Below are positions 1 to 64,000 of a stretch of DNA of 64,000 bases, in pieces. Source of the DNA: Thermobaculum terrenum ATCC BAA-798 (lineage in GTDB: Bacteria; Chloroflexota; Chloroflexia; Thermobaculales; Thermobaculaceae); the NCBI RefSeq assembly GCF_000025005.1, contig NC_013526.1, positions 930,001 to 994,000 of the forward strand, given 5' to 3'. A program made the position numbers and the translations under genes. Position 1 is the first letter of the stretch, and every line of letters begins with the position of its first letter. The notes below the pieces were generated by a model that was not told the DNA's origin, searched no databases, and saw only the letters and a program-made list of their open reading frames with translations.

Positions 1-111
1 CAGGCCGACGTTAATGGGAAGATTAAGGAGATCTGAAGCAGCGCTAAACGGGATCTGAATTTGCCCACCAGCCCGGGCCCTTGCGTAGGCGAACATTAAG
101 GGGAGATTAAG

Positions 112-145
112 CTACTGGGCACAGGCCGTGGCCTGTGCCCAGTAG
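112..145 (-). terminator. Long perfect hairpin downstream of the GxGYxYP gene
   Basis: Arms at 112-127 and 130-145 are perfectly complementary (16 bp) with a 2-nt gap. It lies 18 bp past the stop codon of the minus-strand gene that ends at 164, so it is a candidate transcription terminator for the six-gene transporter operon. On the minus strand the following bases are only moderately T-rich, so termination strength is uncertain. Bases 1-111 hold no gene that I can support. Confidence 0.55.
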
Positions 146-163
146 AGATGCAGGAGGGGAGGT

Positions 164-2218
164 TTAGCCCCTTGACTGGTAGTACTGCCTGGCGAGCTCG
201 AAGAAGTGGTCCGCTCGCACTATCTGGTACTCAGGACCAAGCGTCGAGAGCGTGTTCACCAGGTCCGTGGGTGTGACGTTCCATGCTAGCACGCCTATTG
301 AGAGGAACAGGGGAGAGCTACCGTCCCAACCCTGAGACTCTTCCGTTATCGCCCGCAGCACGTCCGCTGCATTGCCCGTGCCGCGGACCGTGCCCTGGGG
401 CGTCGTGCCATCGAGTAGCTGCATCGCCGTGCGCGCGTCCCAGTTGAGCATGATGCCCTCGGGCTTAACGTCCTCGATGTACGCCCGCCGCTCGGAGGCC
501 GATAGCTCCACCGACCTGCCGTTCACTCTGTTGAGCACGTACACGGTGTTCATCCCCAGGCGATGCATGTACCGATAGGTCGCGTGGGTGTATATCCGGA
601 AGGTATCATCTGGCCAAGGGGTGGGATTGATGTAGCCCGCACCAGAGGGTCCGGCCATGAGGAGATCGTTATCGGTGGCCGTGCGCAGGTAATAGCCGAT
701 GATCGTCGGCGCGGCCTCGAACAGTATAGGGTTGACCGTCCAGTTGATGGGGATCTTACCCCTGTTGGGGTCATCCCATAGCTGGCGCATCCTGTGCTGG
801 TCGTACTGGATATTGTCGCCCTCGGACATCACGAGCGCGACGTAGATCTTATTCTCCAGCGTGGGCTTGGTGGGCGGTCGGCGTGGGGGCATAGGGGCCC
901 TCACGGCACCAAACACCGTGCCGTTGTCGAAGAAGTCGGCGGCGAGCACGTACACGCTGTGCTCCGAGCAGAGCTGGGTACCACTGAACTCGCCCGCGAC
1001 GTCCTGGGCGAACCACCCCATGTACGGGGTGTAGGGATCGACCTCGCTCATGATGCGCACGAACAGCTCGCGCTCCGCGTCCACGTTCGGATCGAGCCAG
1101 AACACCATGGTGCGTGCGGCCACGATGTAGTCCCTGAACCGCGGGAACGGCAGGAGCACATCCGAGGTGGGTGGAGTAGTGCTCGTGGCGGATACCTTGT
1201 ACTCGTTCCACATCTCCACGCGCGCGGTGAGCGATGTGGTGCCTTGCGGTGGCACGAATCGGTACACGAAGTAGCGGTTGCCGTCCGCGAAGCGGTGACT
1301 ACCGTCGCGTGAGGAGCCATCAGAGTCGTACAGGTACTGCGCCTCAGCATCGGTAAACGGCTGGAAGTCGGCTATCGTCTGGCCGTCGGCTATGACCGTG
1401 ACGTGCTGGACCGAGGGCCCCCAGCCATCGTCCGTGAAGGCGTCGTCGAAGCGCAGGTATACCGCTTCACCCCCCAGGAATGGGGTGAGATCAAACTCGT
1501 ACACCCCGCGGTTGGATGAGTCGTGGACGTGAGTCGTTACCTGCGCCAGGGTTGTGTAGTAGGGAGGTATCCCTGGCGGCAGGCTCCTTCTCTGGGACGG
1601 GCTTATACCCGTCAGCACGTCGTGGTTGCACCGTGGCCAAAGGTGGTCGTACTGCCATTGGTAGGCCTCGAGCTTGCTTGTGAACCTCCCCCTGAGGTCG
1701 TCGATGATCGGCAGGTTGTAGGGCTCACCGGAGAGCTCCTGAGCGATCTGGGGAGAAGCCACCACTGCACGCTGCAGGCCGGCGAGCGTAGTGGCCACGT
1801 TGATCGTGTCCATCAGCCCTGGATCGTAGACTATGACCCCTTTGACCTTCGAGCTGTGCTTGCGAATGACCTCCCAAGGATCCGTGTGTTCCGTATAGGG
1901 CACTCCCAAAGTGTCGATCCAAGCGTGATTGGGTTCGTTGGTGGGGAACCACACGTAGATAGCTGGCCTCTCCTGTGCGACCGCCCCCTGCATCGTCGTG
2001 AGCACGAGCTGCACATCGGGGTCAACGTCGGTCGCATCTATGTAGTCCAGGTGATGGGGCCGCTTGAAGGAAGGTAGCTCTCGTGAGCGCACCCATCGGT
2101 GGGGTTGCCCACCTCTGTAAGAGGCGCCGGCAGCTTGCCAATAGGACGAAGCCAACAACGACGCCCCGAGTAGGCTACCTATCTGCAGGAACTCTCTTCG
2201 GCTCATCTCGTAAGGCAT
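164..2218 (-). CDS. Tat-exported GxGYxYP-domain protein, putative glycoside hydrolase
   Basis: 684 residues. The N-terminus has a twin-arginine type signal (SRREFLQIG followed by a hydrophobic stretch), so export in folded form is likely. The C-terminal half contains GAGYINPTPWPDD near residue 520, matching the GxGYxYP motif that names a family of putative glycoside hydrolases; the N-terminal half fits the companion GxGYxYP_N region. The substrate is not known for the family. The ATG at 2218 follows AAGGAG with a 7-nt spacer, which favours it over the in-frame ATG four codons later. The gene follows the ABC transporter ATPase by 55 bp on the same strand and is probably the last gene of the operon. 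The context suggests extracellular glycan breakdown coupled to uptake (inference). Confidence 0.8.
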   Translation of the reverse strand: MPYEMSRREFLQIGSLLGASLLASSYWQAAGASYRGGQPHRWVRSRELPSFKRPHHLDYIDATDVDPDVQLVLTTMQGAVAQERPAIYVWFPTNEPNHAWIDTLGVPYTEHTDPWEVIRKHSSKVKGVIVYDPGLMDTINVATTLAGLQRAVVASPQIAQELSGEPYNLPIIDDLRGRFTSKLEAYQWQYDHLWPRCNHDVLTGISPSQRRSLPPGIPPYYTTLAQVTTHVHDSSNRGVYEFDLTPFLGGEAVYLRFDDAFTDDGWGPSVQHVTVIADGQTIADFQPFTDAEAQYLYDSDGSSRDGSHRFADGNRYFVYRFVPPQGTTSLTARVEMWNEYKVSATSTTPPTSDVLLPFPRFRDYIVAARTMVFWLDPNVDAERELFVRIMSEVDPYTPYMGWFAQDVAGEFSGTQLCSEHSVYVLAADFFDNGTVFGAVRAPMPPRRPPTKPTLENKIYVALVMSEGDNIQYDQHRMRQLWDDPNRGKIPINWTVNPILFEAAPTIIGYYLRTATDNDLLMAGPSGAGYINPTPWPDDTFRIYTHATYRYMHRLGMNTVYVLNRVNGRSVELSASERRAYIEDVKPEGIMLNWDARTAMQLLDGTTPQGTVRGTGNAADVLRAITEESQGWDGSSPLFLSIGVLAWNVTPTDLVNTLSTLGPEYQIVRADHFFELARQYYQSRG

Positions 2219-2273
2219 GTGTCAACTCCTTATAAGCTCTAGGGGGACCAATCTTGGTAGATCCTCGTACCTC

Positions 2274-3170
2274 TCACGGGTTAGGTACCTCCATGTTGGG
2301 GGACTCGACTACGACCTCTTCCTCCTCGATCGCGACCTCTGCCTTGTCCCGCCACCGAGCATCGGGATCAGGCACGGGGACGGAGGCCAGCAGCGTACGG
2401 GTGTACGGGTGCTGCGGGTGGAGCAGCACGTCATCCACCCGGCCGCTCTCAACGATGCGGCCCTTGTGCATCACCATGATCTCACCGCCGACGTAGTACG
2501 AGGTCGAGAGATCGTGCGTGATGAAGAGCGTGGTCATGCCGTACTTGTCTCGGAAGTCTATCAGCAGGTTGAGGAACGCTACCCTCACCGCCGCATCCAG
2601 CATCGACACCGGCTCGTCGGCAATTATGAAGCGCGGCTGCAGCATGTGGATGCGCGCCAGCATCACCCTCTGGCGCTGTCCCCCAGATAGCTGGTGAGGA
2701 TACCTCCCAAGCACGTCCTCCGGGCGCAGGTCGACAGCTCGCAGCGAGCGCTCTATGAGCTCCAAACCCTGTGACCTGCTCTTGGCCAATCCAAACTTCT
2801 TGATCGGCTTCCACAGCACCCTGTCCACCCTGTAGAAGGGGTTGAAGATGCCGTAAGGGTCCTGAAAGACTGGCTGCACCATGCGCAGGAACTCCGCGCG
2901 ATCGCGCCTGCTCAGCCGATAGATGTCCTTGCCGTTGAATGTGACGGTGCCGCTGGTGGGCTTCTGCAATCCCAGAATGATCCGCGCCAGCGTGCTCTTG
3001 CCGCTGCCGCTCTGCCCCACAAGGTTGATGATCTGCGGCGGGTTGTCCGTGAGCGCGAACGTCACGTCGTTGACCGCGATCAGCTTCCCACCGGTTGATC
3101 GGAAGGCCGCGCCCCTGAACTCCTGAGTCACGTGCTGCACCTCTATCCTGTGCTCACGACCGTCTGTCAT
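2274..3170 (-). CDS. Oligopeptide/oligosaccharide ABC transporter ATPase, OppF/DppF type
   Basis: 298 residues from the chosen ATG, which sits 7 nt behind AGGAGGT; longer in-frame starts lack a site. Walker A is GQSGSGKST, the ABC signature is LSGGQRQR and Walker B is FIIADEPVSMLD, followed by a His-loop in LFITHDLS. It energises the importer formed with the second ATPase just upstream (reading frames overlap by 17 bp) and the two permeases. The C-terminal extension (HPQHPYTRTLLASVP) is the oligopeptide-transporter C-terminal region typical of the Opp/Dpp family. That family also carries oligosaccharides in many thermophiles, so a sugar substrate is possible here given the GxGYxYP gene. Confidence 0.92.
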   Translation of the reverse strand: MTDGREHRIEVQHVTQEFRGAAFRSTGGKLIAVNDVTFALTDNPPQIINLVGQSGSGKSTLARIILGLQKPTSGTVTFNGKDIYRLSRRDRAEFLRMVQPVFQDPYGIFNPFYRVDRVLWKPIKKFGLAKSRSQGLELIERSLRAVDLRPEDVLGRYPHQLSGGQRQRVMLARIHMLQPRFIIADEPVSMLDAAVRVAFLNLLIDFRDKYGMTTLFITHDLSTSYYVGGEIMVMHKGRIVESGRVDDVLLHPQHPYTRTLLASVPVPDPDARWRDKAEVAIEEEEVVVESPNMEVPNP

Positions 3171-4221
3171 CGCTACCTCCTGATACTTGCTGCTGGGTGT
3201 ACAGGTGGCAGGCAACCACCGGAGGACGCTGGTGCCCGTTCACCAACGGGAGCAGAGGGGGTTCCTGCTGGCGGCAGGCGTCCATCACATAGGGGCATCT
3301 GGGGTGGAACCGGCACCCAGGTGGCCAGTTGAGCGGGCTGGGGGCGTTACCCCCTATGCCGGACAGCCGCCTGCGCTCGCCACCGATCTTGGGGATCGAG
3401 GCGATGAGCCCCTGGGTGTAAGGATGCTTGGGATCCTTGAATATCTGGTGGACGTCGCTCACCTCCACGATCTTACCCGCGTACATCACAGCGACCCTGT
3501 CCGCCAGCTCAGCGTGCACGGCCATGTCGTGCGTCACCAGGATCACCGTCATGCCGAACTCGTCGCGCAGCGATGCCAGCGTCTGGATCACCACCCGCTG
3601 GATGTGCACGTCGAGCGCCGTCGTGGGCTCGTCGGCGACCACGAGGTCCGAGTTGAGCGCCACCGACATCGCGATGATCACCCTCTGTTTCATGCCACCC
3701 GAGAGCTCGTGGGGGTACATGCGCGCCACGTGGAGATCCAATCCCACCTGCTCGAGCAGGCTCGGTACCATCTCCCTGGCCTTCCTGGCGGGGATGTCGC
3801 TGTGCTGGGTGATAACGTCGACGAACTGGTCCTCGATCTTCATCACCGGGTTGAGCGAGTTCATCGAGCCCTGGGGCAGGTAGGAGAGGTTCCGCCAACG
3901 GTACTCCCTCACCTGCGAGTCGCTCAGCTTCATGAGGTCCACCGGTGCCCCTTCTCTGGGGTGGAAGATCACGCTGCCCCCAGCTATGAAGCCAGGGGGC
4001 TTCGTCAATCGCAGCAGCGCGGTGGTGAGCGTGCTCTTGCCCGAGCCCGACTCGCCCGCTATCCCCAGGATCTCGCCTCTGCGCACCTCCAGGTCCACGC
4101 CGTCCACCGCCTTGGATAACCCTGCGACGGTGCGGTAATAGACCCGCAGGTCGCGCACCTCCAGCAGCGGTTCGCCCTCCGCGCTCCTGGCCCTTTCTCT
4201 AGCTATGGATTCCTGCGTCAT
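3154..4221 (-). CDS. Oligopeptide/oligosaccharide ABC transporter ATPase, OppD/DppD type
   Basis: 355 residues. Walker A GESGSGKST, signature LSGGMKQR, Walker B LVVADEPTTALD and the switch segment VTHDMAVHAE are all present. The C-terminus has the Opp/Dpp extension with a Cys cluster (PPGCRFHPRCPYVMDACR), a feature of this subfamily that is proposed to bind an iron-sulfur cluster in some members. The start at 4221 is preceded by GAGAGGTAG; the ORF extends further upstream but that would run into the permease gene. It is second to last among the transporter genes and overlaps the next ATPase gene by 17 bp, consistent with translational coupling. Confidence 0.92.
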   Translation of the reverse strand: MTQESIARERARSAEGEPLLEVRDLRVYYRTVAGLSKAVDGVDLEVRRGEILGIAGESGSGKSTLTTALLRLTKPPGFIAGGSVIFHPREGAPVDLMKLSDSQVREYRWRNLSYLPQGSMNSLNPVMKIEDQFVDVITQHSDIPARKAREMVPSLLEQVGLDLHVARMYPHELSGGMKQRVIIAMSVALNSDLVVADEPTTALDVHIQRVVIQTLASLRDEFGMTVILVTHDMAVHAELADRVAVMYAGKIVEVSDVHQIFKDPKHPYTQGLIASIPKIGGERRRLSGIGGNAPSPLNWPPGCRFHPRCPYVMDACRQQEPPLLPLVNGHQRPPVVACHLYTQQQVSGGSDDRRS

Positions 4222-4238
4222 GCAAACTACCTCTCCCT

Positions 4239-5105
4239 CTAAGCTCCCGCCACCTTCCGCAGGCGCGGGTTGTAAGTCTCCTCGAGTCCTATGTTGATCA
4301 AGTTCACCGCGAAGAACAGCATGCCAAGGATGAAGATAGGGGTGACGAACAGCGGCCACATCCCCAGGCTCAGCGTGCCCCAGCCTATCGCCCAGTTGAG
4401 CATTAGTCCCAGGTCTATGACGTTGCTGGGGCCCAGACCTATCACCTCCAGCCCAACCAGGGCGAAGATCGAGCCGAGCACCGCATTGGCGAAGCCCACG
4501 GCGATGAACGGCAACAGGTTGGGCACGAGCTCCTGGAAGATGATCTCCAGATCACCCATGTTGTTGACCTTCGCCAGCTCCACATAGGGCCTGGTGCGCA
4601 GGCTGAGCACCTGCGAGCGGATGACGCGCGCCGCCAGCGCCCAGCTGAATATCGCCAGGATCAGGCCTATAGTGAACAGGTTGAGGTTGGTCGCGTAGGC
4701 CGAGAGCACTATCAGGATGGGAAGGCTGGGCACCACCAGGAACATGTCCGCCACCCCCGAGAGGATGCTGTCCACCCTACCTCCTTTGTAGCCCGCAAGG
4801 AACGCCACCAACACCCCTATGAAAGTCGAGATCAGGCCCGCCACCGCGCCTACCTGCAGCGACGCCGCCAGGCCCTTGACCGCAAGCGCCAAGATGTCGC
4901 GACCGTAGCGATCTGTGCCCAGCCAGTTCGTCCTGTTAGGTAGCTGCCAGGGTATATACGCCGCGGTCTCTATCGGGTCCTTACCTCGGCCTATCATGCG
5001 TACGATGGGCTCGTTGAGCACCGCCACGACCACGAAGAACAGGATGATCAGCAGCCCTATCTTGAGCTTGTTGCTGCTGTTCCATATGCCTCTCACACCG
5101 CGCAT
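4239..5105 (-). CDS. ABC transporter permease, DppC/OppC type
   Basis: 288 residues with an N-terminal membrane segment (LLIILFFVVVAVLNEPIV) and a six-helix permease core. The sequence WLGTDRYGRDILA near residue 60 is the characteristic DppC/OppC entry motif, and the cytoplasmic EAA-type loop lies around ELAKVNNMGDLEIIFQELVPN. It forms the membrane channel with the DppB-type partner encoded 4 bp upstream. GGAGGTAGTGGG precedes the ATG. The preceding and following genes are spaced by 4 and 17 bp, so this is clearly one operon. Confidence 0.92.
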   Translation of the reverse strand: MRGVRGIWNSSNKLKIGLLIILFFVVVAVLNEPIVRMIGRGKDPIETAAYIPWQLPNRTNWLGTDRYGRDILALAVKGLAASLQVGAVAGLISTFIGVLVAFLAGYKGGRVDSILSGVADMFLVVPSLPILIVLSAYATNLNLFTIGLILAIFSWALAARVIRSQVLSLRTRPYVELAKVNNMGDLEIIFQELVPNLLPFIAVGFANAVLGSIFALVGLEVIGLGPSNVIDLGLMLNWAIGWGTLSLGMWPLFVTPIFILGMLFFAVNLINIGLEETYNPRLRKVAGA

Positions 5106-5109
5106 CCCA

Positions 5110-6186
5110 CTACCTCCAGTACTTCACTCTGGGGTCTATCGCCGGCAGCAACAGGTCCAGTATGAGGTTGGCGGTGAGCACCCCAAATATAGCCAGGATC
5201 ACTACCCCCATCATCGTGTTGTAGTCGAGCTGGGCAGTGGCCTGGACGAACAGGTTGCCCACTCCTGGGTAGTTGAACAGCTGCTCGACGAGCACGTTCC
5301 CGTTGAAGATGCTGCCCAGGCCGATGCCAAGGCCGATCACCTGTGGGAGCCAGCAGTTGCGCAGCGCGTACCTTGTCAGAATGTATCCCGGCCTGAGCCC
5401 CTTGGCCTCGGCGAACGTCAGGAAGTCCTCCCCCAGCATCGGCACGATGAGCATGCGCGTGCTCACCATCCAGTTGGCCACACCTATCACAATGATGGAT
5501 AGCGAGGGGAGTATGGCGTGCTTGATCACGCTGGTGATGAACTCAGGTGTGAAGCCTATCCTGTAGCCGGGGTCGTAGGCTGCGGTGGATGGCAGCCAAC
5601 CCAGCCTGTAGGAAAGCAGGAACACCAGGATCAGCGCGATGAAGTAGTATGGGATGTGCGAGAAGGCGATCGCCAGGTAGGTCACGAAGCCCGAGATCGG
5701 CTTGTCGCGCTTCCAGCCGAGTATCGCCCCCAGCACCACCCCTATGATCCACATGATCACGGTCGAGATCCCCAGCAACCCTATCGTCCAGGGTAGAGCA
5801 CGGGCGATCACCACCTGAGCAGGGTTGGGATAGTTGATCAAAGAGGGGCCGAAGTTCTGATGCAACACCAGCTGGTTCATATAACGCACGTACTGCTCCA
5901 GGAGGCTGCCGTTGAGGCCGAACGCCTCCTTGTAGTACTGCACGGTAGCTTCGCTGGCCTGCACGCTGTAGTTCTGCTGCATCGTCTGCAGGTTCTGGAT
6001 GTAGGCGTCGATGGGGTTGCCGGGGATCAGCCTGAAGAAGAAGAAGGTGATCGTGATGGAGCCCCAGAGCGTCAGCAGGTACACCCCGAACCTGCGCACC
6101 GCGTAGGCCGCCAGTGGATGATTTACAACAAAGCTACGGCAGAAGGAGATTATTCCCGTTCCTCCATGGGAAGCTGCCTGTGCCAT
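5110..6186 (-). CDS. ABC transporter permease, DppB/OppB type
   Basis: 358 residues. After a cytoplasmic N-terminus the first membrane helix is followed by the DppB-like segment FFFRLIPGNPIDAYI. Several further helices follow, with the EAA-type loop EAKGLRPGYILTRYALRN and the C-terminal motif LFNYPGVGNLF. A GTG lies at 6192, but AAGGAG is only 2 nt from it and 8 nt from the ATG at 6186, so 6186 is preferred. It partners the DppC-type permease. The extracytoplasmic loop of about 90 residues after helix 1 is longer than in small-peptide transporters, as often seen in Opp-type importers of larger ligands. Confidence 0.92.
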   Translation of the reverse strand: MAQAASHGGTGIISFCRSFVVNHPLAAYAVRRFGVYLLTLWGSITITFFFFRLIPGNPIDAYIQNLQTMQQNYSVQASEATVQYYKEAFGLNGSLLEQYVRYMNQLVLHQNFGPSLINYPNPAQVVIARALPWTIGLLGISTVIMWIIGVVLGAILGWKRDKPISGFVTYLAIAFSHIPYYFIALILVFLLSYRLGWLPSTAAYDPGYRIGFTPEFITSVIKHAILPSLSIIVIGVANWMVSTRMLIVPMLGEDFLTFAEAKGLRPGYILTRYALRNCWLPQVIGLGIGLGSIFNGNVLVEQLFNYPGVGNLFVQATAQLDYNTMMGVVILAIFGVLTANLILDLLLPAIDPRVKYWR

Positions 6187-6246
6187 ATACACTACTCCTT
6201 GCTCTTTAGGTGCAGGGAGCGACCGTCGTCGCTCCCCGGATAACCC

Positions 6247-8184
6247 CTACGAACTCTTGGCCGGCTTCAGGTTGCCGATCACGAACATGAACTGGCCCCA
6301 CCACTCCAGGGGCACCGTGTACACGTTGTCATCGGTGGGCCAGCCTGTCCAGTAGGTGGTGTTGTACACCTTCGGATAAGTGGTCTGGATGATCGGGATG
6401 ACCGGCAGGAGCTGGTAGAACCGCTCCAGCGCCTGGTCGTATAGCGGCTTGTTCTTCGGATCGTCGGGATTAGCGTTGTTGAGCTTGAGGATCAGCTCCT
6501 GAAACTTCTGGTCCTTGAGCCTCACCTGATCCGAAGAGGCATCCTTGCCGATCGGCTTATACTGTCGGTTGTCGAACTGGGAGTAGAACTGGGCGGGATC
6601 AAACAGCTCTCCGCAGATCCATAGCGAGAGCAGGTCGTACTGTCCCTTGCTCTGCTTGTCACTGAACACGCTGCCAGAGAGCGCCCTCACGCTCGACTTG
6701 ATCCCGATCTTCTGTAGCTCCTGCGAGAGCAGTTGGCCGATCACGTACTCGGGCTGCCCTACGGCTACCGGGGTGATGATGTTGATCTCTACCTGCTTGC
6801 CCTTGTACATACGCCTGCCGCTGGAGTCCTTCTTCGCACCCAGCTCATCGAACAGCTGCTCCGCCTTCTTGGGATCGTAGGTCAGCTGATACTTGGAAGC
6901 TATAGAGTCGTTGGACCACTTCTTGTTGGACTCGTAGTCCGCCCAAGGATACTGCGCGGGCGGGGTGGGCACGAACCACACGGCCGTACCTATCTTCTGC
7001 CTGTCTATGAGGTAGGAGATTGCCCAGCGCGCCCGCGGGTCCGACAGCAGCGGCTTGGAGGGATCGCAGTTGACGTGAATGCCGCGCGGGCATGGATCCC
7101 TGAACTTCGTGGTAATGATGATGTTCTGGTAGCCGCCGTTCTTGACGGCCATCGCGTGCGTGTAGTCGAACGAAGCCACATCCACCGTGCCCCGCTTGAA
7201 CTCCTGGACCTCCGAGTCCGGCACGGGCGCTGTGCGGTACACCACGTACTGAGGAGCGGGATCAAACTCGTCCTTGTTCCAGTAGTTGGGGTTCTTCTTC
7301 CACACGAACATCAGCTGCGATGGTATAGCCCTGTCCAGAACGTAGGGGCCAGTGAAGACCGGCGGGTTGTTCTTGAAGGTCTTGGGATTGTGCTTGAACC
7401 ATATATGCTTGGGCACCACGATGAAGGAGCCGATAATACCACAGATGAAACGCTGGTGGTAGCGAGGATTCGGCTTGGTGAGCTTGATCACCACTGTATG
7501 CTCGTCAGGAGTCTCAACGCTATCAAACTCCTTGATGCCGCTACCGAATAACGCCGGATCCTGCTGGATCTCCAGGCTGTATTTGACGTCCTCCGATGTG
7601 AAGGGTTGACCATCGTTCCACTTCACCTTGGGGTTGAGGGTAAGGGTCAGCTCGGAGTAGTCGGAGTTGTACTTCCACTCCTTGCCCAGCCAGGGCTTGA
7701 TCTCGCCAGTAGGCAACCAGTAGAAGAGGTTTTCCACGAGGATCTGCTGCGCCCCTCCGTTGTACTGCCAACCGTTGGGAATGAATGGGTTGAAGCTGTC
7801 GAAGATGGTGAATGGAGCCTGGTCTACGACGACCGTCTGCTCCCTGGGGGTAGGAATGGTGCCTCCCCTCTGTGGCTGCTGGGGCGGCACCTCCTCAGCC
7901 TGCTTCTCCCCAGCGGTGGGAGTCACGCCTGGGGAGGCTCCAGGGGAGGGACAGGTAGCGCAGGCGGTCGGGCTTGGGCTCGGGCTGCTGGCCGAAGCAG
8001 GCGGGGCGCTCGCTGCAGGAGCTTGACCACTTGGGGGTGTCGGGGTAGCCTGGGTGCCCCCACCGCAGGCGGCCAGCAGAGGGCCAGCGGCCAGCACGCC
8101 ACCGGAGGCCAGCATCGCTTCTATGAGCTGCCGGCGGGTCAGCCTGGGATCATTGGGACTTCGGACTTCGTCTGCGTTGGACAT
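6247..8184 (-). CDS. ABC transporter substrate-binding lipoprotein, SBP family 5
   Basis: 645 residues. An Arg-rich N-terminus (LTRRQLIEAML) leads to a lipobox LLAACG, so the mature protein should be lipid-anchored outside the membrane. A Pro/Ser/Thr-rich linker precedes a family-5 solute-binding fold (for example LNPKVKWNDGQPFTSEDVKY). The ATG at 8184 follows TAGGAG with a 10-nt spacer; an earlier in-frame ATG at 8205 has no convincing site. This is the first gene of the operon and faces the repressor gene across a 240-bp AT-rich promoter region. Family-5 binding proteins bind peptides or oligosaccharides; the neighbouring putative glycosidase tips me toward sugar, but this is inference. Confidence 0.9.
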   Translation of the reverse strand: MSNADEVRSPNDPRLTRRQLIEAMLASGGVLAAGPLLAACGGGTQATPTPPSGQAPAASAPPASASSPSPSPTACATCPSPGASPGVTPTAGEKQAEEVPPQQPQRGGTIPTPREQTVVVDQAPFTIFDSFNPFIPNGWQYNGGAQQILVENLFYWLPTGEIKPWLGKEWKYNSDYSELTLTLNPKVKWNDGQPFTSEDVKYSLEIQQDPALFGSGIKEFDSVETPDEHTVVIKLTKPNPRYHQRFICGIIGSFIVVPKHIWFKHNPKTFKNNPPVFTGPYVLDRAIPSQLMFVWKKNPNYWNKDEFDPAPQYVVYRTAPVPDSEVQEFKRGTVDVASFDYTHAMAVKNGGYQNIIITTKFRDPCPRGIHVNCDPSKPLLSDPRARWAISYLIDRQKIGTAVWFVPTPPAQYPWADYESNKKWSNDSIASKYQLTYDPKKAEQLFDELGAKKDSSGRRMYKGKQVEINIITPVAVGQPEYVIGQLLSQELQKIGIKSSVRALSGSVFSDKQSKGQYDLLSLWICGELFDPAQFYSQFDNRQYKPIGKDASSDQVRLKDQKFQELILKLNNANPDDPKNKPLYDQALERFYQLLPVIPIIQTTYPKVYNTTYWTGWPTDDNVYTVPLEWWGQFMFVIGNLKPAKSS

Positions 8185-8322
8185 AAGCCACACTCTCCTA
8201 CTCATCGGAAATTTAAGGCATCGTTTTAGCGATGTGGCATTATATTAGAGCAGATTATTTTCAGTGTCAATATATTAAGTTATATGTTGCCAGAGGCGTA
8301 TAATACCTAGGTTAATGATAGA

Positions 8323-8397
8323 GTTAACACATATACTGGCGGGGTGATAGGTTAACACTAATAAGTTGCTAACTGGGATAGTATAATCTGTGTTAAT
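8323..8397. promoter_or_regulatory. Repeated GTTAACAC operator-like sites between transporter operon and repressor
   Basis: GTTAACAC occurs at 8323-8330 and 8351-8358, and its inverse GTGTTAA at 8390-8396, next to a TATAAT at 8382-8387. The sites sit in an AT-rich 240-bp gap between the divergent transporter operon and the regulator gene. Repeats of this kind at a divergent promoter fit binding by the dimeric regulator encoded at 8425. The exact transcription starts cannot be assigned from sequence because no good -35 box pairs with the TATAAT. Confidence 0.5.
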
Positions 8398-8424
8398 AAA
8401 GCGTTCGGATGGAGCACATATTAT

Positions 8425-9564
8425 ATGGAAGATGGGACCCCAAGATACTACAAGATAAAGAAGATCCTCCTTGAAGAGTTAGAGAGTGGACGCTTCAAGC
8501 CCGGCGATAGGTTTCTAACGGAGAAGGAGCTGAGGGAGCGCTTCAAGGTCAGCGCCACCACTGCCGTCAGGGTCCTCAATGACCTCGAGCGTGAGGGCTA
8601 CCTGGTGCGCAAACAAGGTAAGGGCACCTTCGTCGCCGAGAGGCAGGAGCCTAAAGCCGAGCCCACACCCCTCCCACAGGTCACGCCCAATGGTAGGCTC
8701 ATTGCCTGCGTCTTCTCGCAGATTGGGGGCGGTCACGTCGTGGAGGTCATCCGAGGCGTTGAGGCCGTATGTCATCGCTCCAACTACCACATGATCCTCT
8801 TCGACTCCTCCGGATCGTCAGAGAGGGAAGCGATGAACCTCCGGAGAGCCAGGGAGGCAGGTGCGGGAGGCATCATCCTGTTCCCAACCGACGGTGATCA
8901 GAACCAGGGGATCGTAGAGGAGTACGTCCGCCAGGGGTTCCCAGTCGTCATGGTCGACAGATACTACCCGGCGGTGGCCACTGACATCGTGGTGCCCGAC
9001 AACTTCGGCATAGGCTACCGCCTGACAAAGCACCTGATAGACCGAGGTCACAAGCACATCGCCACCATCTGGGGTGAGACGAACTGTACCAGCGTCCGCG
9101 ACCGCATGGCGGGGTACAAGGAGGCCCTGCTGCGCCACAACGTACCAATTGTACCAGAGATATCCCGTCTCTTCTGCTACGAGCGCCTACGGCCCGAGGA
9201 GCGCTACGACCTGCTACGTACATGGCTCAATGCCCCCTATCACCCTACGGTGTTCGTGGGCGTCAACGGCTACGTAGCCACGATGGTGGCCACCGACCTG
9301 GCCGCGATCGGCGTCCACGTGGGCGAGGAGGTGGAGATAGCTGGCATGGACCACGTTGGGCCCTACACCCCTATGCCTATTATGTCAACCAATGCTATCC
9401 TGCCCTCCAGGGAGATGGGTATCTCGGCGGCGGAGATCCTCATAGAAAGGCTCAGGGAGCCCCAGGAACATCGCCAGTTCAGGTACGTGGTGCTGCCGGT
9501 GGAGATCTCCGCCAACGAGAAGTCGGCAGTGAAGATCATCGGCACAGCCCCTAAGGGTGTGTGA
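8425..9564 (+). CDS. GntR-type winged-helix regulator with LacI/GalR-like sensor domain (AraR-like)
   Basis: 379 residues. Residues about 5-75 form a GntR winged helix-turn-helix (PGDRFLTEKELRERFKVSATT, then GYLVRKQGKGTF). From about residue 95 the protein changes to a periplasmic-binding-protein-like sensor as in LacI/GalR (IACVFSQIGGGHVVEVIRGVE through IAGMDHVGPYTPMP). This combination is typical of the arabinose repressor AraR and relatives, which are usually sugar-responsive repressors. It is divergent from the ABC operon and likely controls it and itself through the GTTAACAC repeats. GGAG lies 10 nt before the ATG. The effector is unknown; a plant-type sugar is plausible. Confidence 0.88.
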   Translation: MEDGTPRYYKIKKILLEELESGRFKPGDRFLTEKELRERFKVSATTAVRVLNDLEREGYLVRKQGKGTFVAERQEPKAEPTPLPQVTPNGRLIACVFSQIGGGHVVEVIRGVEAVCHRSNYHMILFDSSGSSEREAMNLRRAREAGAGGIILFPTDGDQNQGIVEEYVRQGFPVVMVDRYYPAVATDIVVPDNFGIGYRLTKHLIDRGHKHIATIWGETNCTSVRDRMAGYKEALLRHNVPIVPEISRLFCYERLRPEERYDLLRTWLNAPYHPTVFVGVNGYVATMVATDLAAIGVHVGEEVEIAGMDHVGPYTPMPIMSTNAILPSREMGISAAEILIERLREPQEHRQFRYVVLPVEISANEKSAVKIIGTAPKGV

Positions 9565-9651
9565 GCCCTGGACCAGAGAGCTGTACATCCTGCTCGCCCC
9601 CTGGTAATATGACCACAAATATGTCCCGTATCGGGAGTTGGGGATAGGAAT

Positions 9652-10572
9652 ATGCAGGCAAGACCTAGGATCATTCCTCATCTATGGTTCGACAAAGAGG
9701 CTTTGGAGGCGGCGGAGTTCTACACCTCTCTGTTCCCGCAGTCGCGCACGCTGCACGTGGGCACCATCCATGATACGCCCTCTGGAGATACCGACACCGT
9801 CATGTTCGAGCTCGCTGGGCAGACCTTCCAGGCAATCAGCGCAGGTCCCTTGTTCAAGTTCAACCCCTCGGTATCCTTCATAGTAAACTTCGACCCGTCC
9901 CGGGACGAGCAGGCCCGCGCCCGGCTCGACGAGACTTGGCAGGCGTTGCAGGATGGTGGCCAGATACTAATGCCTTTGGATGAGTACCCCTTCAGCAAGC
10001 GCTACGGTTGGGTACAGGATCGCTACGGAGTATCCTGGCAGCTGATACTCTCCAACCCGGAGGGCGATCCCAGGCCATTCCTGGTGCCCAGCCTGTTGTT
10101 CACCGACGTGAACAAGGGCAGAGCACTGGAGGCAGGAGAGTTCTACAGGTCCGTGTTCCCCGACTCGGAGGTGGGCCAGCTAGAGTTCTCGCCTCCGGAG
10201 GAGACCGGCGGAGGAGCCGATGAGCTGGTGATGTTCTCCGATTTTCGCCTTGGGGACACCTGGTTTGCGGCCATGGACAGCCCCATAGAGCATGGGTTTG
10301 GGTTCAACGAAGCCATCTCCTTCATCGTAGAGTGCCGGTCCCAACAGGAGGTTGACCACTACTGGGAGGGGCTCTCGGCAGATGGGGGCGAGAAGGGGCC
10401 TTGCGGCTGGCTCAAGGACAGGTACGGCCTATGCTGGCAGGTAGTGCCCGCGGAGCTGTTCGGGATGCTGGAGGACCCCGACGAGGAGAAGGTAGCGAGG
10501 GTTACGCAAGCCTTCCTAAGCATGTCCAAGCTGGATATCGAAGAGCTGCGGAGGGCCTACTCCGGCGGCTAG
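9652..10572 (+). CDS. Tandem VOC-fold protein, PhnB / 3-demethylubiquinone-methyltransferase-like family
   Basis: 306 residues made of two similar halves. The first (IIPHLWFDKEALEAAEFYTS) and the second (LVPSLLFTDVNKGRALEAGEFYRS) both open like the family known by the misleading name 3-demethylubiquinone-9 3-methyltransferase, and both end with a D-x-YG-x-x-WQ segment (DRYGVSWQL, DRYGLCWQV). These are vicinal-oxygen-chelate fold proteins without a settled enzymatic role, and the old name should not be taken as function. GGATAGGA precedes the ATG. The next gene follows after 24 bp on the same strand, so the two may be co-transcribed. Confidence 0.85.
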   Translation: MQARPRIIPHLWFDKEALEAAEFYTSLFPQSRTLHVGTIHDTPSGDTDTVMFELAGQTFQAISAGPLFKFNPSVSFIVNFDPSRDEQARARLDETWQALQDGGQILMPLDEYPFSKRYGWVQDRYGVSWQLILSNPEGDPRPFLVPSLLFTDVNKGRALEAGEFYRSVFPDSEVGQLEFSPPEETGGGADELVMFSDFRLGDTWFAAMDSPIEHGFGFNEAISFIVECRSQQEVDHYWEGLSADGGEKGPCGWLKDRYGLCWQVVPAELFGMLEDPDEEKVARVTQAFLSMSKLDIEELRRAYSGG

Positions 10573-10596
10573 CACGAGGACTGTGGAGGGAGCAGG

Positions 10597-11505
10597 ATGC
10601 AGCTGGATGTCACCGAAAGCGAGGTCAGGCAACTGCTGAGCATGCAGGAGCTCATCCCCGCCATGGAGAGGGCGTTGGCTGCCTTCTCCGCCGGCAGGGT
10701 CGTGCAGCCCACCCGCCTGATGCTGCCGGTAACCGACCACGAGGGCTTCCTGGGGGTGATGCCCGCCTACACGGGATCGGCCCTCGGCGTCAAGCTGGTC
10801 ACCCTCTACCCTCAGAACAAGGATCTACCTACTCATCACGCGGTAGTCATACTGTTCCGCCCCGAGACAGGCGAGCCGCTTCTCAGCATGGATGGCACGT
10901 ACATCACCGAGGCCCGGACGGCAGCGGTCTCGGCGGTGGCCACGCACTACCTGGCGCGGGAGGATGCCTCCGTGCTGGCGCTGATCGGCGCGGGGGTGCA
11001 GGCCCGCAGCCACCTGGAAGCTCTCAGGTTGGTACGCCACTTCCGAGAGGTGCGGGTGTGGAGCCCAAGGAGCGCCCCGGAGTTCGCGCGACGGCACGGC
11101 GTGACCGCCGCGGCATCCGCGGAGGAGGCGGTCCGCGGGGCCGACGTGGTGGTGACCGCCACGACCTCACGCACGCCCGTGCTCCGCGGCGAGTGGCTGT
11201 CCCCCGGCACCCACATCAACGCCGTGGGAGCACCCAGGCCGGACTGGCGAGAGCTCGACGACGAGCTGCTCCGCAGGGCGTGCATCTACGTAGACTCATC
11301 CGAGGCCGCCATGCGGGAATCAGGCGACGTGATAGCCGCCGGACACTTCTTCGCCGAGCTCGGGGAGGTGATCGCCGGTAGCAAGCCGGGCAGGCAGTCC
11401 CGGGATGAGATCACCCTGTTCAAGTCGCTTGGGCTGGCGGTAGAGGATGTAACCGCCGCGGAGCTGGTGTACAAGAAGGTGCGTGGCCAGGCCGCCGGAG
11501 GCTGA
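10597..11505 (+). CDS. Ornithine cyclodeaminase / mu-crystallin family protein
   Basis: 302 residues. The family is recognised from GVKLVTLYPQN with the substrate-side Lys, MDGTYITEARTAAVSAVATHYLA, and the Rossmann loop GAGVQARSHLEAL near residue 132. Members are NAD(P)-dependent ornithine cyclodeaminases, alanine dehydrogenases or imine reductases (ketimine reductase); sequence alone does not separate these. GGAGGG lies in front of the ATG. Its stop codon abuts the stop of a tiny membrane-peptide gene on the other strand. Co-transcription with the VOC gene is likely but no pathway link is evident. Confidence 0.88.
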   Translation: MQLDVTESEVRQLLSMQELIPAMERALAAFSAGRVVQPTRLMLPVTDHEGFLGVMPAYTGSALGVKLVTLYPQNKDLPTHHAVVILFRPETGEPLLSMDGTYITEARTAAVSAVATHYLAREDASVLALIGAGVQARSHLEALRLVRHFREVRVWSPRSAPEFARRHGVTAAASAEEAVRGADVVVTATTSRTPVLRGEWLSPGTHINAVGAPRPDWRELDDELLRRACIYVDSSEAAMRESGDVIAAGHFFAELGEVIAGSKPGRQSRDEITLFKSLGLAVEDVTAAELVYKKVRGQAAGG

Positions 11506-11598
11506 TCACCGCCTACCCACACGCGTAAGCAGCAGGAAGGCCGCCATCCCCAGCAACAACAGGATCGGAAGAATAAACAGCAGGTCTCCGCTGGTCAT
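11506..11598 (-). CDS. Predicted 30-residue single-span membrane peptide
   Basis: Reading the minus strand from 11598 gives a 30-codon ORF that starts MTSGDLLFILPILLLLGMAA, continues with FLLLTRVGRR and then TGA. It is one continuous hydrophobic helix followed by a positively charged tail, so an N-out/C-in membrane orientation is expected. GGGAGGG stands 8 nt before the ATG, an excellent ribosome binding site. Its stop codon touches the stop codon of the convergent cyclodeaminase gene. It is too short for normal gene calling. No family is recognised; resemblance to regulatory membrane peptides is only by size and topology. Confidence 0.55.
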   Translation of the reverse strand: MTSGDLLFILPILLLLGMAAFLLLTRVGRR

Positions 11599-11660
11599 AG
11601 AGAAACCCTCCCAGCTATTCGGTGACCGCGGCCCGTATGCGCCCCCTATAGCCTGGCCAC

Positions 11661-12053
11661 TTAGAAGCAACTGGCACAATCACACCCAGAGGCTACCGAG
11701 CATATAGCCGCCGACGCGCATTGCCCCAGGCCCACAGGGCAACAGAATGCAAAACCTCCGAAGCAACAGGCAGCAAACAGCACACAGAGCAGGTCGCCTG
11801 CAAGGCATTGCCTGCACGAGATACAGTAGTCCATGGGCCTCAACCACCGAGGGTCAGAGCGGTGTTCCACCTCTGTGAGCACGGAGTAATCCGCACCGGT
11901 GCGCTTGAGATACCTATCAGGTACGCGCTCTATCTGGCCTCCCCTGACCACTAGCACGACCCTCTCACCTCCGGCACGCCAATACATGGCCAAGGGCTTC
12001 TTGCCCGCCAGATACACCACCACAGCTCGACCCCTGGGATCCTTCAGGACCAT
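11661..12053 (-). CDS. Hypothetical protein with Cys-rich C-terminus
   Basis: 130 residues. The first 75 residues are ordinary globular sequence with several Arg/Lys (LKDPRGRAVVVYLAGKKPLA, then RVVLVVRGGQIERVP). From about residue 77 there is an unusual stretch of about 54 residues with 14 Cys, beginning CISCRQC, including AACCFGGFAFCC, and ending CDCASCF. GGGGAG precedes the ATG with a short spacer. The N-terminal codon pattern and the ribosome site favour a real gene, but no family is recognised and the Cys-rich tail could be a low-complexity artefact. A metal-binding or disulfide-rich tail are both possible. Confidence 0.5.
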   Translation of the reverse strand: MVLKDPRGRAVVVYLAGKKPLAMYWRAGGERVVLVVRGGQIERVPDRYLKRTGADYSVLTEVEHRSDPRWLRPMDYCISCRQCLAGDLLCVLFAACCFGGFAFCCPVGLGQCASAAICSVASGCDCASCF

Positions 12054-12187
12054 ACCGCTCCCCTAAGCGTAGGGCGAAGCCCTTTGAGTCCCTCCAGGAC
12101 CATCCAGACCTCATCCAGCTACCAGGCTTGTCTACAGGACTTCCCTATGAAGACCATAATGCTCGCTATATTACTTGTAAATAAGTG

Positions 12188-12216
12188 TTGCAATCCAGCG
12201 GCGTGCTGTATATAAT
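12188..12216 (+). promoter_or_regulatory. Sigma-70-type promoter for the metalloprotease operon
   Basis: TTGCAA at 12188-12193 and a perfect TATAAT at 12211-12216 are separated by 17 bp, about 50 bp upstream of the signal-peptide ATG at 12266, which has AGGAGG before it. Nothing else is seen between 12054 and 12187. Confidence 0.7.
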
Positions 12217-12265
12217 CTGAGCCATGGTCGTTATTCTTTACTAACTTCACACAGGAGGGGGATTT

Positions 12266-13025
12266 ATGAGCAGGTACTTACCCAGATCATGGCTGTCCAC
12301 TTCTAATGCTCTCTTGGGATTCCTAATTATCCTGGGGTTATCACTGTCGGCTGTGGGCAAGGCCAATGCCGACCACCCCTATCCCGGTGGCCAATATCAC
12401 CTATGGTCTATTCATTATGACGGAGTCGGGGGGGGGTGAACACGCGTGCGCCCAAAGCGATGTCGGCGACGGCATAGTCACCCATAACTACGTGCAAGCG
12501 CGGATTATCAATACCCTACGCTACGATAAACCCGAACTCGATTGGCACCAGAGAACAGGTACTAACCACCTCCACTTCCAGATGGAGGATAGATACTGCG
12601 ACCAGCTCAGCTCTACCGAGATGCAAGACATTGAGCTTAGGTATAGGGTCAAGACCGATGCTAACGCCCAAAGCACTTGTTATTCCTATGGCTACGACGA
12701 CGCTACTGAATGCGCAATCGATCTTGGGCCAGTATACATAGGCAACCATGTAGATAGTCGAGCTTATAGAATCATCCACTCCAGAGACAGCATCTACGAT
12801 AACGACGGGACAGAGTGGAAGCGGCGGCACATGGTAAGCCATGAGACCGGCCATGCCCTAGGACTAATGGACCCCATCTATAATACATACACAGGTAGAT
12901 ATGAACCATGTACGGACCGTAGCGTGATGCACACACCCTACCCCTACTGCCCCGGCAACTACGCCTACAGGTACCCTTCTGACTGGGATAGAGATACCGT
13001 GTGGGAACTAATCAATAAACCTTAG
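12266..13025 (+). pseudogene. Secreted metzincin-like zinc protease, reading frame interrupted at a nine-G tract
   Basis: The frame opening at ATG 12266 (AGGAGG upstream) encodes a signal peptide with a hydrophobic core LLGFLIILGLSLSAVG and a likely cleavage site ANA/DH. It runs into TGA directly after a run of nine G at 12428-12436. Removing one G joins it to the frame that continues to 13025. That part carries HETGHALGLMD, an HExxHxxGxxD zinc site like that of snapalysin-type metzincins, and a downstream SVMHTPY that could be the Met-turn. The rest is Cys- and Tyr-rich. Either expression is phase-variable or frameshifted at the G-run, or the base count there is a sequencing error. It heads a three-gene operon. 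Confidence 0.72.
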
Positions 13026-13035
13026 GGGGATCAAG

Positions 13036-13692
13036 ATGCAGGCTACGGCTTCATACAACAGATCAGGCATCTGGGTAACCATCATGCTGTCTATAATCGC
13101 AGCGCTCGTATGGACGTTAGCGATACATAGGATGGGCATTGGACATACTGAAGTATCCAGGACAAATTCTATCCTGCTTACATCCAATAGAGACAGGCTC
13201 CGCATATGCGTGCAATCCTACCATCCGCAGGTGACTAACGATCAACTAAGCTCCTTCGTTCGCAAGTCGCTGGCACGCATCCAGGACCATCCAGACTTCT
13301 ATAGGTCAGGGCTTGGGACGCATGCCCCAGTGGTGGATGTAGGTTGTCCTGGCCCACCCAGGGCAGGTATGCCTGGCTTCGATTGGCAGGACGGTATGGC
13401 CCCGGCCTCCTCTGCCCTTGTGACTTCCCCCAGTAACTATCGAGTCTTCGTCTTCGTTGTTTCTAGTGACAAGGTTGCCTTGCCCAACGGCCACTCTTTC
13501 TGGAGCACACCTCAGGAGCTCTACTGCTACGAGGGCAGATGTGGAGAGGTCACTACGGCTCTCTACATAGTACCAGAGGAGCTGGCTGATCTGGAGCTGG
13601 CTTCCCTACGACTGGCCCATGCTGTGGGGTTATGGGTCGACTGGCATACCAGGCAGATGCAAAGTCCAATAGCTAAGGAGGATACAAGATGA
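13036..13692 (+). CDS. Membrane-anchored hypothetical protein
   Basis: 218 residues. A single membrane segment (WVTIMLSIIAALVWTLAI) near residues 13-30 is followed by an extracytoplasmic domain with five Cys (for example LRICVQ, VGCPGPP, LYCYEGRCGEV), suggesting disulfides. Near the C-terminus RLAHAVGLWVDWHTR has a helical HxxGxxxxxH-like pattern, but I see no complete catalytic motif. AGGGGGATC precedes the ATG. It lies 10 bp after the protease stop and overlaps the next gene by 4 bp (ATGA), so the three are translated as an operon. No family is recognised; it could be a partner or inhibitor of the protease (speculative). Confidence 0.7.
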   Translation: MQATASYNRSGIWVTIMLSIIAALVWTLAIHRMGIGHTEVSRTNSILLTSNRDRLRICVQSYHPQVTNDQLSSFVRKSLARIQDHPDFYRSGLGTHAPVVDVGCPGPPRAGMPGFDWQDGMAPASSALVTSPSNYRVFVFVVSSDKVALPNGHSFWSTPQELYCYEGRCGEVTTALYIVPEELADLELASLRLAHAVGLWVDWHTRQMQSPIAKEDTR

Positions 13693-14168
13693 GGCTCATC
13701 AGCATATGGTTAGCACTGTTCATGGCACTGGTGGTGTTCGCTCCAGCCACCGCTCAGCAGGAGGAGGCACGCTACAAGATCACTCGCGAACTCACCCTCT
13801 ATGGAGATGTGCCCCCCGGAGAGACCTTCCTCTTCATCTACGACTATCCTGGCAGGCCAGGAGATACTCCTGTTCCCATTGTGCTTTGTGGAGGGGACAG
13901 TGGTGTGGAGTGTCGGGGCCACGGCACAGTGTACAGATCTACCCACAGGGTGTTTGCCAGCGTGTTCGAGAGATGGAGCAAGATACGGTATTACTTCGTA
14001 AGGGACCCAGAGAACTACAACGATCGTGACGACTGGCAAACGTTCGCCATGGGGGAAAAGACCATCACTGGCGATACCACCCTCAGCGCCTGGTACAGGT
14101 TCCCGGAGGCCGAGCAGGCTGTGCCCAGGATGCCCCAGACGGGTGCAGGGGGCATGGCCCATAGGTAG
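13689..14168 (+). CDS. Small secreted protein with novel domain and C-terminal MPQTGAGGM
   Basis: 159 residues. A clear signal peptide (LISIWLALFMALVVFAPATAQ) is followed by one copy of a domain seen again twice in the decayed gene at 19.3-20.1 kb: LTLYGDVPPGETF, then VLCGG, a second Cys (ECRGHGTVY), and an aromatic C-terminal strand TTLSAWYRF. The protein ends PRMPQTGAGGMAHR. MPQTG resembles an LPxTG-type sorting signal, but no hydrophobic segment follows it, so ordinary sortase anchoring is not supported. It overlaps the preceding membrane-protein gene by 4 bp. The domain is not one I recognise. Confidence 0.75.
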   Translation: MRLISIWLALFMALVVFAPATAQQEEARYKITRELTLYGDVPPGETFLFIYDYPGRPGDTPVPIVLCGGDSGVECRGHGTVYRSTHRVFASVFERWSKIRYYFVRDPENYNDRDDWQTFAMGEKTITGDTTLSAWYRFPEAEQAVPRMPQTGAGGMAHR

Positions 14169-14187
14169 GTGACGCCCTCGGATGCAG

Positions 14188-14215
14188 CAGGGCAGGGGGA
14201 GAGCTCCCTGCCCTG
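14188..14215. terminator. Hairpin between convergent genes
   Basis: Arms 14188-14197 and 14206-14215 form a 10-bp GC-rich stem just after the MPQTGAGGM gene (stop at 14168) and before the end of the convergent methyltransferase gene. There is no T-run, so it may act as a bidirectional weak terminator. Confidence 0.5.
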
Positions 14216-14294
14216 TAACAACCTAGCTGGAGGATACTTGACAGTAGATCACCCGGAAGCGGAAGCCCCACCAGGCTCCCAGTCTCATGGCAGG

Positions 14295-15086
14295 CTAAGA
14301 AGCCTGGACGAGCCCTCTAGCACACCAAGCCCTGGCACGCAGCGGGATGGATCCATCAGCAGCTATCGGCAGGGTGTTCAGCAGCCGCAGCCTCAGCTCC
14401 TCCCTGATCCCAGCCTCCAGGGAGCGCACATAGCCTGGAGCTGGGCCCTGCCCTCCCAGAAACGGCTGCCAGTAGTCGTCAAAACTCGAGAAGGTGGTCT
14501 CTATCTCCAACGAGTCCACCAGCAACTCCTGGAGATGGGCTCCTCTCAACAGCTCCTGAAGGGCAACTGGATCGCATACCGGAAAGCGTACAGCCTCATC
14601 CAGCTCCCGCGCAGAGGGATCAACTGTCCTGGCAGCATCCCAGAAGTACCGCAGGAACTGCATGCCCTCAGCATAGTCCCACACATACAATCCCACCAAT
14701 CCCCCTTTGCTGACGACTCGCGCCATCTCGCGCACGCCCTGCAGCGGGTCGGCCAGCAGGTTGATCACCAGGCCGGACACTGCCACATCGAAGGTCCCAT
14801 CCTCAAATGGCAAGTCTTCCGCCGATGCGAGCTCGAAGGTAACCATGGGAGCATGCAGGCTCTTGCGCGCGTGCTCTAACAACCCCGGCGATGGGTCCAC
14901 CCCCACCAGGTAAGAGGGTGCGGCAATCTGGACGATCGCTTCCGAGAGGGCGCCGGTCCCACAGCCCACATCCAGCCAGCGGGCGCCGCTGGGAGGGCGA
15001 AGCCAACGCACGAACTCCCGGGCGATCCTGCGACTCCACCTGCCCATATAGCGCTCGTACGCTTCGGCATCCTCCCAGGTGTCCAA
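14295..15086 (-). CDS. Class I SAM-dependent methyltransferase
   Basis: 263 residues from a TTG start at 15086 that follows GAGGAG with a 7-nt spacer and lies 12 bp after the stop of the zinc-ribbon gene. A longer ORF exists, but its extra 25 codons lie inside that gene in another frame. Motif I is WLDVGCGTGAL, an acidic motif II follows at VGVDPSPG, and DLPFEDGTFDVAVSG is the motif IV region. The fold is the UbiE/Methyltransf_11 type; the substrate is unknown. It is the third gene of a minus-strand operon with a membrane protein and a zinc ribbon. Confidence 0.82.
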   Translation of the reverse strand: MDTWEDAEAYERYMGRWSRRIAREFVRWLRPPSGARWLDVGCGTGALSEAIVQIAAPSYLVGVDPSPGLLEHARKSLHAPMVTFELASAEDLPFEDGTFDVAVSGLVINLLADPLQGVREMARVVSKGGLVGLYVWDYAEGMQFLRYFWDAARTVDPSARELDEAVRFPVCDPVALQELLRGAHLQELLVDSLEIETTFSSFDDYWQPFLGGQGPAPGYVRSLEAGIREELRLRLLNTLPIAADGSIPLRARAWCARGLVQAS

Positions 15087-15097
15087 CGTATAACTCC

Positions 15098-15295
15098 TCA
15101 GCTGGAACGAAAGGCTTCTGGGCTGTCGGCGTACAGCTGCACCCTGCCGCAGCTGGGGCATACATAGGCCGACACGTCGGACTGGGGCGGAGAGGCGAAT
15201 ACCCCCTTCTGAGACTTCTCGAGAAGGACGTAGAAGCCCCCTGCCCTGAGGTTTGCCTTTGTCAGGGGCTGGTCACAACGATCACATTTATACAC
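15098..15295 (-). CDS. Small zinc-ribbon protein
   Basis: 65 residues. Two CxxC pairs (KCDRCDQPL and YVCPSCGRVQLY) about 40 residues apart form a zinc ribbon; the spacing and the YADSPEAF ending resemble small nucleic-acid-binding ribbon proteins. The GTG at 15295 lies 7 nt after GGAGGT, which itself overlaps the stop of the upstream gene; an earlier GTG at 15310 would sit on that site and is less likely. Function unknown. Confidence 0.7.
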   Translation of the reverse strand: MYKCDRCDQPLTKANLRAGGFYVLLEKSQKGVFASPPQSDVSAYVCPSCGRVQLYADSPEAFRSS

Positions 15296-15300
15296 GAAGC

Positions 15301-15537
15301 TTACCTCCACAGGTCGTAGCTGTATCGTACGAAAGAGCTCTCCTGCGTGGGCGTGCGCTGCACAGGGAACAGGTTCTCCAACTCCCTGCGCGTGCAGTAG
15401 TCGTTAATCGTCAGGATGACGATGATGATCACGCTGAACACTACCATCCATATCAGGCAGGTCCAATCCTCCCAAATGCGTGAGAGGGGAGCCCTGGGCC
15501 TGCCCCTGCCAGACTCTGCGGGATCTCTCGAGCTCAT
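15301..15537 (-). CDS. Small single-span membrane protein
   Basis: 78 residues. A charged N-terminus (MSSRDPAESGRGRPRAPLSR) precedes one hydrophobic helix (WMVVFSVIIIVILTI) and a 35-residue polar tail ending SYDLWR. It is the first gene of the operon continuing into the zinc-ribbon and methyltransferase genes. TATATTATA ends only a few bases before the ATG at 15537 and no Shine-Dalgarno is visible, so a leaderless transcript is possible. No family recognised. Confidence 0.6.
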   Translation of the reverse strand: MSSRDPAESGRGRPRAPLSRIWEDWTCLIWMVVFSVIIIVILTINDYCTRRELENLFPVQRTPTQESSFVRYSYDLWR

Positions 15538-15591
15538 ACCTATAATATAGTGCAACAGGCGGTCGGTGGCGAGGAGAGGGACAGAATCCGA

Positions 15592-15643
15592 CCCAAAAAC
15601 GCAGGCAGATGGGCGAATTTCTTCACGAATTTGCGTTTTGGGG
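15592..15643. repeat. Inverted repeat in the divergent promoter region
   Basis: CCCAAAAACGCA at 15592-15603 is matched inversely by TGCGTTTTGGGG at 15632-15643 (11 of 12 positions), with GCGAATTT / CGAATTTGC elements inside. It lies directly upstream of the lysine-operon -35 box and downstream of the minus-strand promoter region, so it is positioned as an operator shared by both directions. Confidence 0.5.
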
Positions 15644-15644
15644 C

Positions 15645-15673
15645 TTGACTTCCCCTTTCAACCTTGCTATATT
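15645..15673 (+). promoter_or_regulatory. Promoter of the T-box lysine operon
   Basis: TTGACT at 15645-15650 and TATATT at 15668-15673 with exactly 17 bp between them; a start near 15680 would place the whole T-box leader on the transcript. Confidence 0.75.
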
Positions 15674-15689
15674 CAAGTCAACAAACACA

Positions 15690-16008
15690 TCGACCCTAAA
15701 AGCGTCGATGGGGACGAGTAGCCGAGATGTAGGGCTACAGAGAGCCGCGTTGCTGGGATGCGGTGCTCGAACCTCGGTGAAAAAGCCCCCGGAGCTGCAG
15801 GCTGAACCTCGATGGGCCAGAATGCCCAGGCGTCAGTAGGCCGAGCCGGTGTCAGCCACCGTTACCAGGCTGGGAGTATGAAGCCCTGCTCTAGGGTGGA
15901 GTACTTCGTGAGGTCGTCATCGTGAGGTGGCGACGAACAGGGGTGGTACCACGGGAAGCAACGATCTCCCGTCCCCGGCAGATCCGTCGGGGACGGGAGA
16001 TTTTTTAT
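15690..16008 (+). ncRNA. T-box riboswitch leader with lysine-type specifier
   Basis: The leader shows the T-box parts in order. GACGAGTA at 15713-15720 is the 5' strand of the specifier loop and AGAGAG at about 15740 is the stem I bulge. GGTGAAAAAGCCC at 15777-15788 is the 3' specifier strand, where AAA or AAG (15780-15785) are both lysine codons. GGGTGGTACCACGG at about 15941-15954 is the conserved T-box sequence that pairs with the tRNA acceptor end. A 13-bp terminator stem follows. Uncharged tRNA-Lys would favour antitermination. The specifier register (AAA or AAG) was set by eye, but both readings agree with the lysine genes downstream. Confidence 0.88.
15964..16006 (+). terminator. Intrinsic terminator of the T-box leader
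   Basis: ATCTCCCGTCCCC at 15964-15976 pairs perfectly with GGGGACGGGAGAT at 15989-16001, followed by TTTTTT at 16001-16006. The competing antiterminator would use the T-box sequence just upstream. Confidence 0.9.
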
Positions 16009-16057
16009 AGGCCTCGTCCCCGCGTACGAGTCAGGTACTCAGGAAGGAGGCAAGCAT

Positions 16058-17233
16058 ATGCCGTTGGACAACTTCTACATAGTAGATTCGACGTTGCGCG
16101 AGGGCGAGCAATTCGTGCACGCCCACTTCACCACCGAGCAGAAGATAGAGATAGCGCGCGCCCTGGATGCCTTCGGCGTGGAGTACATCGAGCTCACCAA
16201 CCCCGCGGCCTCGCCGGCGTCCTTTGAGGATGCCCGCAGGATCGCCAACCTGGGTTTGCGGGCGCGCATACTGGTCCACTGCCGCTGCACCATGGCGGAC
16301 GTCCAACAGGCCGTGGAAACCGGCGTGGACGGGGTCAACCTGCTGTTCGCGACCTCCGAGCAGCTGAGGACCCACTCCCACGGCAAATCCATCGACGAGA
16401 TCATAGAGTCGGCAAGAGGCGTCATCTCCTTCCTGCAAGATCACGGCCTGGAGGTGCGCTTCTCCTGCGAGGACGCCTTCCGCACCCCCATAGACATCCT
16501 GCTGAGGGTGTACGCCGCTGTGGACGCCATGGGCGTCGACCGGGTGGGTATCGCCGATACCGTCGGGGTGGCCGACCCGCTGGGAGTGCACGAGCTGGTC
16601 AGCCGCGTGCGGGGCGTGGTGAGCGCGGACATCGAGTTCCACGGGCACAACGACTCCGGCTGCGCGATCGCCAACGCCTACGCAGCGCTCCAGGCAGGAG
16701 CCACCCACATCGACACCACCGTGCTGGGCATAGGCGAGCGCAACGGCATCACCCCCCTGGGAGGCTTCATAGCCAGGCTGTACGCCACCGACCGCGGCCT
16801 GGTCAGCAGGTACAACCTGCGCATGCTGCCCCAGCTGGATAGCCTGATCTCCCAGTACACGGGCGTGCAGATCCCATTCAACAACTACCTGACGGGCGAG
16901 ACGGCTTTCGCTCACAAGGCGGGCATACACACCAAGGCCGTCCTCTCCAACCCCTCATCCTACGAGGCGATCAACCCCGAGGACTTCGGCCTCACCCGCC
17001 GTGTGGAGCTGGGCCACAGGCTTACGGGCTGGAACGCTATAGCCCACAGGGCCCGTACCTTGGGGCTCTCCCTCTCCGAGGCGGAGCTGAGGGCCGCGAC
17101 AAGGGAGATCAAGAGGTTGGCGGACGAGGCCCCACTAACTACCGAGCAAGTAGACCAGATACTGCGCGAGTGGGCAGAGCGCTCGCGCTCCTGTGCAACT
17201 AACCAGGGAGGTGTGCGTGCATGGGCACTCTAA
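16058..17233 (+). CDS. hcs: Homocitrate synthase (AAA lysine pathway)
   Basis: 391 residues. It condenses acetyl-CoA with 2-oxoglutarate, the first step of lysine synthesis by the alpha-aminoadipate route. The sequence follows the Thermus homocitrate synthase closely: STLREGEQF at the start, [11 protein letters not shown], the metal-site motif [30 protein letters not shown] and [12 protein letters not shown] with HKAGIHTKA. The HGHND and GERNG segments are shared with isopropylmalate synthase, but the C-terminal leucine-regulatory domain of LeuA is absent and the length fits homocitrate synthase. AGGAGG precedes the ATG. It overlaps the homoaconitase gene by 13 bp and is under T-box control. 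Confidence 0.88.
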
Positions 17234-18462
17234 GCGAAGAGATCCTCAGCCGCAAGGTCGGCAGGCAGGTGCGCGCCGGCGAGATAGTCATCGTGCCGGT
17301 GGACTACGTGCTGGCGCACGACCAGACGGCTCCGCTGGCGATCGAGAGCTTTCGCAAGATCGGCCGGCCACTATTCGATCCCAACCGTACGGTGATCGTG
17401 TTCGACCACATCATCCCCGCGGCCACCGTGCAGGCCGCCACCCTCCAGAAGATGATCCGCGAGTGGGTGCGCGAGCAGGGCATCACCAACTTCCTGCAGG
17501 AGGGCATCTGTCACCAGGTGATGGTCGAGCGCGGGTTCGTTACCCCCGGAGCCGTGATAGTTGGCGCCGACTCCCACACCTGCACCTACGGGGCCCTGGG
17601 AGCCTTCGGCACGGGCATGGGCTCCACCGATATCGCCGTGGCCCTGGCGACCGGCAAGACCTGGCTGCGGGTGCCCGAGACGATCCGCTTCGAGGTCAAG
17701 GGCGAGCTGGGCCATCACGTCTACGCCAAGGACCTCGCGTTGGCGATGGTGGGCACGATAGGCGTGGACGGCGCCACCTACATGGCCGTGGAGTACGGCG
17801 GCCCTGCGGTGCGCAGGATGAGCATCTCCGAGCGCATGACGCTGGCCAACATGGCGGTGGAGATGGGCGGGAAGACCGGCCTCGTGGAGCCCGACGATAC
17901 GGTGGATGAGTACCTGCGAGGTCGCGCCCGGGATCCCTACGAGCGCATCACCCCACGCGATCCAGTCTACAGCCGCGTGGTGGAGATAGACGCCTCGTCC
18001 ATAGAGCCGATGGTGGCCGTGCCACCAGATCCGGAGCACCTTGCCCCCGCGGCTGAGATGCGCAAGGTGAAGATCGACCAGGTGTTCATAGGCACCTGCA
18101 CCAACGGCAGGCTGGACGACATCGAGATAGCCGCCCGCATCCTCAAGGGCAGGAAGATCCACCCCAGCACCCGCATGGTCGTCACTCCGGCCTCCACCAG
18201 GGTGGCGCTGGAGGCCATGGCCAGGGGCTACATCCAGACGCTGATCGAGGCCGGCGCTGTCGTCACCAACACCGGCTGTGGCCCATGCATAGGCCGCCAC
18301 CAGGGAGTGCTGGCCGCGGGCGAGCGGGCCATCACGACGCAGAACCGTAACTTCTCCGGCAGGATGGGCGACCCCACCGCCGAGATCTACCTGGCGAGCC
18401 CCGCGACGGCGGCGGCTTCAGCCATCACCGGCTACATCACTGACCCGAGGAGCCTGGACTGA
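17221..18462 (+). CDS. hacA: Homoaconitase large subunit (LeuC/HacA type)
   Basis: 413 residues. This is an aconitase-superfamily large subunit of the short prokaryotic LeuC/HacA class. [20 protein letters not shown] carries the substrate and first cluster-ligand region. [10 protein letters not shown] and [13 protein letters not shown] carry the Cys ligands of the [4Fe-4S] cluster. The same fold serves isopropylmalate dehydratase; the homoaconitase call rests on the adjacent homocitrate synthase and the lysine-type T-box. It pairs with the small subunit encoded immediately downstream with a one-base overlap (TGATG). The start ATG lies inside the end of the previous gene, implying coupled translation. 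Confidence 0.85.
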
Positions 18463-18941
18463 TGAGCAGAGTATGGAAAGTAGGCGACAACGTATCCACG
18501 GACGAGATCATCCCCGGCAGGTACAACGTGACGACCGACCGCCAGCAGCTGGCGAAGGCCGCGTTCATCGAGTACAGGCCGGACTACGCAGAGAACGTCC
18601 GCCCAGGCGATGTGATAGTCGCCGGCAAGAACTTCGGGATGGGGTCTTCGCGCGAGCACGCCCCCATCGCCATCCAGGCCTCCGGCGCCAAGGCGGTGAT
18701 CGCGCGTTCCTTTGCCCGTATATTCTTCCGTAACGCCATCAACATCGGCCTCCCCATACTCGTGTGCGACGAGCTACATGGGGCGGTCGAGGACGGTGAC
18801 GAGATAGACGTCGACCTCGCCACCGGCCAGATCACCCTTGCGGATGGACGCACCTTCCAGGTGGAGCCGCTGCCGGAGTTCGTGCTGGAGATCGTGCGTG
18901 CCGGCGGCATCATCCCGTTCGTCCAGTCCGGAAGGTTCTAA
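18462..18941 (+). CDS. hacB: Homoaconitase small subunit (LeuD/HacB type)
   Basis: 159 residues, the usual length for the swivel-domain subunit. VGDNVSTDEIIPGRY opens the protein and NFGMGSSREHAPIAI is the conserved loop; the following segment GAKAVIARSFARIFFRNAIN is typical. In Thermus HacB the loop around residue 20-30 decides between homoaconitate and isopropylmalate; here that stretch reads RYNVTTDRQQ and I cannot assign specificity from it alone. It completes the hcs-hacA-hacB unit; later AAA-pathway genes (lysWXZYJK) are not in this window. Confidence 0.85.
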   Translation: MSRVWKVGDNVSTDEIIPGRYNVTTDRQQLAKAAFIEYRPDYAENVRPGDVIVAGKNFGMGSSREHAPIAIQASGAKAVIARSFARIFFRNAINIGLPILVCDELHGAVEDGDEIDVDLATGQITLADGRTFQVEPLPEFVLEIVRAGGIIPFVQSGRF

Positions 18942-18984
18942 CCAAGAATACCAACCTCCCTTTACCCCACATCCCCTCGTACCC

Positions 18985-19010
18985 GGGCGGGAGCCTCCCA
19001 ACTCCCGCCC
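18985..19010 (+). terminator. Hairpin after the lysine operon
   Basis: GGGCGGGAG at 18985-18993 pairs with CTCCCGCCC at 19002-19010, 44 bp after the hacB stop. No T-run follows. The gap 18942-19296 otherwise holds only a doubtful small ORF. Confidence 0.5.
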
Positions 19011-19091
19011 ACCAGACCTCATCCGGCCCCTAGCAGGTCCAGAGCTGCCCTTCATCTCCGGCAAGAGTCCACCAGCACAATCCAGCCATGC

Positions 19092-19277
19092 TTGCCGCCC
19101 GAGCTCCCGGGAGGCGGACGCCCCCCTCATCTACCTGAGAAGCCCCAGGCGCTCCTGGCCTTTGTCACGCTCCCGATGGGTGGGGTGCTCACAGGGCCAG
19201 AGCAGGCGGAGCACTTCCAAGAGCTGGCACGCATCGTCAGCTGTAACCATTGTGGCCATAAGACGTTTTCTCTATAA
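19092..19277 (+). CDS. Doubtful small ORF with C-terminal CxxC pair
   Basis: 61 codons from TTG. The translated end (ELARIVSCNHCGHKTFSL) has a CxxC pair and a protein-like pattern, and LLAFVTLPMGGVLTGPEQAEH also looks like coding sequence. There is no clear ribosome site and the 3' end overlaps the promoter of the next locus. It could be a remnant of a zinc-ribbon gene or chance. Confidence 0.25.
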   Translation: MPPELPGGGRPPHLPEKPQALLAFVTLPMGGVLTGPEQAEHFQELARIVSCNHCGHKTFSL

Positions 19278-19278
19278 A
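19250..19278 (+). promoter_or_regulatory. Promoter in front of the decayed MPQTGAGGM paralog
   Basis: TTGTGG at 19250-19255 and TATAAA at 19273-19278 with a 17-bp spacer; AGGAGG follows at 19287-19292 before the ATG at 19297. Confidence 0.55.
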
Positions 19279-19296
19279 GATCATTAGGAGGAGCTT

Positions 19297-20126
19297 ATGT
19301 CTAAATTCATGCTGGCAACGATCTGCCTGATGGCCATAGCGCTGGGGACGTTGCTCGCTCCCCGGATCACGACACGCGCCCAGACCCAGGGGGAAGCCAA
19401 AGTCACCTTCCAACTTACCATACATGGCAGGGTTATGGATCGGGAGCACGAGGCTTTCCGCGTGCTCGTACGGGGATCAGGCCCCTAGACAACCCGCACG
19501 CTGATGCTCTGTGGCAGTTACAACCGGAGGAGGGCCGCTGCGTGCGAGGGTGGTGCTAGCTACCGGGTCGGCCTTACGGTCCCAGCCGGCTCAAGGATTG
19601 GCTTCAGCTTCCAGCGCATATTGCCCGGTGGGGGAACCTACACCTTTCACACCGGCACTCAAACCATCAACAATGACGTCACCATATGGGCTGAGTACGA
19701 CTTCTCCCTGGTGCCCGTGACGTTCAAGCTGACGCTGTACGGCAGAGTGCCCCCAGGTGAGGCTTTCTACGTGAGCTACGGGTTTGGCTTCGGCGAGTCG
19801 CTGGAAATCCTGCTCTGCGGCAAAGTAGAGCCCAGAGGAGGCTCCGGGCTGTGGGGAGCGGAGGATCCGCGCAGCCGTGTAAGGGCAACGGCACCGTCTA
19901 CGTGGCCAGGCACAAGCTGGAGGCCGATACCCCGGTCGGCTTTGGGTTCGCGCGCATAAAGCCTTCGGGCAATGCCCAGTTCTTCTACAAGGGCAAGCGA
20001 CTGCCTGGCGACAACCCCCTGTTCAGCGCGTGGTACAGCTTCGGACCACCCAACGGCGAGCAGCTGCCCAATATGCCGCAGACGGGAGCGGGAGGGATGA
20101 GAACCCTTTCCCATGTGGCCAGGTAG
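19297..20126 (+). pseudogene. Two-domain secreted MPQTGAGGM-family protein, disrupted
   Basis: A signal peptide (FMLATICLMAIALGTLLAP) leads into a first domain copy (VTFQLTIHGRV) that is cut by an in-frame TAG at 19486-19488. Reading on in the same frame gives the rest of that domain (LMLCGSY, then VTIWAEYDF) and the start of a second copy (VTFKLTLYGRVPPGEAFY, ILLCG). Between about 19815 and 19880 the frame shifts by one: the second Cys region (PCKGNGTVY) and the end (LPNMPQTGAGGM) are in the next frame up to 20126. With both defects the protein would not be made in one piece. Promoter and ribosome site remain intact, so decay is recent or the lesions are sequencing errors. It is a paralog of the gene at 13689. 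Confidence 0.75.
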
Positions 20127-20163
20127 CATGCCCCGGGAGGGTGCAGGAGTCCTTATCGGCGCA

Positions 20164-20194
20164 TTAGGCTGTACAGCCAGCTTTCGTCTATAAT
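20164..20194 (+). promoter_or_regulatory. Promoter of the riboflavin operon
   Basis: A perfect TATAAT at 20189-20194 lies 17 bp ahead of the FMN aptamer. The -35 side is weak (TTAGGC at 20164-20169, 19-bp spacing). Confidence 0.5.
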
Positions 20195-20210
20195 ACAGAA
20201 AAACATATAC

Positions 20211-20326
20211 GGCCTTCGGGGCAGGGTGCAATTCCCGACCGGCGGTAGAGCCCGCGACCCCCTGCAACAGGGGTGGACCTGGTGAGATTCCAGGGCCGAC
20301 GGTAAGAGTCCGGATGGGAGAAGGTC
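20211..20326 (+). ncRNA. FMN riboswitch (RFN element)
   Basis: The conserved RFN blocks are all present in order: GGGGCAGGGTGCAATTCCCG, ACCGGCGGTAGAGCCCGCGA, the variable hairpin CCCCTGCAACAGGGG, TGGTGAGATTCCAG, GCCGACGGTAAGAGTC and CCGGATGGGAGAAGG. It binds flavin mononucleotide and switches off the rib genes when flavin is plentiful. It precedes ribE by 120 nt with a terminator between, so control is by premature termination. Confidence 0.95.
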
Positions 20327-20369
20327 CGACTCGCTCCCCCTCATGAGGGGCTTTGAGTCGCATATCCAT

Positions 20370-20405
20370 GTCCCGGGAGCCATCAGGTTCTCGGGACTCC
20401 TTTTT
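20370..20405 (+). terminator. Terminator of the FMN riboswitch expression platform
   Basis: GTCCCGGGA at 20370-20378 pairs with TCTCGGGAC at 20389-20397 (one G-U pair), followed by TCCTTTTT. A second hairpin just before it, CGACTC...GAGTCG enclosing CCCCTCATGAGGGG (about 20327-20360), may take part in the switch. Confidence 0.85.
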
Positions 20406-20445
20406 ATAGCCCCCTATGCCCACAGGCCATGCATAAGGAGGCAAC

Positions 20446-21051
20446 ATGTTCTCAGGCATAGTGGAGGAAACTGGCAGGGTGTTGGAGCTGCACCTGAAGG
20501 AGCCCCTCCGGCTGCGTGTGGCCTGCCAGCGAGTGCTGGAGGGCACCCAGTTGGGAGACAGCATCGCGGTCAACGGCGTCTGCCTGACGGTCGACGCTCT
20601 GGACGAGGGCTCCTTCACCGTGGGTCTCATGCCCGAGACGCTGCGGCGCACCAACCTGGGCGGCTTGCAGTTGGGCGATGAGGTGAACCTCGAGCGCTCG
20701 CTCCGCTTCGACGGCCGGGTGGGAGGCCACTTCGTCCAGGGCCACGTCGACGCCACGGGCACCATCCTGGATAGGTGTCCCGATGGGGGCGCGCTCTGGC
20801 TGAAGATCGGGCTCCCCAGGGATCTCGCCCGCTACGTCGTGCCCAAGGGGTGCATCGCGGTAGACGGCGTAAGCCTGACGGTCGTGGACGCACTGAAGGA
20901 TGCCTTCACCGTCTCGCTCGTGTACCACACCCAGCAGAAGGTCACGCTTGCCCGCAAGCAGGTGGGAGAACTGGTCAACCTGGAGGTGGACATGCTCGGC
21001 AAGTACGTCGAGCGACTGCTGCAGCACCAGTGGTCGGAGGCAAGGGCATGA
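20446..21051 (+). CDS. ribE: Riboflavin synthase alpha chain
   Basis: 201 residues. It dismutates two 6,7-dimethyl-8-ribityllumazine molecules to riboflavin. It starts with the family signature MFSGIVEETG and contains two homologous lumazine-binding halves, with LGDSIAVNGVCLTV in the first and KGCIAVDGVSLTVVDA in the second; GHFVQGHVDATG marks the junction. AAGGAGG lies ahead of the ATG. Its stop overlaps the ribBA start by 4 bp. It is first in the FMN-controlled operon. Confidence 0.96.
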   Translation: MFSGIVEETGRVLELHLKEPLRLRVACQRVLEGTQLGDSIAVNGVCLTVDALDEGSFTVGLMPETLRRTNLGGLQLGDEVNLERSLRFDGRVGGHFVQGHVDATGTILDRCPDGGALWLKIGLPRDLARYVVPKGCIAVDGVSLTVVDALKDAFTVSLVYHTQQKVTLARKQVGELVNLEVDMLGKYVERLLQHQWSEARA

Positions 21052-22271
21052 CGGGCAGCAAGATCCAGCAGGCACTCGATGAGCTGCGCGCGGGCAGGTT
21101 CGTGGTCGTAGTGGACGACGAATCGCGCGAGCGCGAGGCCGACCTCGTGCTCGCGGCACAGCATGCCACACCCGCGGCGATCAACTTCATGGCCCGCGAG
21201 GCGTGTGGGTTGATCTGCGTGGCCATGCACGGCAGGAGGATGGACCAGCTAGGTATCCCCCCGATGGTCTCGCCCGAGAATAACACCTCGGCGCACGGCA
21301 CCGCTTTCGGCGTGCCCGTGGACGCCGCCAGCGGCATCACCACGGGCATCTCGGCCTACGACCGAGCCCACACCATAAGGCTCCTGGCGGATCCGAGCTC
21401 CACGCCCGGCGACTTCATCATGCCGGGGCACGTGTTCCCCTTGAGAGCCAGGGAGGGAGGAGTGCTGGAGCGACGGGGACACACCGAGGCCGCCGTGGAC
21501 CTGATGGTCATGGCTGGGCTGCAGCCGGTGGCCGCGATCTGCGAGATCATGGCTCCCAACGGCAGGATGGCGTGGGGAGAAGAGCTGGAGGAGTTCGCCC
21601 ACAGGCACAACCTGATGCTGGTGACGGTTCAGGAGGTGGCCGACGCCCGGGCGGCCGAGAGCGAGGGCACGCTGGGAAAAGTGCGCCCGGTGAAGCTGCC
21701 CACGAGCCACGGTGAGTTCACCCTTGTGGCCTACACGGCGCCGGATTCCAGGGAGCCCCACCTGGCGCTCATCCACGGCGACCCAGGAAGCTCCCCCCTG
21801 GTCCGCCTGCACTCCGAATGCTTCACCGGCGACGTGCTGGGCTCCGAGAGGTGCGACTGTGGCCCCCAGCTCGATCGGGCCCTGCAGATGATAGCTGCCC
21901 AGGGCGGCATCCTGCTGTACCTGCGGCAGGAGGGTCGGGGCATAGGGCTGCTGAACAAGCTGAGGGCTTACGCCCTCCAGGACGAGGGGCTGGATACCGT
22001 GGAGGCCAACGAGCACCTGGGATTCCAGCCCGACGAGCGGGACTACGCCGTGGCCGCGGAGATCCTGCGAGATCTGGGGGTGAGCTCCGTCAGGCTACTG
22101 ACGAACAACCCACGCAAGATCGAGGGCCTGCGCGCCCACGGCATCGAGGTGGTAGAGAGGGTACCCCTGGAGGTACCCCCTCGGAGGCACAACCTGAGGT
22201 ACCTGCAGACGAAGAAGCTGAAGCTGGGGCACTGGCTACAGCTACATCCCCCCATCGGAGAGCAGCGATGA
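21048..22271 (+). CDS. ribBA: Bifunctional DHBP synthase / GTP cyclohydrolase II
   Basis: 407 residues. The N-terminal half (about 1-200) is 3,4-dihydroxy-2-butanone 4-phosphate synthase: [30 protein letters not shown] and [11 protein letters not shown]. The C-terminal half (about 205-400) is GTP cyclohydrolase II, with the zinc ligands in [14 protein letters not shown], the catalytic [13 protein letters not shown] and the arginine/NNP segment [12 protein letters not shown]. The ATG at 21048 follows GGAGG and overlaps the ribE stop; an open frame runs further upstream but inside ribE. It supplies both precursors of the lumazine pathway. Confidence 0.96.
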
Positions 22272-22735
22272 CCCATACTTACGACATCCGGAGAGTCGAC
22301 AGAGGCTATAGGTTTGCCGTAGTGGTCTCCAAGTTCAACGAGCTCGTGACCCGGAGGCTGCTGGAGGGCGCCCTGGACGCCCTTCGGCAGCACGGCGTGG
22401 AGGCGCAGAGGATAAGCGTGGCCTGGGTGCCTGGGGCATTCGAGATCCCGATCACCGCGAGCAGGCTCGCGCGCACAGGGGATTTCGCGGCGGTGATCTG
22501 CCTTGGAGCCGTCATACGCGGCGAGACGAGCCACTACGAGGCGGTGGTGTCCGCGGTGACCTCGGGGGTGTCGAGGGTAGGGCTGGACACCGGGGTGCCG
22601 ACCATATTCGGCGTGCTCACCACGGACAGCCTCGAGCAGGCGCTGGATAGAGCCGGCGGCAAGGCAGGGAACAAAGGCTACGAGGCGGCGGTATCCGCAC
22701 TCGAGATGGCTAACCTGATGGCATCCATCGGCTAG
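22268..22735 (+). CDS. ribH: 6,7-dimethyl-8-ribityllumazine synthase
   Basis: 155 residues, the family's usual length. [25 protein letters not shown] with the catalytic His, and [21 protein letters not shown] are diagnostic. It joins the butanone phosphate and the pyrimidine to give the lumazine that RibE converts. The ATG overlaps the ribBA stop by 4 bp. No ribD (pyrimidine deaminase/reductase) lies in the operon, so that step must be encoded elsewhere. Confidence 0.96.
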
Positions 22736-23179
22736 GGCCCTCCTATCAGCGGAGCAGCCGCTCGGTGGCCAACGGGCGTCCCGACGCGCAGAGCAGGGAT
22801 CACCGGAGGCTACCGGTCGCAGCAAGGGTTACCACCTGCCGTGCAGGCGCACCCTATCTCCCACCAGATGCTGGGGATAGGCCGAGGTCGGCGGGGTGAT
22901 CAGGTGCCGGGGGAGACCACGCCTTGGCGTGCGCACCCCAAACAGCCATCCACGGAGATATCTTGCATACCGGCACATCGGCATGCTAGGATAGAGCCAC
23001 TTGATCACTCATGAGTGGTGGAGATCAAAGCGCTCGAACAGGGTGCTTCCGACAGCGACCCTAGATGGCGTGAGCGCAGCGACGGGAAGACCCGATATAA
23101 CAGGGAGAACTCGCTGGTCCCCTGCAGCCGACCGAGGACTCAGGGGCTTAGCCTGAGACCCCAAAAATTGGAGCGATTG
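22736..23179. other. Gene-free region between ribH and the DHFR-like gene
   Basis: 444 bp with no ORF I can support. Several short hairpins are visible: CACGCC/GGCGTG near 22920, CACTCATGAGTG within TTGATC...GATCAA near 23003-23030, and CTCAGG/CCTGAG near 23139-23157 just before the next ribosome site. The tail end could be an untranslated leader with some structure. No known riboswitch consensus was recognised. Confidence 0.4.
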
Positions 23180-23722
23180 ATGAGAAGAGTGATAGCATCG
23201 ATGTACCTGACGCTGGATGGGGTCATGGAATCCCCAGATAAATGGTCCTTCCAGTTCTGGAGCGAGGAATCAGCCAGGTTCAAGCTGGATGAGCTGTTCT
23301 CAAGCGATGCCCTCCTGCTGGGCAGGGTGACCTATCAGGGCTTTGCGGCCGCCTGGCCATCCATGACCGATGAGGCGGGCTTCGCTGACAGGATGAACAG
23401 CCTGCCCAAGTACGTCGTCTCGACGACCCTGGAGGAACCACTTGAGTGGAACAACTCCAGGCTGATCAGGGAGAACATATCGGCAGAGGTGCAGAAGCTG
23501 AAGCAGCAGCCCGGGCAGGATGTGCTGATCTACGGCAGCGGCGAGCTCGTGCGCACGCTGATGCAGCAAGACCTCATCGATGAGTACCGGCTGATGGTCT
23601 TTCCGATCGTCGTAGGGAGCGGGAAACAGCTCTTCCAGGGCGGAAGCGGGACTAAGTCCCTGAGGCTCAGGGAGGTCAAGAGCTTTAGCTCAGGCGTGGT
23701 CGTTCTCACCTATCAGGTATGA
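23180..23722 (+). CDS. Dihydrofolate reductase-like / RibD C-terminal domain family protein
   Basis: 180 residues. ASMYLTLDGVMESPDKW at the N-terminus, LLLGRVTYQGFAAAWP and LIYGSGELVRTLMQQDLIDEYRLMVFPIVVGSGKQLF match the single-domain RibD_C/DHFR-like family (YyaP/YwjB type), presumed NADPH-dependent reductases. GGAG lies 6 nt before the ATG; the ORF is open further upstream but without a site. Although it lies near the rib genes it lacks the deaminase half of RibD and is separated by 444 bp, so I do not assign it to riboflavin synthesis. Confidence 0.85.
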   Translation: MRRVIASMYLTLDGVMESPDKWSFQFWSEESARFKLDELFSSDALLLGRVTYQGFAAAWPSMTDEAGFADRMNSLPKYVVSTTLEEPLEWNNSRLIRENISAEVQKLKQQPGQDVLIYGSGELVRTLMQQDLIDEYRLMVFPIVVGSGKQLFQGGSGTKSLRLREVKSFSSGVVVLTYQV

Positions 23723-23755
23723 TCAGGGCCAAAGAAATCACAGGAGGTATCTGCC

Positions 23756-24193
23756 GTAATCCAGGATATCAACCCTTACCTCGTTCTGAACGGTAACGGA
23801 CACGAGGCGGTGGAGTCCTACAAGCACGCGCTGGGCGCGGAGGTCGTTAGTGTTTCGAATTTCGGAGATATGCCCGAGCCCGAAGATCCGGCGCATCGAG
23901 TGCCTGAGGACGCAAAGGGCCGCCTGCTGCACGCCCACCTGAGAGTAGGCAACTCGGACCTCATGCTCTCCGATAACTTCCCGGGTATGCCGTACCAGCT
24001 CGGATCACAGGTGACCATAGTCATCAGCGTGAGCGATGCTCAGACGGCCAGGGAGGTGTTCGGGAGGCTGCAGGAGGGTGGTCAGGTGGAGATGCCCCTG
24101 CAGGAGACCTTCTGGAGCCCGCTGTACGGCATGGTGACGGACAAGTTCGGCGTGCTCTGGCAGGTCTCGACGAACCCGACGGGGCAGAGCTGA
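23756..24193 (+). CDS. VOC-family PhnB-like protein with unclear start codon
   Basis: About 145 residues if counted from the codon after the ribosome site. The frame reads VIQDINPYLVLNGNGHEAVE, the normal start of PhnB-like proteins, but the first two codons are GTA and ATC. AGGAGG at 23742-23747 is spaced 8 nt from GTA, as if a GTG start had mutated or a rare ATC start were used. The first standard in-frame start (GTG 23810) would remove the first beta strand. The C-terminus has DKFGVLWQV, the family's last strand. Function of the family is unsettled. Confidence 0.7.
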   Translation, partial: VIQDINPYLVLNGNGHEAVESYKHALGAEVVSVSNFGDMPEPEDPAHRVPEDAKGRLLHAHLRVGNSDLMLSDNFPGMPYQLGSQVTIVISVSDAQTAREVFGRLQEGGQVEMPLQETFWSPLYGMVTDKFGVLWQVSTNPTGQS

Positions 24194-24281
24194 GCCCCCT
24201 CGCCCAGGTGTGGGCTCGGCCTCGGCAACAAGCGATACGGCCCTGGTGCGGAAGAAACGCCCAACTGGCGGTGCAGCCTGC

Positions 24282-24313
24282 GATGCCCATCAGGTATAGC
24301 CCTGATGGGCATC
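24282..24313. terminator. Perfect 13-bp hairpin in a gene-free stretch
   Basis: GATGCCCATCAGG at 24282-24294 pairs perfectly with its inverse at 24301-24313 around a 6-nt loop. It lies 90 bp after the VOC gene and has no T-run. It may terminate transcription from either side. Confidence 0.45.
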
Positions 24314-24348
24314 ATAAGTATCGTTCGCCAACATCCCTTCGTGCACAG

Positions 24349-24394
24349 CCCTGGCCGGGGATCTGCCCCACGCGCCGGCGCACCCCGGCCAGGG
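24349..24394. repeat. 12-bp inverted repeat with 22-nt loop
   Basis: CCCTGGCCGGGG at 24349-24360 is repeated inversely at 24383-24394. Together with the hairpin at 24282-24313 it fills most of the 309-bp gap 24194-24502, which has no supported gene. Confidence 0.5.
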
Positions 24395-24502
24395 GCAGCA
24401 TCGGGGTGGAGCCGGCAGGCCAAGGGGCTATGCCTTCGCAGCTCTGGAGGGTATAATTTCACCCATATAACCAGGTGCGCCCACCAAGCCCCAGGGGGAG
24501 AG

Positions 24503-25079
24503 ATGAGCGACGGAGACGACATAGCCTGCATCGAGTTTTATGAGGTGGATGCCAGCCGGTGGAGTGACTTCGAGCGCTTGTTCGAGAACCGTGGAGGACC
24601 CAAATACTGCTGGTGCATGGCCTGGAGGGCGAATCGCGATGAAGCCCGGCGCACCGATGGTCCAAGCCGCAAGGCGGCGATGGCCCAACGAGTGGCCTCC
24701 GGCGTGCCTGTGGGCTTGCTGGGGTACCTGGATGGTGTGCCGGTGGCTTGGTACTCGGTAGCCCCCAGAACGACCTTCCGCTGGCTGGTTGGCGATAGCG
24801 CCCTGGACGAGGCATATGGTCCATCACCTGCTTCTTCGCCGTCAGGCGATTGCGCGGCCGAGGCATCACGCACCGGATGATCGAGGCAGCCGTCGAGCAC
24901 GCCCGCGCACGTGGGGCCTCGATCGCGGAAGCCTATCCCGTGGACCCCGACTCCCCAAGCTACCGCTTCATGGGGGCGTGTCGGTGTTCAAGGACGCGGG
25001 GTTCCAGGAGGTGGGACGCGCGGGCACACGTCGCCATGTCATGCGATTGCAGGTGGGACCACACACCAAGACGTTCTAA
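24503..25079 (+). pseudogene. GNAT acetyltransferase with two frameshifts
   Basis: The opening frame (ATG 24503 after AGGGGGAGAG) encodes FYEVDASRWSDFERLFENRG, KYCWCMAWR and VAWYSVAPRTTF, typical of a GNAT family often paired with VOC proteins. At about 24812 the sequence continues in a second frame with WSITCFFAVRRLRGRGITHR, containing the acetyl-CoA binding RGRGI loop, up to SYRFMG. At about 24972 it continues in the third frame as VSVFKDAGFQEVGRAGTRR to the stop at 25079. The three pieces together make a full-length protein of about 190 residues, so two small indels separate it from a working gene. Neither lies in a long homopolymer. Confidence 0.8.
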
Positions 25080-25102
25080 TGAAGGATAGGGAGTATCGAC
25101 CC

Positions 25103-25633
25103 ATGCGCACGTACATCGCACTTCTGAGAGGGCTTGGAGGCAAGTACACGCTACCAATGCAGGGGCTGGCAGAGATCATGTTGGAGCTGGGGCTGCGGGA
25201 CGTAAGGACCTACATCCAGAGCGGCAACGCCATCTTCCGAAGCGACCGGGCCTCCACCGGTGAGATCGCCGAGGAGATCAGCAGCGCCATCAACGAGCGA
25301 TACGGCTTTGCGCCCAGGGTGATCATCCTGACACCGGAAGAGCTCAGGGAAGCGGTGGCCTCCAATCCATATCCTGAGGCCGAGTCAGCACCCACGACGC
25401 TACACCTGACCTTCCTGAGCTCAGTGCCCGAGCACCCGGACTTGGTCAAGCTCGAACGCCTCCGACAGGCTGGCGAGCGCTTCACCCTCAGAGGGAGGAC
25501 CTTCTACTTCCACGCCCCCAACGGCGTGGGGAGGTCCAAGCTCTTCGCGAGCATCGAGAGGGCGCTCGGCGTACCCGGCACGGCGCGCAACTGGCGCACG
25601 GTCTGCAGGCTCTTGGAGATGGTCGATCAGTAG
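25103..25633 (+). CDS. DUF1697 family protein
   Basis: 176 residues. MRTYIALLRG, LGLRDVRTYIQSGNAIF, the mid-segment RVIILTPEELREAVASNPYP and the C-terminal ARNWRTVCRLLEM are the DUF1697 hallmarks; the family's function is unknown. GGGAG precedes the ATG at 25103; another in-frame ATG at 25079 lacks a site. It follows the broken GNAT gene directly on the same strand. Confidence 0.88.
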   Translation: MRTYIALLRGLGGKYTLPMQGLAEIMLELGLRDVRTYIQSGNAIFRSDRASTGEIAEEISSAINERYGFAPRVIILTPEELREAVASNPYPEAESAPTTLHLTFLSSVPEHPDLVKLERLRQAGERFTLRGRTFYFHAPNGVGRSKLFASIERALGVPGTARNWRTVCRLLEMVDQ

Positions 25634-25847
25634 GCAGCCGATACGGTCACACCCTTCCGGGCTGGCAGCGCCCATGCCGCAGCGTGCGCGGGCTTGCCCG
25701 GGCAGGTCGCGTCGCCCCCGCAACGCGTCAGCGACGAGGTCTACATCTCTTTACTTAGAAAGGCTAACAATAATACTACTTAAGAGTATTGTCGGGCCGC
25801 TGATTTTGTGCTACATTCCGTCTCGAATGCTATAAGGAGGTATATAG

Positions 25848-26609
25848 ATGTCGCGCTTACAGGACAAGATAGCACTCATCACGGGGGCTGGCTCGGGCAT
25901 GGGCAAAGCCATGGCCGAGAGGTTCGCCGCCGAGGGAGCCCATGTCATAGTCTCGGATGTGATCGAGGAGCGGGTGACCTCCACCGTCGAGGGCATCAAT
26001 GCGAAGGGGCATAGCGCCAGGGGCGTAGTGGTCGATGTCTCCAACGAGGAGCAGGTCGCCCACATGGTGCAGGAGGTGCTGAGCCAGGAGGGGCGCATAG
26101 ATGTGCTGTGCAACAACGCCGGTATCATGGACGGCATGCAGCCCCTGGGCGATACCTCCGACGAGCTCCTGCACAGGGTGCTGGGGGTTAACCTCTTCGG
26201 ACCCATCTACCTCACCCGGGCCGTGCTGCCGAGCATGCTGGAGAGGGGTGGAGGCTCCATAGTCAACACCGCCTCTGTGGCAGGGCTGTTCGGAGGCCGA
26301 GCTGGCGCCGCCTACACCATATCCAAGCACGGGCTGGTGGGGCTCACCAGGAGCGTGGCGGCAGAGTACTGGGATCAGGGGATCAGGTGCAACGCCATAT
26401 GCCCGGGGGCGGTGGCCACGGCGATCGGCATGGGCAGCGCCACGCCCAACCTCAAGGTCACCGAGATGGTGCAGAAGCTCTCGGCAGCCCACGGCAAGAT
26501 CGGGCAGCCGGAGGAGATAGCCAACCTGGCGCTCTTCCTCGCCTCCGACGAGGCCAGCTTCATCAACGGCGCGATCATCGTCGCCGATGGCGGGTGGACC
26601 GTGCTGTAG
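25848..26609 (+). CDS. Short-chain dehydrogenase/reductase
   Basis: 253 residues. Classical SDR: cofactor loop TGAGSGMGKAMA, NNAGIMDG, catalytic Ser in NTASVAG and YTISK with the Tyr-Lys pair, then CPGAVATAIGMG. The Asp at SDVIEERV after the second strand suggests NAD preference. AAGGAGG stands before the ATG. The 214-bp upstream region contains an inverted repeat AATACT/AGTATT (25772-25790). Substrate not predictable. Confidence 0.92.
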   Translation: MSRLQDKIALITGAGSGMGKAMAERFAAEGAHVIVSDVIEERVTSTVEGINAKGHSARGVVVDVSNEEQVAHMVQEVLSQEGRIDVLCNNAGIMDGMQPLGDTSDELLHRVLGVNLFGPIYLTRAVLPSMLERGGGSIVNTASVAGLFGGRAGAAYTISKHGLVGLTRSVAAEYWDQGIRCNAICPGAVATAIGMGSATPNLKVTEMVQKLSAAHGKIGQPEEIANLALFLASDEASFINGAIIVADGGWTVL

Positions 26610-26620
26610 GACTGTGAATA

Positions 26621-26644
26621 GAGCAGGGGGTCTACCCCCTGCTC
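26621..26644. terminator. Bidirectional hairpin between convergent genes
   Basis: GAGCAGGGGGT at 26621-26631 pairs with ACCCCCTGCTC at 26634-26644 (11 bp, 2-nt loop). It overlaps the end of the minus-strand gene that stops at 26632 and follows the SDR stop at 26609. Confidence 0.6.
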
Positions 26645-27219
26645 CTCTCGAGCAGCACCGTCGTCACGAGGCTGGGCAGCAGCAGCTCATCGTACTCCCT
26701 GGGCAGGCCATCTACGGCCTCCACAAGGAACCTCCCCTCAAAGAGAGCCGGCCTCTTCCGTATCCTCAGCGCGGGCCGTCCCGAGACCTCCAGCACATAC
26801 GATGGATTGAGGAAGTAGCCCGTGAACATCCCTATCACCGGCACCTCCTCGAGCAGGCCATCAAGCAGCTTCACCCAAGGGTTCTGCTCGTGGATCTCCC
26901 CCACCTGCACACCGTTGGCATCCAGGATCCTGTATGTGGCCCTCCAGATGGACCTGCCGCCTTCTCTCTGCACTGCGCCCAACTGCCTGCCGCTCCTGAG
27001 GTCGGTTATGCTGTAGACGGCGTTGAAGTCCAGGATGCGGTCGGCCTGTACCCTGTAAAGGGGGAGGGACTGCCCCTCGTCGGCGAAGATCGTGATGTCC
27101 TCCTTCAACTTGAACGCCTTCTGCTTGACGTACGCCACGAGGGATCCGGTAGCGTCAGTCACCCTCACCTGAGGGCCTATAGATAGTAGCTTAAAGGAGA
27201 GCGTCAGCGGATAGTTCAA
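26632..27219 (-). CDS. LURP-one-related / YxjI-like protein
   Basis: 195 residues. The alternating beta-strand pattern with VTDATGSLVAYVKQKAFKLKEDITIFADE and LYRVQADRILDFNAVYSITD fits the LURP-one-related (DUF567, tubby-like fold) family. Bacterial members have no firm role; some bind lipids. The start is TTG at 27219, 8 nt after AGGAGG (27227-27232), with no ATG option. It is convergent with the SDR gene. Confidence 0.75.
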   Translation of the reverse strand: MNYPLTLSFKLLSIGPQVRVTDATGSLVAYVKQKAFKLKEDITIFADEGQSLPLYRVQADRILDFNAVYSITDLRSGRQLGAVQREGGRSIWRATYRILDANGVQVGEIHEQNPWVKLLDGLLEEVPVIGMFTGYFLNPSYVLEVSGRPALRIRKRPALFEGRFLVEAVDGLPREYDELLLPSLVTTVLLERSRG

Positions 27220-27394
27220 ACAAGTACCTCCTAACCCCCTGCATAGCCCTGAGCGTTTTCGTCGTTTTCATTTAATATAGAGGTTCCTTCGCGACTCGTG
27301 CAACCATTTGCAATCGCTCATGAGAAGCACGAGGTACGACCTCATGGGCGTCAAGCCAGGGAGGCGAGAAGTCGCTCCCTAGCTGGGGCGATGA

Positions 27395-27422
27395 CGCCTG
27401 GGTGCCCCACAGCACCCAGGCG
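27395..27422 (-). terminator. Hairpin after the beta-helix exoprotein gene
   Basis: CGCCTGGGTGC at 27395-27405 pairs with GCACCCAGGCG at 27412-27422, six bases beyond the stop of the minus-strand gene ending at 27428. Confidence 0.55.
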
Positions 27423-27427
27423 CCGGT

Positions 27428-30400
27428 CTACCTGTACACGACGAAGGCGTCCACGTTCGCGCGCAGGGACCTGCCCGGCAGTGGCCGCACCTCCAACACG
27501 TGCTGCCTGCCGGGTGTCACCGAGCGCGCGAACACGATATACCTGCGAGCGGTCCGCTCCGACCTGAGGTTGACTCTGCCCACCTGGGCTCCATCTAGGA
27601 AGACTCTGGCAGTACCGTAGCTGGGACCGCGGGTAGCCACCCACGCCACCTTGCGTCCGCTGAACACGAACCTTATGCCAGCGCCCTCGGATCGCACGTT
27701 CTTGAGGCGGAGGGCGTACGCCCTCCGGTCCCTGTTGATCTCGGACGATCCCCTGATCCCCACGCGCCAGCTGCTCTCCTGGAACGCCGTGCAGGTGATG
27801 GGCCCGAGGTACTTGGTGGTGGTGTTGCCCGCCCTGTCGCGGACGATGACGCGGAAGCGATAAGTTTTGCCCGGTACCAGGGCTAGCCTGTCGCTCAGCA
27901 CGAGAGGGATCTTGAGGCCTCGCACGCGCGCCTGAGAGAGGGTCACGTAGGCCCCCCTACCCACCTTGCGCGCCACCGAGAAGTGGGCCACGCCGCTGGC
28001 GTCGTCCTGAAAGACCACGCTCAGCTTGCCCATTACTGAGTAGTCAGTCTGGCCGGAAGCAGTATTAAGGCGTACCGTCGTGCCTGTGAAGAGTGCGCCA
28101 ACGTGCCCTCTGACCTTGGGGGCTGACGTATCCAGCATCACGCTGTCCCTTGCTGAGGCGCTCACGTTACCCGCGGCGTCCCGGAACTGGGCGTACACGG
28201 TCTTGGTGCCGTTCTTGCTCGAGAGGGTCCAGGACTTGGTAGAAGCGTAGGGCTCCCAGGAGGACCAGCTGCTGCCATCGTTGCTGAAGCGCATGAGCTT
28301 GACGCCAGAAGCCGGTGATGGGTCGCTGGCCGAGATCGCCAGCTTGACGCTCCTGCTATTGACGTAGTCCGCGCCATCCGAGGTACCGTCAGGGGCTATC
28401 GTCACCGAGCCTGAGGGGCTGGTGGTGTCCAGGAGTATGTCGTCGCTCGCCACGCTCGACCAGTGGCCGTTGCCGTCGCCCCACTGCGCGTACACCTTAT
28501 GCACGCCATCTCCAGAGGCGCCCCCATAGGCCGAGTCCACCAGGGACCAGGTGACGGTCGGGGCATAGGAGACGGTCTTGCCAGCCACAAGCACCCCACC
28601 GATGGTCTCAGGCGAGTTGGATAGCCGGACAACAGCCGCCCCAGTATCGGCCAGGGCCACGCTCACCGTGGGAGAGCTCGTGTACTGAGCGCCGCCCTCG
28701 ATGCTGACGCTCCCGGCAGGCATGGTCCTGCTGCCGTCGGGCGAGGGCGTGGGGCTGCTTGTGGGGGTGGGAGTAGCCGTGGGGGAAGGCGACGGCTCCT
28801 GAGTAGGGGTGGGCGAGGGCACCGGGGGAGCGTCCCCACCTGAGCCGTACTCCACCGCTCCCAGGTCCGGAGCATCGCCGGAGTAACGCTCGGTGATGTT
28901 GGGGACCACCACGCCGGCGTCGATGAATGGTGCCCCCTGCCTCAGCGCGAGGTCCCCAGCATAGGGATCCACCAGCGCATCGTCCACCACCGAAGCGGTG
29001 ACGAAGTTGCCCGCGACGTTGGTGTGGTCCGCCCCCGTTGCCGACCTGTAGGCCGACAGGTTGGTGGTGTACCTGGTGCCGCAGAAGGCCACGCCGCGAG
29101 AGGTGTCGGTGGTGGCGAAGTGGTCGTAGTCCTCGTTCCAAGCGCTGAGGCACGGCGCGCTCCAGGCATATCGCGTCGTCCTGAAGATGTTGTTGCGTAG
29201 CCAGAAGCGCTCCGGGGAGCTGCCACCTCCCGCGAACTGAGCGCCGCCGTTGGCATCGGGCCTGCTCGTCCAGAAGGTGTTGTTCACCACCCACACCCTG
29301 GAGGGCACACTGTCCTCCCCAGAGTATTTGAAGCCCGTTACACCCACGCCCTTGCTGCCAGAGTTATCGGCGCCCACGCCATCGTTGCCCAGCTGCCATA
29401 CCTGGTTGCGGAACAAGTATATAGGGCCGTAGTTCACCGGGCCCGTGGACAGGGCCACGGAAGCGTACTCCACCCTGTTGTTCCATATCCTCCAGTTGAT
29501 CACGCTCTGTTCGGGCTCGAACGCATCGTCCGATATGTGCCTGACGAGGTTGTCATGTATATCCGTGTCCTGCATGCCGTAGCGATCGTAGTCGGCGTTG
29601 TAATCTCCCACCCCGTTGAAGTAACCATCGATCACGTTATGTCGGACCACCAACCGCTGAGCACCGCCACGTCCCCAGATGGCCGTGATCTCCATAACCT
29701 CACCTACTCGACCCCAGGCGGAGCCGAAAGGCATCTTGAGCACTCCCTTGATGAAGTTCCAGGGGACCGCGTCCTGCCCCCACAGGCCCTTGACCTCAAA
29801 GCGATTGTATTGCACGGTGTGGTCCTGCGGGTACTGAGAGGGGGTACCCTGCTCCCCTTGATATCTCAACTGGCCACCGAGCACCAGGTTGTGATCGAAA
29901 ACGCCGTTGCGTGCGGCGTCCGTGAAGAACTTGACCTCGGGTATCCTGAGCTCGAAGCCGGACAACCTGATGTCTGGGCCCGAGAAAGTCAGGGTAGTAG
30001 TGCCCAGCCAAGCCCAGTAGTTGTTGGGGTTGGCATCTCCCGGCAGGCGGAGGTAGACGTCGTCGCCAAAGCTGGTGAACCCGTAGTTGTAAGACAGGTT
30101 CTGGTACAGCACCTCGGCCCAGCCCTCAGGGGTGGACATAGAGTAACCGTTGTAGGTACCACTCTTCTTGCTCCAGTAGGCCACCAAGAAGGGCACATCC
30201 CCGGGGCGCTGAGCTATCGCCAGGTAGTCAGCCCCGCTGACCGGGGCCCCGGCCCACTTCCATACCTTGAAGGTCTTGCCGGTCACGGGACCGGTCAAGC
30301 TGACTTCCTTCCATGGTGCTGATTGCCAGGGGCCGGCACTGCCCGCTGGCAATGCCACCGCCTGTGCCGAGATGGCCGTTCTCTGCCCGGCGTTGATGGG

Positions 30401-31033
30401 CTGGCCGGAGTCATCCACCGCTGGGTACTGCGCCACGAGGGTGATCGGCTGGCTCCGCGTGAGCGAGGGGGTAGGATAGGTGCCCGGCCCAACCTCGACC
30501 ACCGCCCCGGCTGGCGCGCTCGCGAACGCCTTGCTCAGGGTCCTCCAGGCGGTGGACCTGCTCCGGCCATCGTTGGCGTCGTTGCCATCGGCCCGTACGA
30601 AGTAGCTAGGAGACAGCTCCGATGCCGGCCTTACGTTGTCGGGGCTGGTGGTTACGCTATCCACCAGAGGGTCGGTACCCAACACGCCATCGGGGTCCGC
30701 GACATCGACCTTTACCTGATAGCCAGTGCCCGGCTCGAGCAGCACCACGGAGCCATAGAAGGCGCTGCCGGAGCTCGCGGCGGTCCTCCAGAGGGGCAGA
30801 GCCCTCAGCCAGGCGTCCGAGCCGGCTCGTCGATAGTACACCTCGGCCGTGGAGTTGCCGTTGTTGTCGCCGCTGAACTTCACCTCTACGCCTATGCTGT
30901 TGTATGTGGCGGTGAGGCGCATGGACTGCACCGACACCGCATCTCCGTCCGCGCTCTGCACCGTGGCATGCCTGGTAGCCACGGGCCAGAGGAGCAGGAT
31001 CACAGCCAAGAAAGCACAGATATACCTTCTCAT
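27428..31033 (-). CDS. Large secreted parallel beta-helix protein with Ig-like repeats
   Basis: 1201 residues. A signal peptide (ICAFLAVILLLWPVA) is followed by a fibronectin-like region (about 35-135) and a DUF1565-type opening (YFVRADGNDANDGRS) into a long right-handed parallel beta-helix up to about residue 730. A Pro/Ser/Thr linker (about 739-768) leads to three Ig-like repeats with DTTSPSGSVTI and FRDAAGNVSA motifs. The end is a jelly-roll-like C-terminal module (VFLDGAQVGRVNLRS). Such helices occur in polysaccharide lyases and epimerases, but no catalytic residues are assignable. Its N-terminal 700 residues are paralogous to the lipoprotein at 50281. A 250-bp AT-rich gap separates it from the upstream exoprotein gene. 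Confidence 0.85.
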   Translation of the reverse strand: MRRYICAFLAVILLLWPVATRHATVQSADGDAVSVQSMRLTATYNSIGVEVKFSGDNNGNSTAEVYYRRAGSDAWLRALPLWRTAASSGSAFYGSVVLLEPGTGYQVKVDVADPDGVLGTDPLVDSVTTSPDNVRPASELSPSYFVRADGNDANDGRSRSTAWRTLSKAFASAPAGAVVEVGPGTYPTPSLTRSQPITLVAQYPAVDDSGQPINAGQRTAISAQAVALPAGSAGPWQSAPWKEVSLTGPVTGKTFKVWKWAGAPVSGADYLAIAQRPGDVPFLVAYWSKKSGTYNGYSMSTPEGWAEVLYQNLSYNYGFTSFGDDVYLRLPGDANPNNYWAWLGTTTLTFSGPDIRLSGFELRIPEVKFFTDAARNGVFDHNLVLGGQLRYQGEQGTPSQYPQDHTVQYNRFEVKGLWGQDAVPWNFIKGVLKMPFGSAWGRVGEVMEITAIWGRGGAQRLVVRHNVIDGYFNGVGDYNADYDRYGMQDTDIHDNLVRHISDDAFEPEQSVINWRIWNNRVEYASVALSTGPVNYGPIYLFRNQVWQLGNDGVGADNSGSKGVGVTGFKYSGEDSVPSRVWVVNNTFWTSRPDANGGAQFAGGGSSPERFWLRNNIFRTTRYAWSAPCLSAWNEDYDHFATTDTSRGVAFCGTRYTTNLSAYRSATGADHTNVAGNFVTASVVDDALVDPYAGDLALRQGAPFIDAGVVVPNITERYSGDAPDLGAVEYGSGGDAPPVPSPTPTQEPSPSPTATPTPTSSPTPSPDGSRTMPAGSVSIEGGAQYTSSPTVSVALADTGAAVVRLSNSPETIGGVLVAGKTVSYAPTVTWSLVDSAYGGASGDGVHKVYAQWGDGNGHWSSVASDDILLDTTSPSGSVTIAPDGTSDGADYVNSRSVKLAISASDPSPASGVKLMRFSNDGSSWSSWEPYASTKSWTLSSKNGTKTVYAQFRDAAGNVSASARDSVMLDTSAPKVRGHVGALFTGTTVRLNTASGQTDYSVMGKLSVVFQDDASGVAHFSVARKVGRGAYVTLSQARVRGLKIPLVLSDRLALVPGKTYRFRVIVRDRAGNTTTKYLGPITCTAFQESSWRVGIRGSSEINRDRRAYALRLKNVRSEGAGIRFVFSGRKVAWVATRGPSYGTARVFLDGAQVGRVNLRSERTARRYIVFARSVTPGRQHVLEVRPLPGRSLRANVDAFVVYR

Positions 31034-31239
31034 ACATCACCTCACTCACAGTTCTTGCGCGCTCTGGGAGGGCCATGGAAGAAGGTGCGGCAGATCCGCT
31101 TGGAGGCCTCCCAGGCAGCCCGGCTAGCTTCGAGAGCTCCGTGGCTTTGCGCCCCTGCCTCGCGACAGGTTTGCCTTTTTCTGGGCCTGTAAAGTTACGA
31201 CAAGTTTATTGCATTCAAGCAGCTAACATAATAGCAATT

Positions 31240-31270
31240 TAGTACCAACGCGATTAGATATTAGGTACTA
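31240..31270. promoter_or_regulatory. Inverted repeat in the gap between two exoprotein genes
   Basis: TAGTACC at 31240-31246 and GGTACTA at 31264-31270 lie in the AT-rich gap 31034-31285, about 210 bp upstream of the beta-helix gene start and 16 bp past the stop of the DUF5060 gene. It could be an operator or a weak terminator. Confidence 0.35.
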
Positions 31271-31285
31271 CATCCAGGTTAGCCC

Positions 31286-33757
31286 CTAATTGATCACGTT
31301 GATCTTGATCGTCAAGGCGCTGCCCGGCGTGCCCGAACCATCAGAGCTTGTGTAGGGCGTGGCGGTCACCTGGTACGTTCCGGTCGCAGGCGTCCACGAA
31401 CGGTAGTCCCCGGACGAATCCCCGGCCAGCGCATACGGAGGATTCCTCTCCAACCTGTAATCCAGGTTCGAGTTCAGCCCAAACCTCACGCTCCCCACCA
31501 CCGATGGGCTGGTATCCGCCCTGATGTTGAGGTGCCTAGTCGGTAGCTGCGACAGAGAGAGCGTCATGCCATCCTTCAGCTCCGTTATGGGCTGATCCGT
31601 ATCGGCGTTGATCAGCACGAACTTGGTGACGGCTAACGAAGGGGTGGTGCTAGCAGACAAGGTCTGAACACTCACCTGATTGCTCCCCGCGGACAGGTTG
31701 CCAGCAGCATCGTAAGCCTTTACCACAAAGGTATAGGTCGTGGACGGAGACAGATTCGTCACCGTGTAGCTGGTGCTGCTGGTGGTACCGACCTGGGAGC
31801 CGTTGGCGTATATCGCGTAGCCCCCAACCGCTACGTTGTCCGTTGAGGCATCCCACTTGAGGGACACGGAGCTAGAGGTCTTAGAGGTAACCGTAAGATT
31901 GCTGGGAGCTGAAGGGGGCTGCGTATCGGTCCCCGCCTGCGCCTTCTGGATGAGCACCACCCAGTCGTCATCCGGAGAGCTAGGGGGAGCACCAAGGCTC
32001 ACTGCGCTCCCAGCGGTCAGCGTCCTGGCAGTACCCTCGAAGCTTCCCGTGCGTGGGTTATACCAGCGCTGTACGAACGTTCCCGAAGCACCAGAGAGGT
32101 CCAGCTTGCCGCTGGGGTTGGCATCGGGCAGGTATATGGCGTACACCTCGCCCTTCTTGGCCAGCACCTGCCCCCCACCGTAGGACGTGGATTCGCTGCT
32201 CAGAAGCCCGTCCGCAGGCTCCATCTGCCAGAAAGGCAGATTGTCCTGCATGAACTTGCGGGCGTACCAGGTGTACCTCCAGAGGGTCTCGTACTGCCTG
32301 AAGTCGTCCAAGGTCTTGTCCGTGGTGGGACCTCCCAGATAATGCTCCAGGTTCCCGCCGGAGAGGTACACCGGCCAGATAACGGCTTTGCGCTGGGTAG
32401 CTATCGAGCTCGAGGAAGTGGAGACCGCGTTCAACTCGTCGAGAGCTATCGGGATCGGCCTGCCAGCATCCCTGGACTTTCGCCTCCAGGACTCCACCAC
32501 CTCATCGTACGTGCCGGGACCCGATTCCAGCTGGAAGGATGTCACGCTAAAGCGGGAGTCGTCCAGAAACGGCCCCCACACCGAGTCCAGATCGGTGCCG
32601 TAGTTATGCACAGTGATGGGGTGATCGTAAGGGTCCACCTGCTGTATGTATCCGGCGAACTCCTTGACCCGGGTGGCCCCCAGGTTGTAGTCGAGGTTGT
32701 ACTCCTCTGAGATGTTCCATTGGATAGCGGGCAGGTAGCCGAACCTGGCGACCAGCTCGCGGTAGAAGAGCTTCCTCTCCACTCCGAGGGTAGCCCCATC
32801 CAGCTCCTTCTTGTTGGCCGTCTCCGCCTCGTTGAGGACGAAGTGCAGGTAGATCCCCTTCTTCTGTGCATGCAGGAAGACCGTATCCCATTGCCTCATC
32901 TTGCTGATATCGATATGGGTGTTATCGTCAGATGAGCTACCGGCGGGATTGACCTTGCCAGCGTAAGGCCAAACGTTCCTCCCATCGCCACCGATGTTCA
33001 TCACCAGGAAGTACACTGAGTTGACATGTTGGTTCCCCAGGTAGTTCAAGGCGCCTATCACCCCCTTCCCAGCATCCGCCCCATCGGTGTTGAGGACGGG
33101 ATCGCCGGTCGTCCAATCTCGAACATGGGCAGCAAAATCCAATATCCCGTAGGGGCCTGATGGGGTGTTGTCGAAGCCATCGTATCCCAGGAAGGTCTCA
33201 GGGCTGTCGGTACCTCCCTTGATCCAGTAAGGGCCTTCTTTGAACTTGAGGTAATAACCCCCAACGTACTGCAACCTACCCCACCTGAAGAAGGCCGGGG
33301 CAGAGGCATCCACGTCGCCTACAACGAACGACCCTGAAGCCCCATCGAAACCTGTGGGGGTCCCGGACGAGGGATTCAGGTCGATAGCTATGTTTGTGCC
33401 CTTTCTGAACGAGGCCTTGTAGTACCACGTACCGGCCTGATCTGGCAGGAACTTGACCCGCCAGATGCTTCCCCTGCCTCCACCTTTGCCGTCCCCATCG
33501 AAGTATCCAGGGACGTTGTAAGTCTGCCCCGAGGGGCCGCGAAAAGTCACCTGGAGCCTGTAGTCCAGAAACGGATTCGGGGAGCTATCCAGCTCGTAGG
33601 CATAGGGGCCGCTAAAGCTCACGGTCACCGGCTGCCACTTGCGCATGGTGCCCGTCACCGTCCCGGCGGCCTGCGCTCCGCCAGGGTTGGCGGGCAGCTG
33701 CGCCGAGGCCATGACCAGCACCAAGGGCAGCAAGAGCACACGGATTATCCTAGACAT
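31286..33757 (-). CDS. Secreted DUF5060 glycosidase-like protein with FN3 domain
   Basis: 823 residues. After a signal peptide the N-terminal beta domain (KWQPVTVSFSGPYAYELDSS) is DUF5060. A TIM-barrel-like middle follows, with candidate catalytic Glu in IQWNISEEYN and ALDELNAVS. Next comes the small C-terminal beta domain of this group (YAIYLPDANPSGKLDLSG through WVVLIQKA), annotated in relatives as putative collagen-binding. A fibronectin III domain (about 610-697) and an Ig-like domain (NPPYALAGDSSGDYRSW) finish it. GGAGGG is too close to the ATG at 33763 and fits the ATG at 33757. The likely role is hydrolysis of an external polysaccharide; substrate unknown. Confidence 0.87.
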   Translation of the reverse strand: MSRIIRVLLLPLVLVMASAQLPANPGGAQAAGTVTGTMRKWQPVTVSFSGPYAYELDSSPNPFLDYRLQVTFRGPSGQTYNVPGYFDGDGKGGGRGSIWRVKFLPDQAGTWYYKASFRKGTNIAIDLNPSSGTPTGFDGASGSFVVGDVDASAPAFFRWGRLQYVGGYYLKFKEGPYWIKGGTDSPETFLGYDGFDNTPSGPYGILDFAAHVRDWTTGDPVLNTDGADAGKGVIGALNYLGNQHVNSVYFLVMNIGGDGRNVWPYAGKVNPAGSSSDDNTHIDISKMRQWDTVFLHAQKKGIYLHFVLNEAETANKKELDGATLGVERKLFYRELVARFGYLPAIQWNISEEYNLDYNLGATRVKEFAGYIQQVDPYDHPITVHNYGTDLDSVWGPFLDDSRFSVTSFQLESGPGTYDEVVESWRRKSRDAGRPIPIALDELNAVSTSSSSIATQRKAVIWPVYLSGGNLEHYLGGPTTDKTLDDFRQYETLWRYTWYARKFMQDNLPFWQMEPADGLLSSESTSYGGGQVLAKKGEVYAIYLPDANPSGKLDLSGASGTFVQRWYNPRTGSFEGTARTLTAGSAVSLGAPPSSPDDDWVVLIQKAQAGTDTQPPSAPSNLTVTSKTSSSVSLKWDASTDNVAVGGYAIYANGSQVGTTSSTSYTVTNLSPSTTYTFVVKAYDAAGNLSAGSNQVSVQTLSASTTPSLAVTKFVLINADTDQPITELKDGMTLSLSQLPTRHLNIRADTSPSVVGSVRFGLNSNLDYRLERNPPYALAGDSSGDYRSWTPATGTYQVTATPYTSSDGSGTPGSALTIKINVIN

Positions 33758-33982
33758 AGACATCCCTCCATATAAGGGCCTAGATGTGGTGAGAGGCCCT
33801 ATAAACATAACTTGTAGCTCTCACGAGTATATGCCTCGTCATCAGGTGTCACAATAGGAAATTACTACTAGACCATATCGATACCCTCCCTCAACCTTTG
33901 AGTAATGCTTCTAACACTTGGAGGGGCTAGGCTATATCGATTGAACAACGGGGATTTCCTTATAGAAAAGCGGAGAGTGGGA

Positions 33983-36900
33983 ATGAAGGTCCTAAGATCC
34001 TTGATCGTAGCGCTAATAATCTTAACTAGTGGTTTGGCACCATATGTTATGTCGAGCCATTCCTACGCAGCGGGGAACAAGCCCACGGAGACCCTGGGTG
34101 TGCGTGCATCTTCACCCGCCTTGTTCTTCGGCCACAGGGGTGACCGCAGGCGCTCAGCACCGCTCGAGGAAGGCTCGGTGCTATCAGGCAAGGTCTACGT
34201 ATTTGCCCAAGCTCGCAACGTCAACAGAGCCTACTTCTTCCTCGACGTGCCCAGCCGATCGAGCGACCTGGTCCCGTGGGGAGTACGCCCCCTGCGCGTG
34301 GACGCGCGTCCTCCCTACGACCTCGTAGGCGACAACGGCAACAAAGCCTTGCCCCTGGACACGAGCAAGCTGGCCAACGGTACACACACCATCACCGCGG
34401 CGTTCGAAGGCAAGGACGGCTCGGTACAAACTATGACCAAGTCCTTTGTAGTGTACAACGGCCCGCGAGCCCTCCTGATCACACCCCAGCGGATAAGCCT
34501 GGAGCTTCCCAAGGGAGGTAAGACATCGATACCACTGAACGTGCTCTCATCAGATAACAGGCCCGTCAGATACTCCTTGAGCAAGAGCGTTGACTGGATG
34601 CGGCTTGAACCAGCATTCCCGGACCCACAGAGGCTGAGGGGGAAGGCCCCGCAGGAGAGGGTGATCTCCCTGAACGCGGGCAAGCTAGCTCCCGGCAACT
34701 ACAGGGCGACGCTGAGGGCCACCGCGCCCGGATACAGAGCTGGGGAGGTGAGTATCGAGCTAACGGTTACCAAGGGGAACGCCTCGTCCCGACAGATCAA
34801 AGCACTCCAGGCATCCACACAAGCGGTCACATCCAGCTCCAGCTGCTACCCCCTCGACTGCTCACAGATACTCGTAGAGCTGCCCTATAACCTGGACTTC
34901 AGTGGGGACGAGGGCAAGATACTGGACAAGAACGGCGTGGGCACAGGCTTCACCTACGTGGACCAGCCTAGCAAGGGCACGGGGTATATACCCCAGAACC
35001 TGACCGTAGATACCAGCGGCACGGGGACGCTCAATATCCTCACGACCAAGGGTATCAACTCCGGGACAGCCAACTCCCAGGACAATGCCCTCGGCGTGGG
35101 CATAGATGCGCCCAGCCAGATATCTGTCCTCAAGACCACCGTAATTAATCCTCCTCTTGGGAGCGGAAATTACGAGCAGGCGGGATTGTGGTTCGGCAAC
35201 AACGAGGACAACTACCTCAAGCTGGGAGTTCTGTCCACACCCAAGGGTCTGCGCATCCAGTACCTGATAGAGGTAGGCGGCACTACTCAATCCTCCAAGA
35301 CCACCAGCGCCATGAGCCTGGCGAACGCAAAGATCACGTTTACCCTGCGGGCCAACCCCGGCGACCAGACCGTGAAGGCCTACTACCAGATCAACAACAA
35401 CTCGCAGGTGCTGTTTGGCACGTTTACGGCGCCCGCTGAGTTCTTCAGCTTCGATGCTGCCGGCATCGACCCACGGATCGGTACCAGGAGCTTCGGTGGG
35501 ATATACGCCACACACCGCAAGGGGCCATCCCCACTCACCTACAAATTCGATGACTTCTCGGTAACCGCGGATGGGATCGGGAGCCCACCCGATAGCAACC
35601 TAACCTTCGATCGGGTATCCTTCCCAGTGCCCTTCCCGACATCGATGGTATGGGGGCCGGATAATCGCCTGTACGTGACGGAACTGCTTGGGAAGATACA
35701 TGCCATCACGCTGGATGACGACAAGCACGTGGTGTCAGACCAGGTAATAACCACTCTCGGTTCCAGGCTCACGCTCGGCATAACGGTAGATCCCGCCTCA
35801 ACCCCAGATAACGTGATCCTGTGGGTCTCCCACTCGAGCCCAGACTTGAACAACGGCGTGCTCAACTCGAGCATGGTGACCAAGCTCTGGGGTCCAGGGT
35901 TCACGAACAGGCAGGACGTCATCACGGGGCTACCGCGAGCCATAGCCAACCACGCGGTGAACTCGATACACTTCGGACCTGACGGTAAGCTGTACATAGC
36001 ACAGGGCGGCAACACTGGGGCTGGCGCTCCCAACACGGCCAACACCGAGTTCGGCACCAGAGCGGAGCAGCCGCTCTCGGCCGCTTTCCTCGTGGCCGAC
36101 GTGAAGGCCCCAGGGTTCGACGGCACGTGTGCCACACCAGAAAACACCTACGGGCCATCACCCTGTGATGTGTTCCTGTACTCCAGCGGGCTAAGGAACA
36201 TGTACGACTTCACGTTCCACTCCAATGGATCCATATACGGGCCCGATAACGGGCTCGGTGTGGTGGGCACCTACCCACCATCCCCCACGCCACCGTGTGA
36301 GGGGTTCGGTAACCCGCAAACGAACAACCCAGGGGAACAGCCAGATAATCTGCAGAGGCTACTACCTGGCAAGTACTATGGCCACCCCAATCCCTACAGG
36401 AACGAGTGTGTCTTCAAGGATGGCTCCTATCAAGGGGTAGCCCCACTGCCAAACTACGCCCAACCGTTCTACGTGCTGGGCAAGAACAAGTCTGCCGACG
36501 GCATCATCGAGTACAGGGGAGAAGCTTTCAACGGGGCTCTCAAAGGAGAGTTACTCATCACCAACTACTCCGTGGGAGACGATATAACCAGAGTAAGGCT
36601 GAGCTCCGATGGCCTGTCCGTCGTCGAGAAGAAGCAGCTTGCAGCGGGCTTTGATGACCCGCTACCGATCACCCAGGGACCTGACGGCACGATATATGTG
36701 GGCGAGTTCGGCGGCAGCAAGGTCACGGCCCTCATACCATCCAACCCGGGGTCATGGACCACGAGGCAGCCACTGCCCGTGTCCCTGCTGGATGCTGGAG
36801 GCACGGTCATAAACGGCAAGCTGTACGTGGTTGGAGGCAAGACCTCTTCCGGTGGCCACCAAACCAAACTGTACATCTACGATCCCATCACCGATAGTTG

Positions 36901-39271
36901 GACCACAGGCCAAGACATGCCAGGGCCAGGAGTGGAGAACCCTGGGGTAGCGGCATACAACGGCAAAATGTACGTCTTCGGAGGCTCAACAGATCCGTTC
37001 TCCGGGGCGGTAAACTTCTCGTACATGTACAACCCTAATACGAACACCTGGTCTACTATTGCGTCCATGCCCACGGCAAGAGGTGGAGCAGGAGCCCAGC
37101 AGATCAACGGCAAGATCTACGTGGTAGGTGGGATGGACTCCAACGGCGCGTCACTCGCCACCCTCGAGATCTACGACCCAGCCACCAACACCTGGAGCAC
37201 GGGCGCTCCGATGAGCACGCGGCGAGACAACCCCGGCACGGCCACGCTGGGCGGTAAGCTGTACGTCTTCGGAGGGCGCACCAGAAATGCGGACGGCAGT
37301 ACTCCCGCGAACATCCTGGCGTCAGCAGAGGTATACGACCCTGCCACAAATACATGGGCAGCCATAGCACCCATGCCCACCGCACGCAGGACGATGGTGA
37401 CGGGCATCCTCAAGGGCCGCATCCAGGTGATGGGAGGCGAGATAACGAGCACGGGCGGTGCCTTCCCACAGAACGAGGAGTACGATCCTGCTACCAACAC
37501 CTGGCTCACGCTCACGCCCATGCTCACTCCGAGGCACGGTGCTGTCGCCGGCACCATCAACAACACCATCTACGTGGCCGGTGGAGGACCCCAGGGCGGC
37601 GCGGCTTTCACCAACGTGAACGAGGCGTTCGCGTTCAACACGATCAACACTAACGTGGATACCTCCATAAATGCTGGCCCAACGGGGATCGTAGCGAACA
37701 GCTCTGCGACCTTCTCGTTCTCCAGCAACGACCCGAGTGCAACCTTCGAATGCAGACTGGACGGTGCGCCCTTTACGGCGTGCAGTTCTCCGGTGACCTT
37801 GTCAGGGCTGGCGGACGGCTCGCATACCTTCGAGGTGAGGGCCATAAGCCCAACCAATGGCACGGACCAGACTCCCGCCGGCCGCACCTGGGTCGTGGAT
37901 ACCACCAGACCACAGGTAGCAAGCACGAGTCCTGCACATGGTACCACTGACGTGCCGGTAACGACCAACGTACAGGCCGTCTTCTCGGAACCCATGGACC
38001 CCGTCACGATCAACGCCAACTCTTTCTATCTAGTCAAAGAGGGCACAACCACGCACCTGAGTGCGACCGTGAGCTACGACCAGGCCAACGCACGTGCCAC
38101 GCTTGTCCCAGCATCTAACCTGAAGGAAGGAGCTATCTACACAGCAACGATCATGGCAACCGTGAAGGACATGGCAGGCAACAGCCTGGCTGCTAACTAT
38201 AGCTGGAGCTTCACCGTTACATCGGTAGACAACACTCCGCCCGAGACGACGATCACGGCTGGGCCAACAGGTCTGACCAACCAGACTTCGGCCACATTCC
38301 AGTTCACATCCTCCGAGGACAACTCCTCCTTCCTGTGCTCCCTGGACGGCTCCCCCTTCTCCCCATGCTCATCCCCTGTGGCCTATTCTGGCCTGCAGGA
38401 TGGCAGCCACACCTTCCAGGTCAAGGCAGTGGACCAGGCAGGCAATCAGGATCCATCTCCCGCCTCTAGGGCCTGGATCATCGATGCTACCCCTCCCACC
38501 ATCACGGGTACCACGCCGGTCGATGGACCAAACGGAGTAGCGGTGCACACCAACGTGGTGATCAGCTTCTCGGAAGCCCTGGCCCCAGGCAGCGTGCAGG
38601 ATACCAGCGTCTACCTGACCAAGCAAGGAGAGACCAACAAGGTGCAGGGGACCCTATCCTACGATAACGATAGCTTCAAGGTCACTCTCGATCCGACGGC
38701 CAACCTGGAGCCGAACACGACCTACGTGGTGACGGTCAAGGGAGGCGCAGGTGGGATAACGGACGCGATAGGCAACCCGCTGGCCACCGACAGGACGTGG
38801 AGCTTCACGACGGCATCGGCCACCGCCTTTGTGCCCATACGTGTGGACTCGGGCAATACATCGAGCTACACGGACACGGGCGGCAACGTCTGGTCGGCAG
38901 ACACCGGGTACACCGGCGGGAGCGTCACGAAGGGCACCACCTCTGACATAGCTGGCACAAACGACGACAGGCTCTACCAGAAGGGCAGGAGCGGGGCACC
39001 GTTTAGCTACCGGTTCCAAGTGCCCAATGGTACATACACAGTGAGGTTGAAGTTCGCAGAGACGTACTGGACCAGAGCAGGTCAGCGGGTGTTCAACGTC
39101 AACATCGAGGGGAGCAGGGTCCTGAGCAACTTCGACATATTGCAGACAGTGGCCCCCAAGACCGCTCTGGACAGGACGTTCAAGGTGGAGGTGTCCGACG
39201 GGAGGTTGGACGTAGACCTGACAAGCGTGGTGAACTATCCATTGGTATCCGCGCTGGAGATCACTGAGTAG
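33983..39271 (+). CDS. Giant secreted protein: Ig, lectin-like, PQQ-dehydrogenase-like propeller, Kelch propeller, Ig repeats, malectin
   Basis: 1762 residues from the ATG at 33983 (GGAG upstream; a longer ORF start lacks a site). Order: signal peptide, two Ig/BACON-like domains to about 280, a concanavalin-like domain (about 300-535), a glucose/sorbosone-dehydrogenase-like propeller (about 539-922; MVWGPDNRLYVTE, FGPDGKLYIAQGG), then Kelch repeats (about 923-1222; GKLYVVGG, YDPATNTW). Next are two cycles of an Ig domain plus a Big_5 domain (about 1226-1611; FSEPMDPVTINANSFYL). A C-terminal malectin domain follows (about 1616-1762). The second Ig block shares a 278-bp near-identical repeat with the next gene. 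It is probably a surface carbohydrate-binding protein; enzymatic activity of the first propeller is unproven. Confidence 0.87.
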   Translation: MKVLRSLIVALIILTSGLAPYVMSSHSYAAGNKPTETLGVRASSPALFFGHRGDRRRSAPLEEGSVLSGKVYVFAQARNVNRAYFFLDVPSRSSDLVPWGVRPLRVDARPPYDLVGDNGNKALPLDTSKLANGTHTITAAFEGKDGSVQTMTKSFVVYNGPRALLITPQRISLELPKGGKTSIPLNVLSSDNRPVRYSLSKSVDWMRLEPAFPDPQRLRGKAPQERVISLNAGKLAPGNYRATLRATAPGYRAGEVSIELTVTKGNASSRQIKALQASTQAVTSSSSCYPLDCSQILVELPYNLDFSGDEGKILDKNGVGTGFTYVDQPSKGTGYIPQNLTVDTSGTGTLNILTTKGINSGTANSQDNALGVGIDAPSQISVLKTTVINPPLGSGNYEQAGLWFGNNEDNYLKLGVLSTPKGLRIQYLIEVGGTTQSSKTTSAMSLANAKITFTLRANPGDQTVKAYYQINNNSQVLFGTFTAPAEFFSFDAAGIDPRIGTRSFGGIYATHRKGPSPLTYKFDDFSVTADGIGSPPDSNLTFDRVSFPVPFPTSMVWGPDNRLYVTELLGKIHAITLDDDKHVVSDQVITTLGSRLTLGITVDPASTPDNVILWVSHSSPDLNNGVLNSSMVTKLWGPGFTNRQDVITGLPRAIANHAVNSIHFGPDGKLYIAQGGNTGAGAPNTANTEFGTRAEQPLSAAFLVADVKAPGFDGTCATPENTYGPSPCDVFLYSSGLRNMYDFTFHSNGSIYGPDNGLGVVGTYPPSPTPPCEGFGNPQTNNPGEQPDNLQRLLPGKYYGHPNPYRNECVFKDGSYQGVAPLPNYAQPFYVLGKNKSADGIIEYRGEAFNGALKGELLITNYSVGDDITRVRLSSDGLSVVEKKQLAAGFDDPLPITQGPDGTIYVGEFGGSKVTALIPSNPGSWTTRQPLPVSLLDAGGTVINGKLYVVGGKTSSGGHQTKLYIYDPITDSWTTGQDMPGPGVENPGVAAYNGKMYVFGGSTDPFSGAVNFSYMYNPNTNTWSTIASMPTARGGAGAQQINGKIYVVGGMDSNGASLATLEIYDPATNTWSTGAPMSTRRDNPGTATLGGKLYVFGGRTRNADGSTPANILASAEVYDPATNTWAAIAPMPTARRTMVTGILKGRIQVMGGEITSTGGAFPQNEEYDPATNTWLTLTPMLTPRHGAVAGTINNTIYVAGGGPQGGAAFTNVNEAFAFNTINTNVDTSINAGPTGIVANSSATFSFSSNDPSATFECRLDGAPFTACSSPVTLSGLADGSHTFEVRAISPTNGTDQTPAGRTWVVDTTRPQVASTSPAHGTTDVPVTTNVQAVFSEPMDPVTINANSFYLVKEGTTTHLSATVSYDQANARATLVPASNLKEGAIYTATIMATVKDMAGNSLAANYSWSFTVTSVDNTPPETTITAGPTGLTNQTSATFQFTSSEDNSSFLCSLDGSPFSPCSSPVAYSGLQDGSHTFQVKAVDQAGNQDPSPASRAWIIDATPPTITGTTPVDGPNGVAVHTNVVISFSEALAPGSVQDTSVYLTKQGETNKVQGTLSYDNDSFKVTLDPTANLEPNTTYVVTVKGGAGGITDAIGNPLATDRTWSFTTASATAFVPIRVDSGNTSSYTDTGGNVWSADTGYTGGSVTKGTTSDIAGTNDDRLYQKGRSGAPFSYRFQVPNGTYTVRLKFAETYWTRAGQRVFNVNIEGSRVLSNFDILQTVAPKTALDRTFKVEVSDGRLDVDLTSVVNYPLVSALEITE
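38240..38517 (+). repeat. 278-bp direct repeat, copy 1
   Basis: This segment, from CCCGAGACGACG to ACCACGCC, recurs at 41221-41498 with about 10 differences in 278 positions by eye. It encodes an Ig-like domain and the first strand of the following Big_5 domain. The flanking domains are clearly more diverged. Confidence 0.9.
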
Positions 39272-39285
39272 CTGGAGGCGCCGAA

Positions 39286-42222
39286 GTGCAACGCACAAGA
39301 TCCCTGTGGTGGATGCTCATCGCCGTGATGCTGGCGCTCGCCAGCGCTTACATAGCTGGGGGCGGGAGCGGCACGCTGTCCGCCACGACCTACGTGCTGC
39401 TCTTCAGCTCCAGCAGCGATAGATCCAACGCACAACCGCTGCAGGGACAGAGCGTGTACGGGAACACATACATCTTCACGTCCCCGAGCGATGGGGTCTC
39501 CACGGTCAGCTTCTACATAGATGACCCCGACGCTCTCGGGACACCCTATCGAGTAGAGAAGACCGCGCCCTACGACCTCAACGGGGGAACGGTATCCACC
39601 GCCTCTCCCTACAACACGACGCTGCTTGCCGACGGGCAGCACTCCGTTACCGCCCTCATCAAGCTCAGCAACGGCAGCACCCAGAAGATCACAGCGACCT
39701 TCAACGTGATAAACTCCGCCCCACAGCTGCAGTTCGACAGGAGCGCCGTCGTCTGGTCCGTGGGCAGTGGCGGCACGGCAACACAGCAGGTAGCCCTCAC
39801 AGGTGGGAACCCACCGGCCAGCTACACGCTATCCTATGATGCCTTCTGGCTTAGCCTCCAGCCGACCACTGGCACGACTCTGGCAACTATCTCCCTGGCG
39901 GCCAACACGCAAGGGCTGCAGCCAGGCATATATACGTCCACGGTACTAGCAACTGCCCCAAACTATAAACCCGCGTCCCTTAGGGTAACCATTACAGTAG
40001 GGGAGCAGATACACCTCTCCTGGATGGGTGATCCCTCCAGAACTATGACGATTGTATGGCGCACCTTCGACACGTCCATACCCTCGCTGGTGCAGTACAG
40101 GCAGGCCGGAACCACCACCTGGCAGCAAGCCTCCGGATCGCTCCGTACCTCAGGGACACGCGGCACCCTGCACGAGGTAACGCTATCCTTGCTCACGCCT
40201 TCGACGAGCTACGAATACAGGGTAATGCTGGACGGCTCCACCTGGAGCGAGACCTACACCACCCACACTGCCCCACTCAGGGGACCAGCGGACCTGGACG
40301 TGATCTACGTTGCCGATACCGGGCTGATAGGCAGGGAGGATGGGCTCGCCAGCGGCACGCAGCAGGTAATAGACGAGATAGCGAGGATGCATCCCGACGT
40401 GGTATTGCTTGGTGGTGACTACGCTTACTACAGCACTGACAATAGGTTCGGCTCCCTGGATAATTCCATAGATGCATGGTTCAATCAGATGCAGCGCATA
40501 GGCGCCAAGATACCAATGATGCCCACTTATGGCAACCATGAGACCCTCCTGGGGGAGGGTTACTCCTACTGGGCTGCCAGGTTCGCTACCCCAAACGGCT
40601 ACAGCAACAGGCAGAACTACTCCTTCGATATAGGGGACGTACATTTCGTGTCGATATACGCGGTCGAGAACTCTAATGGGCTGTCCGACGGGCAGCTGCA
40701 GTGGATCGAACAGGATATCCTGGCAGCAAAGGCCGCGGGGCAGAGGTGGATCGTGCCGTTCTACCACGTATCGCCCTTCGCCGATGGGCGCAACCACCCC
40801 TCGAACCTCGCACTGAGAGCACAGTTGGGACCACTGTTCGAGAGGCTAGTAGTCAAGATCGCCGTGAGCTCGCACGACCAGGCCTACGAGCGGACCTACC
40901 CTTTGGTCGATGTTCCAAATTCGAACACCCCGACGTCCATGGCCAAGGATTGCTACACGATGTCGGATGGCGTGACCTGGGTGAAATCCAGCCCCGGAGG
41001 CAAGGAGAGCAACAAGAACGGCTCCTTCTCCCAGTTCGGCACCAACCCTCCGCCGTCGTGGACAGCCTACCGCGACAACACGATGCACCACTTCCTGCGA
41101 ATACGCTTCTCGGCAGACGGTACCATGAGGGTCGAAGGCTACGGCGTAAGGGGTGATGGCAGCCCACCAGTCCTGCAGGACAGCTTTATGTACACAACTG
41201 GTAGCTGCGGCAGCGCAGGGCCCGAGACGACGATCACGGCTGGGCCAACAGGGCTGACCAACCAGACTTCGGCCACATTCCAGTTCACATCCTCCGAGGA
41301 CAACTCCTCCTTCCTGTGCTCCCTGGATGGCTCGGCCTTCTCCCCCTGCTCATCCCCTGTGGCTTACTCTGGCCTGCAGGATGGCAGCCACACCTTCCAG
41401 GTCAAGGCAGTGGACCAGGCAGGCAATCAGGATCCATCTCCCGCCTCCAGGTCCTGGACCATCGATGCTACCCCTCCCACCATCACGGGTACCACGCCTG
41501 TCAACGGAGCCAACGAAGTGCCCACGAACACGAAGGTCTCTATCGCCCTCTCCGAGAGGGCAGATCCCGCGAGCATAAATGGCAGCACGTTCTACCTGAT
41601 GAAATCGGGAAGCAGCCTGCCCGTTCCCGCCCAAGTGAGCTACGACGATGCCCTCAAGATCGCCGCCCTGCAGCCAGATGCGCCGCTGGAAGCCGGCAGC
41701 ACCTATACAGCCAGGGCCACGGGCGACATCAGGGACCTGGCGGGCAACAGGCTGGGTGCCGACTATTCGTGGGCTTTCACGGTGTCCTCGAATCCTTCCG
41801 CTGGTGGACTGCTTGGCGAGTACTTCAACAACAGCGACCTGACCGATCTGGTACTGACGCGGGTGGACCCTGTGGTGGACTTCAACTGGGACTATGGCTC
41901 GCCAGACCCCTCCATAGACCCTGATACTTACTCCGTGCGCTGGACGGGCATGGTGAAGGCCGATCGTTCAGAAACCTACACCTTCTACACTCGGAGCAAC
42001 GACGGCGTCAGGCTGTGGGTGAACGGCAAGCTGCTGGTCAACAACTGGACGAACCACGCCGAGACGGAGAACAAGGGGAGCATCAGCCTCACTGCGGGCA
42101 CCTGGTACCAGATCAGGCTGGAGTACTACGAGGGCACAGGGAGATCGATCATCAGGCTGCTGTACTCCTCACCGAGCACGCCCAAGCAGATCATCCCGAG
42201 CGACCACCTGAGAACACCGTGA
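39286..42222 (+). CDS. Secreted metallophosphoesterase (purple-acid-phosphatase-like) with PA14 domain
   Basis: 978 residues. GTG start at 39286 with TGGAGG upstream, 14 bp after the previous stop. Order: signal peptide, Ig domain like that of the upstream protein, BACON-like domain, fibronectin-like N-domain of purple acid phosphatases (about 240-325), and a calcineurin-like phosphoesterase (about 330-640). The metal-site motifs are YVADTG, GGDYAYY, YGNHE, FYHVSPF and SSHDQAYER; the last replaces the usual GHxHxYER, keeping one His. Then come the shared Ig repeat (about 645-738), a Big_5 domain and a C-terminal PA14 domain (LGEYFNNSDLTD, YTRSNDGVRLWVNG) likely to bind glycans. It probably removes phosphate from external polymers and forms an operon with the giant protein. 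Confidence 0.88.
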   Translation: MQRTRSLWWMLIAVMLALASAYIAGGGSGTLSATTYVLLFSSSSDRSNAQPLQGQSVYGNTYIFTSPSDGVSTVSFYIDDPDALGTPYRVEKTAPYDLNGGTVSTASPYNTTLLADGQHSVTALIKLSNGSTQKITATFNVINSAPQLQFDRSAVVWSVGSGGTATQQVALTGGNPPASYTLSYDAFWLSLQPTTGTTLATISLAANTQGLQPGIYTSTVLATAPNYKPASLRVTITVGEQIHLSWMGDPSRTMTIVWRTFDTSIPSLVQYRQAGTTTWQQASGSLRTSGTRGTLHEVTLSLLTPSTSYEYRVMLDGSTWSETYTTHTAPLRGPADLDVIYVADTGLIGREDGLASGTQQVIDEIARMHPDVVLLGGDYAYYSTDNRFGSLDNSIDAWFNQMQRIGAKIPMMPTYGNHETLLGEGYSYWAARFATPNGYSNRQNYSFDIGDVHFVSIYAVENSNGLSDGQLQWIEQDILAAKAAGQRWIVPFYHVSPFADGRNHPSNLALRAQLGPLFERLVVKIAVSSHDQAYERTYPLVDVPNSNTPTSMAKDCYTMSDGVTWVKSSPGGKESNKNGSFSQFGTNPPPSWTAYRDNTMHHFLRIRFSADGTMRVEGYGVRGDGSPPVLQDSFMYTTGSCGSAGPETTITAGPTGLTNQTSATFQFTSSEDNSSFLCSLDGSAFSPCSSPVAYSGLQDGSHTFQVKAVDQAGNQDPSPASRSWTIDATPPTITGTTPVNGANEVPTNTKVSIALSERADPASINGSTFYLMKSGSSLPVPAQVSYDDALKIAALQPDAPLEAGSTYTARATGDIRDLAGNRLGADYSWAFTVSSNPSAGGLLGEYFNNSDLTDLVLTRVDPVVDFNWDYGSPDPSIDPDTYSVRWTGMVKADRSETYTFYTRSNDGVRLWVNGKLLVNNWTNHAETENKGSISLTAGTWYQIRLEYYEGTGRSIIRLLYSSPSTPKQIIPSDHLRTP
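41221..41498 (+). repeat. 278-bp direct repeat, copy 2
   Basis: Second copy of the segment at 38240-38517, in the same reading frame context (Ig domain followed by Big_5). The high identity at silent sites points to recent duplication or gene conversion between the two neighbouring genes. Confidence 0.9.
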
Positions 42223-42564
42223 TTAGCCACTAAGCCGGGACGATTCTTGGGAGTAACTCCAGGATTTACGTGCAGGTACAGGCCTTGAGGTTGGGCATAC
42301 ACCACCAGCCAGCGGTCAAATCCTTCGGGCACAAGTCCATTCCGTCTCTGATGTTCAATGCACAGGGATCAGCAGGGCAGGAAGCTAGCAGGCGTTCGGA
42401 CAGCATGGATAGCCCTCACCCTGTGCTGTGATCGGGGGACATGCAACGGACCATAGAGGAGCTCCCTGTGGCCCAACAGGTAACTACGATCTGCCCACCC
42501 GGACTTCAGCAGCGCCGGGGTGGGCAGATTCGGCATAGGGTTACTGGGCAAGGTGGTGAGTTCT
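42223..42564. other. Gene-free region with a hairpin
   Basis: 342 bp between the metallophosphoesterase and a small minus-strand gene with no supported ORF. The one clear structure is the hairpin at 42489-42529. Confidence 0.4.
42489..42529 (-). terminator. Hairpin terminator of the small secreted-protein gene
   Basis: ATCTGCCCACCC at 42489-42500 pairs perfectly with GGGTGGGCAGAT at 42518-42529, 35 bp beyond the minus-strand stop at 42565. It could also end transcription of the exoprotein operon from the other side. Confidence 0.55.
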
Positions 42565-42792
42565 CTACTTGCCGGAAGGATTGCAGAGGCTGTAGCCGTG
42601 GTGCTCTCCCGGTATGTGGCCACCGGCGCCAAGCATGCCCTCGTGTGCAAGCGGCACGATGTGAGCCATCGCGTAATCCGAGTGGCCCGGAGCGCCTATA
42701 TCCGTGCACGGCCCCTGTGCCGCAGCGGGGCGAGCGCCACCAAGGGCTGCCACTACCAACATGGCGATAATGACTAGGTAAACCTTCATCAT
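42565..42792 (-). CDS. Small secreted protein with His/Gly-rich mature part
   Basis: 75 residues. Signal peptide MMKVYLVIIAMLVVAALGG with likely cleavage after AAA, leaving a mature chain of about 50 residues. It begins QGPCTDIGAPGHSDYAM, continues with HIVPLAHEGMLGAGGHIPGE and ends HHGYSLCNPSGK. Two Cys could form one disulfide; six His could bind metal. AGGAG lies 5 nt before the first of two ATGs. No family recognised, but the signal peptide and ribosome site support a real gene. Confidence 0.65.
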   Translation of the reverse strand: MMKVYLVIIAMLVVAALGGARPAAAQGPCTDIGAPGHSDYAMAHIVPLAHEGMLGAGGHIPGEHHGYSLCNPSGK

Positions 42793-43080
42793 GGCAACTC
42801 CTACCTTGAATTGCATAGAGTATACGATAAGTCAACATCGAATGGGTTTAGAATTCGTTATGAACTCTCTACCCGATCCGATAAAGGAGCGGTAGGGCCG
42901 TTCCGCCCAGTGCCATATGCTACTCAAGCGTCGCCAGCAGGCTGCTGGGTCACCGCCTTCCAGTCAGGAACGCTGCACAGGAGCTCAGTAGAACTCCTGC
43001 CAACAGTCACGAGGGTGAGCTCTGCGCGCCCCAATCAGAGCCTCCTATCAGGTGTTCACCTGTGATGCTACAATGACGCC

Positions 43081-43937
43081 ATGATCACCCACCCGTTCTT
43101 TGATGATCTTCTGGCGCATTCCGATGACGAACTGGTCACGCTCATAGGCAGTAGCATCACCGAGCGCACGACCATTCATGAGTGGCCCCTCTCCTGGGTA
43201 CAGCGCCTGATCCTTGAGGATGGGATGCGGCTGCTCTACAAGTCCCAGCTGCCTCCCACCGTCGAGCCAGAGTTTTACGCTCGCACGTCTCTCCTCTGCT
43301 CCCTGCCTGCCGGATGCTGGGCACCCTGCGCGGGTGCACGACCATCGTCATCGAATGGATCGATGCCCCATTGCTGGGCGATGTAGCCAGCAGCGAGCCC
43401 GAGCTCGTCGAGCATGGCAGGCGCCTGGTCGAGCAGATAGGCCAGATCAAGGGTGACCTGCCGGTATACCTGGATATAGGCTCTCCCGACCGCTGGCAGG
43501 TCGTGGCGGAGGGCACCCTCCGAGACCTCGATCGACTCGTGGCCGCGGGACGGTTCTCCAGGGTGGATACAGAGGCCGTAAACGCCCTGCGCGCTTGGGC
43601 CGAGAGCTCTGTCGTGCTGGCTACCGTCAGCGATGAGCCTCGCGTGGTTCACGGAGACCTGGACGGAGAGCAGGTGTTCGTCACTCCCATCGGCTATCGG
43701 GTCGTGGACTGGCAGCGCCCAGTAGTTGCTCCTGCCGACGTTGACCTGGTCGCGCTCCTGACAGGGTAAGGCATAGATGCCCGTCCCTATGTAGATAGGA
43801 CCACCATAGGCATCTTCTGGTTCCTGCGGCTGCACTGGGCGGTGGAGGCACAATGCCGGATCTTTCCAGACTTCCAGGGACCAATATTCGATCAGTGGGC
43901 TGCCGAGGCCACGCAACACATTCTCGGGCGAGCGTAG
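43081..43937 (+). pseudogene. Aminoglycoside-phosphotransferase-like protein, broken
   Basis: The frame from ATG 43081 (PFFDDLLAHSDDELVTLIG, ERTTIHEWPLSWVQRLILED) resembles the N-lobe of the APH/choline-kinase-like family. Around 43300 the sequence continues in the next frame (RMLGTLRGCTTIVIEW) into the catalytic lobe with VVHGDLDGEQVFV and RVVDWQRP. That frame meets TAA at 43767, yet the codons after it stay open and protein-like (GIFWFLRLHWAVEA, FDQWAAEATQHILGRA) to 43937. One indel plus one nonsense codon thus separate it from a full-length gene of about 285 residues. No ribosome site is evident. Substrate unknown. Confidence 0.72.
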
Positions 43938-44004
43938 GGGCATGGTCCCGTATCGTCTACCCCCTCATCAGTCCTTCCCGCATGTAGGGGATACTCTCAC
44001 CCCC

Positions 44005-44033
44005 TGCCCTCTCCCAGATAGCGGGAGAGGGCA
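44005..44033. repeat. Perfect 11-bp hairpin, REP-like
   Basis: TGCCCTCTCCC at 44005-44015 pairs with GGGAGAGGGCA at 44023-44033 around AGATAGC, preceded by ACTCTCACCCCC. This pattern resembles short palindromic repeats found in many copies in some genomes; only one copy is in the window, so its repeat nature is unproven. It lies between two gene remnants. Confidence 0.45.
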
Positions 44034-44090
44034 GACTGAGCAGTCTTTGCGCCATCTGCCGCCGATTTAGCCTCAGCACCTCCCCCCGTC

Positions 44091-44421
44091 CACTACAGGG
44101 GCATCTCCAGGACGTTCCAGGAGGCTCCCGTGTTCCATGGCCTGTTCACTGCGCTGCTGGTCGTGGGGGTGATCGTGGCACTCGTTCCTGGGCTGAACGT
44201 GATAGGCCTGCTCGTGTTCACACAGGTGCTCAACGGCCTGCTCCTGCCCGTGGTGCTCGTCTCCCTGCCCAGACTGGTCAACAATCGCCACGTGATGGGG
44301 GGAGTACGTGAACGGCACCTTCTACAACCTCCTGGCCTGGGCTACGGTTTTCTTCGTGATCCTCCTATCCTGTGCCTACCTGCTGATCACCCTCCTGGGA
44401 GCCTTCGGCATCTCCGTATAA
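44091..44421 (+). pseudogene. C-terminal remnant of an Nramp metal transporter
   Basis: About 110 codons matching the last helices of Nramp-family divalent-metal symporters: GISRTFQEAPVFHGLF, LVPGLNVIGLLVFTQVLNGL, LLPVVLVSLPRLVNNRHVMG. The frame breaks in a run of six G at 44297-44302, after which EYVNGTFYNLLAWATVFFV and the last helix continue in the next frame to TAA at 44419-44421. The first eight or so helices are missing, so this is a truncated, frameshifted remnant and not a functional gene. The 240 bp downstream contain nothing I can support. Confidence 0.75.
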
Positions 44422-44671
44422 GTCAGGGATAACAGGTGGCCATGCATGCCCAAGCTTCATAACAGCCCTAGGCGCGAACTCGTGCCCCATGGCTCATCAG
44501 GTCTACGCCTCCCTGCCGCCGAGGTAGAGGGTATGCTGCCAGGTGCCGCCCACGTCGTAGCGCTCCTGGAGGCTGCCACCACCCGCTCTATGGGCTCCAC
44601 CAGCCTGATGTCATCGTGCGACCAGTCCTATGCTGGGAGGGTATCGGGGCCGCGGGGGTTGGCGGGAGTTG

Positions 44672-45487
44672 CTAGCGCTGGACGCGCAAGGTCGCCTCTG
44701 GCGTGCCTGTATGGGGGTATTCAAAGCAGCAGCCGTACACTGCTCCAGCCGGCAGGTCGAGATAAGAGTTGCCGTCCTGCACCCACCTGAAGATCTTCTC
44801 CTCCTTGCAATCCACCAGGCCCTTCCCGGCAGAGGAGTTCCCTTTGAGCTTGAGGTCGTTGGCCGTGCGGGTGAGATCGTAGGTAATCGCCACGGATGGC
44901 TGCCTTTTCATAATAGAGTGCGTAATGGCAAGGTAGTGCAGATGCATCTCCTCCTTGCGCTCATGCCTGTGCTCGAGGTAGGCGACTACCTTGCTGGCAT
45001 CGCGGGGGTTGATCTCCGTGGCCTGCTTGCCTCTGCTCCTTCCGGTCTCAACTATCCCTACTACCACATAGGTCTCCAGGCCCCGCAGGTCCAGGAACCG
45101 CCGTATCCCCGCCTGATTGCCGGTATTGACGGCGTCGAGAAAGCCGGTGACCGTGTGCACGATTCGCTCCGGGCCGCATTGCGGTGGGAGCGAACCATCC
45201 CCTGCAGGGGGCAAAACCATCCTCACCCTCTGTATCTGGCGGGTCCTTGCCTGACTTTCCTGGGTAGCGGATGCGGTCACCGTGCCCTCGGCAGGGAGAT
45301 AAGAGGTTGGGGTAGCTGCCGGGACAGGCTGGGGACTGATTGAAGCGGTGGGGGACGGGGTGAGCGGCGTGGTCTTCCCGGTGGTGACGGGAGATCCTCG
45401 GCAGGCGGCCAGCAGGCACACAACAAGGACGAGGAGACGTAACACACCACCGATGGGACGATCGCGCGACGTGTTGGTCACTCGCAT
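44672..45487 (-). CDS. Lipoprotein of unknown function
   Basis: 271 residues. N-terminus with hydrophobic LLVLVVCLLAAC forms a lipobox (Cys at about residue 29), followed by a Thr/Pro/Ser-rich linker to about 85 and a globular domain with four further Cys (PPQCGPE, GLVDCKEE, YGCCFEY). The middle (VTGFLDAVNTGNQAGIRRFL) resembles the helical start of NTF2-like domains, which is only suggestive. GAGG precedes the ATG. It is monocistronic. A long shadow ORF on the opposite strand is not credible. Confidence 0.75.
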   Translation of the reverse strand: MRVTNTSRDRPIGGVLRLLVLVVCLLAACRGSPVTTGKTTPLTPSPTASISPQPVPAATPTSYLPAEGTVTASATQESQARTRQIQRVRMVLPPAGDGSLPPQCGPERIVHTVTGFLDAVNTGNQAGIRRFLDLRGLETYVVVGIVETGRSRGKQATEINPRDASKVVAYLEHRHERKEEMHLHYLAITHSIMKRQPSVAITYDLTRTANDLKLKGNSSAGKGLVDCKEEKIFRWVQDGNSYLDLPAGAVYGCCFEYPHTGTPEATLRVQR

Positions 45488-45565
45488 TCCCTCAGCTCCC
45501 TCAGCTATGCTGCCAGAGCAGCCATAATGCCAGCAACATTATCAAGCTGCATCCACTGGTCAGTT

Positions 45566-45802
45566 TTAGGACGTGCGTGCGTGATAGTATGTAATGTATT
45601 CCTCGATCCAGGCATCTACCTGCCAAGCGTTCGCATCAAGTATGGCTGGTAGTGCTGTGGCGAGCACGGCAAGCGATCTGGCTGTCCCGTAGGTCCCAAG
45701 AACCAGGAGGCCGTCTGAAGACGTGCTATAGAGCAGCAGCCATGCTATCAGGACCGGAAACGTTGCGAACAGAACCCGTGTAGTAACTCCCAACCCCAAC
45801 AC
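45566..45802 (-). CDS. Possible small membrane protein
   Basis: 78 codons from GTG. Two hydrophobic segments (VLFATFPVLIAWLLLYS and LLVLGTYGTARSLAVLATAL) and a short acidic tail. No strong ribosome site is visible, and no family is recognised. The region around it is gene-poor, so I give only moderate weight to it. Confidence 0.4.
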   Translation of the reverse strand: MLGLGVTTRVLFATFPVLIAWLLLYSTSSDGLLVLGTYGTARSLAVLATALPAILDANAWQVDAWIEEYITYYHARTS

Positions 45803-46384
45803 AGCCCCATATAATCCCGCGGCGAGGCGGTGATCTAACTTAACCCACCATAATCTTGGGCACGCTCCTGGGAGCCTCAGGCAGCCGGAAGTTAATCCAC
45901 GCGAATTCTCGAAAGGACATAAAGAAGATACAACGCGGCGACTGGAAGAGTATAGTGGATCGAATCAGCCCAGGAGTATCTGTGAGCAGGCGGTGTATAC
46001 GTCGAAAACGCCACCATATGTAGGGGGCAAGCCACACATGTTTGAGCTCGATATGTGTCAGTACGCATGTTAACTGACACATGTTGGCCCTCCGCTGCAG
46101 TAACCAGTTGCTTACCTAATCCTGTGCGTCGGCCCGCAATATAACTGGGCATTCTAAGTATATATCTACCCCCCACTTGTCAATACCTGTACTCAAAAGA
46201 CGCTTATAACAAACAGTTGCTGGCCACCTTACTACAGATCTACCACGGGAATGAACGCAGTGTATATTAGCGGTGATTTCGCCGGATGTAAGGTGTGGTA
46301 GCTCACTAATTCCTGCACTTTAGTGTTGGGAACAGGACAATGAGGTCATAACTCCTGCCTTTCATTCTAGTCTACTGGGGAGCG
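45803..46384. other. AT-rich gene-free region with inverted repeats
   Basis: 582 bp of lower GC than the surroundings without a credible ORF. At 46053-46082 ATGTGTCAGT and ACTGACACAT form a perfect 10-bp inverted repeat around 10 nt, and ACACATG recurs at about 46034 and 46077. It may be a remnant of a mobile element end or a regulatory region; no transposase was seen. Confidence 0.5.
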
Positions 46385-47116
46385 CTATTGCTGTTGACGA
46401 TGGGGGTGTTCGATCTCCGGGGAGGTGCGCGATGCGTCGGAAGGCAGAGAGCGCAGATCCTCCAATGTCATAGTGGGGCCTGCCAGAGGGCGGTTGGCGT
46501 TGATAGCTCGCAGACCTTCGATACATAGCTCTAGGTGTCGGTGGGCAAGGGCGTTGTCCAGCTCGCGTGGAAAGGGGCTAGGCATAGGGCGGCTCATGCG
46601 GATGAGCAACAGGCCGATGTCTCCAAAGGTGACGTCCCTGCGCAGCGATCCCTCCTCCCAGGCTGCAGTCAGCAGTTGCTGGGCGGCTTCCGCCGACCGT
46701 GATGCCGCTGACTGCATCTCACCATCCATAGGCATCGCACCCATTAGGGAAGGCATTACCGCACCAACGCGTAGGTCGACCGCGCGATGCATGTAGCGCG
46801 AGAGGGCATCAAAGGCGTTGACCTCTTCGGCCAGAGCTCGATCAGCCTCATCGATCAGGCGGGCCCAGGTGTCCATGGCAACCGCGCGCAACAGCGACTG
46901 GCGGTCCGGAAACCTCCGGTAGAGAGTACCTGCCCCTACCCCAGCACGTCGCACCACCTCATCCAGTGGTGCATAAGGCCCTAGCTCGGCAAACACCTCC
47001 CTCGCCGCATCGAGGATGCGCTCCAGGTTGCGGCGCGCATCCGCGCGCAACCTGCGAGCACGCTCCCAAGTCCCCGCGGGTTCGGCCCTGTGGCCCCTAT
47101 GAGATTCGCCGCTCAT
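46385..47116 (-). CDS. TetR/AcrR-family regulator
   Basis: 243 residues from an ATG 4 nt downstream of GGAGGTAGG. Residues about 25-75 form the TetR helix-turn-helix (RILDAAREVFAELG, PLDEVVRRAGVGAGTLYRRF, with PDRQSLLRAV). The C-terminal ligand domain is all-helical and resembles that of TetR regulators with a SbtR-like C-terminus. It is divergent from the membrane protein and LLM oxidoreductase genes, and an inverted repeat lies in the shared promoter, so it likely represses them and itself. Confidence 0.88.
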   Translation of the reverse strand: MSGESHRGHRAEPAGTWERARRLRADARRNLERILDAAREVFAELGPYAPLDEVVRRAGVGAGTLYRRFPDRQSLLRAVAMDTWARLIDEADRALAEEVNAFDALSRYMHRAVDLRVGAVMPSLMGAMPMDGEMQSAASRSAEAAQQLLTAAWEEGSLRRDVTFGDIGLLLIRMSRPMPSPFPRELDNALAHRHLELCIEGLRAINANRPLAGPTMTLEDLRSLPSDASRTSPEIEHPHRQQQ

Positions 47117-47181
47117 TCCTACCTCCATGGATACCTAACATCTCCAGCAACATAGCACAATACTCAGCGGATTCACAGGCC

Positions 47182-47218
47182 ATAAATGGAGAAAATTTAT
47201 CCGTTTATATGGTATAAT
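47182..47218. promoter_or_regulatory. TetR operator-like inverted repeat overlapping a promoter
   Basis: ATAAATGGA at 47182-47190 and TCCGTTTAT at 47200-47208 are inverse of each other at 8 of 9 positions with a 9-nt spacer. A perfect TATAAT follows at 47213-47218, so binding there would block transcription of the oxidoreductase pair. Confidence 0.55.
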
Positions 47219-47252
47219 GCTCCACACCAAGATGCAAAGGAGGGACCTATCA

Positions 47253-47627
47253 TTGAGGAAGAGGATCCGGAGGTTCCTACTAGTCGAGGGGGTGAGCTTC
47301 CTGCTTGCCGCGCTCGTCCACTTCGGGGCGATATTTCCAGGCTACGAGCATCCAAGAGCCCCCGTTGCCGAGAGCATAATAGGCGCCGTGCTCCTGCTCG
47401 GGCTATTGATCACCTGGCTCCAACCTGCGCTAGCTCGGCAGGCAGCGATCGCTGCCCAGGGTTTTGCGCTACTCGGGACGCTTATCGGCATGTCCATGAT
47501 CGCCATGGGTGTGGGCCCACGCACCGTACCGGATGTGGCCTATCACGTAGCGATTCTGGTCGTGCTAGCCTGGGGGCTAGGTTTGGCCTTGCGGGCCAGA
47601 GACAACAGTCTGGAGGTCTCGCCATGA
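47253..47627 (+). CDS. Four-helix membrane protein
   Basis: 124 residues from a TTG start 9 nt after AGGAGG (47238-47243); an upstream ATG at 47217 sits inside the promoter and is unlikely. Four membrane segments (FLLVEGVSFLLAALVHFGAI, IIGAVLLLGLLITWL, GFALLGTLIGMSMIAMG, VAILVVLAWGLGLAL) give a compact bundle of the sort found in small DoxX-like or uncharacterised membrane proteins. It overlaps the next gene by 4 bp (ATGA). Confidence 0.72.
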   Translation: MRKRIRRFLLVEGVSFLLAALVHFGAIFPGYEHPRAPVAESIIGAVLLLGLLITWLQPALARQAAIAAQGFALLGTLIGMSMIAMGVGPRTVPDVAYHVAILVVLAWGLGLALRARDNSLEVSP

Positions 47628-48514
47628 AGCTGGGGCTACACATACCAGCAACCGATTGGGAGGGAGGGGCTGCCCAACTGGGATCGAGGCTGGCGGAGAT
47701 AGTGGCAGCGGCGGAGGCCGCCGGCTTTGAAGCCATCAGCGTATCGGATCACGTGTGGGGCAGCCAATATACCGGTGGCATCGAGGCCAGCCAGATCGAG
47801 GCCTACACCACGCTTGGGTTCATCGCCGCCCATACACACCGCGTGCGGCTCCTGACCCTGGTGACTGCTGCTACGTACAGGCATCCTGGCTTGCTCGCCA
47901 AGATGGTGACGACGCTCGACGTGCTCTCAGGAGGGAGGGCCATGCTTGGTATAGGCGTGGGGAACTATCCACAGGAGGCTTTGGGGTTGGGACTGCCCTT
48001 CCCATCTCTCCCCGAGCGGTTCGAGCTGCTGGAGGAGACTGTGCAGGTGTGCCTGAGGATGTGGGAGGGCGAGCGCGGTGACGGGAGGCCCTTCCAGGGC
48101 AGGCACGTGCAGCTCGGGCGCGCCATCAACGCACCGCAGAGCCTCAGCAGGCCCCACCCACCGATCATGATTGCTGGCGGTGGGGAACGGAGGACGCTGC
48201 CCCTCGTTGCCAGGTACGCCGATGCCTGCAACCTGCCGCCATCCCCTGATGTCCCCCGCAAGCTGGACCTGCTGCGCCGCCTCTGCGAGCGGGAAGGGCG
48301 GGACTACAGCGCGATCGAGAAGACAGCTCCCTTCCGGTTCGACGTCGGCCCAGATGGCTCAAAGGTAGACGAGCTGCTGGCTCAGCTTCGCTGGCTGGCC
48401 GGCATGGGGATCGAGATGGTGTTCGGTTGGGTCGTAGGGGTGGATCGGATCAGGCCGATCGAGATCATGGGGCGCGAGGTGATACCCGCTGCTGCAGAGA
48501 TGGGGGCGGGGTGA
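47624..48514 (+). CDS. LLM-class flavin-dependent oxidoreductase
   Basis: 296 residues. A luciferase-like TIM barrel: MKLGLHIP, the SVSDHVWG strand, TLVTAATYRHPGLLAKMV and LDVLSGGRAMLGIGVG are the family pattern, and RPHPPIMIAGGGERRTL completes it. The F420-type subfamily is likely from the SDH/THRVRLLTLVT pattern, but FMN use cannot be excluded. GGAGG precedes the ATG. It is translated after the membrane protein with overlapping stop and start, and is probably induced when the divergent TetR regulator releases its operator. Confidence 0.9.
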   Translation: MKLGLHIPATDWEGGAAQLGSRLAEIVAAAEAAGFEAISVSDHVWGSQYTGGIEASQIEAYTTLGFIAAHTHRVRLLTLVTAATYRHPGLLAKMVTTLDVLSGGRAMLGIGVGNYPQEALGLGLPFPSLPERFELLEETVQVCLRMWEGERGDGRPFQGRHVQLGRAINAPQSLSRPHPPIMIAGGGERRTLPLVARYADACNLPPSPDVPRKLDLLRRLCEREGRDYSAIEKTAPFRFDVGPDGSKVDELLAQLRWLAGMGIEMVFGWVVGVDRIRPIEIMGREVIPAAAEMGAG

Positions 48515-48554
48515 CCTGACGCGATCGCTGCGATCGACGCGCAAGCAGCTGCGC

Positions 48555-48965
48555 TTATCGACGCTCGAAGAAGGTCAGGAGGTTGTTATCTGGGTCGAGC
48601 ACCGCGAACTCGCGCGTCCCCCAGGGCTTGTCTTCGAGACGGCCGTTGGGGTGCACGACGCCCAGAGGTAGCAGGCGATCATAGAGCGCATCGACCCCTG
48701 TTACCTCGACCCTGCAGCTGGCCGTCCCGGCGATGAACGACTCCGCGCCCGACAGGACTGGGTAGCCGTCGGTGCGAGCTCGCCAGCTCTCGTCGGTGGC
48801 AGCCCACAGATGTATCTCGACGTCGCCCCATCGCAGTATGGCAAACCCCTCCTCGGAGTGAGGGCATGCAAAGCCCAGCACATCGCGGTAAAAGGACACG
48901 CTGGGCTCAACGGCCCTGACGGGCAGGGCTGGAACGGCTCTCAAGGCTCCTACGACAGCTTCCAA
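48555..48965 (-). CDS. Glyoxalase/bleomycin-resistance-type VOC protein
   Basis: 136 residues from TTG at 48965, placed after GGAGGAGGAG; the longer ORF start at 48989 covers this site. PVRAVEPSVSFYRDVLGFA at the N-terminus, RWGDVEIHLWAA, and KPWGTREFAVLDPDNNLLTFFE at the end are typical of the single-domain family that includes bleomycin-binding proteins. Conserved positions (His in EIHLW, Glu in the last strand) could bind metal. It is convergent with the LLM gene. Confidence 0.87.
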   Translation of the reverse strand: MEAVVGALRAVPALPVRAVEPSVSFYRDVLGFACPHSEEGFAILRWGDVEIHLWAATDESWRARTDGYPVLSGAESFIAGTASCRVEVTGVDALYDRLLPLGVVHPNGRLEDKPWGTREFAVLDPDNNLLTFFERR

Positions 48966-49107
48966 GTAATCTCCTCCTCCCTGGCACATTGGCCATCATG
49001 CTAACCTACCAGCTGGTATTATGGGGGTTGTGGTGATCGATTATCAACGTCTATCCGATCGGCTGTCATCAATGCTGCATCCGAGGCATCGACGATAAGG
49101 AGGCATC

Positions 49108-49371
49108 ATGCTGCAGGTCGTTTCCGTGGTCGGCGCCGTAGCTATACTCCTGGCCTTTGCCGCCAACCAGTTCCGGTGGCTGGACAGGACGAGCGTCGCC
49201 TATCAGGGGCTCAACCTCCTGGGATCTCTGCTGCTCACGGTCGTGGCCGTGGCCGAGAGGCAGTACGGCTTCATCCTGCTGGAGGGGGTGTGGGCGATCG
49301 TGAGCCTGTGGGGCTTGATTACGCTGTCGACGGGCCGCTCCTCTCAGGCGGGCGGACGGGCTGACGGATAA
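49108..49371 (+). CDS. CBU_0592-like small membrane protein
   Basis: 87 residues with three membrane segments (VVSVVGAVAILLAFAANQF, GLNLLGSLLLTVVAVAE, FILLEGVWAIVSLWGLI). The pattern, with YQGLNLLG and the EGVWAIVSLWGL helix, matches the CBU_0592 family of uncharacterised membrane proteins. AAGGAGG lies 5 nt before the ATG. Confidence 0.75.
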   Translation: MLQVVSVVGAVAILLAFAANQFRWLDRTSVAYQGLNLLGSLLLTVVAVAERQYGFILLEGVWAIVSLWGLITLSTGRSSQAGGRADG

Positions 49372-49473
49372 CACGCTCGCTGTCAGGCATGATCCTTCAG
49401 CATCACCCACAGGGAGCTGGGAGGCGTCGCCCCAGGCACCGAGGCGACTGCCTCAGATCCATCGCAGGGCGCT

Positions 49474-50142
49474 CTAGCGCTTGGCCTCCCTGATAAACTC
49501 GGCCATCTCCGAGAGGGGCAGCCTGTGGTCGGGCGACACCGCCTCCCCTCCTTCCACTTGATATTTACCCAAGGCCCCCCAGAGCACGATGTAGTGCCCG
49601 GGACCTACGTCCCTCGTCATCGGGTTTTCATCTTGCGCAAGCAACAACACCACCCTCTCTCCAGCCCGCAGATCGGGCCCCTCAGCGGACAGCATCCTAT
49701 CGCCGCCCACCTGCCCACCGCTGACGCGCACCCTCACGGTTGCGGCGGACTCCTGCCCATAGAGCACACTCTCGACCCTCACCGGATAGTCGGTGAAGAT
49801 GGTGTACTGCCCGGCAGGCAAATCCTGTACGCTTGCTATCCCATTCGGGAACTGGCCGTCAGGGGTGTTCCATCTGCTGGCGTAGGGCTCTCCCACCACT
49901 CCCAGGACGATCAGATCCGCAAGGGCCACCCTCTCCTCGGGGGTGGAGGCAGCAAGGGAGCCGGACTGATATATCGTCGCTGGCTGCCGGGTGCCTTCGC
50001 CCCTGGAGTACAGATCTCTGGCAGCCAACATCGCCAGAGCAGCCAGCACCACCGCCAGAGCCAGGAGGAGCCACGCGCGCCACGACACTCGCCTTAGGCC
50101 CAAATGATGGGATGCTTCGATAGCTCTCGGGTTGACCCTCAT
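49474..50142 (-). CDS. Membrane-anchored hypothetical protein
   Basis: 222 residues. One membrane helix (AWLLLALAVVLAALAMLAA) near residues 23-42, then an extracytoplasmic domain with many beta strands (ADLIVLGVVGEPYASRW, YTIFTDYPVRVESVLYG, GERVVLLLAQD). The combination of a transit from VLG.VG to YTDY and a RVSGG segment resembles small secreted beta proteins, but I recognise no family. GGAG lies directly before the ATG at 50142. It follows the beta-helix lipoprotein by 138 bp on the same strand. Confidence 0.68.
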   Translation of the reverse strand: MRVNPRAIEASHHLGLRRVSWRAWLLLALAVVLAALAMLAARDLYSRGEGTRQPATIYQSGSLAASTPEERVALADLIVLGVVGEPYASRWNTPDGQFPNGIASVQDLPAGQYTIFTDYPVRVESVLYGQESAATVRVRVSGGQVGGDRMLSAEGPDLRAGERVVLLLAQDENPMTRDVGPGHYIVLWGALGKYQVEGGEAVSPDHRLPLSEMAEFIREAKR

Positions 50143-50280
50143 CTCTCCACCTCGACGCCCACCATGCCTGGCTCTACCTGCCAAACCCGTACTTGTCGTT
50201 CCGTCAAGTGGATTGTGACACCGTTCCACTTATTGTCAAGCAGCCCCCTGGTAGCACCCTCGAGGCCGGTTATACCCTAG

Positions 50281-53097
50281 CTACCGCTTCTCCAGGGCGC
50301 CTATATCGGGCGCACTTCCCAGATAGGTCCTGCCCCGCAGGTCAGAGATGTTGGGGACGGGAACCCCGGCGTCGACCAGGGGGGAATCATCCGGGAGAGA
50401 GAGGTCGCCCCTTGGGGCTCCCGGGATGTCTGGCAGCTGGATGAAGCTGCCCGAGAGGTTGGTGTGTTCCCCCTGACCGCTGTCCCGCCTGTAGGCGCCC
50501 ACATCCTTCGTGTACCGGTTGCCTCCGTACCCCAGCCCCCGAGTGGTATCGGTGGTCGCGAAGTAGTCGTAGTCCTCGTTCCACTTCCCGGTCTGCTCAT
50601 GCTCTCCGTAGTACTCGTCCGGCGACCAGATCGCTCCCAATGCATCCTTGTGAGGGCTCTCGCTACCGGCATCTATCCTGATCACCCTGCCGCCCTCACC
50701 GATAGCTTCCAGACCCGACAGGAGGGCGTTGTCCACCAGGCTCTTGAAAGTTATGTCGAGCGACTTATCCTTCACCTCGGTCTCAAAGCTGCGGTCGACT
50801 GCCGTCAGGGGTCCCGCTACCTGCGCTATGTCGAAGCGGTGCAGCACCCGTTCCCCTTCCAGGTACACGTCGAAGAGCCTCTGCCCGGGCTCTGAGTGGA
50901 AGGTCTCGGCGAACTTCAGCACCACCTTGTACTCGCCGTTGGGCACTGGGATGTGGTAGTCGAAATCCCCGTACCTCCCTTGCTGATAGATCTCGTCGTC
51001 CCGCGTGCCCTTGATATCGCTCGTGGTGCCCTTGGTGATCTTGCCCGCCATGGAGGTGCTGGAGTTGCCGGGCGCCGAGAAGGCGTACCTGGTGGCCACG
51101 AACAGGTTGTTGCGCAGCCAGAAGTGCTCCTGGCTGCCCCCGCCGCTTCCGAACTGGGCCCCACCGTTGGCCTCCGGCCTGTTCGTCCAAAAGGTGTTGT
51201 GCACCACGTATATCAGGCCCGGACCGGAGCTGGTGCCGGAGTACTTGAACCCCGTGACGCCGACCCCCTTGTTGCCGGTGAGGTCGGCCCCCACGCCATC
51301 GTTGCCCAGCTGCCACACCTGGTTACGGAAGAAGTAGGCCGGGCCATCGCTCAGCGGAGCTGTGGAGAGCGCCACCGAGGCGTGCTCTATCCTGTTGCGC
51401 CAAGCCTTGAAGTTGATGGATGGCCCGTCGATCTCGATCGCATCGTCCGCTATCTGGGAGATGAGGTTATCGTGGACGTCCTGGTTGTAGCCGGCGTAGC
51501 GGTCGTAGTCCTTCTGGTAGCCGGGGGAGACGCCGTTAAAGTAGCCCCTGATGGTGTTGTACCGGACGACCAGGGCATTGGCGCCACCCCTCCCCCACAC
51601 GGCGGTCGTCTCGGCCTCGGCCCCTATCCTGCTCCAACTACTCTTGCCGTCCCTGAGCAGCAGGGCCCCCTTGATGAAGGGCCAGGGGATGGCGGGCATC
51701 GAGGGATCGTCGGACCAGGTGCCCTGGTCCTCGAAGAGGTTACGCTCGACCACGTGGTGAGTGGGATACCTGTAGCGAGGCTTCTGAGCCGCTCGGTAGA
51801 CCACGCTGGCGCCCTGGAACAGGTTGTGATCCACCATGCCGTGGTCGGCGTTGGGGTCGAACACCACATCGGAGAGCCTGACCTCGAACCCTGACAGGTG
51901 CACGTTGTCGGCATCGAACACCGTGTCGCCATTGAGCTCGCCCGTGGAGCCCTTGAGCCACACATACTGCGTGTTAGGGTCCACGTCGCCGGGCAACCGC
52001 AGGTAGACGTCACTCCCGAAGGCCGCGAACCCGTAGTTGTAAGAGCGGTTGGTGTAGAGGATCTCCGTCCAGCCCTCAGGAGCCTCCATCGTGAAGCCCT
52101 CGGAGGCGCCGTCCTTGATATCCCACTTGGCCACCCGGCGCAGGGGGGAGTCGCGCGAGGGGGCAAAGGCCATCTGGACCACGCCCTCCACCGGCGCGCC
52201 CTTCCAGGCCCATATGGAGAATGACTGCCCGGTCGCGGGGCCTTTAAGGGTCACTCTGCGCCAGGGGGCCTCATGCTCACCCCCGCTCCCTCGGGGGAAG
52301 GCTATCACCGCGGGCTCTATGATCGCGCGCTTGCCCTCGTTGATCGGATTGCGGTCATCGTCCACCGCGGGATACTGCGCCACAAGCGTCAGGGGCTTGT
52401 CCCTCTCCACAGCCGGAGGGGCGTACGATCCGGGCCCCACCTGCACCACAGCTCCTGGTGGGGCGTCCTCGAAGGCCTTCTCCAGGGTGCGCCAGGCGGA
52501 GGTGGGCGATCGGCCATCGGCCTCGTCGCTGCCGTCGGCGCGCACGAAGTAGGTCGGCCTGAGGTCCGCGGGCGCAGGGTTGTCCTCCGGCCAGGTGGTC
52601 ACCTCCTGAGAGACGACCGCCCGCCCCACCACCCCGTCGGGGTCCTCCACGGAAGCCTTGATCTCGTACTTGGTCCCGGGGGCCAGCAGGAGGATGGATC
52701 CATAGAAAGCCTCACCCTGCACGCGCCAGGGGGGCAGGGCATCCCGCCAAGGCGAGTCGCCGCTCCGGAACTGCAGCTGCACACGCGCGTTGCCGTCGGC
52801 ATCCCCATCAAAAGGCAGCTCCACCGCCACGCTGTTGTAGGTGGGCTGGAGCCTCATCCCCTGCAACCGGATGGAGCCTGTGGAGCTGCTAGATGAAGGC
52901 CCCCCGGAGGGTGTGGGGGTGGGCAGAGGCTGGGCAGCGGTCGGGGTAGCTGCCGCCTGCGTGCTCGCCCGTACCGTGGGCGTGGGGCGGCTGCGAGGTT
53001 CCCCGTGCCTGCCCAGCGAACATCCCGTCAGGGCCAATACAAGGCCCAGCACCAGGATCGCGAGCAAGCGGAACCCTCGTGGGCGATAGTAGCTCAA
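50281..53097 (-). CDS. Beta-helix lipoprotein with inserted, circularly permuted malectin-like domain
   Basis: 938 residues from TTG at 53097, 7 nt after AGGAGG. The N-terminus (FRLLAILVLGLVLALTGC) is a lipobox. A fibronectin-like region and the DUF1565 start YFVRADGSDEADGRS lead into a long parallel beta-helix, paralogous to the protein at 27428. At about residues 680-836 a malectin-like domain interrupts the helix. Its C-terminal part (KITKGTTSDIKGTRDDEIYQ through LLSGLEAIGEGG) comes before its N-terminal part (VIRIDAGSESPHKDALG, WSPDEYYGE), the reverse of the normal order. The helix then resumes with WNEDYDYFATTDTTRG. It is probably cell-surface carbohydrate binding or processing; it closes the polysaccharide cluster. 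Confidence 0.87.
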   Translation of the reverse strand: MSYYRPRGFRLLAILVLGLVLALTGCSLGRHGEPRSRPTPTVRASTQAAATPTAAQPLPTPTPSGGPSSSSSTGSIRLQGMRLQPTYNSVAVELPFDGDADGNARVQLQFRSGDSPWRDALPPWRVQGEAFYGSILLLAPGTKYEIKASVEDPDGVVGRAVVSQEVTTWPEDNPAPADLRPTYFVRADGSDEADGRSPTSAWRTLEKAFEDAPPGAVVQVGPGSYAPPAVERDKPLTLVAQYPAVDDDRNPINEGKRAIIEPAVIAFPRGSGGEHEAPWRRVTLKGPATGQSFSIWAWKGAPVEGVVQMAFAPSRDSPLRRVAKWDIKDGASEGFTMEAPEGWTEILYTNRSYNYGFAAFGSDVYLRLPGDVDPNTQYVWLKGSTGELNGDTVFDADNVHLSGFEVRLSDVVFDPNADHGMVDHNLFQGASVVYRAAQKPRYRYPTHHVVERNLFEDQGTWSDDPSMPAIPWPFIKGALLLRDGKSSWSRIGAEAETTAVWGRGGANALVVRYNTIRGYFNGVSPGYQKDYDRYAGYNQDVHDNLISQIADDAIEIDGPSINFKAWRNRIEHASVALSTAPLSDGPAYFFRNQVWQLGNDGVGADLTGNKGVGVTGFKYSGTSSGPGLIYVVHNTFWTNRPEANGGAQFGSGGGSQEHFWLRNNLFVATRYAFSAPGNSSTSMAGKITKGTTSDIKGTRDDEIYQQGRYGDFDYHIPVPNGEYKVVLKFAETFHSEPGQRLFDVYLEGERVLHRFDIAQVAGPLTAVDRSFETEVKDKSLDITFKSLVDNALLSGLEAIGEGGRVIRIDAGSESPHKDALGAIWSPDEYYGEHEQTGKWNEDYDYFATTDTTRGLGYGGNRYTKDVGAYRRDSGQGEHTNLSGSFIQLPDIPGAPRGDLSLPDDSPLVDAGVPVPNISDLRGRTYLGSAPDIGALEKR

Positions 53098-53231
53098 ACA
53101 TCGACCTCCTAGCTTTTGACCGCCTCCATCTCCCGATTGTACCTTGGGGGCGTGTCCCCGATGTTGATTTTGGGGATAGGGAAGGTTGAGCGAAGGTGGC
53201 ACCCGGGCGAGCTGAGCTCCGCCCCCGCGGT

Positions 53232-54413
53232 TCAGGGAGAGGCTCCCTCATGGCCTGGCCCGCGCCTGAGGCAGCTGTACCCTATGACCAGTGGCCAGGC
53301 GAGCCCCCGGGCAAGGCCCAGCAGCGCGCCGCCAGCGCCTCCTCCGCCGGCACACAGGTAGGTGCGGTAGGCCCTCAGGACCCTGCCCGCGGGCTGCAGC
53401 ATGAGGCAGTAGGCCAGGCGAAACTGGTTGGCTCGGAGGTTGTCCACGGCTGGAGGTCGCAGGACCCATAGGGGCCCCGCGAGCCCGCGCACCACCGCCC
53501 TCCTGAAAGTCCCCGGAGACAGGGAGCGCGTGACCCCGTCCGGCACGGGCGTACCCAGGAGTTCCCTGGCATGGGACAGGGCGAAGAACAGGAGGGTCTG
53601 GGCTCGCCAGCGCCGGGCTATGCGCTCCACCAGCTGCCAGTCGGGACGCTCCTGCCTGACCAGCCGGTCGATATCCACCAGCAGCCTGAGGAGCCCCGTG
53701 TCGTGCTTTGGCAGGTGCAACGCCAGGAAGACGAGCAGCTCCTCCGATGGCAGGCTCATCTCGCCGCGAGGCTCGCGGGTCTGCTGGGCCCTCGCCCACA
53801 GTCTCTCCAGGTCCACGGGCACGAAGCTTGGGTCTGTGAGGTTCCAGTGCAGCTCCACCACATGTCCGCCGTGTGCCGATGCCCTGGCTAGCGGCACACC
53901 GTGGAAGGGATGCGAGAGCTGGCCAGGCCTGGGTTCTCCGAGAGGAGAGTATCCCATGGCGCGCAGGATCTCGCAGGCCCTCTCCCTGTCCCCCGGCTTC
54001 ACCAGGAGGTCTATATCCCCGCACCTGCGGGCATCCAGCCCCGGGTAGAGCCGCCTGAGCAGGCTCACGCCCTTGAGCGGGATCACCGCCACCCCCTCAT
54101 CCTGCAGCGCTCGCTCTATCCTGTCCAGCTCGGCGGCCGCGGACATGTTGGCCATCATCACCAGCAGCCTGCGCTCCTGGATGTTGGACAGCACCTCCGG
54201 GGGCGCGCAGGCTCTCACCGCGCTCCACAGCGGGCTGTACGGCAGGACCGGGACCACATCCTGGCTGTGGGCTATGGCGAGCAGGCGCGGCCAGTCGAAA
54301 GGCTGCGACAGCAGGTGGGCTGCCTGCTCATCGGCCCGGCTGCCGGGCTCGGCGCTGGCCAGCAGGAGCAGCAGGCGCTCCTCGGGGGTCAACTTGTAGG
54401 AGTCAGCTGGCAT
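53232..54413 (-). CDS. Nucleotidyltransferase-family protein (NTP_transf_5 type)
   Basis: 393 residues. EGVAVIPLKGVSLLRRLYP and RRCGDIDLLVKPGDRERAC carry the fold and the DxD motif of the uncharacterised nucleotidyltransferase family common in surface-polysaccharide loci. GHVVELHWNLTDPSFVP and LVFLALHLPKHDTGLLRLLVDI follow as usual. The start at 54413 overlaps the end of the glycosyltransferase gene by 11 bp, so translation is coupled. The role of the family is not settled; the context suggests transfer or modification of a polysaccharide residue. Confidence 0.83.
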   Translation of the reverse strand: MPADSYKLTPEERLLLLLASAEPGSRADEQAAHLLSQPFDWPRLLAIAHSQDVVPVLPYSPLWSAVRACAPPEVLSNIQERRLLVMMANMSAAAELDRIERALQDEGVAVIPLKGVSLLRRLYPGLDARRCGDIDLLVKPGDRERACEILRAMGYSPLGEPRPGQLSHPFHGVPLARASAHGGHVVELHWNLTDPSFVPVDLERLWARAQQTREPRGEMSLPSEELLVFLALHLPKHDTGLLRLLVDIDRLVRQERPDWQLVERIARRWRAQTLLFFALSHARELLGTPVPDGVTRSLSPGTFRRAVVRGLAGPLWVLRPPAVDNLRANQFRLAYCLMLQPAGRVLRAYRTYLCAGGGGAGGALLGLARGLAWPLVIGYSCLRRGPGHEGASP

Positions 54414-55617
54414 CGACCTCCCTCGCCACGTCCAGGGCCGGGGCGCTCTCACTACCCGCCAGCAGCCCCTCGTACACGCCCAGGTAGACCTTCTTCTGCT
54501 CCGACCATCTGTAGCGGGCATATAGCTCAGAAGCCCGCTTGACCATGCTCGCCCTGCGCTCGGGGTCACGATGCAGCCCCACCAGCACCCGGGCCAGATC
54601 CTGGGGATCGCCGGGTCGGAAGTACGCCACAGCACCCTCCGGGAAGTAGCGCTCGAAGGTCTCCCAGCGGGATATCACGACCGGCACGCCCAGCGCCACG
54701 TACTCCATCAGCTTGTTGGGCAGCACGAGGTCGTTCAGCATGCCCACGTACCCCACATCGGCCGTCGCCAACGTGGACAGCAGCTCTTCCAGCTCGACGA
54801 AGCCGCGGAAGATAACCCTGCCCTCCAGCCCCAGCCCGGCCACCTGCTCCCGCAGGCGGTGCTCGTACTCCCCCTTGCCAAAGATCTGGAGCTCGGCGTT
54901 CGGCACGCTCTCCAGGAAGATGGGCAACGCATCGATCAGGGTCTGGATGCCGTACCTCTCCAGGATGGAACCATGGGTCACGATACGAAAGACGTCCCGG
55001 TCCTTCCTCGCGGCCTCGGGAGGCTTGAACACCGCATCGTCGGCGGAGTTCAGCACGACCGTGAGCCTGGAGGGGTCGGCTCCCCGCGAGAGCGCCAGCC
55101 TCCTGGGCAGCTCCTGGGTAACTATCACCTGATCCGCGAGCTTGTAGGTCACGCTCTCCAGGGCCCCGAGCGCCCGCACCACCGGGTGGTCGGCGGGCAG
55201 TCCCTTCAGGTAAGCCAGCAACTCGGGCATGTTGTCGAACACGTAGAACACGATCGGCGTGCCGGTGAGCTTGGGCACGAGCGCGGTGAAGATCAGGATG
55301 TCGGGCATGTTGTCCACCTCGACCACGTCGAACCCCTTGATGAGGTGCAGCCAAGACACCTGCAGGAAGGCCAGCAGCGCGAACGAGGTGTACTCCCATA
55401 AGTAGCGCAGGGGAGAGCCCCTACGGTGCTCGACCGGCATGCGGAGCACCCGCACCCCGTTGATCTCCTCCCTGGCCGGCTGCCCCTTGCGTCGGAGGAC
55501 TATGACCGTCACCTCATACCCGGCCTGGGCCAGGGCCTCAGCATCCCTGCGCACGTGCGTGTCGGGATAGTAGTTGTGGCGCACTATGCAGATCGACCTG
55601 CGAGCTCTACCTCTCAT
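54403..55617 (-). CDS. GT4-family glycosyltransferase
   Basis: 404 residues. A GT-B fold: N-terminal Rossmann half (ICIVRHNYYPDTHVRRDAEALA), middle VVEVDNMPDILIF, and a C-terminal half with THGSILERYG, LQIFGKGEYEHRLRE and PNKLMEYVALGVPVVISRWE, the donor-binding E-x7-E-like region of family 4. The ATG at 55617 follows GAGAGGTATCC. It overlaps the upstream gene's end by 11 bp. The sugar donor cannot be deduced. Confidence 0.88.
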   Translation of the reverse strand: MRGRARRSICIVRHNYYPDTHVRRDAEALAQAGYEVTVIVLRRKGQPAREEINGVRVLRMPVEHRRGSPLRYLWEYTSFALLAFLQVSWLHLIKGFDVVEVDNMPDILIFTALVPKLTGTPIVFYVFDNMPELLAYLKGLPADHPVVRALGALESVTYKLADQVIVTQELPRRLALSRGADPSRLTVVLNSADDAVFKPPEAARKDRDVFRIVTHGSILERYGIQTLIDALPIFLESVPNAELQIFGKGEYEHRLREQVAGLGLEGRVIFRGFVELEELLSTLATADVGYVGMLNDLVLPNKLMEYVALGVPVVISRWETFERYFPEGAVAYFRPGDPQDLARVLVGLHRDPERRASMVKRASELYARYRWSEQKKVYLGVYEGLLAGSESAPALDVAREVDAS

Positions 55618-56584
55618 GTACTGGATACCTCTCAACGGTTTCTCTCACGCCCAGGGCGTGCCTGTACACCTGCAGCACCTGCAGGGCCACGTGCTCCCGC
55701 GACAGGTGCCCTATGTGCTCCCTGCCATTGGTACGCCTTGGACTTACGAGCACCTTCACCAGCGCATCCGCTATGAGCTGCGGGTCGCGCTCCACCAGGT
55801 AGCAGCCCTCGGTCCCGCTGACCACCTCGGGCACGTCTCCGACCCTCACGGAGACCACTGGCAGGTTGCACGCCATCGCCTCCTTGACGACCATGGGGGA
55901 GCCCTCCAGGTCTGAGGTGAGCACCAGCGCATCGCAGGCGTTCATGTAGATCGGCACCAGATCGTGGGGCTTGCCGGTGAGCAGCACGAGCTCGGCCTCC
56001 GGCAGGTAGGTCTTGACGTGCTCCATGGACCTCTCCACGAGGTCGAACCTCTTCTCGGGGCGCCAGTAGTCCCCGGCCCACAGCACGAGCGGCACACCCT
56101 GTGGCAGGCCCGCACGCTCCCGCGCCTCGCTCCTGGGCATGGGGTGGAAGACCTTCAGGTCCACGCCACAGGGGATGACCCACCCGTCCGCGTCCCCAAG
56201 GGTGCTCCTCACCTCCTCGGTAACGTGGATGACCTCATCGAAGAGCGGCGTCATGATCCTGCACAGCGGCGCCTGCCAGGGGGGTTGACCCAGCACCTCC
56301 GGACCGTGGTGGGTGAGCACCACCTTGTATCCCCACTGCGCGCGGGCCACCACGCCTGCCAGGACGTAGTGCGCGTGGATGAGATCGTATCTGCGCCGCA
56401 GCAGCCTGTACCAGAACCTGGGGAAAGCCCACAGGTAATTCCAGGTGCTCTTGCGCCCGTTGAAGTACAGGACGTCCACGTCCACGCCCAGTTCCCTGAG
56501 CGACTCCACCTGGTCGTGCACGAAGGTGCCGAAGGAGGGCATGTCCTCCGTGGGGTACATGTTGGTCACCACCAGCACTCTCAT
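55607..56584 (-). CDS. GT4-family glycosyltransferase
   Basis: 325 residues. MRVLVVTNMYPTEDMPSFG is the classical start of a GT4 enzyme, followed by LIHAHYVLAGVVA, VLTHHGPEVLG, and the C-terminal ALVLTSDLEGSPMVVKEAMA with the E-x7-E donor-site acid pair. GGAGGAGGAA precedes the ATG at 56584, which overlaps the upstream stop by 4 bp. It is a member of the same cluster as the other two GT4 genes. Confidence 0.9.
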   Translation of the reverse strand: MRVLVVTNMYPTEDMPSFGTFVHDQVESLRELGVDVDVLYFNGRKSTWNYLWAFPRFWYRLLRRRYDLIHAHYVLAGVVARAQWGYKVVLTHHGPEVLGQPPWQAPLCRIMTPLFDEVIHVTEEVRSTLGDADGWVIPCGVDLKVFHPMPRSEARERAGLPQGVPLVLWAGDYWRPEKRFDLVERSMEHVKTYLPEAELVLLTGKPHDLVPIYMNACDALVLTSDLEGSPMVVKEAMACNLPVVSVRVGDVPEVVSGTEGCYLVERDPQLIADALVKVLVSPRRTNGREHIGHLSREHVALQVLQVYRHALGVRETVERYPVHER

Positions 56585-58392
56585 CGAGCATTCCTCCTCC
56601 GCCACACTGGGTCGGGCACGTTCCTCTGACTGGGGTTGGATACGAACAGGGCGTTGAGCCAGGTCTCGAACCTGCCCATGTAGATCTGGAAAGCCTCCCG
56701 GATGATGGGATCGTTCAGGTCGGCGAAATCCCCGCGGCCCGGCACTACCCGCAGGCCGAACCTGTCCGCCAGCTCCAGATACAGCCGGCGCTCCGCATCC
56801 AGCTCGCTGTGCCAGGGTTCTTCGGGCTTACGTGCCCGGGCATCGGAGGGTTCCAGGTCGAGCAGGTAGCCCAGATCAGGCCTGGGGACGACCCTGAGCA
56901 TGAAGGCGATCGCGGCCCTGGTCATGCGGTCCTCCTTGGGCAGGGAGGCGAGCACCTCCACGGCAGCATCGTAGATGTAGCGATCGCACACCACTATCTT
57001 GCCAGTCCTGGCCCGCAGGTGCACGCCCACCAGGTAGCTGAGTACCTGGTCCAGCGCCACCCCCCAGGTCCACCCCCATCTAAGCAGCGGGTGGGCCAGC
57101 TCCCTGCGCCTGCGGAGCACGGCGTCCGGGTTGGAGGCGCGCCGATTCCTGCGGAGCAGCGCCCTGGCCCGGGAGGCCAGGGCCAGCAGGCCGGTGGAAC
57201 CTCCCCGGCACCAGAAGTACCTGGCCTGCAGCTCGCACAGGGAGAACGCCTCGGCCAGAGCCCTGGCGTGGGCCGTCTTGCCGGAGCCATCGATCCCGCT
57301 GAAGCTGACCACCATCCCCGCCTGTGGCCTTATGCCGGACTTCAGCTTGAGTCCCCACAGGAGCGTGAGCAGGGTGTCTCCGACCTTCTCCCTGGGGGAG
57401 CGTTCGAGATCGGACATTATCTTGCCGTAGTACAGCACCTTGCAGAACGGGTAGGAGAGATCCAGGGGCAGATCGACGCTCGCCGAGGACCTGATCGCCT
57501 CCAGCCGCCTCCAGACGAGCGGGCGCGCCCGTGCTACCTGCTCGAACCGCTCGAGCTGGCCAGGGGGCACCAAGCTGTGACCGAACATGGCGTGCTCCAC
57601 CCAGGAGGACACCAGTAGCATGAAGGCCAGGCCTTCCTTCCAGCCGCGGCGGCCCGCCACGTCCAGCATGTAGCCCCAGTCGATCTGAGGCGCGGACTCG
57701 AGGGCGTGCCGCACCCTCATCACATCCACCAGGCGCAGCTCCTTGTTCTCGTAACAGGCGTGGGCCAGGTTGATCAGGATGGCGTCCTCGGGGGAAGGCA
57801 CGTTCACGCCGGGATCATCCGTCGTGGGCCTCATCCTCTCCCAGACGAGGGCGTCATCGAGGAAGCCCACGAACCAGGCTATGCGCTCGTGCACGTGTAT
57901 GGCCGAGACGCACCTGCCGTCGTGAAACCTGCGGAATAGGTACTTGCCGGGCTCCTCGACGTTGCGCACCTCCACGTACCCCATCTGCCTGAGCACCTCT
58001 CGGGCGACGTAGGCCTCCTCCGGCCTGAACAGGACGTCTATGTTGTCGCTGGTGTGCGGGAAGGACGGGTAGCTACCGGCCGACTTGATCATCAGGCAGC
58101 TGACGCCCCGCTCCAGCCAGGCGAGGCGCGCGAGCTCGAACTCCCCGCGCTGGGTATCGTACCAGGCCCTCTCCTCACAGAGGGCATCCAGGAAGTCGGG
58201 ATCCTCGCGCAACCAGCTGGGGGCACGGTGGGACAGGGCCAGCAGCGGGTACTTGTTCCTGCGCAGCCACCGCACCAGGGGCTGCACCGAGAGATCATCC
58301 GGGGGTGGGGCCAGCTCTCCGTGGGCGTGCAGGCTGGCGAACACCTCCAGCTCTCTCGATAGCTTGCTGCTCGGGAGGGTCAGCGCGATCAT
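56581..58392 (-). CDS. Fusion of nucleotidyltransferase-like and thymidylate-kinase-like domains
   Basis: 603 residues. The first about 360 residues resemble the NTP_transf_5 nucleotidyltransferase-like family (CLMIKSAGSYPSFPHTSDNI, VLFRPEEAYVAREVLRQMGY, EDAILINLAHACYENKELRL). From about residue 364 a P-loop kinase domain begins with VSFSGIDGSGKTAHARALA, and VVCDRYIYDAAVEVLA supplies the DRY-type motif of thymidylate kinases. The LID-like Arg segment is at SDARARKPEEPWHSELDAE. The fusion suggests a nucleotide- or sugar-phosphate kinase joined to a transferase serving the polysaccharide. It abuts the epimerase gene upstream with no gap. Confidence 0.82.
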   Translation of the reverse strand: MIALTLPSSKLSRELEVFASLHAHGELAPPPDDLSVQPLVRWLRRNKYPLLALSHRAPSWLREDPDFLDALCEERAWYDTQRGEFELARLAWLERGVSCLMIKSAGSYPSFPHTSDNIDVLFRPEEAYVAREVLRQMGYVEVRNVEEPGKYLFRRFHDGRCVSAIHVHERIAWFVGFLDDALVWERMRPTTDDPGVNVPSPEDAILINLAHACYENKELRLVDVMRVRHALESAPQIDWGYMLDVAGRRGWKEGLAFMLLVSSWVEHAMFGHSLVPPGQLERFEQVARARPLVWRRLEAIRSSASVDLPLDLSYPFCKVLYYGKIMSDLERSPREKVGDTLLTLLWGLKLKSGIRPQAGMVVSFSGIDGSGKTAHARALAEAFSLCELQARYFWCRGGSTGLLALASRARALLRRNRRASNPDAVLRRRRELAHPLLRWGWTWGVALDQVLSYLVGVHLRARTGKIVVCDRYIYDAAVEVLASLPKEDRMTRAAIAFMLRVVPRPDLGYLLDLEPSDARARKPEEPWHSELDAERRLYLELADRFGLRVVPGRGDFADLNDPIIREAFQIYMGRFETWLNALFVSNPSQRNVPDPVWRRRNAR

Positions 58393-59442
58393 CTAGACGA
58401 CCTCCAGGGGGGAGGCATGGCGCCGCCTTGCGGCCTCGAGCACCCTCCTAAAGCCCTCTTCAAGGCTGATGGAGGGAGCCCAGCCCAACAGCTGCCTTGC
58501 CCGGGACGGGTCGGCGTAGCGCGCCTGCACCCCCACGGGCTTGTCCACCAGGGGCTTGATCTCGGGCTCGTAGCCTTCCAGGCGCGCGAACATCGCGGCA
58601 ACCTCCAGGAAAGTGGTGAGCTTGCCGGAGCCTATGTTCACCGCGCTGCCGTCGCTTATGACCTCCACGGCCCTGAGCATGGCCTCCACGCAGTCATCGA
58701 TGTGCACGAAGTCCCTGCCCTGTTGGCCGGAGCCCCACACGGTCAGTGGATCCTCCCTGCGGGCTGCCCTCGCGGCGATGGCGGGCACAGGGTAGGACTC
58801 ATCCTGATCCTCGCCGTACCCCGAGAACGGCCTGACGCAGGCCACATGCAGGCCGTACTTCTGGGCTGCGATCCTGGCGAGGTACTCACCCGTGAGCTTG
58901 GCCCAGCCATAGGTCATGTCGGGCATGCCCAGGCGCCCCCGCTCGAAGTCGATCATGTCCTCCCTCAGGGCCACGTGCCCCTCGCTCTCCTGCAGGTCTA
59001 CAGGGTAGGCCGCGCTCGAGCTGGCGTACAGCACCCGATCGGGATTGGCCCTTATCGCCCAGTTGAAGAACTCGGCGTCTATGGAGAGGTCGGTGGCCAC
59101 CGCGAGCGGGTCTCCATCTATCTTCATCCTGCCTCCCACCACGGCGGCCAGATGGCACACCAGGTTAAAGGGAGGCAGCATACGGGCATCGATCGCTGCC
59201 CTCAGCACCTGTCGGACATCGCCCGGGATGAAGGTCAAGCTGGCACCGCCCGGACAGACGTAGGTCGCAGCGCCATCGGTCCGACGGATCGTGCGCACCG
59301 CCGGGACCCACCCTTCCGGAGGCTTGCCCGTGGAGGTGTTATCGATCACCCACACATCCCATCCCTCAGCTAGCAGCCGGCTTACCACGTGCCGGCCCAC
59401 GAACCCACAGCCACCTGTGACCAACGCGGTTCCACCGCTCAT
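58393..59442 (-). CDS. NAD-dependent sugar epimerase/dehydratase
   Basis: 349 residues from ATG 59442, 10 nt after AGGAGG. Extended SDR: cofactor loop TGGCGFVGRHV, VCHLAAVVGG, and the catalytic MTYGWAKLTGE (YxxxK). GRDFVHIDDCVEAM and SAVNIGSGK follow. This pattern is shared by GDP-mannose 3,5-epimerase-like, UDP-glucose 4-epimerase and related enzymes, and the exact activity is uncertain. It overlaps the upstream GT4 gene by 4 bp and is part of the sugar nucleotide arm of the polysaccharide cluster. Confidence 0.88.
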   Translation of the reverse strand: MSGGTALVTGGCGFVGRHVVSRLLAEGWDVWVIDNTSTGKPPEGWVPAVRTIRRTDGAATYVCPGGASLTFIPGDVRQVLRAAIDARMLPPFNLVCHLAAVVGGRMKIDGDPLAVATDLSIDAEFFNWAIRANPDRVLYASSSAAYPVDLQESEGHVALREDMIDFERGRLGMPDMTYGWAKLTGEYLARIAAQKYGLHVACVRPFSGYGEDQDESYPVPAIAARAARREDPLTVWGSGQQGRDFVHIDDCVEAMLRAVEVISDGSAVNIGSGKLTTFLEVAAMFARLEGYEPEIKPLVDKPVGVQARYADPSRARQLLGWAPSISLEEGFRRVLEAARRRHASPLEVV

Positions 59443-60560
59443 GCTTCTCTCACCTCCTGCAATGCTTGCCCTGATCGATTTTGAACGCCTGCCTCGGCGC
59501 CCCGGTGCAGGCAGCGCTCCAGCAACATCTCCGCTATGCGGGACCAAGAGTACCTGTCCACCAGCGCCCTGTTGCCCCCCGGCCTCTCGGCCGCGAGCTG
59601 GATCGTCGCCTGCAGCAGCTCCTCCCTGGAGCTGCAGAACCTCAGTGCCTGGTGGGGGCCTTCGCCGAACAGCTCCACCAGGCCGCCGAACTTGGTGGTG
59701 GCCACGGGCAGGTCGCACGACATGGCCTCCAGCACCGACAGCGGCACCTCTATAGCGTTGTCCGTCGACTCCACGGGGAAGAGGTAGCAGTCGGCCATCT
59801 GGTAGAGGCTCTCGACCCGAGGCACGTAGTCCCTTATCAGCTTTACGCCCGCCGCCTCCAGCTCCCTGCCCAGCTCATCGTCCTGGGCCATGCTGGAGCT
59901 GACCACCAGCACCGCCTGCAACCCCCGGCGCGCCAGATCCCCGAGCACCTCCACCCTTCTTCCCCTCACCAGGTGGCCCACGTGGAGCACGACCGGCCTG
60001 GACGCGTCCAGGCCGTAGATGCCCCTTAGCTCCGACCTGGCAGGCTCCGGCAGGGGGGCGAAGGTGTGGGTGTCGATGCCGCTGGGCAGCAGCATGCAAT
60101 CGAGTCCCAGCCCCTCGAGATAGATCTTGTTGGGTTGCGATTGGGCGCAAAGCGGCCCCGGCGCCAGCAGCCTGAGCACCGGTCGCTGCCATGGTCTGTG
60201 GTACCTGGTCTGCAGGGCGAGCATCGCTACCCTGGCCCGGGGGCTGTAGGTCTGCAGCAACCTGGCCCTGAGTATCGAGAAGAAGGTGGCCGATCCCCTG
60301 GCAGCGTACAGGATGAGGTCGGGCCCGAAGGCAGCCAGCTCCCTCCGCAGTCGATAGCTCAGGAAGGTCTTGCTCGTGGGCACAAGCCGCACTCCCGGCA
60401 GCTGGACGGGACCCTTCGTGGATATCACCCTGATCTCGGTCATCTCCGCCAGCGCCCTGCTGATCTCCCAGGTGAACTTCTTCACGCCCTCGTCCGGTGG
60501 GCCGGACAGATCCTCGCTGATCACGCACACCTTGGGCTTGCCTGTGTTAGTTACGGTCAA
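59439..60560 (-). CDS. GT4-family glycosyltransferase
   Basis: 373 residues from a TTG start behind GGGAGG; no ATG or GTG fits as well. VCVISEDLSGPPDEGVKKFT and EMTEIRVISTKGP open the N-terminal Rossmann half; the C-terminal half carries VVLHVGHLVRGRRVEVL and AIEVPLSVLEAMSCDLPVAT, a GT4 donor-site pattern with the acidic pair. It is the first gene of the minus-strand operon, and its 196-bp upstream region faces the oppositely oriented GT2 gene. Confidence 0.86.
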   Translation of the reverse strand: MTVTNTGKPKVCVISEDLSGPPDEGVKKFTWEISRALAEMTEIRVISTKGPVQLPGVRLVPTSKTFLSYRLRRELAAFGPDLILYAARGSATFFSILRARLLQTYSPRARVAMLALQTRYHRPWQRPVLRLLAPGPLCAQSQPNKIYLEGLGLDCMLLPSGIDTHTFAPLPEPARSELRGIYGLDASRPVVLHVGHLVRGRRVEVLGDLARRGLQAVLVVSSSMAQDDELGRELEAAGVKLIRDYVPRVESLYQMADCYLFPVESTDNAIEVPLSVLEAMSCDLPVATTKFGGLVELFGEGPHQALRFCSSREELLQATIQLAAERPGGNRALVDRYSWSRIAEMLLERCLHRGAEAGVQNRSGQALQEVREA

Positions 60561-60755
60561 CTCAGCCTCCCTTTGGGGATTACACGGTCAGTTTAGTCCT
60601 CGGCAGTCTAGGGCCCGTTGAGTCCAAGTAAAGATCGCGTTGAGCACCATCGCTTTCCCGCAACCCCCAAAGTGAACCAAATCTCAACCTATGCTCAATG
60701 CCGAGTGCCGAGAATAGCCCAGGGAACACGTGCGAGGAGGTGGAACAACCGCTCA

Positions 60756-61763
60756 ATGCCCATTGCACCATCTATATCGGTAATAATCCCGTGCTTCAAT
60801 CGCGCTCGCTACCTTCGGGCATGCCTGGAGTCGCTAGGAGACATCATGGAGGAGGACTGGGAGGTCATAGTAGTCGATGACGGTTCCACCGAGGACATAA
60901 GGGCTGTGGTGGAGTCCGCGCTTCCCTCAGCACGCTACATCAGGCAGGAGAACCAGGGTGCTGGTGCCGCAAGGAACACGGGCATAATGGCCGCCAACGG
61001 GAGGTATCTGAGGTTCCTGGACTCCGACGACTGCCTGATAGCGGGGGAGGGGCTAAGGCTGCAGGCGGAGATCATGGATGCCGACCCGGACATCGGGCTG
61101 GTGTACGGGCAGGCGATCAAGGTGGACGAGGGAGGCAACCCCATAGGGGTGCGCAGATCCCCCTGGCCAGGGGGAGACTACGTGCGCGCCGGGTTGGACG
61201 AGATGGCCAAGCTGCTGTTCTACAGCTATATGACCACATCCACCACCCTGGTGAGGAGAGCGGCTCTGGAGACGGTGGGAGCTTTCAGGGCGGACCTGCC
61301 GACCGGACAAGATTGGGAGCTGTGGCTTCGGATAGCCAGGCATTACAAGGTCGGCTACGTCGACACACCCATAGCTATCTACAGAGTGCATGCAGACAGC
61401 ATCACAGGTAAGAAATTAGCCAAGACTATGCTAGCAACACATACTCAGGTGTTAAGAGAGCTACTCAGTGATCCAGAGGTAGCACGAAGACATGGCAAGC
61501 TGCACCCCAGCATAAGAGTCAACCTGCAGTTGCGTGCATCGCACATGGCCTGGATAAGCGGGCAAAACGCTGAGAGCAGAGCGTACGCCATAGATGCATT
61601 GCGCCTAGTACTGACTGCACACAAGTGGGGATACCTAGCACCATCTCTCAGGATGCTGGCTATCAGCATCTCTCCTTTGGGGGTCACCAGGAGACTAAGG
61701 TCCTTGACAAACGGCTTAAGTTTCCGAACGAGCAAGCTACCTGAGATAACCACAAGGAGATGA
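60756..61763 (+). CDS. GT2-family glycosyltransferase
   Basis: 335 residues. ISVIIPCFNRARYLRACLES and VIVVDDGSTEDIRAVVE give the family 2 N-terminal nucleotide-binding strands; the DxD motif is in LRFLDSDDCLI. DLPTGQDWELWLRIARHYK contains the acid that acts in catalysis. The C-terminal third is helical. The ATG at 60756 lies 15 nt after AGGAGG, which is long, but no better in-frame start is seen. It overlaps the next GT2 gene by 4 bp. Confidence 0.87.
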   Translation: MPIAPSISVIIPCFNRARYLRACLESLGDIMEEDWEVIVVDDGSTEDIRAVVESALPSARYIRQENQGAGAARNTGIMAANGRYLRFLDSDDCLIAGEGLRLQAEIMDADPDIGLVYGQAIKVDEGGNPIGVRRSPWPGGDYVRAGLDEMAKLLFYSYMTTSTTLVRRAALETVGAFRADLPTGQDWELWLRIARHYKVGYVDTPIAIYRVHADSITGKKLAKTMLATHTQVLRELLSDPEVARRHGKLHPSIRVNLQLRASHMAWISGQNAESRAYAIDALRLVLTAHKWGYLAPSLRMLAISISPLGVTRRLRSLTNGLSFRTSKLPEITTRR

Positions 61764-62689
61764 AGGTAGGGATCTGCATAGCAACGTATAGGCGCCCTCA
61801 AGCTCTGGAGAGATGCCTCCGGAGCTTAGGAGAAGCCCGCATCCCCCAAGATGCGGAGATAGAGGTATTCGTGGTGGACAACGACCCAACTGCATCAGCA
61901 AAGCGCGTAGTGGAAACCCTAAGCCCAATCCTAACCTTCCCCCTCCATTACTGCATCGAACCCAGGAAGGGCATACCCTTTGCCCGCAACAAGGCAGCAC
62001 GATTAGCGGCAAGCTGCACCTTTATAGCCTTCATCGACGACGACGAGACCGTTCACAGGGATTGGCTAGTACATCTGCTGGAGGCGCAGAGGAGATTCGA
62101 GGCGGATCTTGTGGCCGGGCCTGCATTGCCGGTGCTCGATCCTCAGGCTCCTGAGTGGGCCTTGACGAGCAGGCTGTTCCATAAACGCAGGATGCCTACA
62201 GGCGAGCGCATAGATTGGGCGAGCACCTGCAACTGCCTGGTGCGTACCTCAAAGCTGTTCGAGATCCCAGGTCCTTTCGACCAAAGGCTAGCAAACACCG
62301 GTGGTTCAGATCGATTATTGACTTTGCAGCTATCCAGACGAGGGTGCAAGCTTGTATGGTGTGATGAAGCCCTGGTGATGGATCACATCCCCTTGGAACG
62401 CACGACTGCTAAGTGGTACCTGCAAAGAAAGTACAGAGAGGGCAATACTATAGCCGTGTGCGAGGCCCTGCTTCCCCCCAACATACGTAAAGGAATGCAC
62501 AGAGTTGCAGCCAAAGCACTGCTTTCCCTAGTACTGACCCTACCGCATACACCTCGGCTGATCGTTCCAGATACTGCAACCAGGCTCAAGATCCTTGGCA
62601 GGCTTCTCACGAGCATTGGTATCCTAGCGGGACTCCTGGGCCATAGATATCGCGAATACGATAGGCAGCCGCCCAACAACACACCGTAG
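61760..62689 (+). CDS. GT2-family glycosyltransferase
   Basis: 309 residues. MKVGICIATYRRPQALERCL, VFVVDNDPTASAKRVVE, GIPFARNKAARLA and the metal motif FIAFIDDDETVHRDWL identify a family 2 enzyme. NTGGSDRLLTLQLSRRG and KLVWCDEALVMDHIP follow. It is closely similar to the next gene along its whole length. AAGGAG lies 1 nt before the ATG, which also overlaps the previous stop. Codon use is less GC-rich than in most of the window. Confidence 0.88.
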   Translation: MKVGICIATYRRPQALERCLRSLGEARIPQDAEIEVFVVDNDPTASAKRVVETLSPILTFPLHYCIEPRKGIPFARNKAARLAASCTFIAFIDDDETVHRDWLVHLLEAQRRFEADLVAGPALPVLDPQAPEWALTSRLFHKRRMPTGERIDWASTCNCLVRTSKLFEIPGPFDQRLANTGGSDRLLTLQLSRRGCKLVWCDEALVMDHIPLERTTAKWYLQRKYREGNTIAVCEALLPPNIRKGMHRVAAKALLSLVLTLPHTPRLIVPDTATRLKILGRLLTSIGILAGLLGHRYREYDRQPPNNTP

Positions 62690-62800
62690 CAGTAAGTAAA
62701 TACCACTCTGTATTAATATATATCTCAACACAATCTTAACCGTCTACATGTACACTGATATCGTACACAGAAGCATGATATTATGTTCGAAGGTGTACAT

Positions 62801-63787
62801 ATGTCGGCTAATGCAAGTTGCAAGATGCTTCTTGACACCGGGCGAGCAGCCGCTGCTGCTACCGTTGGGGTGTGCGTGATCACCTACAAGAGACCCAAAG
62901 GCCTCCACAGATGCCTCCAGTCCCTCCAACTCCTCCAGTTCAGACTCTCCTCCACACCCCACATCTCCATCTTCGTCGTCGATAACGACCCCTCAGCCTC
63001 CGCTCAACCCATCGTCCAACAACTCCAAACCCTCTCCAAATGGCCCATCACCTACGACGTCGAGCCCATCAGAGGCATCTCCTACGCCCGCAACCGCGCA
63101 GTCTCCCTGGCCAAAGACTGTGACTTCATCGCCTTCATCGATGACGACGAGTACGCCGACCCCTTCTGGCTGGATGAGCTGCTGGAAACCCAGAGACTCC
63201 ACAACGCCGACGTCGTCGCAGGCTCCGTCATCCCAGAGTTCGAGGGCAAGCCGCCTGCCTGGGTCGTCGACGGCGGGTTCTTTGAGAAGAGGTGGGCCAA
63301 AACCGGGGAGGAGATCCGCTCGGCGCACACCGCCAACGTGCTCATCAGGAGGCAAGTGCTCGCGGGAGTGGAGGGGCCGTTCGATCCTCGTTTCGCCCTG
63401 ACCGGAGGCTCCGATACCCTGCTCTCTCTGAGGCTGAAGAGGACTGGATCCAAGATCGTATGGTGCGAGCGCAGCGTGGTCTGGGAGTCCATACCTCCAA
63501 GCCGGAGCAACTTTTCCTGGGTGATCAGGAGGGCCTACCGCATAGGCAACACGAGGGTACGGTGCGAGAAGGCGCTGCCCCCCAACCTCAGGCGGAGCAT
63601 GCGCAGCCTGGTGATGGGAGCGGGCTTCACTTTGCTGAGGGAGAGCCTCAAGCTAGCGCCATCGCTGCTGCTGCAGGGCAAGGTCAGGGCGATCAAGAGG
63701 CTGACGTGGATGGCCACGGCCTGTGAGATAATCACGGGCTTCCTGGGTATCGGGTACGAGGAGTACAGGCAGATCCACGGCAGCTAG
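62801..63787 (+). CDS. GT2-family glycosyltransferase, paralog of the upstream gene
   Basis: 328 residues. VGVCVITYKRPKGLHRCLQS, IFVVDNDPSASAQ, GISYARNRAVSLAKDCDFIA and FIDDDEYADPFWLDE repeat the motifs of the gene before it. Later segments TGGSDTLLSLRLKRTGSKIV and RAYRIGNTRVRCEKALPPN are also shared. The ATG at 62801 is preferred over 62783 because GAAGG precedes it. From about 62900 to 63120 the coding strand is very C-rich with few G, then it becomes G-rich, giving a marked internal skew change. Confidence 0.85.
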   Translation: MSANASCKMLLDTGRAAAAATVGVCVITYKRPKGLHRCLQSLQLLQFRLSSTPHISIFVVDNDPSASAQPIVQQLQTLSKWPITYDVEPIRGISYARNRAVSLAKDCDFIAFIDDDEYADPFWLDELLETQRLHNADVVAGSVIPEFEGKPPAWVVDGGFFEKRWAKTGEEIRSAHTANVLIRRQVLAGVEGPFDPRFALTGGSDTLLSLRLKRTGSKIVWCERSVVWESIPPSRSNFSWVIRRAYRIGNTRVRCEKALPPNLRRSMRSLVMGAGFTLLRESLKLAPSLLLQGKVRAIKRLTWMATACEIITGFLGIGYEEYRQIHGS

Positions 63788-63799
63788 CGGCGGCAGAGC

Positions 63800-64000
63800 C
63801 TACAGGCCGGGATCGCCGCTGAGCACGAACAGCCGCTCCGGCGCGGACACCTGCCAACGATGCTCGACCAGCACCGACCCCTGATTGGCCGGTGGGAGGC
63901 GCCCGGATCCAAAGAAATCTCCCGGCGCGACGTCGAGGATGCCAGCCCCCTGCACCCAGTCGGCCAAGTCTGACCCCACCCTTGAGTACACGTTGAAGGT
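63800..64000 (-). CDS. Partial: possible C-terminal domain of a polysaccharide-export ABC ATPase
   Basis: The last 66 codons of a minus-strand gene whose start lies beyond the window. The segment VAPGDFFGSGRLPPANQGSV and the ending VLVEHRWQV resemble the C-terminal beta-sandwich (substrate-recognition) part of Wzt-type ATPases, which would fit a surface-polysaccharide locus. No ATPase motif is visible in the portion present, so the call rests on weak resemblance and context. It converges on the preceding GT2 gene with 12 bp between the stops. Confidence 0.5.
   Translation of the reverse strand, partial: TFNVYSRVGSDLADWVQGAGILDVAPGDFFGSGRLPPANQGSVLVEHRWQVSAPERLFVLSGDPGL

Follow-up and report, generated by a model that had tools for sequence, protein, structure and literature searches.

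The N- and C-terminal strands of native malectin are neighbours in the fold. CBM36 and CBM60, two families of calcium-dependent carbohydrate-binding modules, are reportedly linked by circular permutation (Montanier et al. 2010, J Biol Chem, cited in PMC4444583). The domain described here resembles this pair in being a naturally permuted carbohydrate-binding module, but CBM36 and CBM60 are other CBM families, whereas permuted malectin is found in loops of several hosts that are unrelated to one another. With malectin itself (PF11721; CBM57; Xenopus/human structures 2k46 and 9ikp) it has in common the core fold, the conserved motifs and part of the ligand residues; its N-terminal strand and loop, however, come after the core, and the domain lies inside a loop of another protein. 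Proteins with tandem malectin or malectin-like (PF12819) domains show the same core-linker-N order over each repeat junction and are the probable raw material; in these, however, an N part goes with the core that comes after it, whereas the permuted form has a single core and a single N part. Permuted domains inserted by engineering, as in domain-insertion biosensors (the field of PMC6335823), likewise have both ends side by side, whereas the permuted malectins are natural and occur in secreted carbohydrate-active proteins. We found nothing on permuted malectins in the full texts searched, a collection from which most subscription papers are absent.

The host lipoprotein and its insert

The window, i.e. 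the whole stretch of Thermobaculum terrenum DNA that was analysed (64,000 nucleotides), contains a lipoprotein gene, P0001, with the following layout.

50281..53097, minus strand: host lipoprotein gene P0001, 938 aa; TTG start at 53097, stop at 50281
53020..53097, minus strand: lipoprotein signal peptide, ending at Cys26, from reading the sequence
51064..53019, minus strand: host part preceding the insert, ending in FSAPGN; 54% identity to the paralog P0002 (aa 70-677)
50584..51063, minus strand: insert, a circularly permuted malectin of about 160 residues (aa 679-838), from the empty site in relatives and the swap tests
50701..51042, minus strand: malectin core (aa 686-799), Pfam positions 41-145; pLDDT mostly 81-94
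50689..50700, minus strand: GEGG linker between the former C- and N-termini (aa 800-803), from the sequence; short linkers also occur in other permuted domains
50602..50688, minus strand: N-terminal strand plus loop of malectin (RVIRIDAG..WSPDEYYGE), moved to the C-terminal end of the domain (aa 804-832), from the N-part profile
50281..50583, minus strand: host part after the insert, from WNEDYDYF to the C-terminus; 53% identity to P0002 (aa 838-936)
27428-31033, minus strand: paralog gene P0002, without malectin at the site
29144..29149, minus strand: empty site in P0002 (AWSAP..WNEDYDHF), placed by the ends of two tblastn pieces and accurate to a few codons

An AGGAGG sequence lies 7 nt upstream of the TTG start, and the lipobox reads LALTGC. 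The host part preceding the insert has a beta-sandwich-like N-terminal region followed by a putative beta-helix. DUF1565 scored above the Pfam cut-off in the paralog P0002 and below threshold in P0001, and a choice-of-anchor-Q match at the C-terminus of P0001 was also sub-threshold. The DUF1565 match of the paralog, the choice-of-anchor-Q match and the look of the sequence suggest that the host is of the beta-helix type. The AlphaFold2 model of full-length P0001 was unusable for want of homologs (mean pLDDT 37.6), so the beta-helix and the orientation of the insert are putative. A search with P0001 for related loci in genome contigs and viral contigs found none, and there was no close relative of the host in the other genomes of the class (158 genomes).

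When the protein is read from its N-terminus, KITKGTTSD (aa 686, nt 51042) comes first and is followed by the rest of the core, GLEAI, GEGG, RVIRIDAG (aa 804), WSPDEYYGE (aa 824-832) and the host motif WNEDYDYF (aa 839). The preliminary description, according to which the C-terminal part of the domain is encoded before the N-terminal part, was right as to protein order, with the correction that the gene lies on the minus strand. Its short GEGGR linker joining the old ends was also found, as GEGG at aa 800-803.

The insert sits between FSAPG and WNEDYDYF. Four relatives of the host, namely P0002 and three proteins from one other Chloroflexota genome (L066, L067 and L068), have an empty site at this position and run directly from SAP to W(N/D)ED, as in RYAFSAPTGSG-RWDEDYNAF; the insert takes the place of a short host loop only. 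The proposal that a whole domain had been inserted, made from the paralog at 27428 that is without it, was thus confirmed by four empty-site relatives. The permuted domain was not found in this host from a second genome, and the same-family copy (G295) ends at a contig edge before the site. That a single genome has the insert in this host would fit an assembly or annotation artefact, but such an error is very improbable here: the frame is unbroken, both flanks continue the paralog alignment in frame, the genome is nearly complete (two contigs, 3,101,581 bases), and the same arrangement recurs in independent assemblies.

Thus the order of core, linker and N strand, the precise empty site and the better fit after swapping (see below) can all be read in the sequence, and we estimate at roughly 0.8 the probability that the insert of P0001 is a complete malectin (CBM57-type), circularly permuted and inserted in one surface loop of a beta-helix-type lipoprotein.

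Swap tests, predicted fold and ligand positions

Pfam Malectin (PF11721) matched P0001 with 96.5 bits against a curated cut-off of 23. In the swap test with this profile, the native order gave 101.5 bits over positions 41-145, with no full-length match that included the N-terminal strand, and the swapped order gave 109.9 bits over positions 2-145. Against solved malectins, the swapped sequence reached 45.9 bits and aligned from the N-terminus, whereas the native protein reached 37.8 bits with the core only; part of this gain is a length correction, since the query lengths differ. With a native-only model (144 positions, built from 88 native-order malectins), the score of P0001 rose from 127.3 bits (positions 34-142) to 146.1 bits (positions 2-142) on swapping. 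This gain of 18.8 bits is well beyond that of 46 native malectins in which whatever sequence trails the core had been moved in front, as these controls gained 0.8-10.0 bits (median 3.3). The corresponding gains of 37 permuted domains were 4.5-27.5 bits. A first local malectin model with a truncated N end, with which swapping had raised the score by only 2.5 bits and the rotation curve was flat, was replaced by the full native-only model. Swapped order therefore outscored native order on Pfam Malectin, on the solved malectins and on the native-only model, which is the comparison on which the preliminary description had staked its reading. With a profile made from native N parts, the N segment of P0001 scored 21.4 bits, and none of 5000 shuffles exceeded 12.2; apart from the two malectins no segment of P0001-P0003 reached 20 bits with this profile. 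The domain of P0001 is a permuted member of the malectins, not a classical one.

The second of these malectins is the nearest relative of the permuted core.

38828..39268, plus strand: native-order malectin at the C-terminus of a giant protein, Pfam positions 3-142

It is 54% identical to the permuted core, and its N part comes first, in agreement with the normal order that had been ascribed to it. The giant protein (33905-39271, plus strand; 1788 aa, secreted) has a glucose/sorbosone dehydrogenase-like part, a Kelch propeller and two Big_5 domains besides its C-terminal native malectin. Directly after it, 39286-42222 (plus strand) encodes a purple-acid-phosphatase-like metallophosphoesterase with BACON-like, Big_5 and C-terminal PA14 domains.

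An AlphaFold2 model of the insert, for which ten relatives were supplied (eight with a permuted N part), had a mean pLDDT of 73.3 and a pTM of 0.70, and the core was mostly at 81-94. RVIRI(D) was modelled as a strand forming a hairpin directly after the old C-terminal strand; pLDDT fell below 50 at about aa 814 and stayed there for the remainder, WSPDEYYGE included. Foldseek returned malectins and malectin domains as the top PDB matches of this model, with human malectin 9ikp at TM 0.59, rmsd 2.2 and E 1e-8; as its alignments are sequential, this result alone is no proof that the permuted strand is in place. The structure prediction that had been proposed as a check thus supports one malectin-like fold in which the former N strand is predicted to form a hairpin after the former C strand, with an uncertain tail.

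The low confidence of the N-part tail might also be expected if the insert were the wreckage of a tandem malectin pair, decayed to the first core and the second N part, with an N part that has ceased to pack against the core. Malectins in tandem are frequent in this phylum, and across each junction they too have the order core-linker-N. However, there is no trace of a first N part ahead of the core or of a second core behind the N part, only a short host loop was replaced, the N strand is modelled as a strand directly behind the one that was formerly C-terminal, and 37 further domains share the core-N arrangement with their N motif intact. We therefore regard such decay as improbable and keep to the reading of an intact permuted domain.

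The residues of Xenopus malectin that bind di-glucose are Y67, Y89, Y116, F117 and D186 (PMC7783096). In P0001, Y709 corresponds to Y89 by alignment and D789 lies at D186 by eye, Phe733 and His734 stand at Y116 and F117, and the region of Y67 is the cut loop. The domain is a putative sugar binder; the change of F117 to His could mean that binding is altered or lost.

Permuted malectins in other hosts and phyla

Malectins were present in 41 of 400 Chloroflexota genomes, and only that of P0001 lacked an N part ahead of its core within a complete frame. The other late-starting malectins of the phylum were contig-end or damaged fragments, or were short of the first residues only; the partial malectins L069, L072 and L049 were set aside as such fragments (contig ends or damaged frames).

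A core was called permuted if an N part followed it, none preceded it and no further core came after. By this rule, the 236 malectin cores in the fetched loci comprised 38 permuted, 152 native and 46 assignable to neither order; 38 of 236 is not a frequency, because the loci were chosen partly for late Pfam starts. All 38 permuted domains have their cut at one and the same loop, and the old ends are connected by short linkers, of which many read EGxGx. The rarity that the preliminary description had supposed was not borne out, as these cores are spread across phyla (among them Bacteroidota, Planctomycetota, Hydrogenedentota and Verrucomicrobiota/Lentisphaerota) and unrelated hosts. Its suggested search for the same order elsewhere succeeded in other proteins, with these 38 cores, and gave no second genome for the lipoprotein host. 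The permuted form has been missed in annotation because profile tools show it as truncated malectins (positions ~41-145). Malectin domains were also seen on predicted viral contigs of IMG/VR (L074-L083), four of them in a row in L078.

The second host family is GH10 xylanases of Bacteroidota, with two complete examples and a third (L110) cut off by its contig.

L115:2665-5037: GH10 xylanase whose inserted permuted malectin comes directly behind the HEFPFGIAFD / HEYPFGIAFD motif
L095:2710-5640: GH10 xylanase, its permuted malectin likewise inserted directly behind the HEFPFGIAFD / HEYPFGIAFD motif

When its malectin was removed, L115 aligned nearly unbroken to the solved GH10 xylanase 7d88, with the insertion site after HEFPFGIAFD, near the first barrel strand. 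By this alignment 7d88 is clearly an empty-site relative of known structure for the GH10 family.

Further hosts are GH2 enzymes (L097, L181, L183), DUF6797 proteins (L130, L213, L214), a PQQ beta-propeller protein (L190) and a large unnamed family of Planctomycetota and Hydrogenedentota, of which four members from Hydrogenedentota (L102, L103, L165, L169) carry two permuted copies each. For L102 and the relatives tested, no Pfam or NCBIfam match other than malectin was found, and DUF4838 was dropped as an identity of this family on that ground. In two Planctomycetota proteins (L188:731-1621 and L192:894-1502) the permuted malectin is C-terminal and its N part forms the last ~25 residues; insertion is thus not obligatory for the permuted form.

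Origins and possible role

Trees were built on the cores only, as a quick tree of 132 rows and a careful tree of 46 rows, the latter picked after the first tree had been inspected. The quick tree required 6 changes of order (shuffled mean, 34), and the careful tree also required 6, at least 4 of them forced by strong branches. The core of P0001 was sister to its own genome's native malectin with support of 98/86, and the other hosts formed groups of their own.

The identical cut loop in every permuted domain would also be expected if the permutation had arisen once elsewhere, e.g. in the large unnamed family, and the permuted domain had later passed to the P0001 host and others. With 132 rows, placing all permuted rows in one clade was not rejected (p-AU 0.265), nor was holding P0001 with the GH10 group (p-AU 0.124). 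Against this, one clade was rejected with the 46 rows (p-AU 0.001), and both the forced changes of order and the position of P0001 beside its own genome's native malectin argue for separate events. A single origin is therefore unlikely, if less so than decay of a tandem pair, and several independent permutations of malectin are favoured, though not proven. Our tentative wider reading is that malectin may have been permuted several independent times, always at the same ligand-side loop, and that the permuted form may serve for insertion in mid-domain (GH10 barrel, beta-helix, propeller), in a convergent switch from a terminal domain to a loop-mounted one facing its host.

The starting point for P0001 would be a malectin resembling that of the neighbouring giant protein. 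If this malectin was duplicated and the pair then lost its first N part and its last core, the permuted order would result; alternatively, a segment of core and N part may have been captured from a tandem array. As the N and C strands are adjacent, a short GEGG turn can link them. The new ends would lie in the variable loop between N part and core, the site of the ligand residue Tyr67 in Xenopus malectin, and since this loop is on the ligand side, the domain would hang by two neighbouring stalks beside the ligand-binding rim. The sugar site would then be held against the host's own surface instead of at the end of a linker. Other malectin hosts probably arrived at this solution independently, and in enzymes the permuted malectin may keep the sugar chain beside the catalytic domain.

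In the window, P0001 is the last gene of a same-strand run comprising an NTP_transf_5 gene, two GT4 genes, an NTP_transf_5-like gene, an epimerase gene and a glycosyltransferase gene.

53232-60560, minus strand: exopolysaccharide-type cluster with two NTP_transf_5 proteins, GT4 glycosyltransferases and an epimerase; the gene order is partly conserved in a same-family genome (L073)

One NTP_transf_5 protein of the cluster has a weak thymidylate-kinase-like stretch. The order host/NTP_transf_5/GT/GT is kept in the same-family genome G295, and this conservation together with the position of P0001 at the cluster makes a link to exopolysaccharide plausible. The lipoprotein may accordingly hold a polysaccharide to the host protein at the cell surface, perhaps the product of the adjacent glycosyltransferase cluster.

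A natural precedent for permuted carbohydrate-binding modules exists in CBM36/CBM60. The main interest lies in the recurrence of the permutation at one loop. If the convergence holds, circular permutation would be tied to domain insertion, and the permuted malectins would reveal the loop at which a carbohydrate-binding module tolerates opening and attachment to a host loop, a help in constructing loop-mounted binding modules for enzymes.
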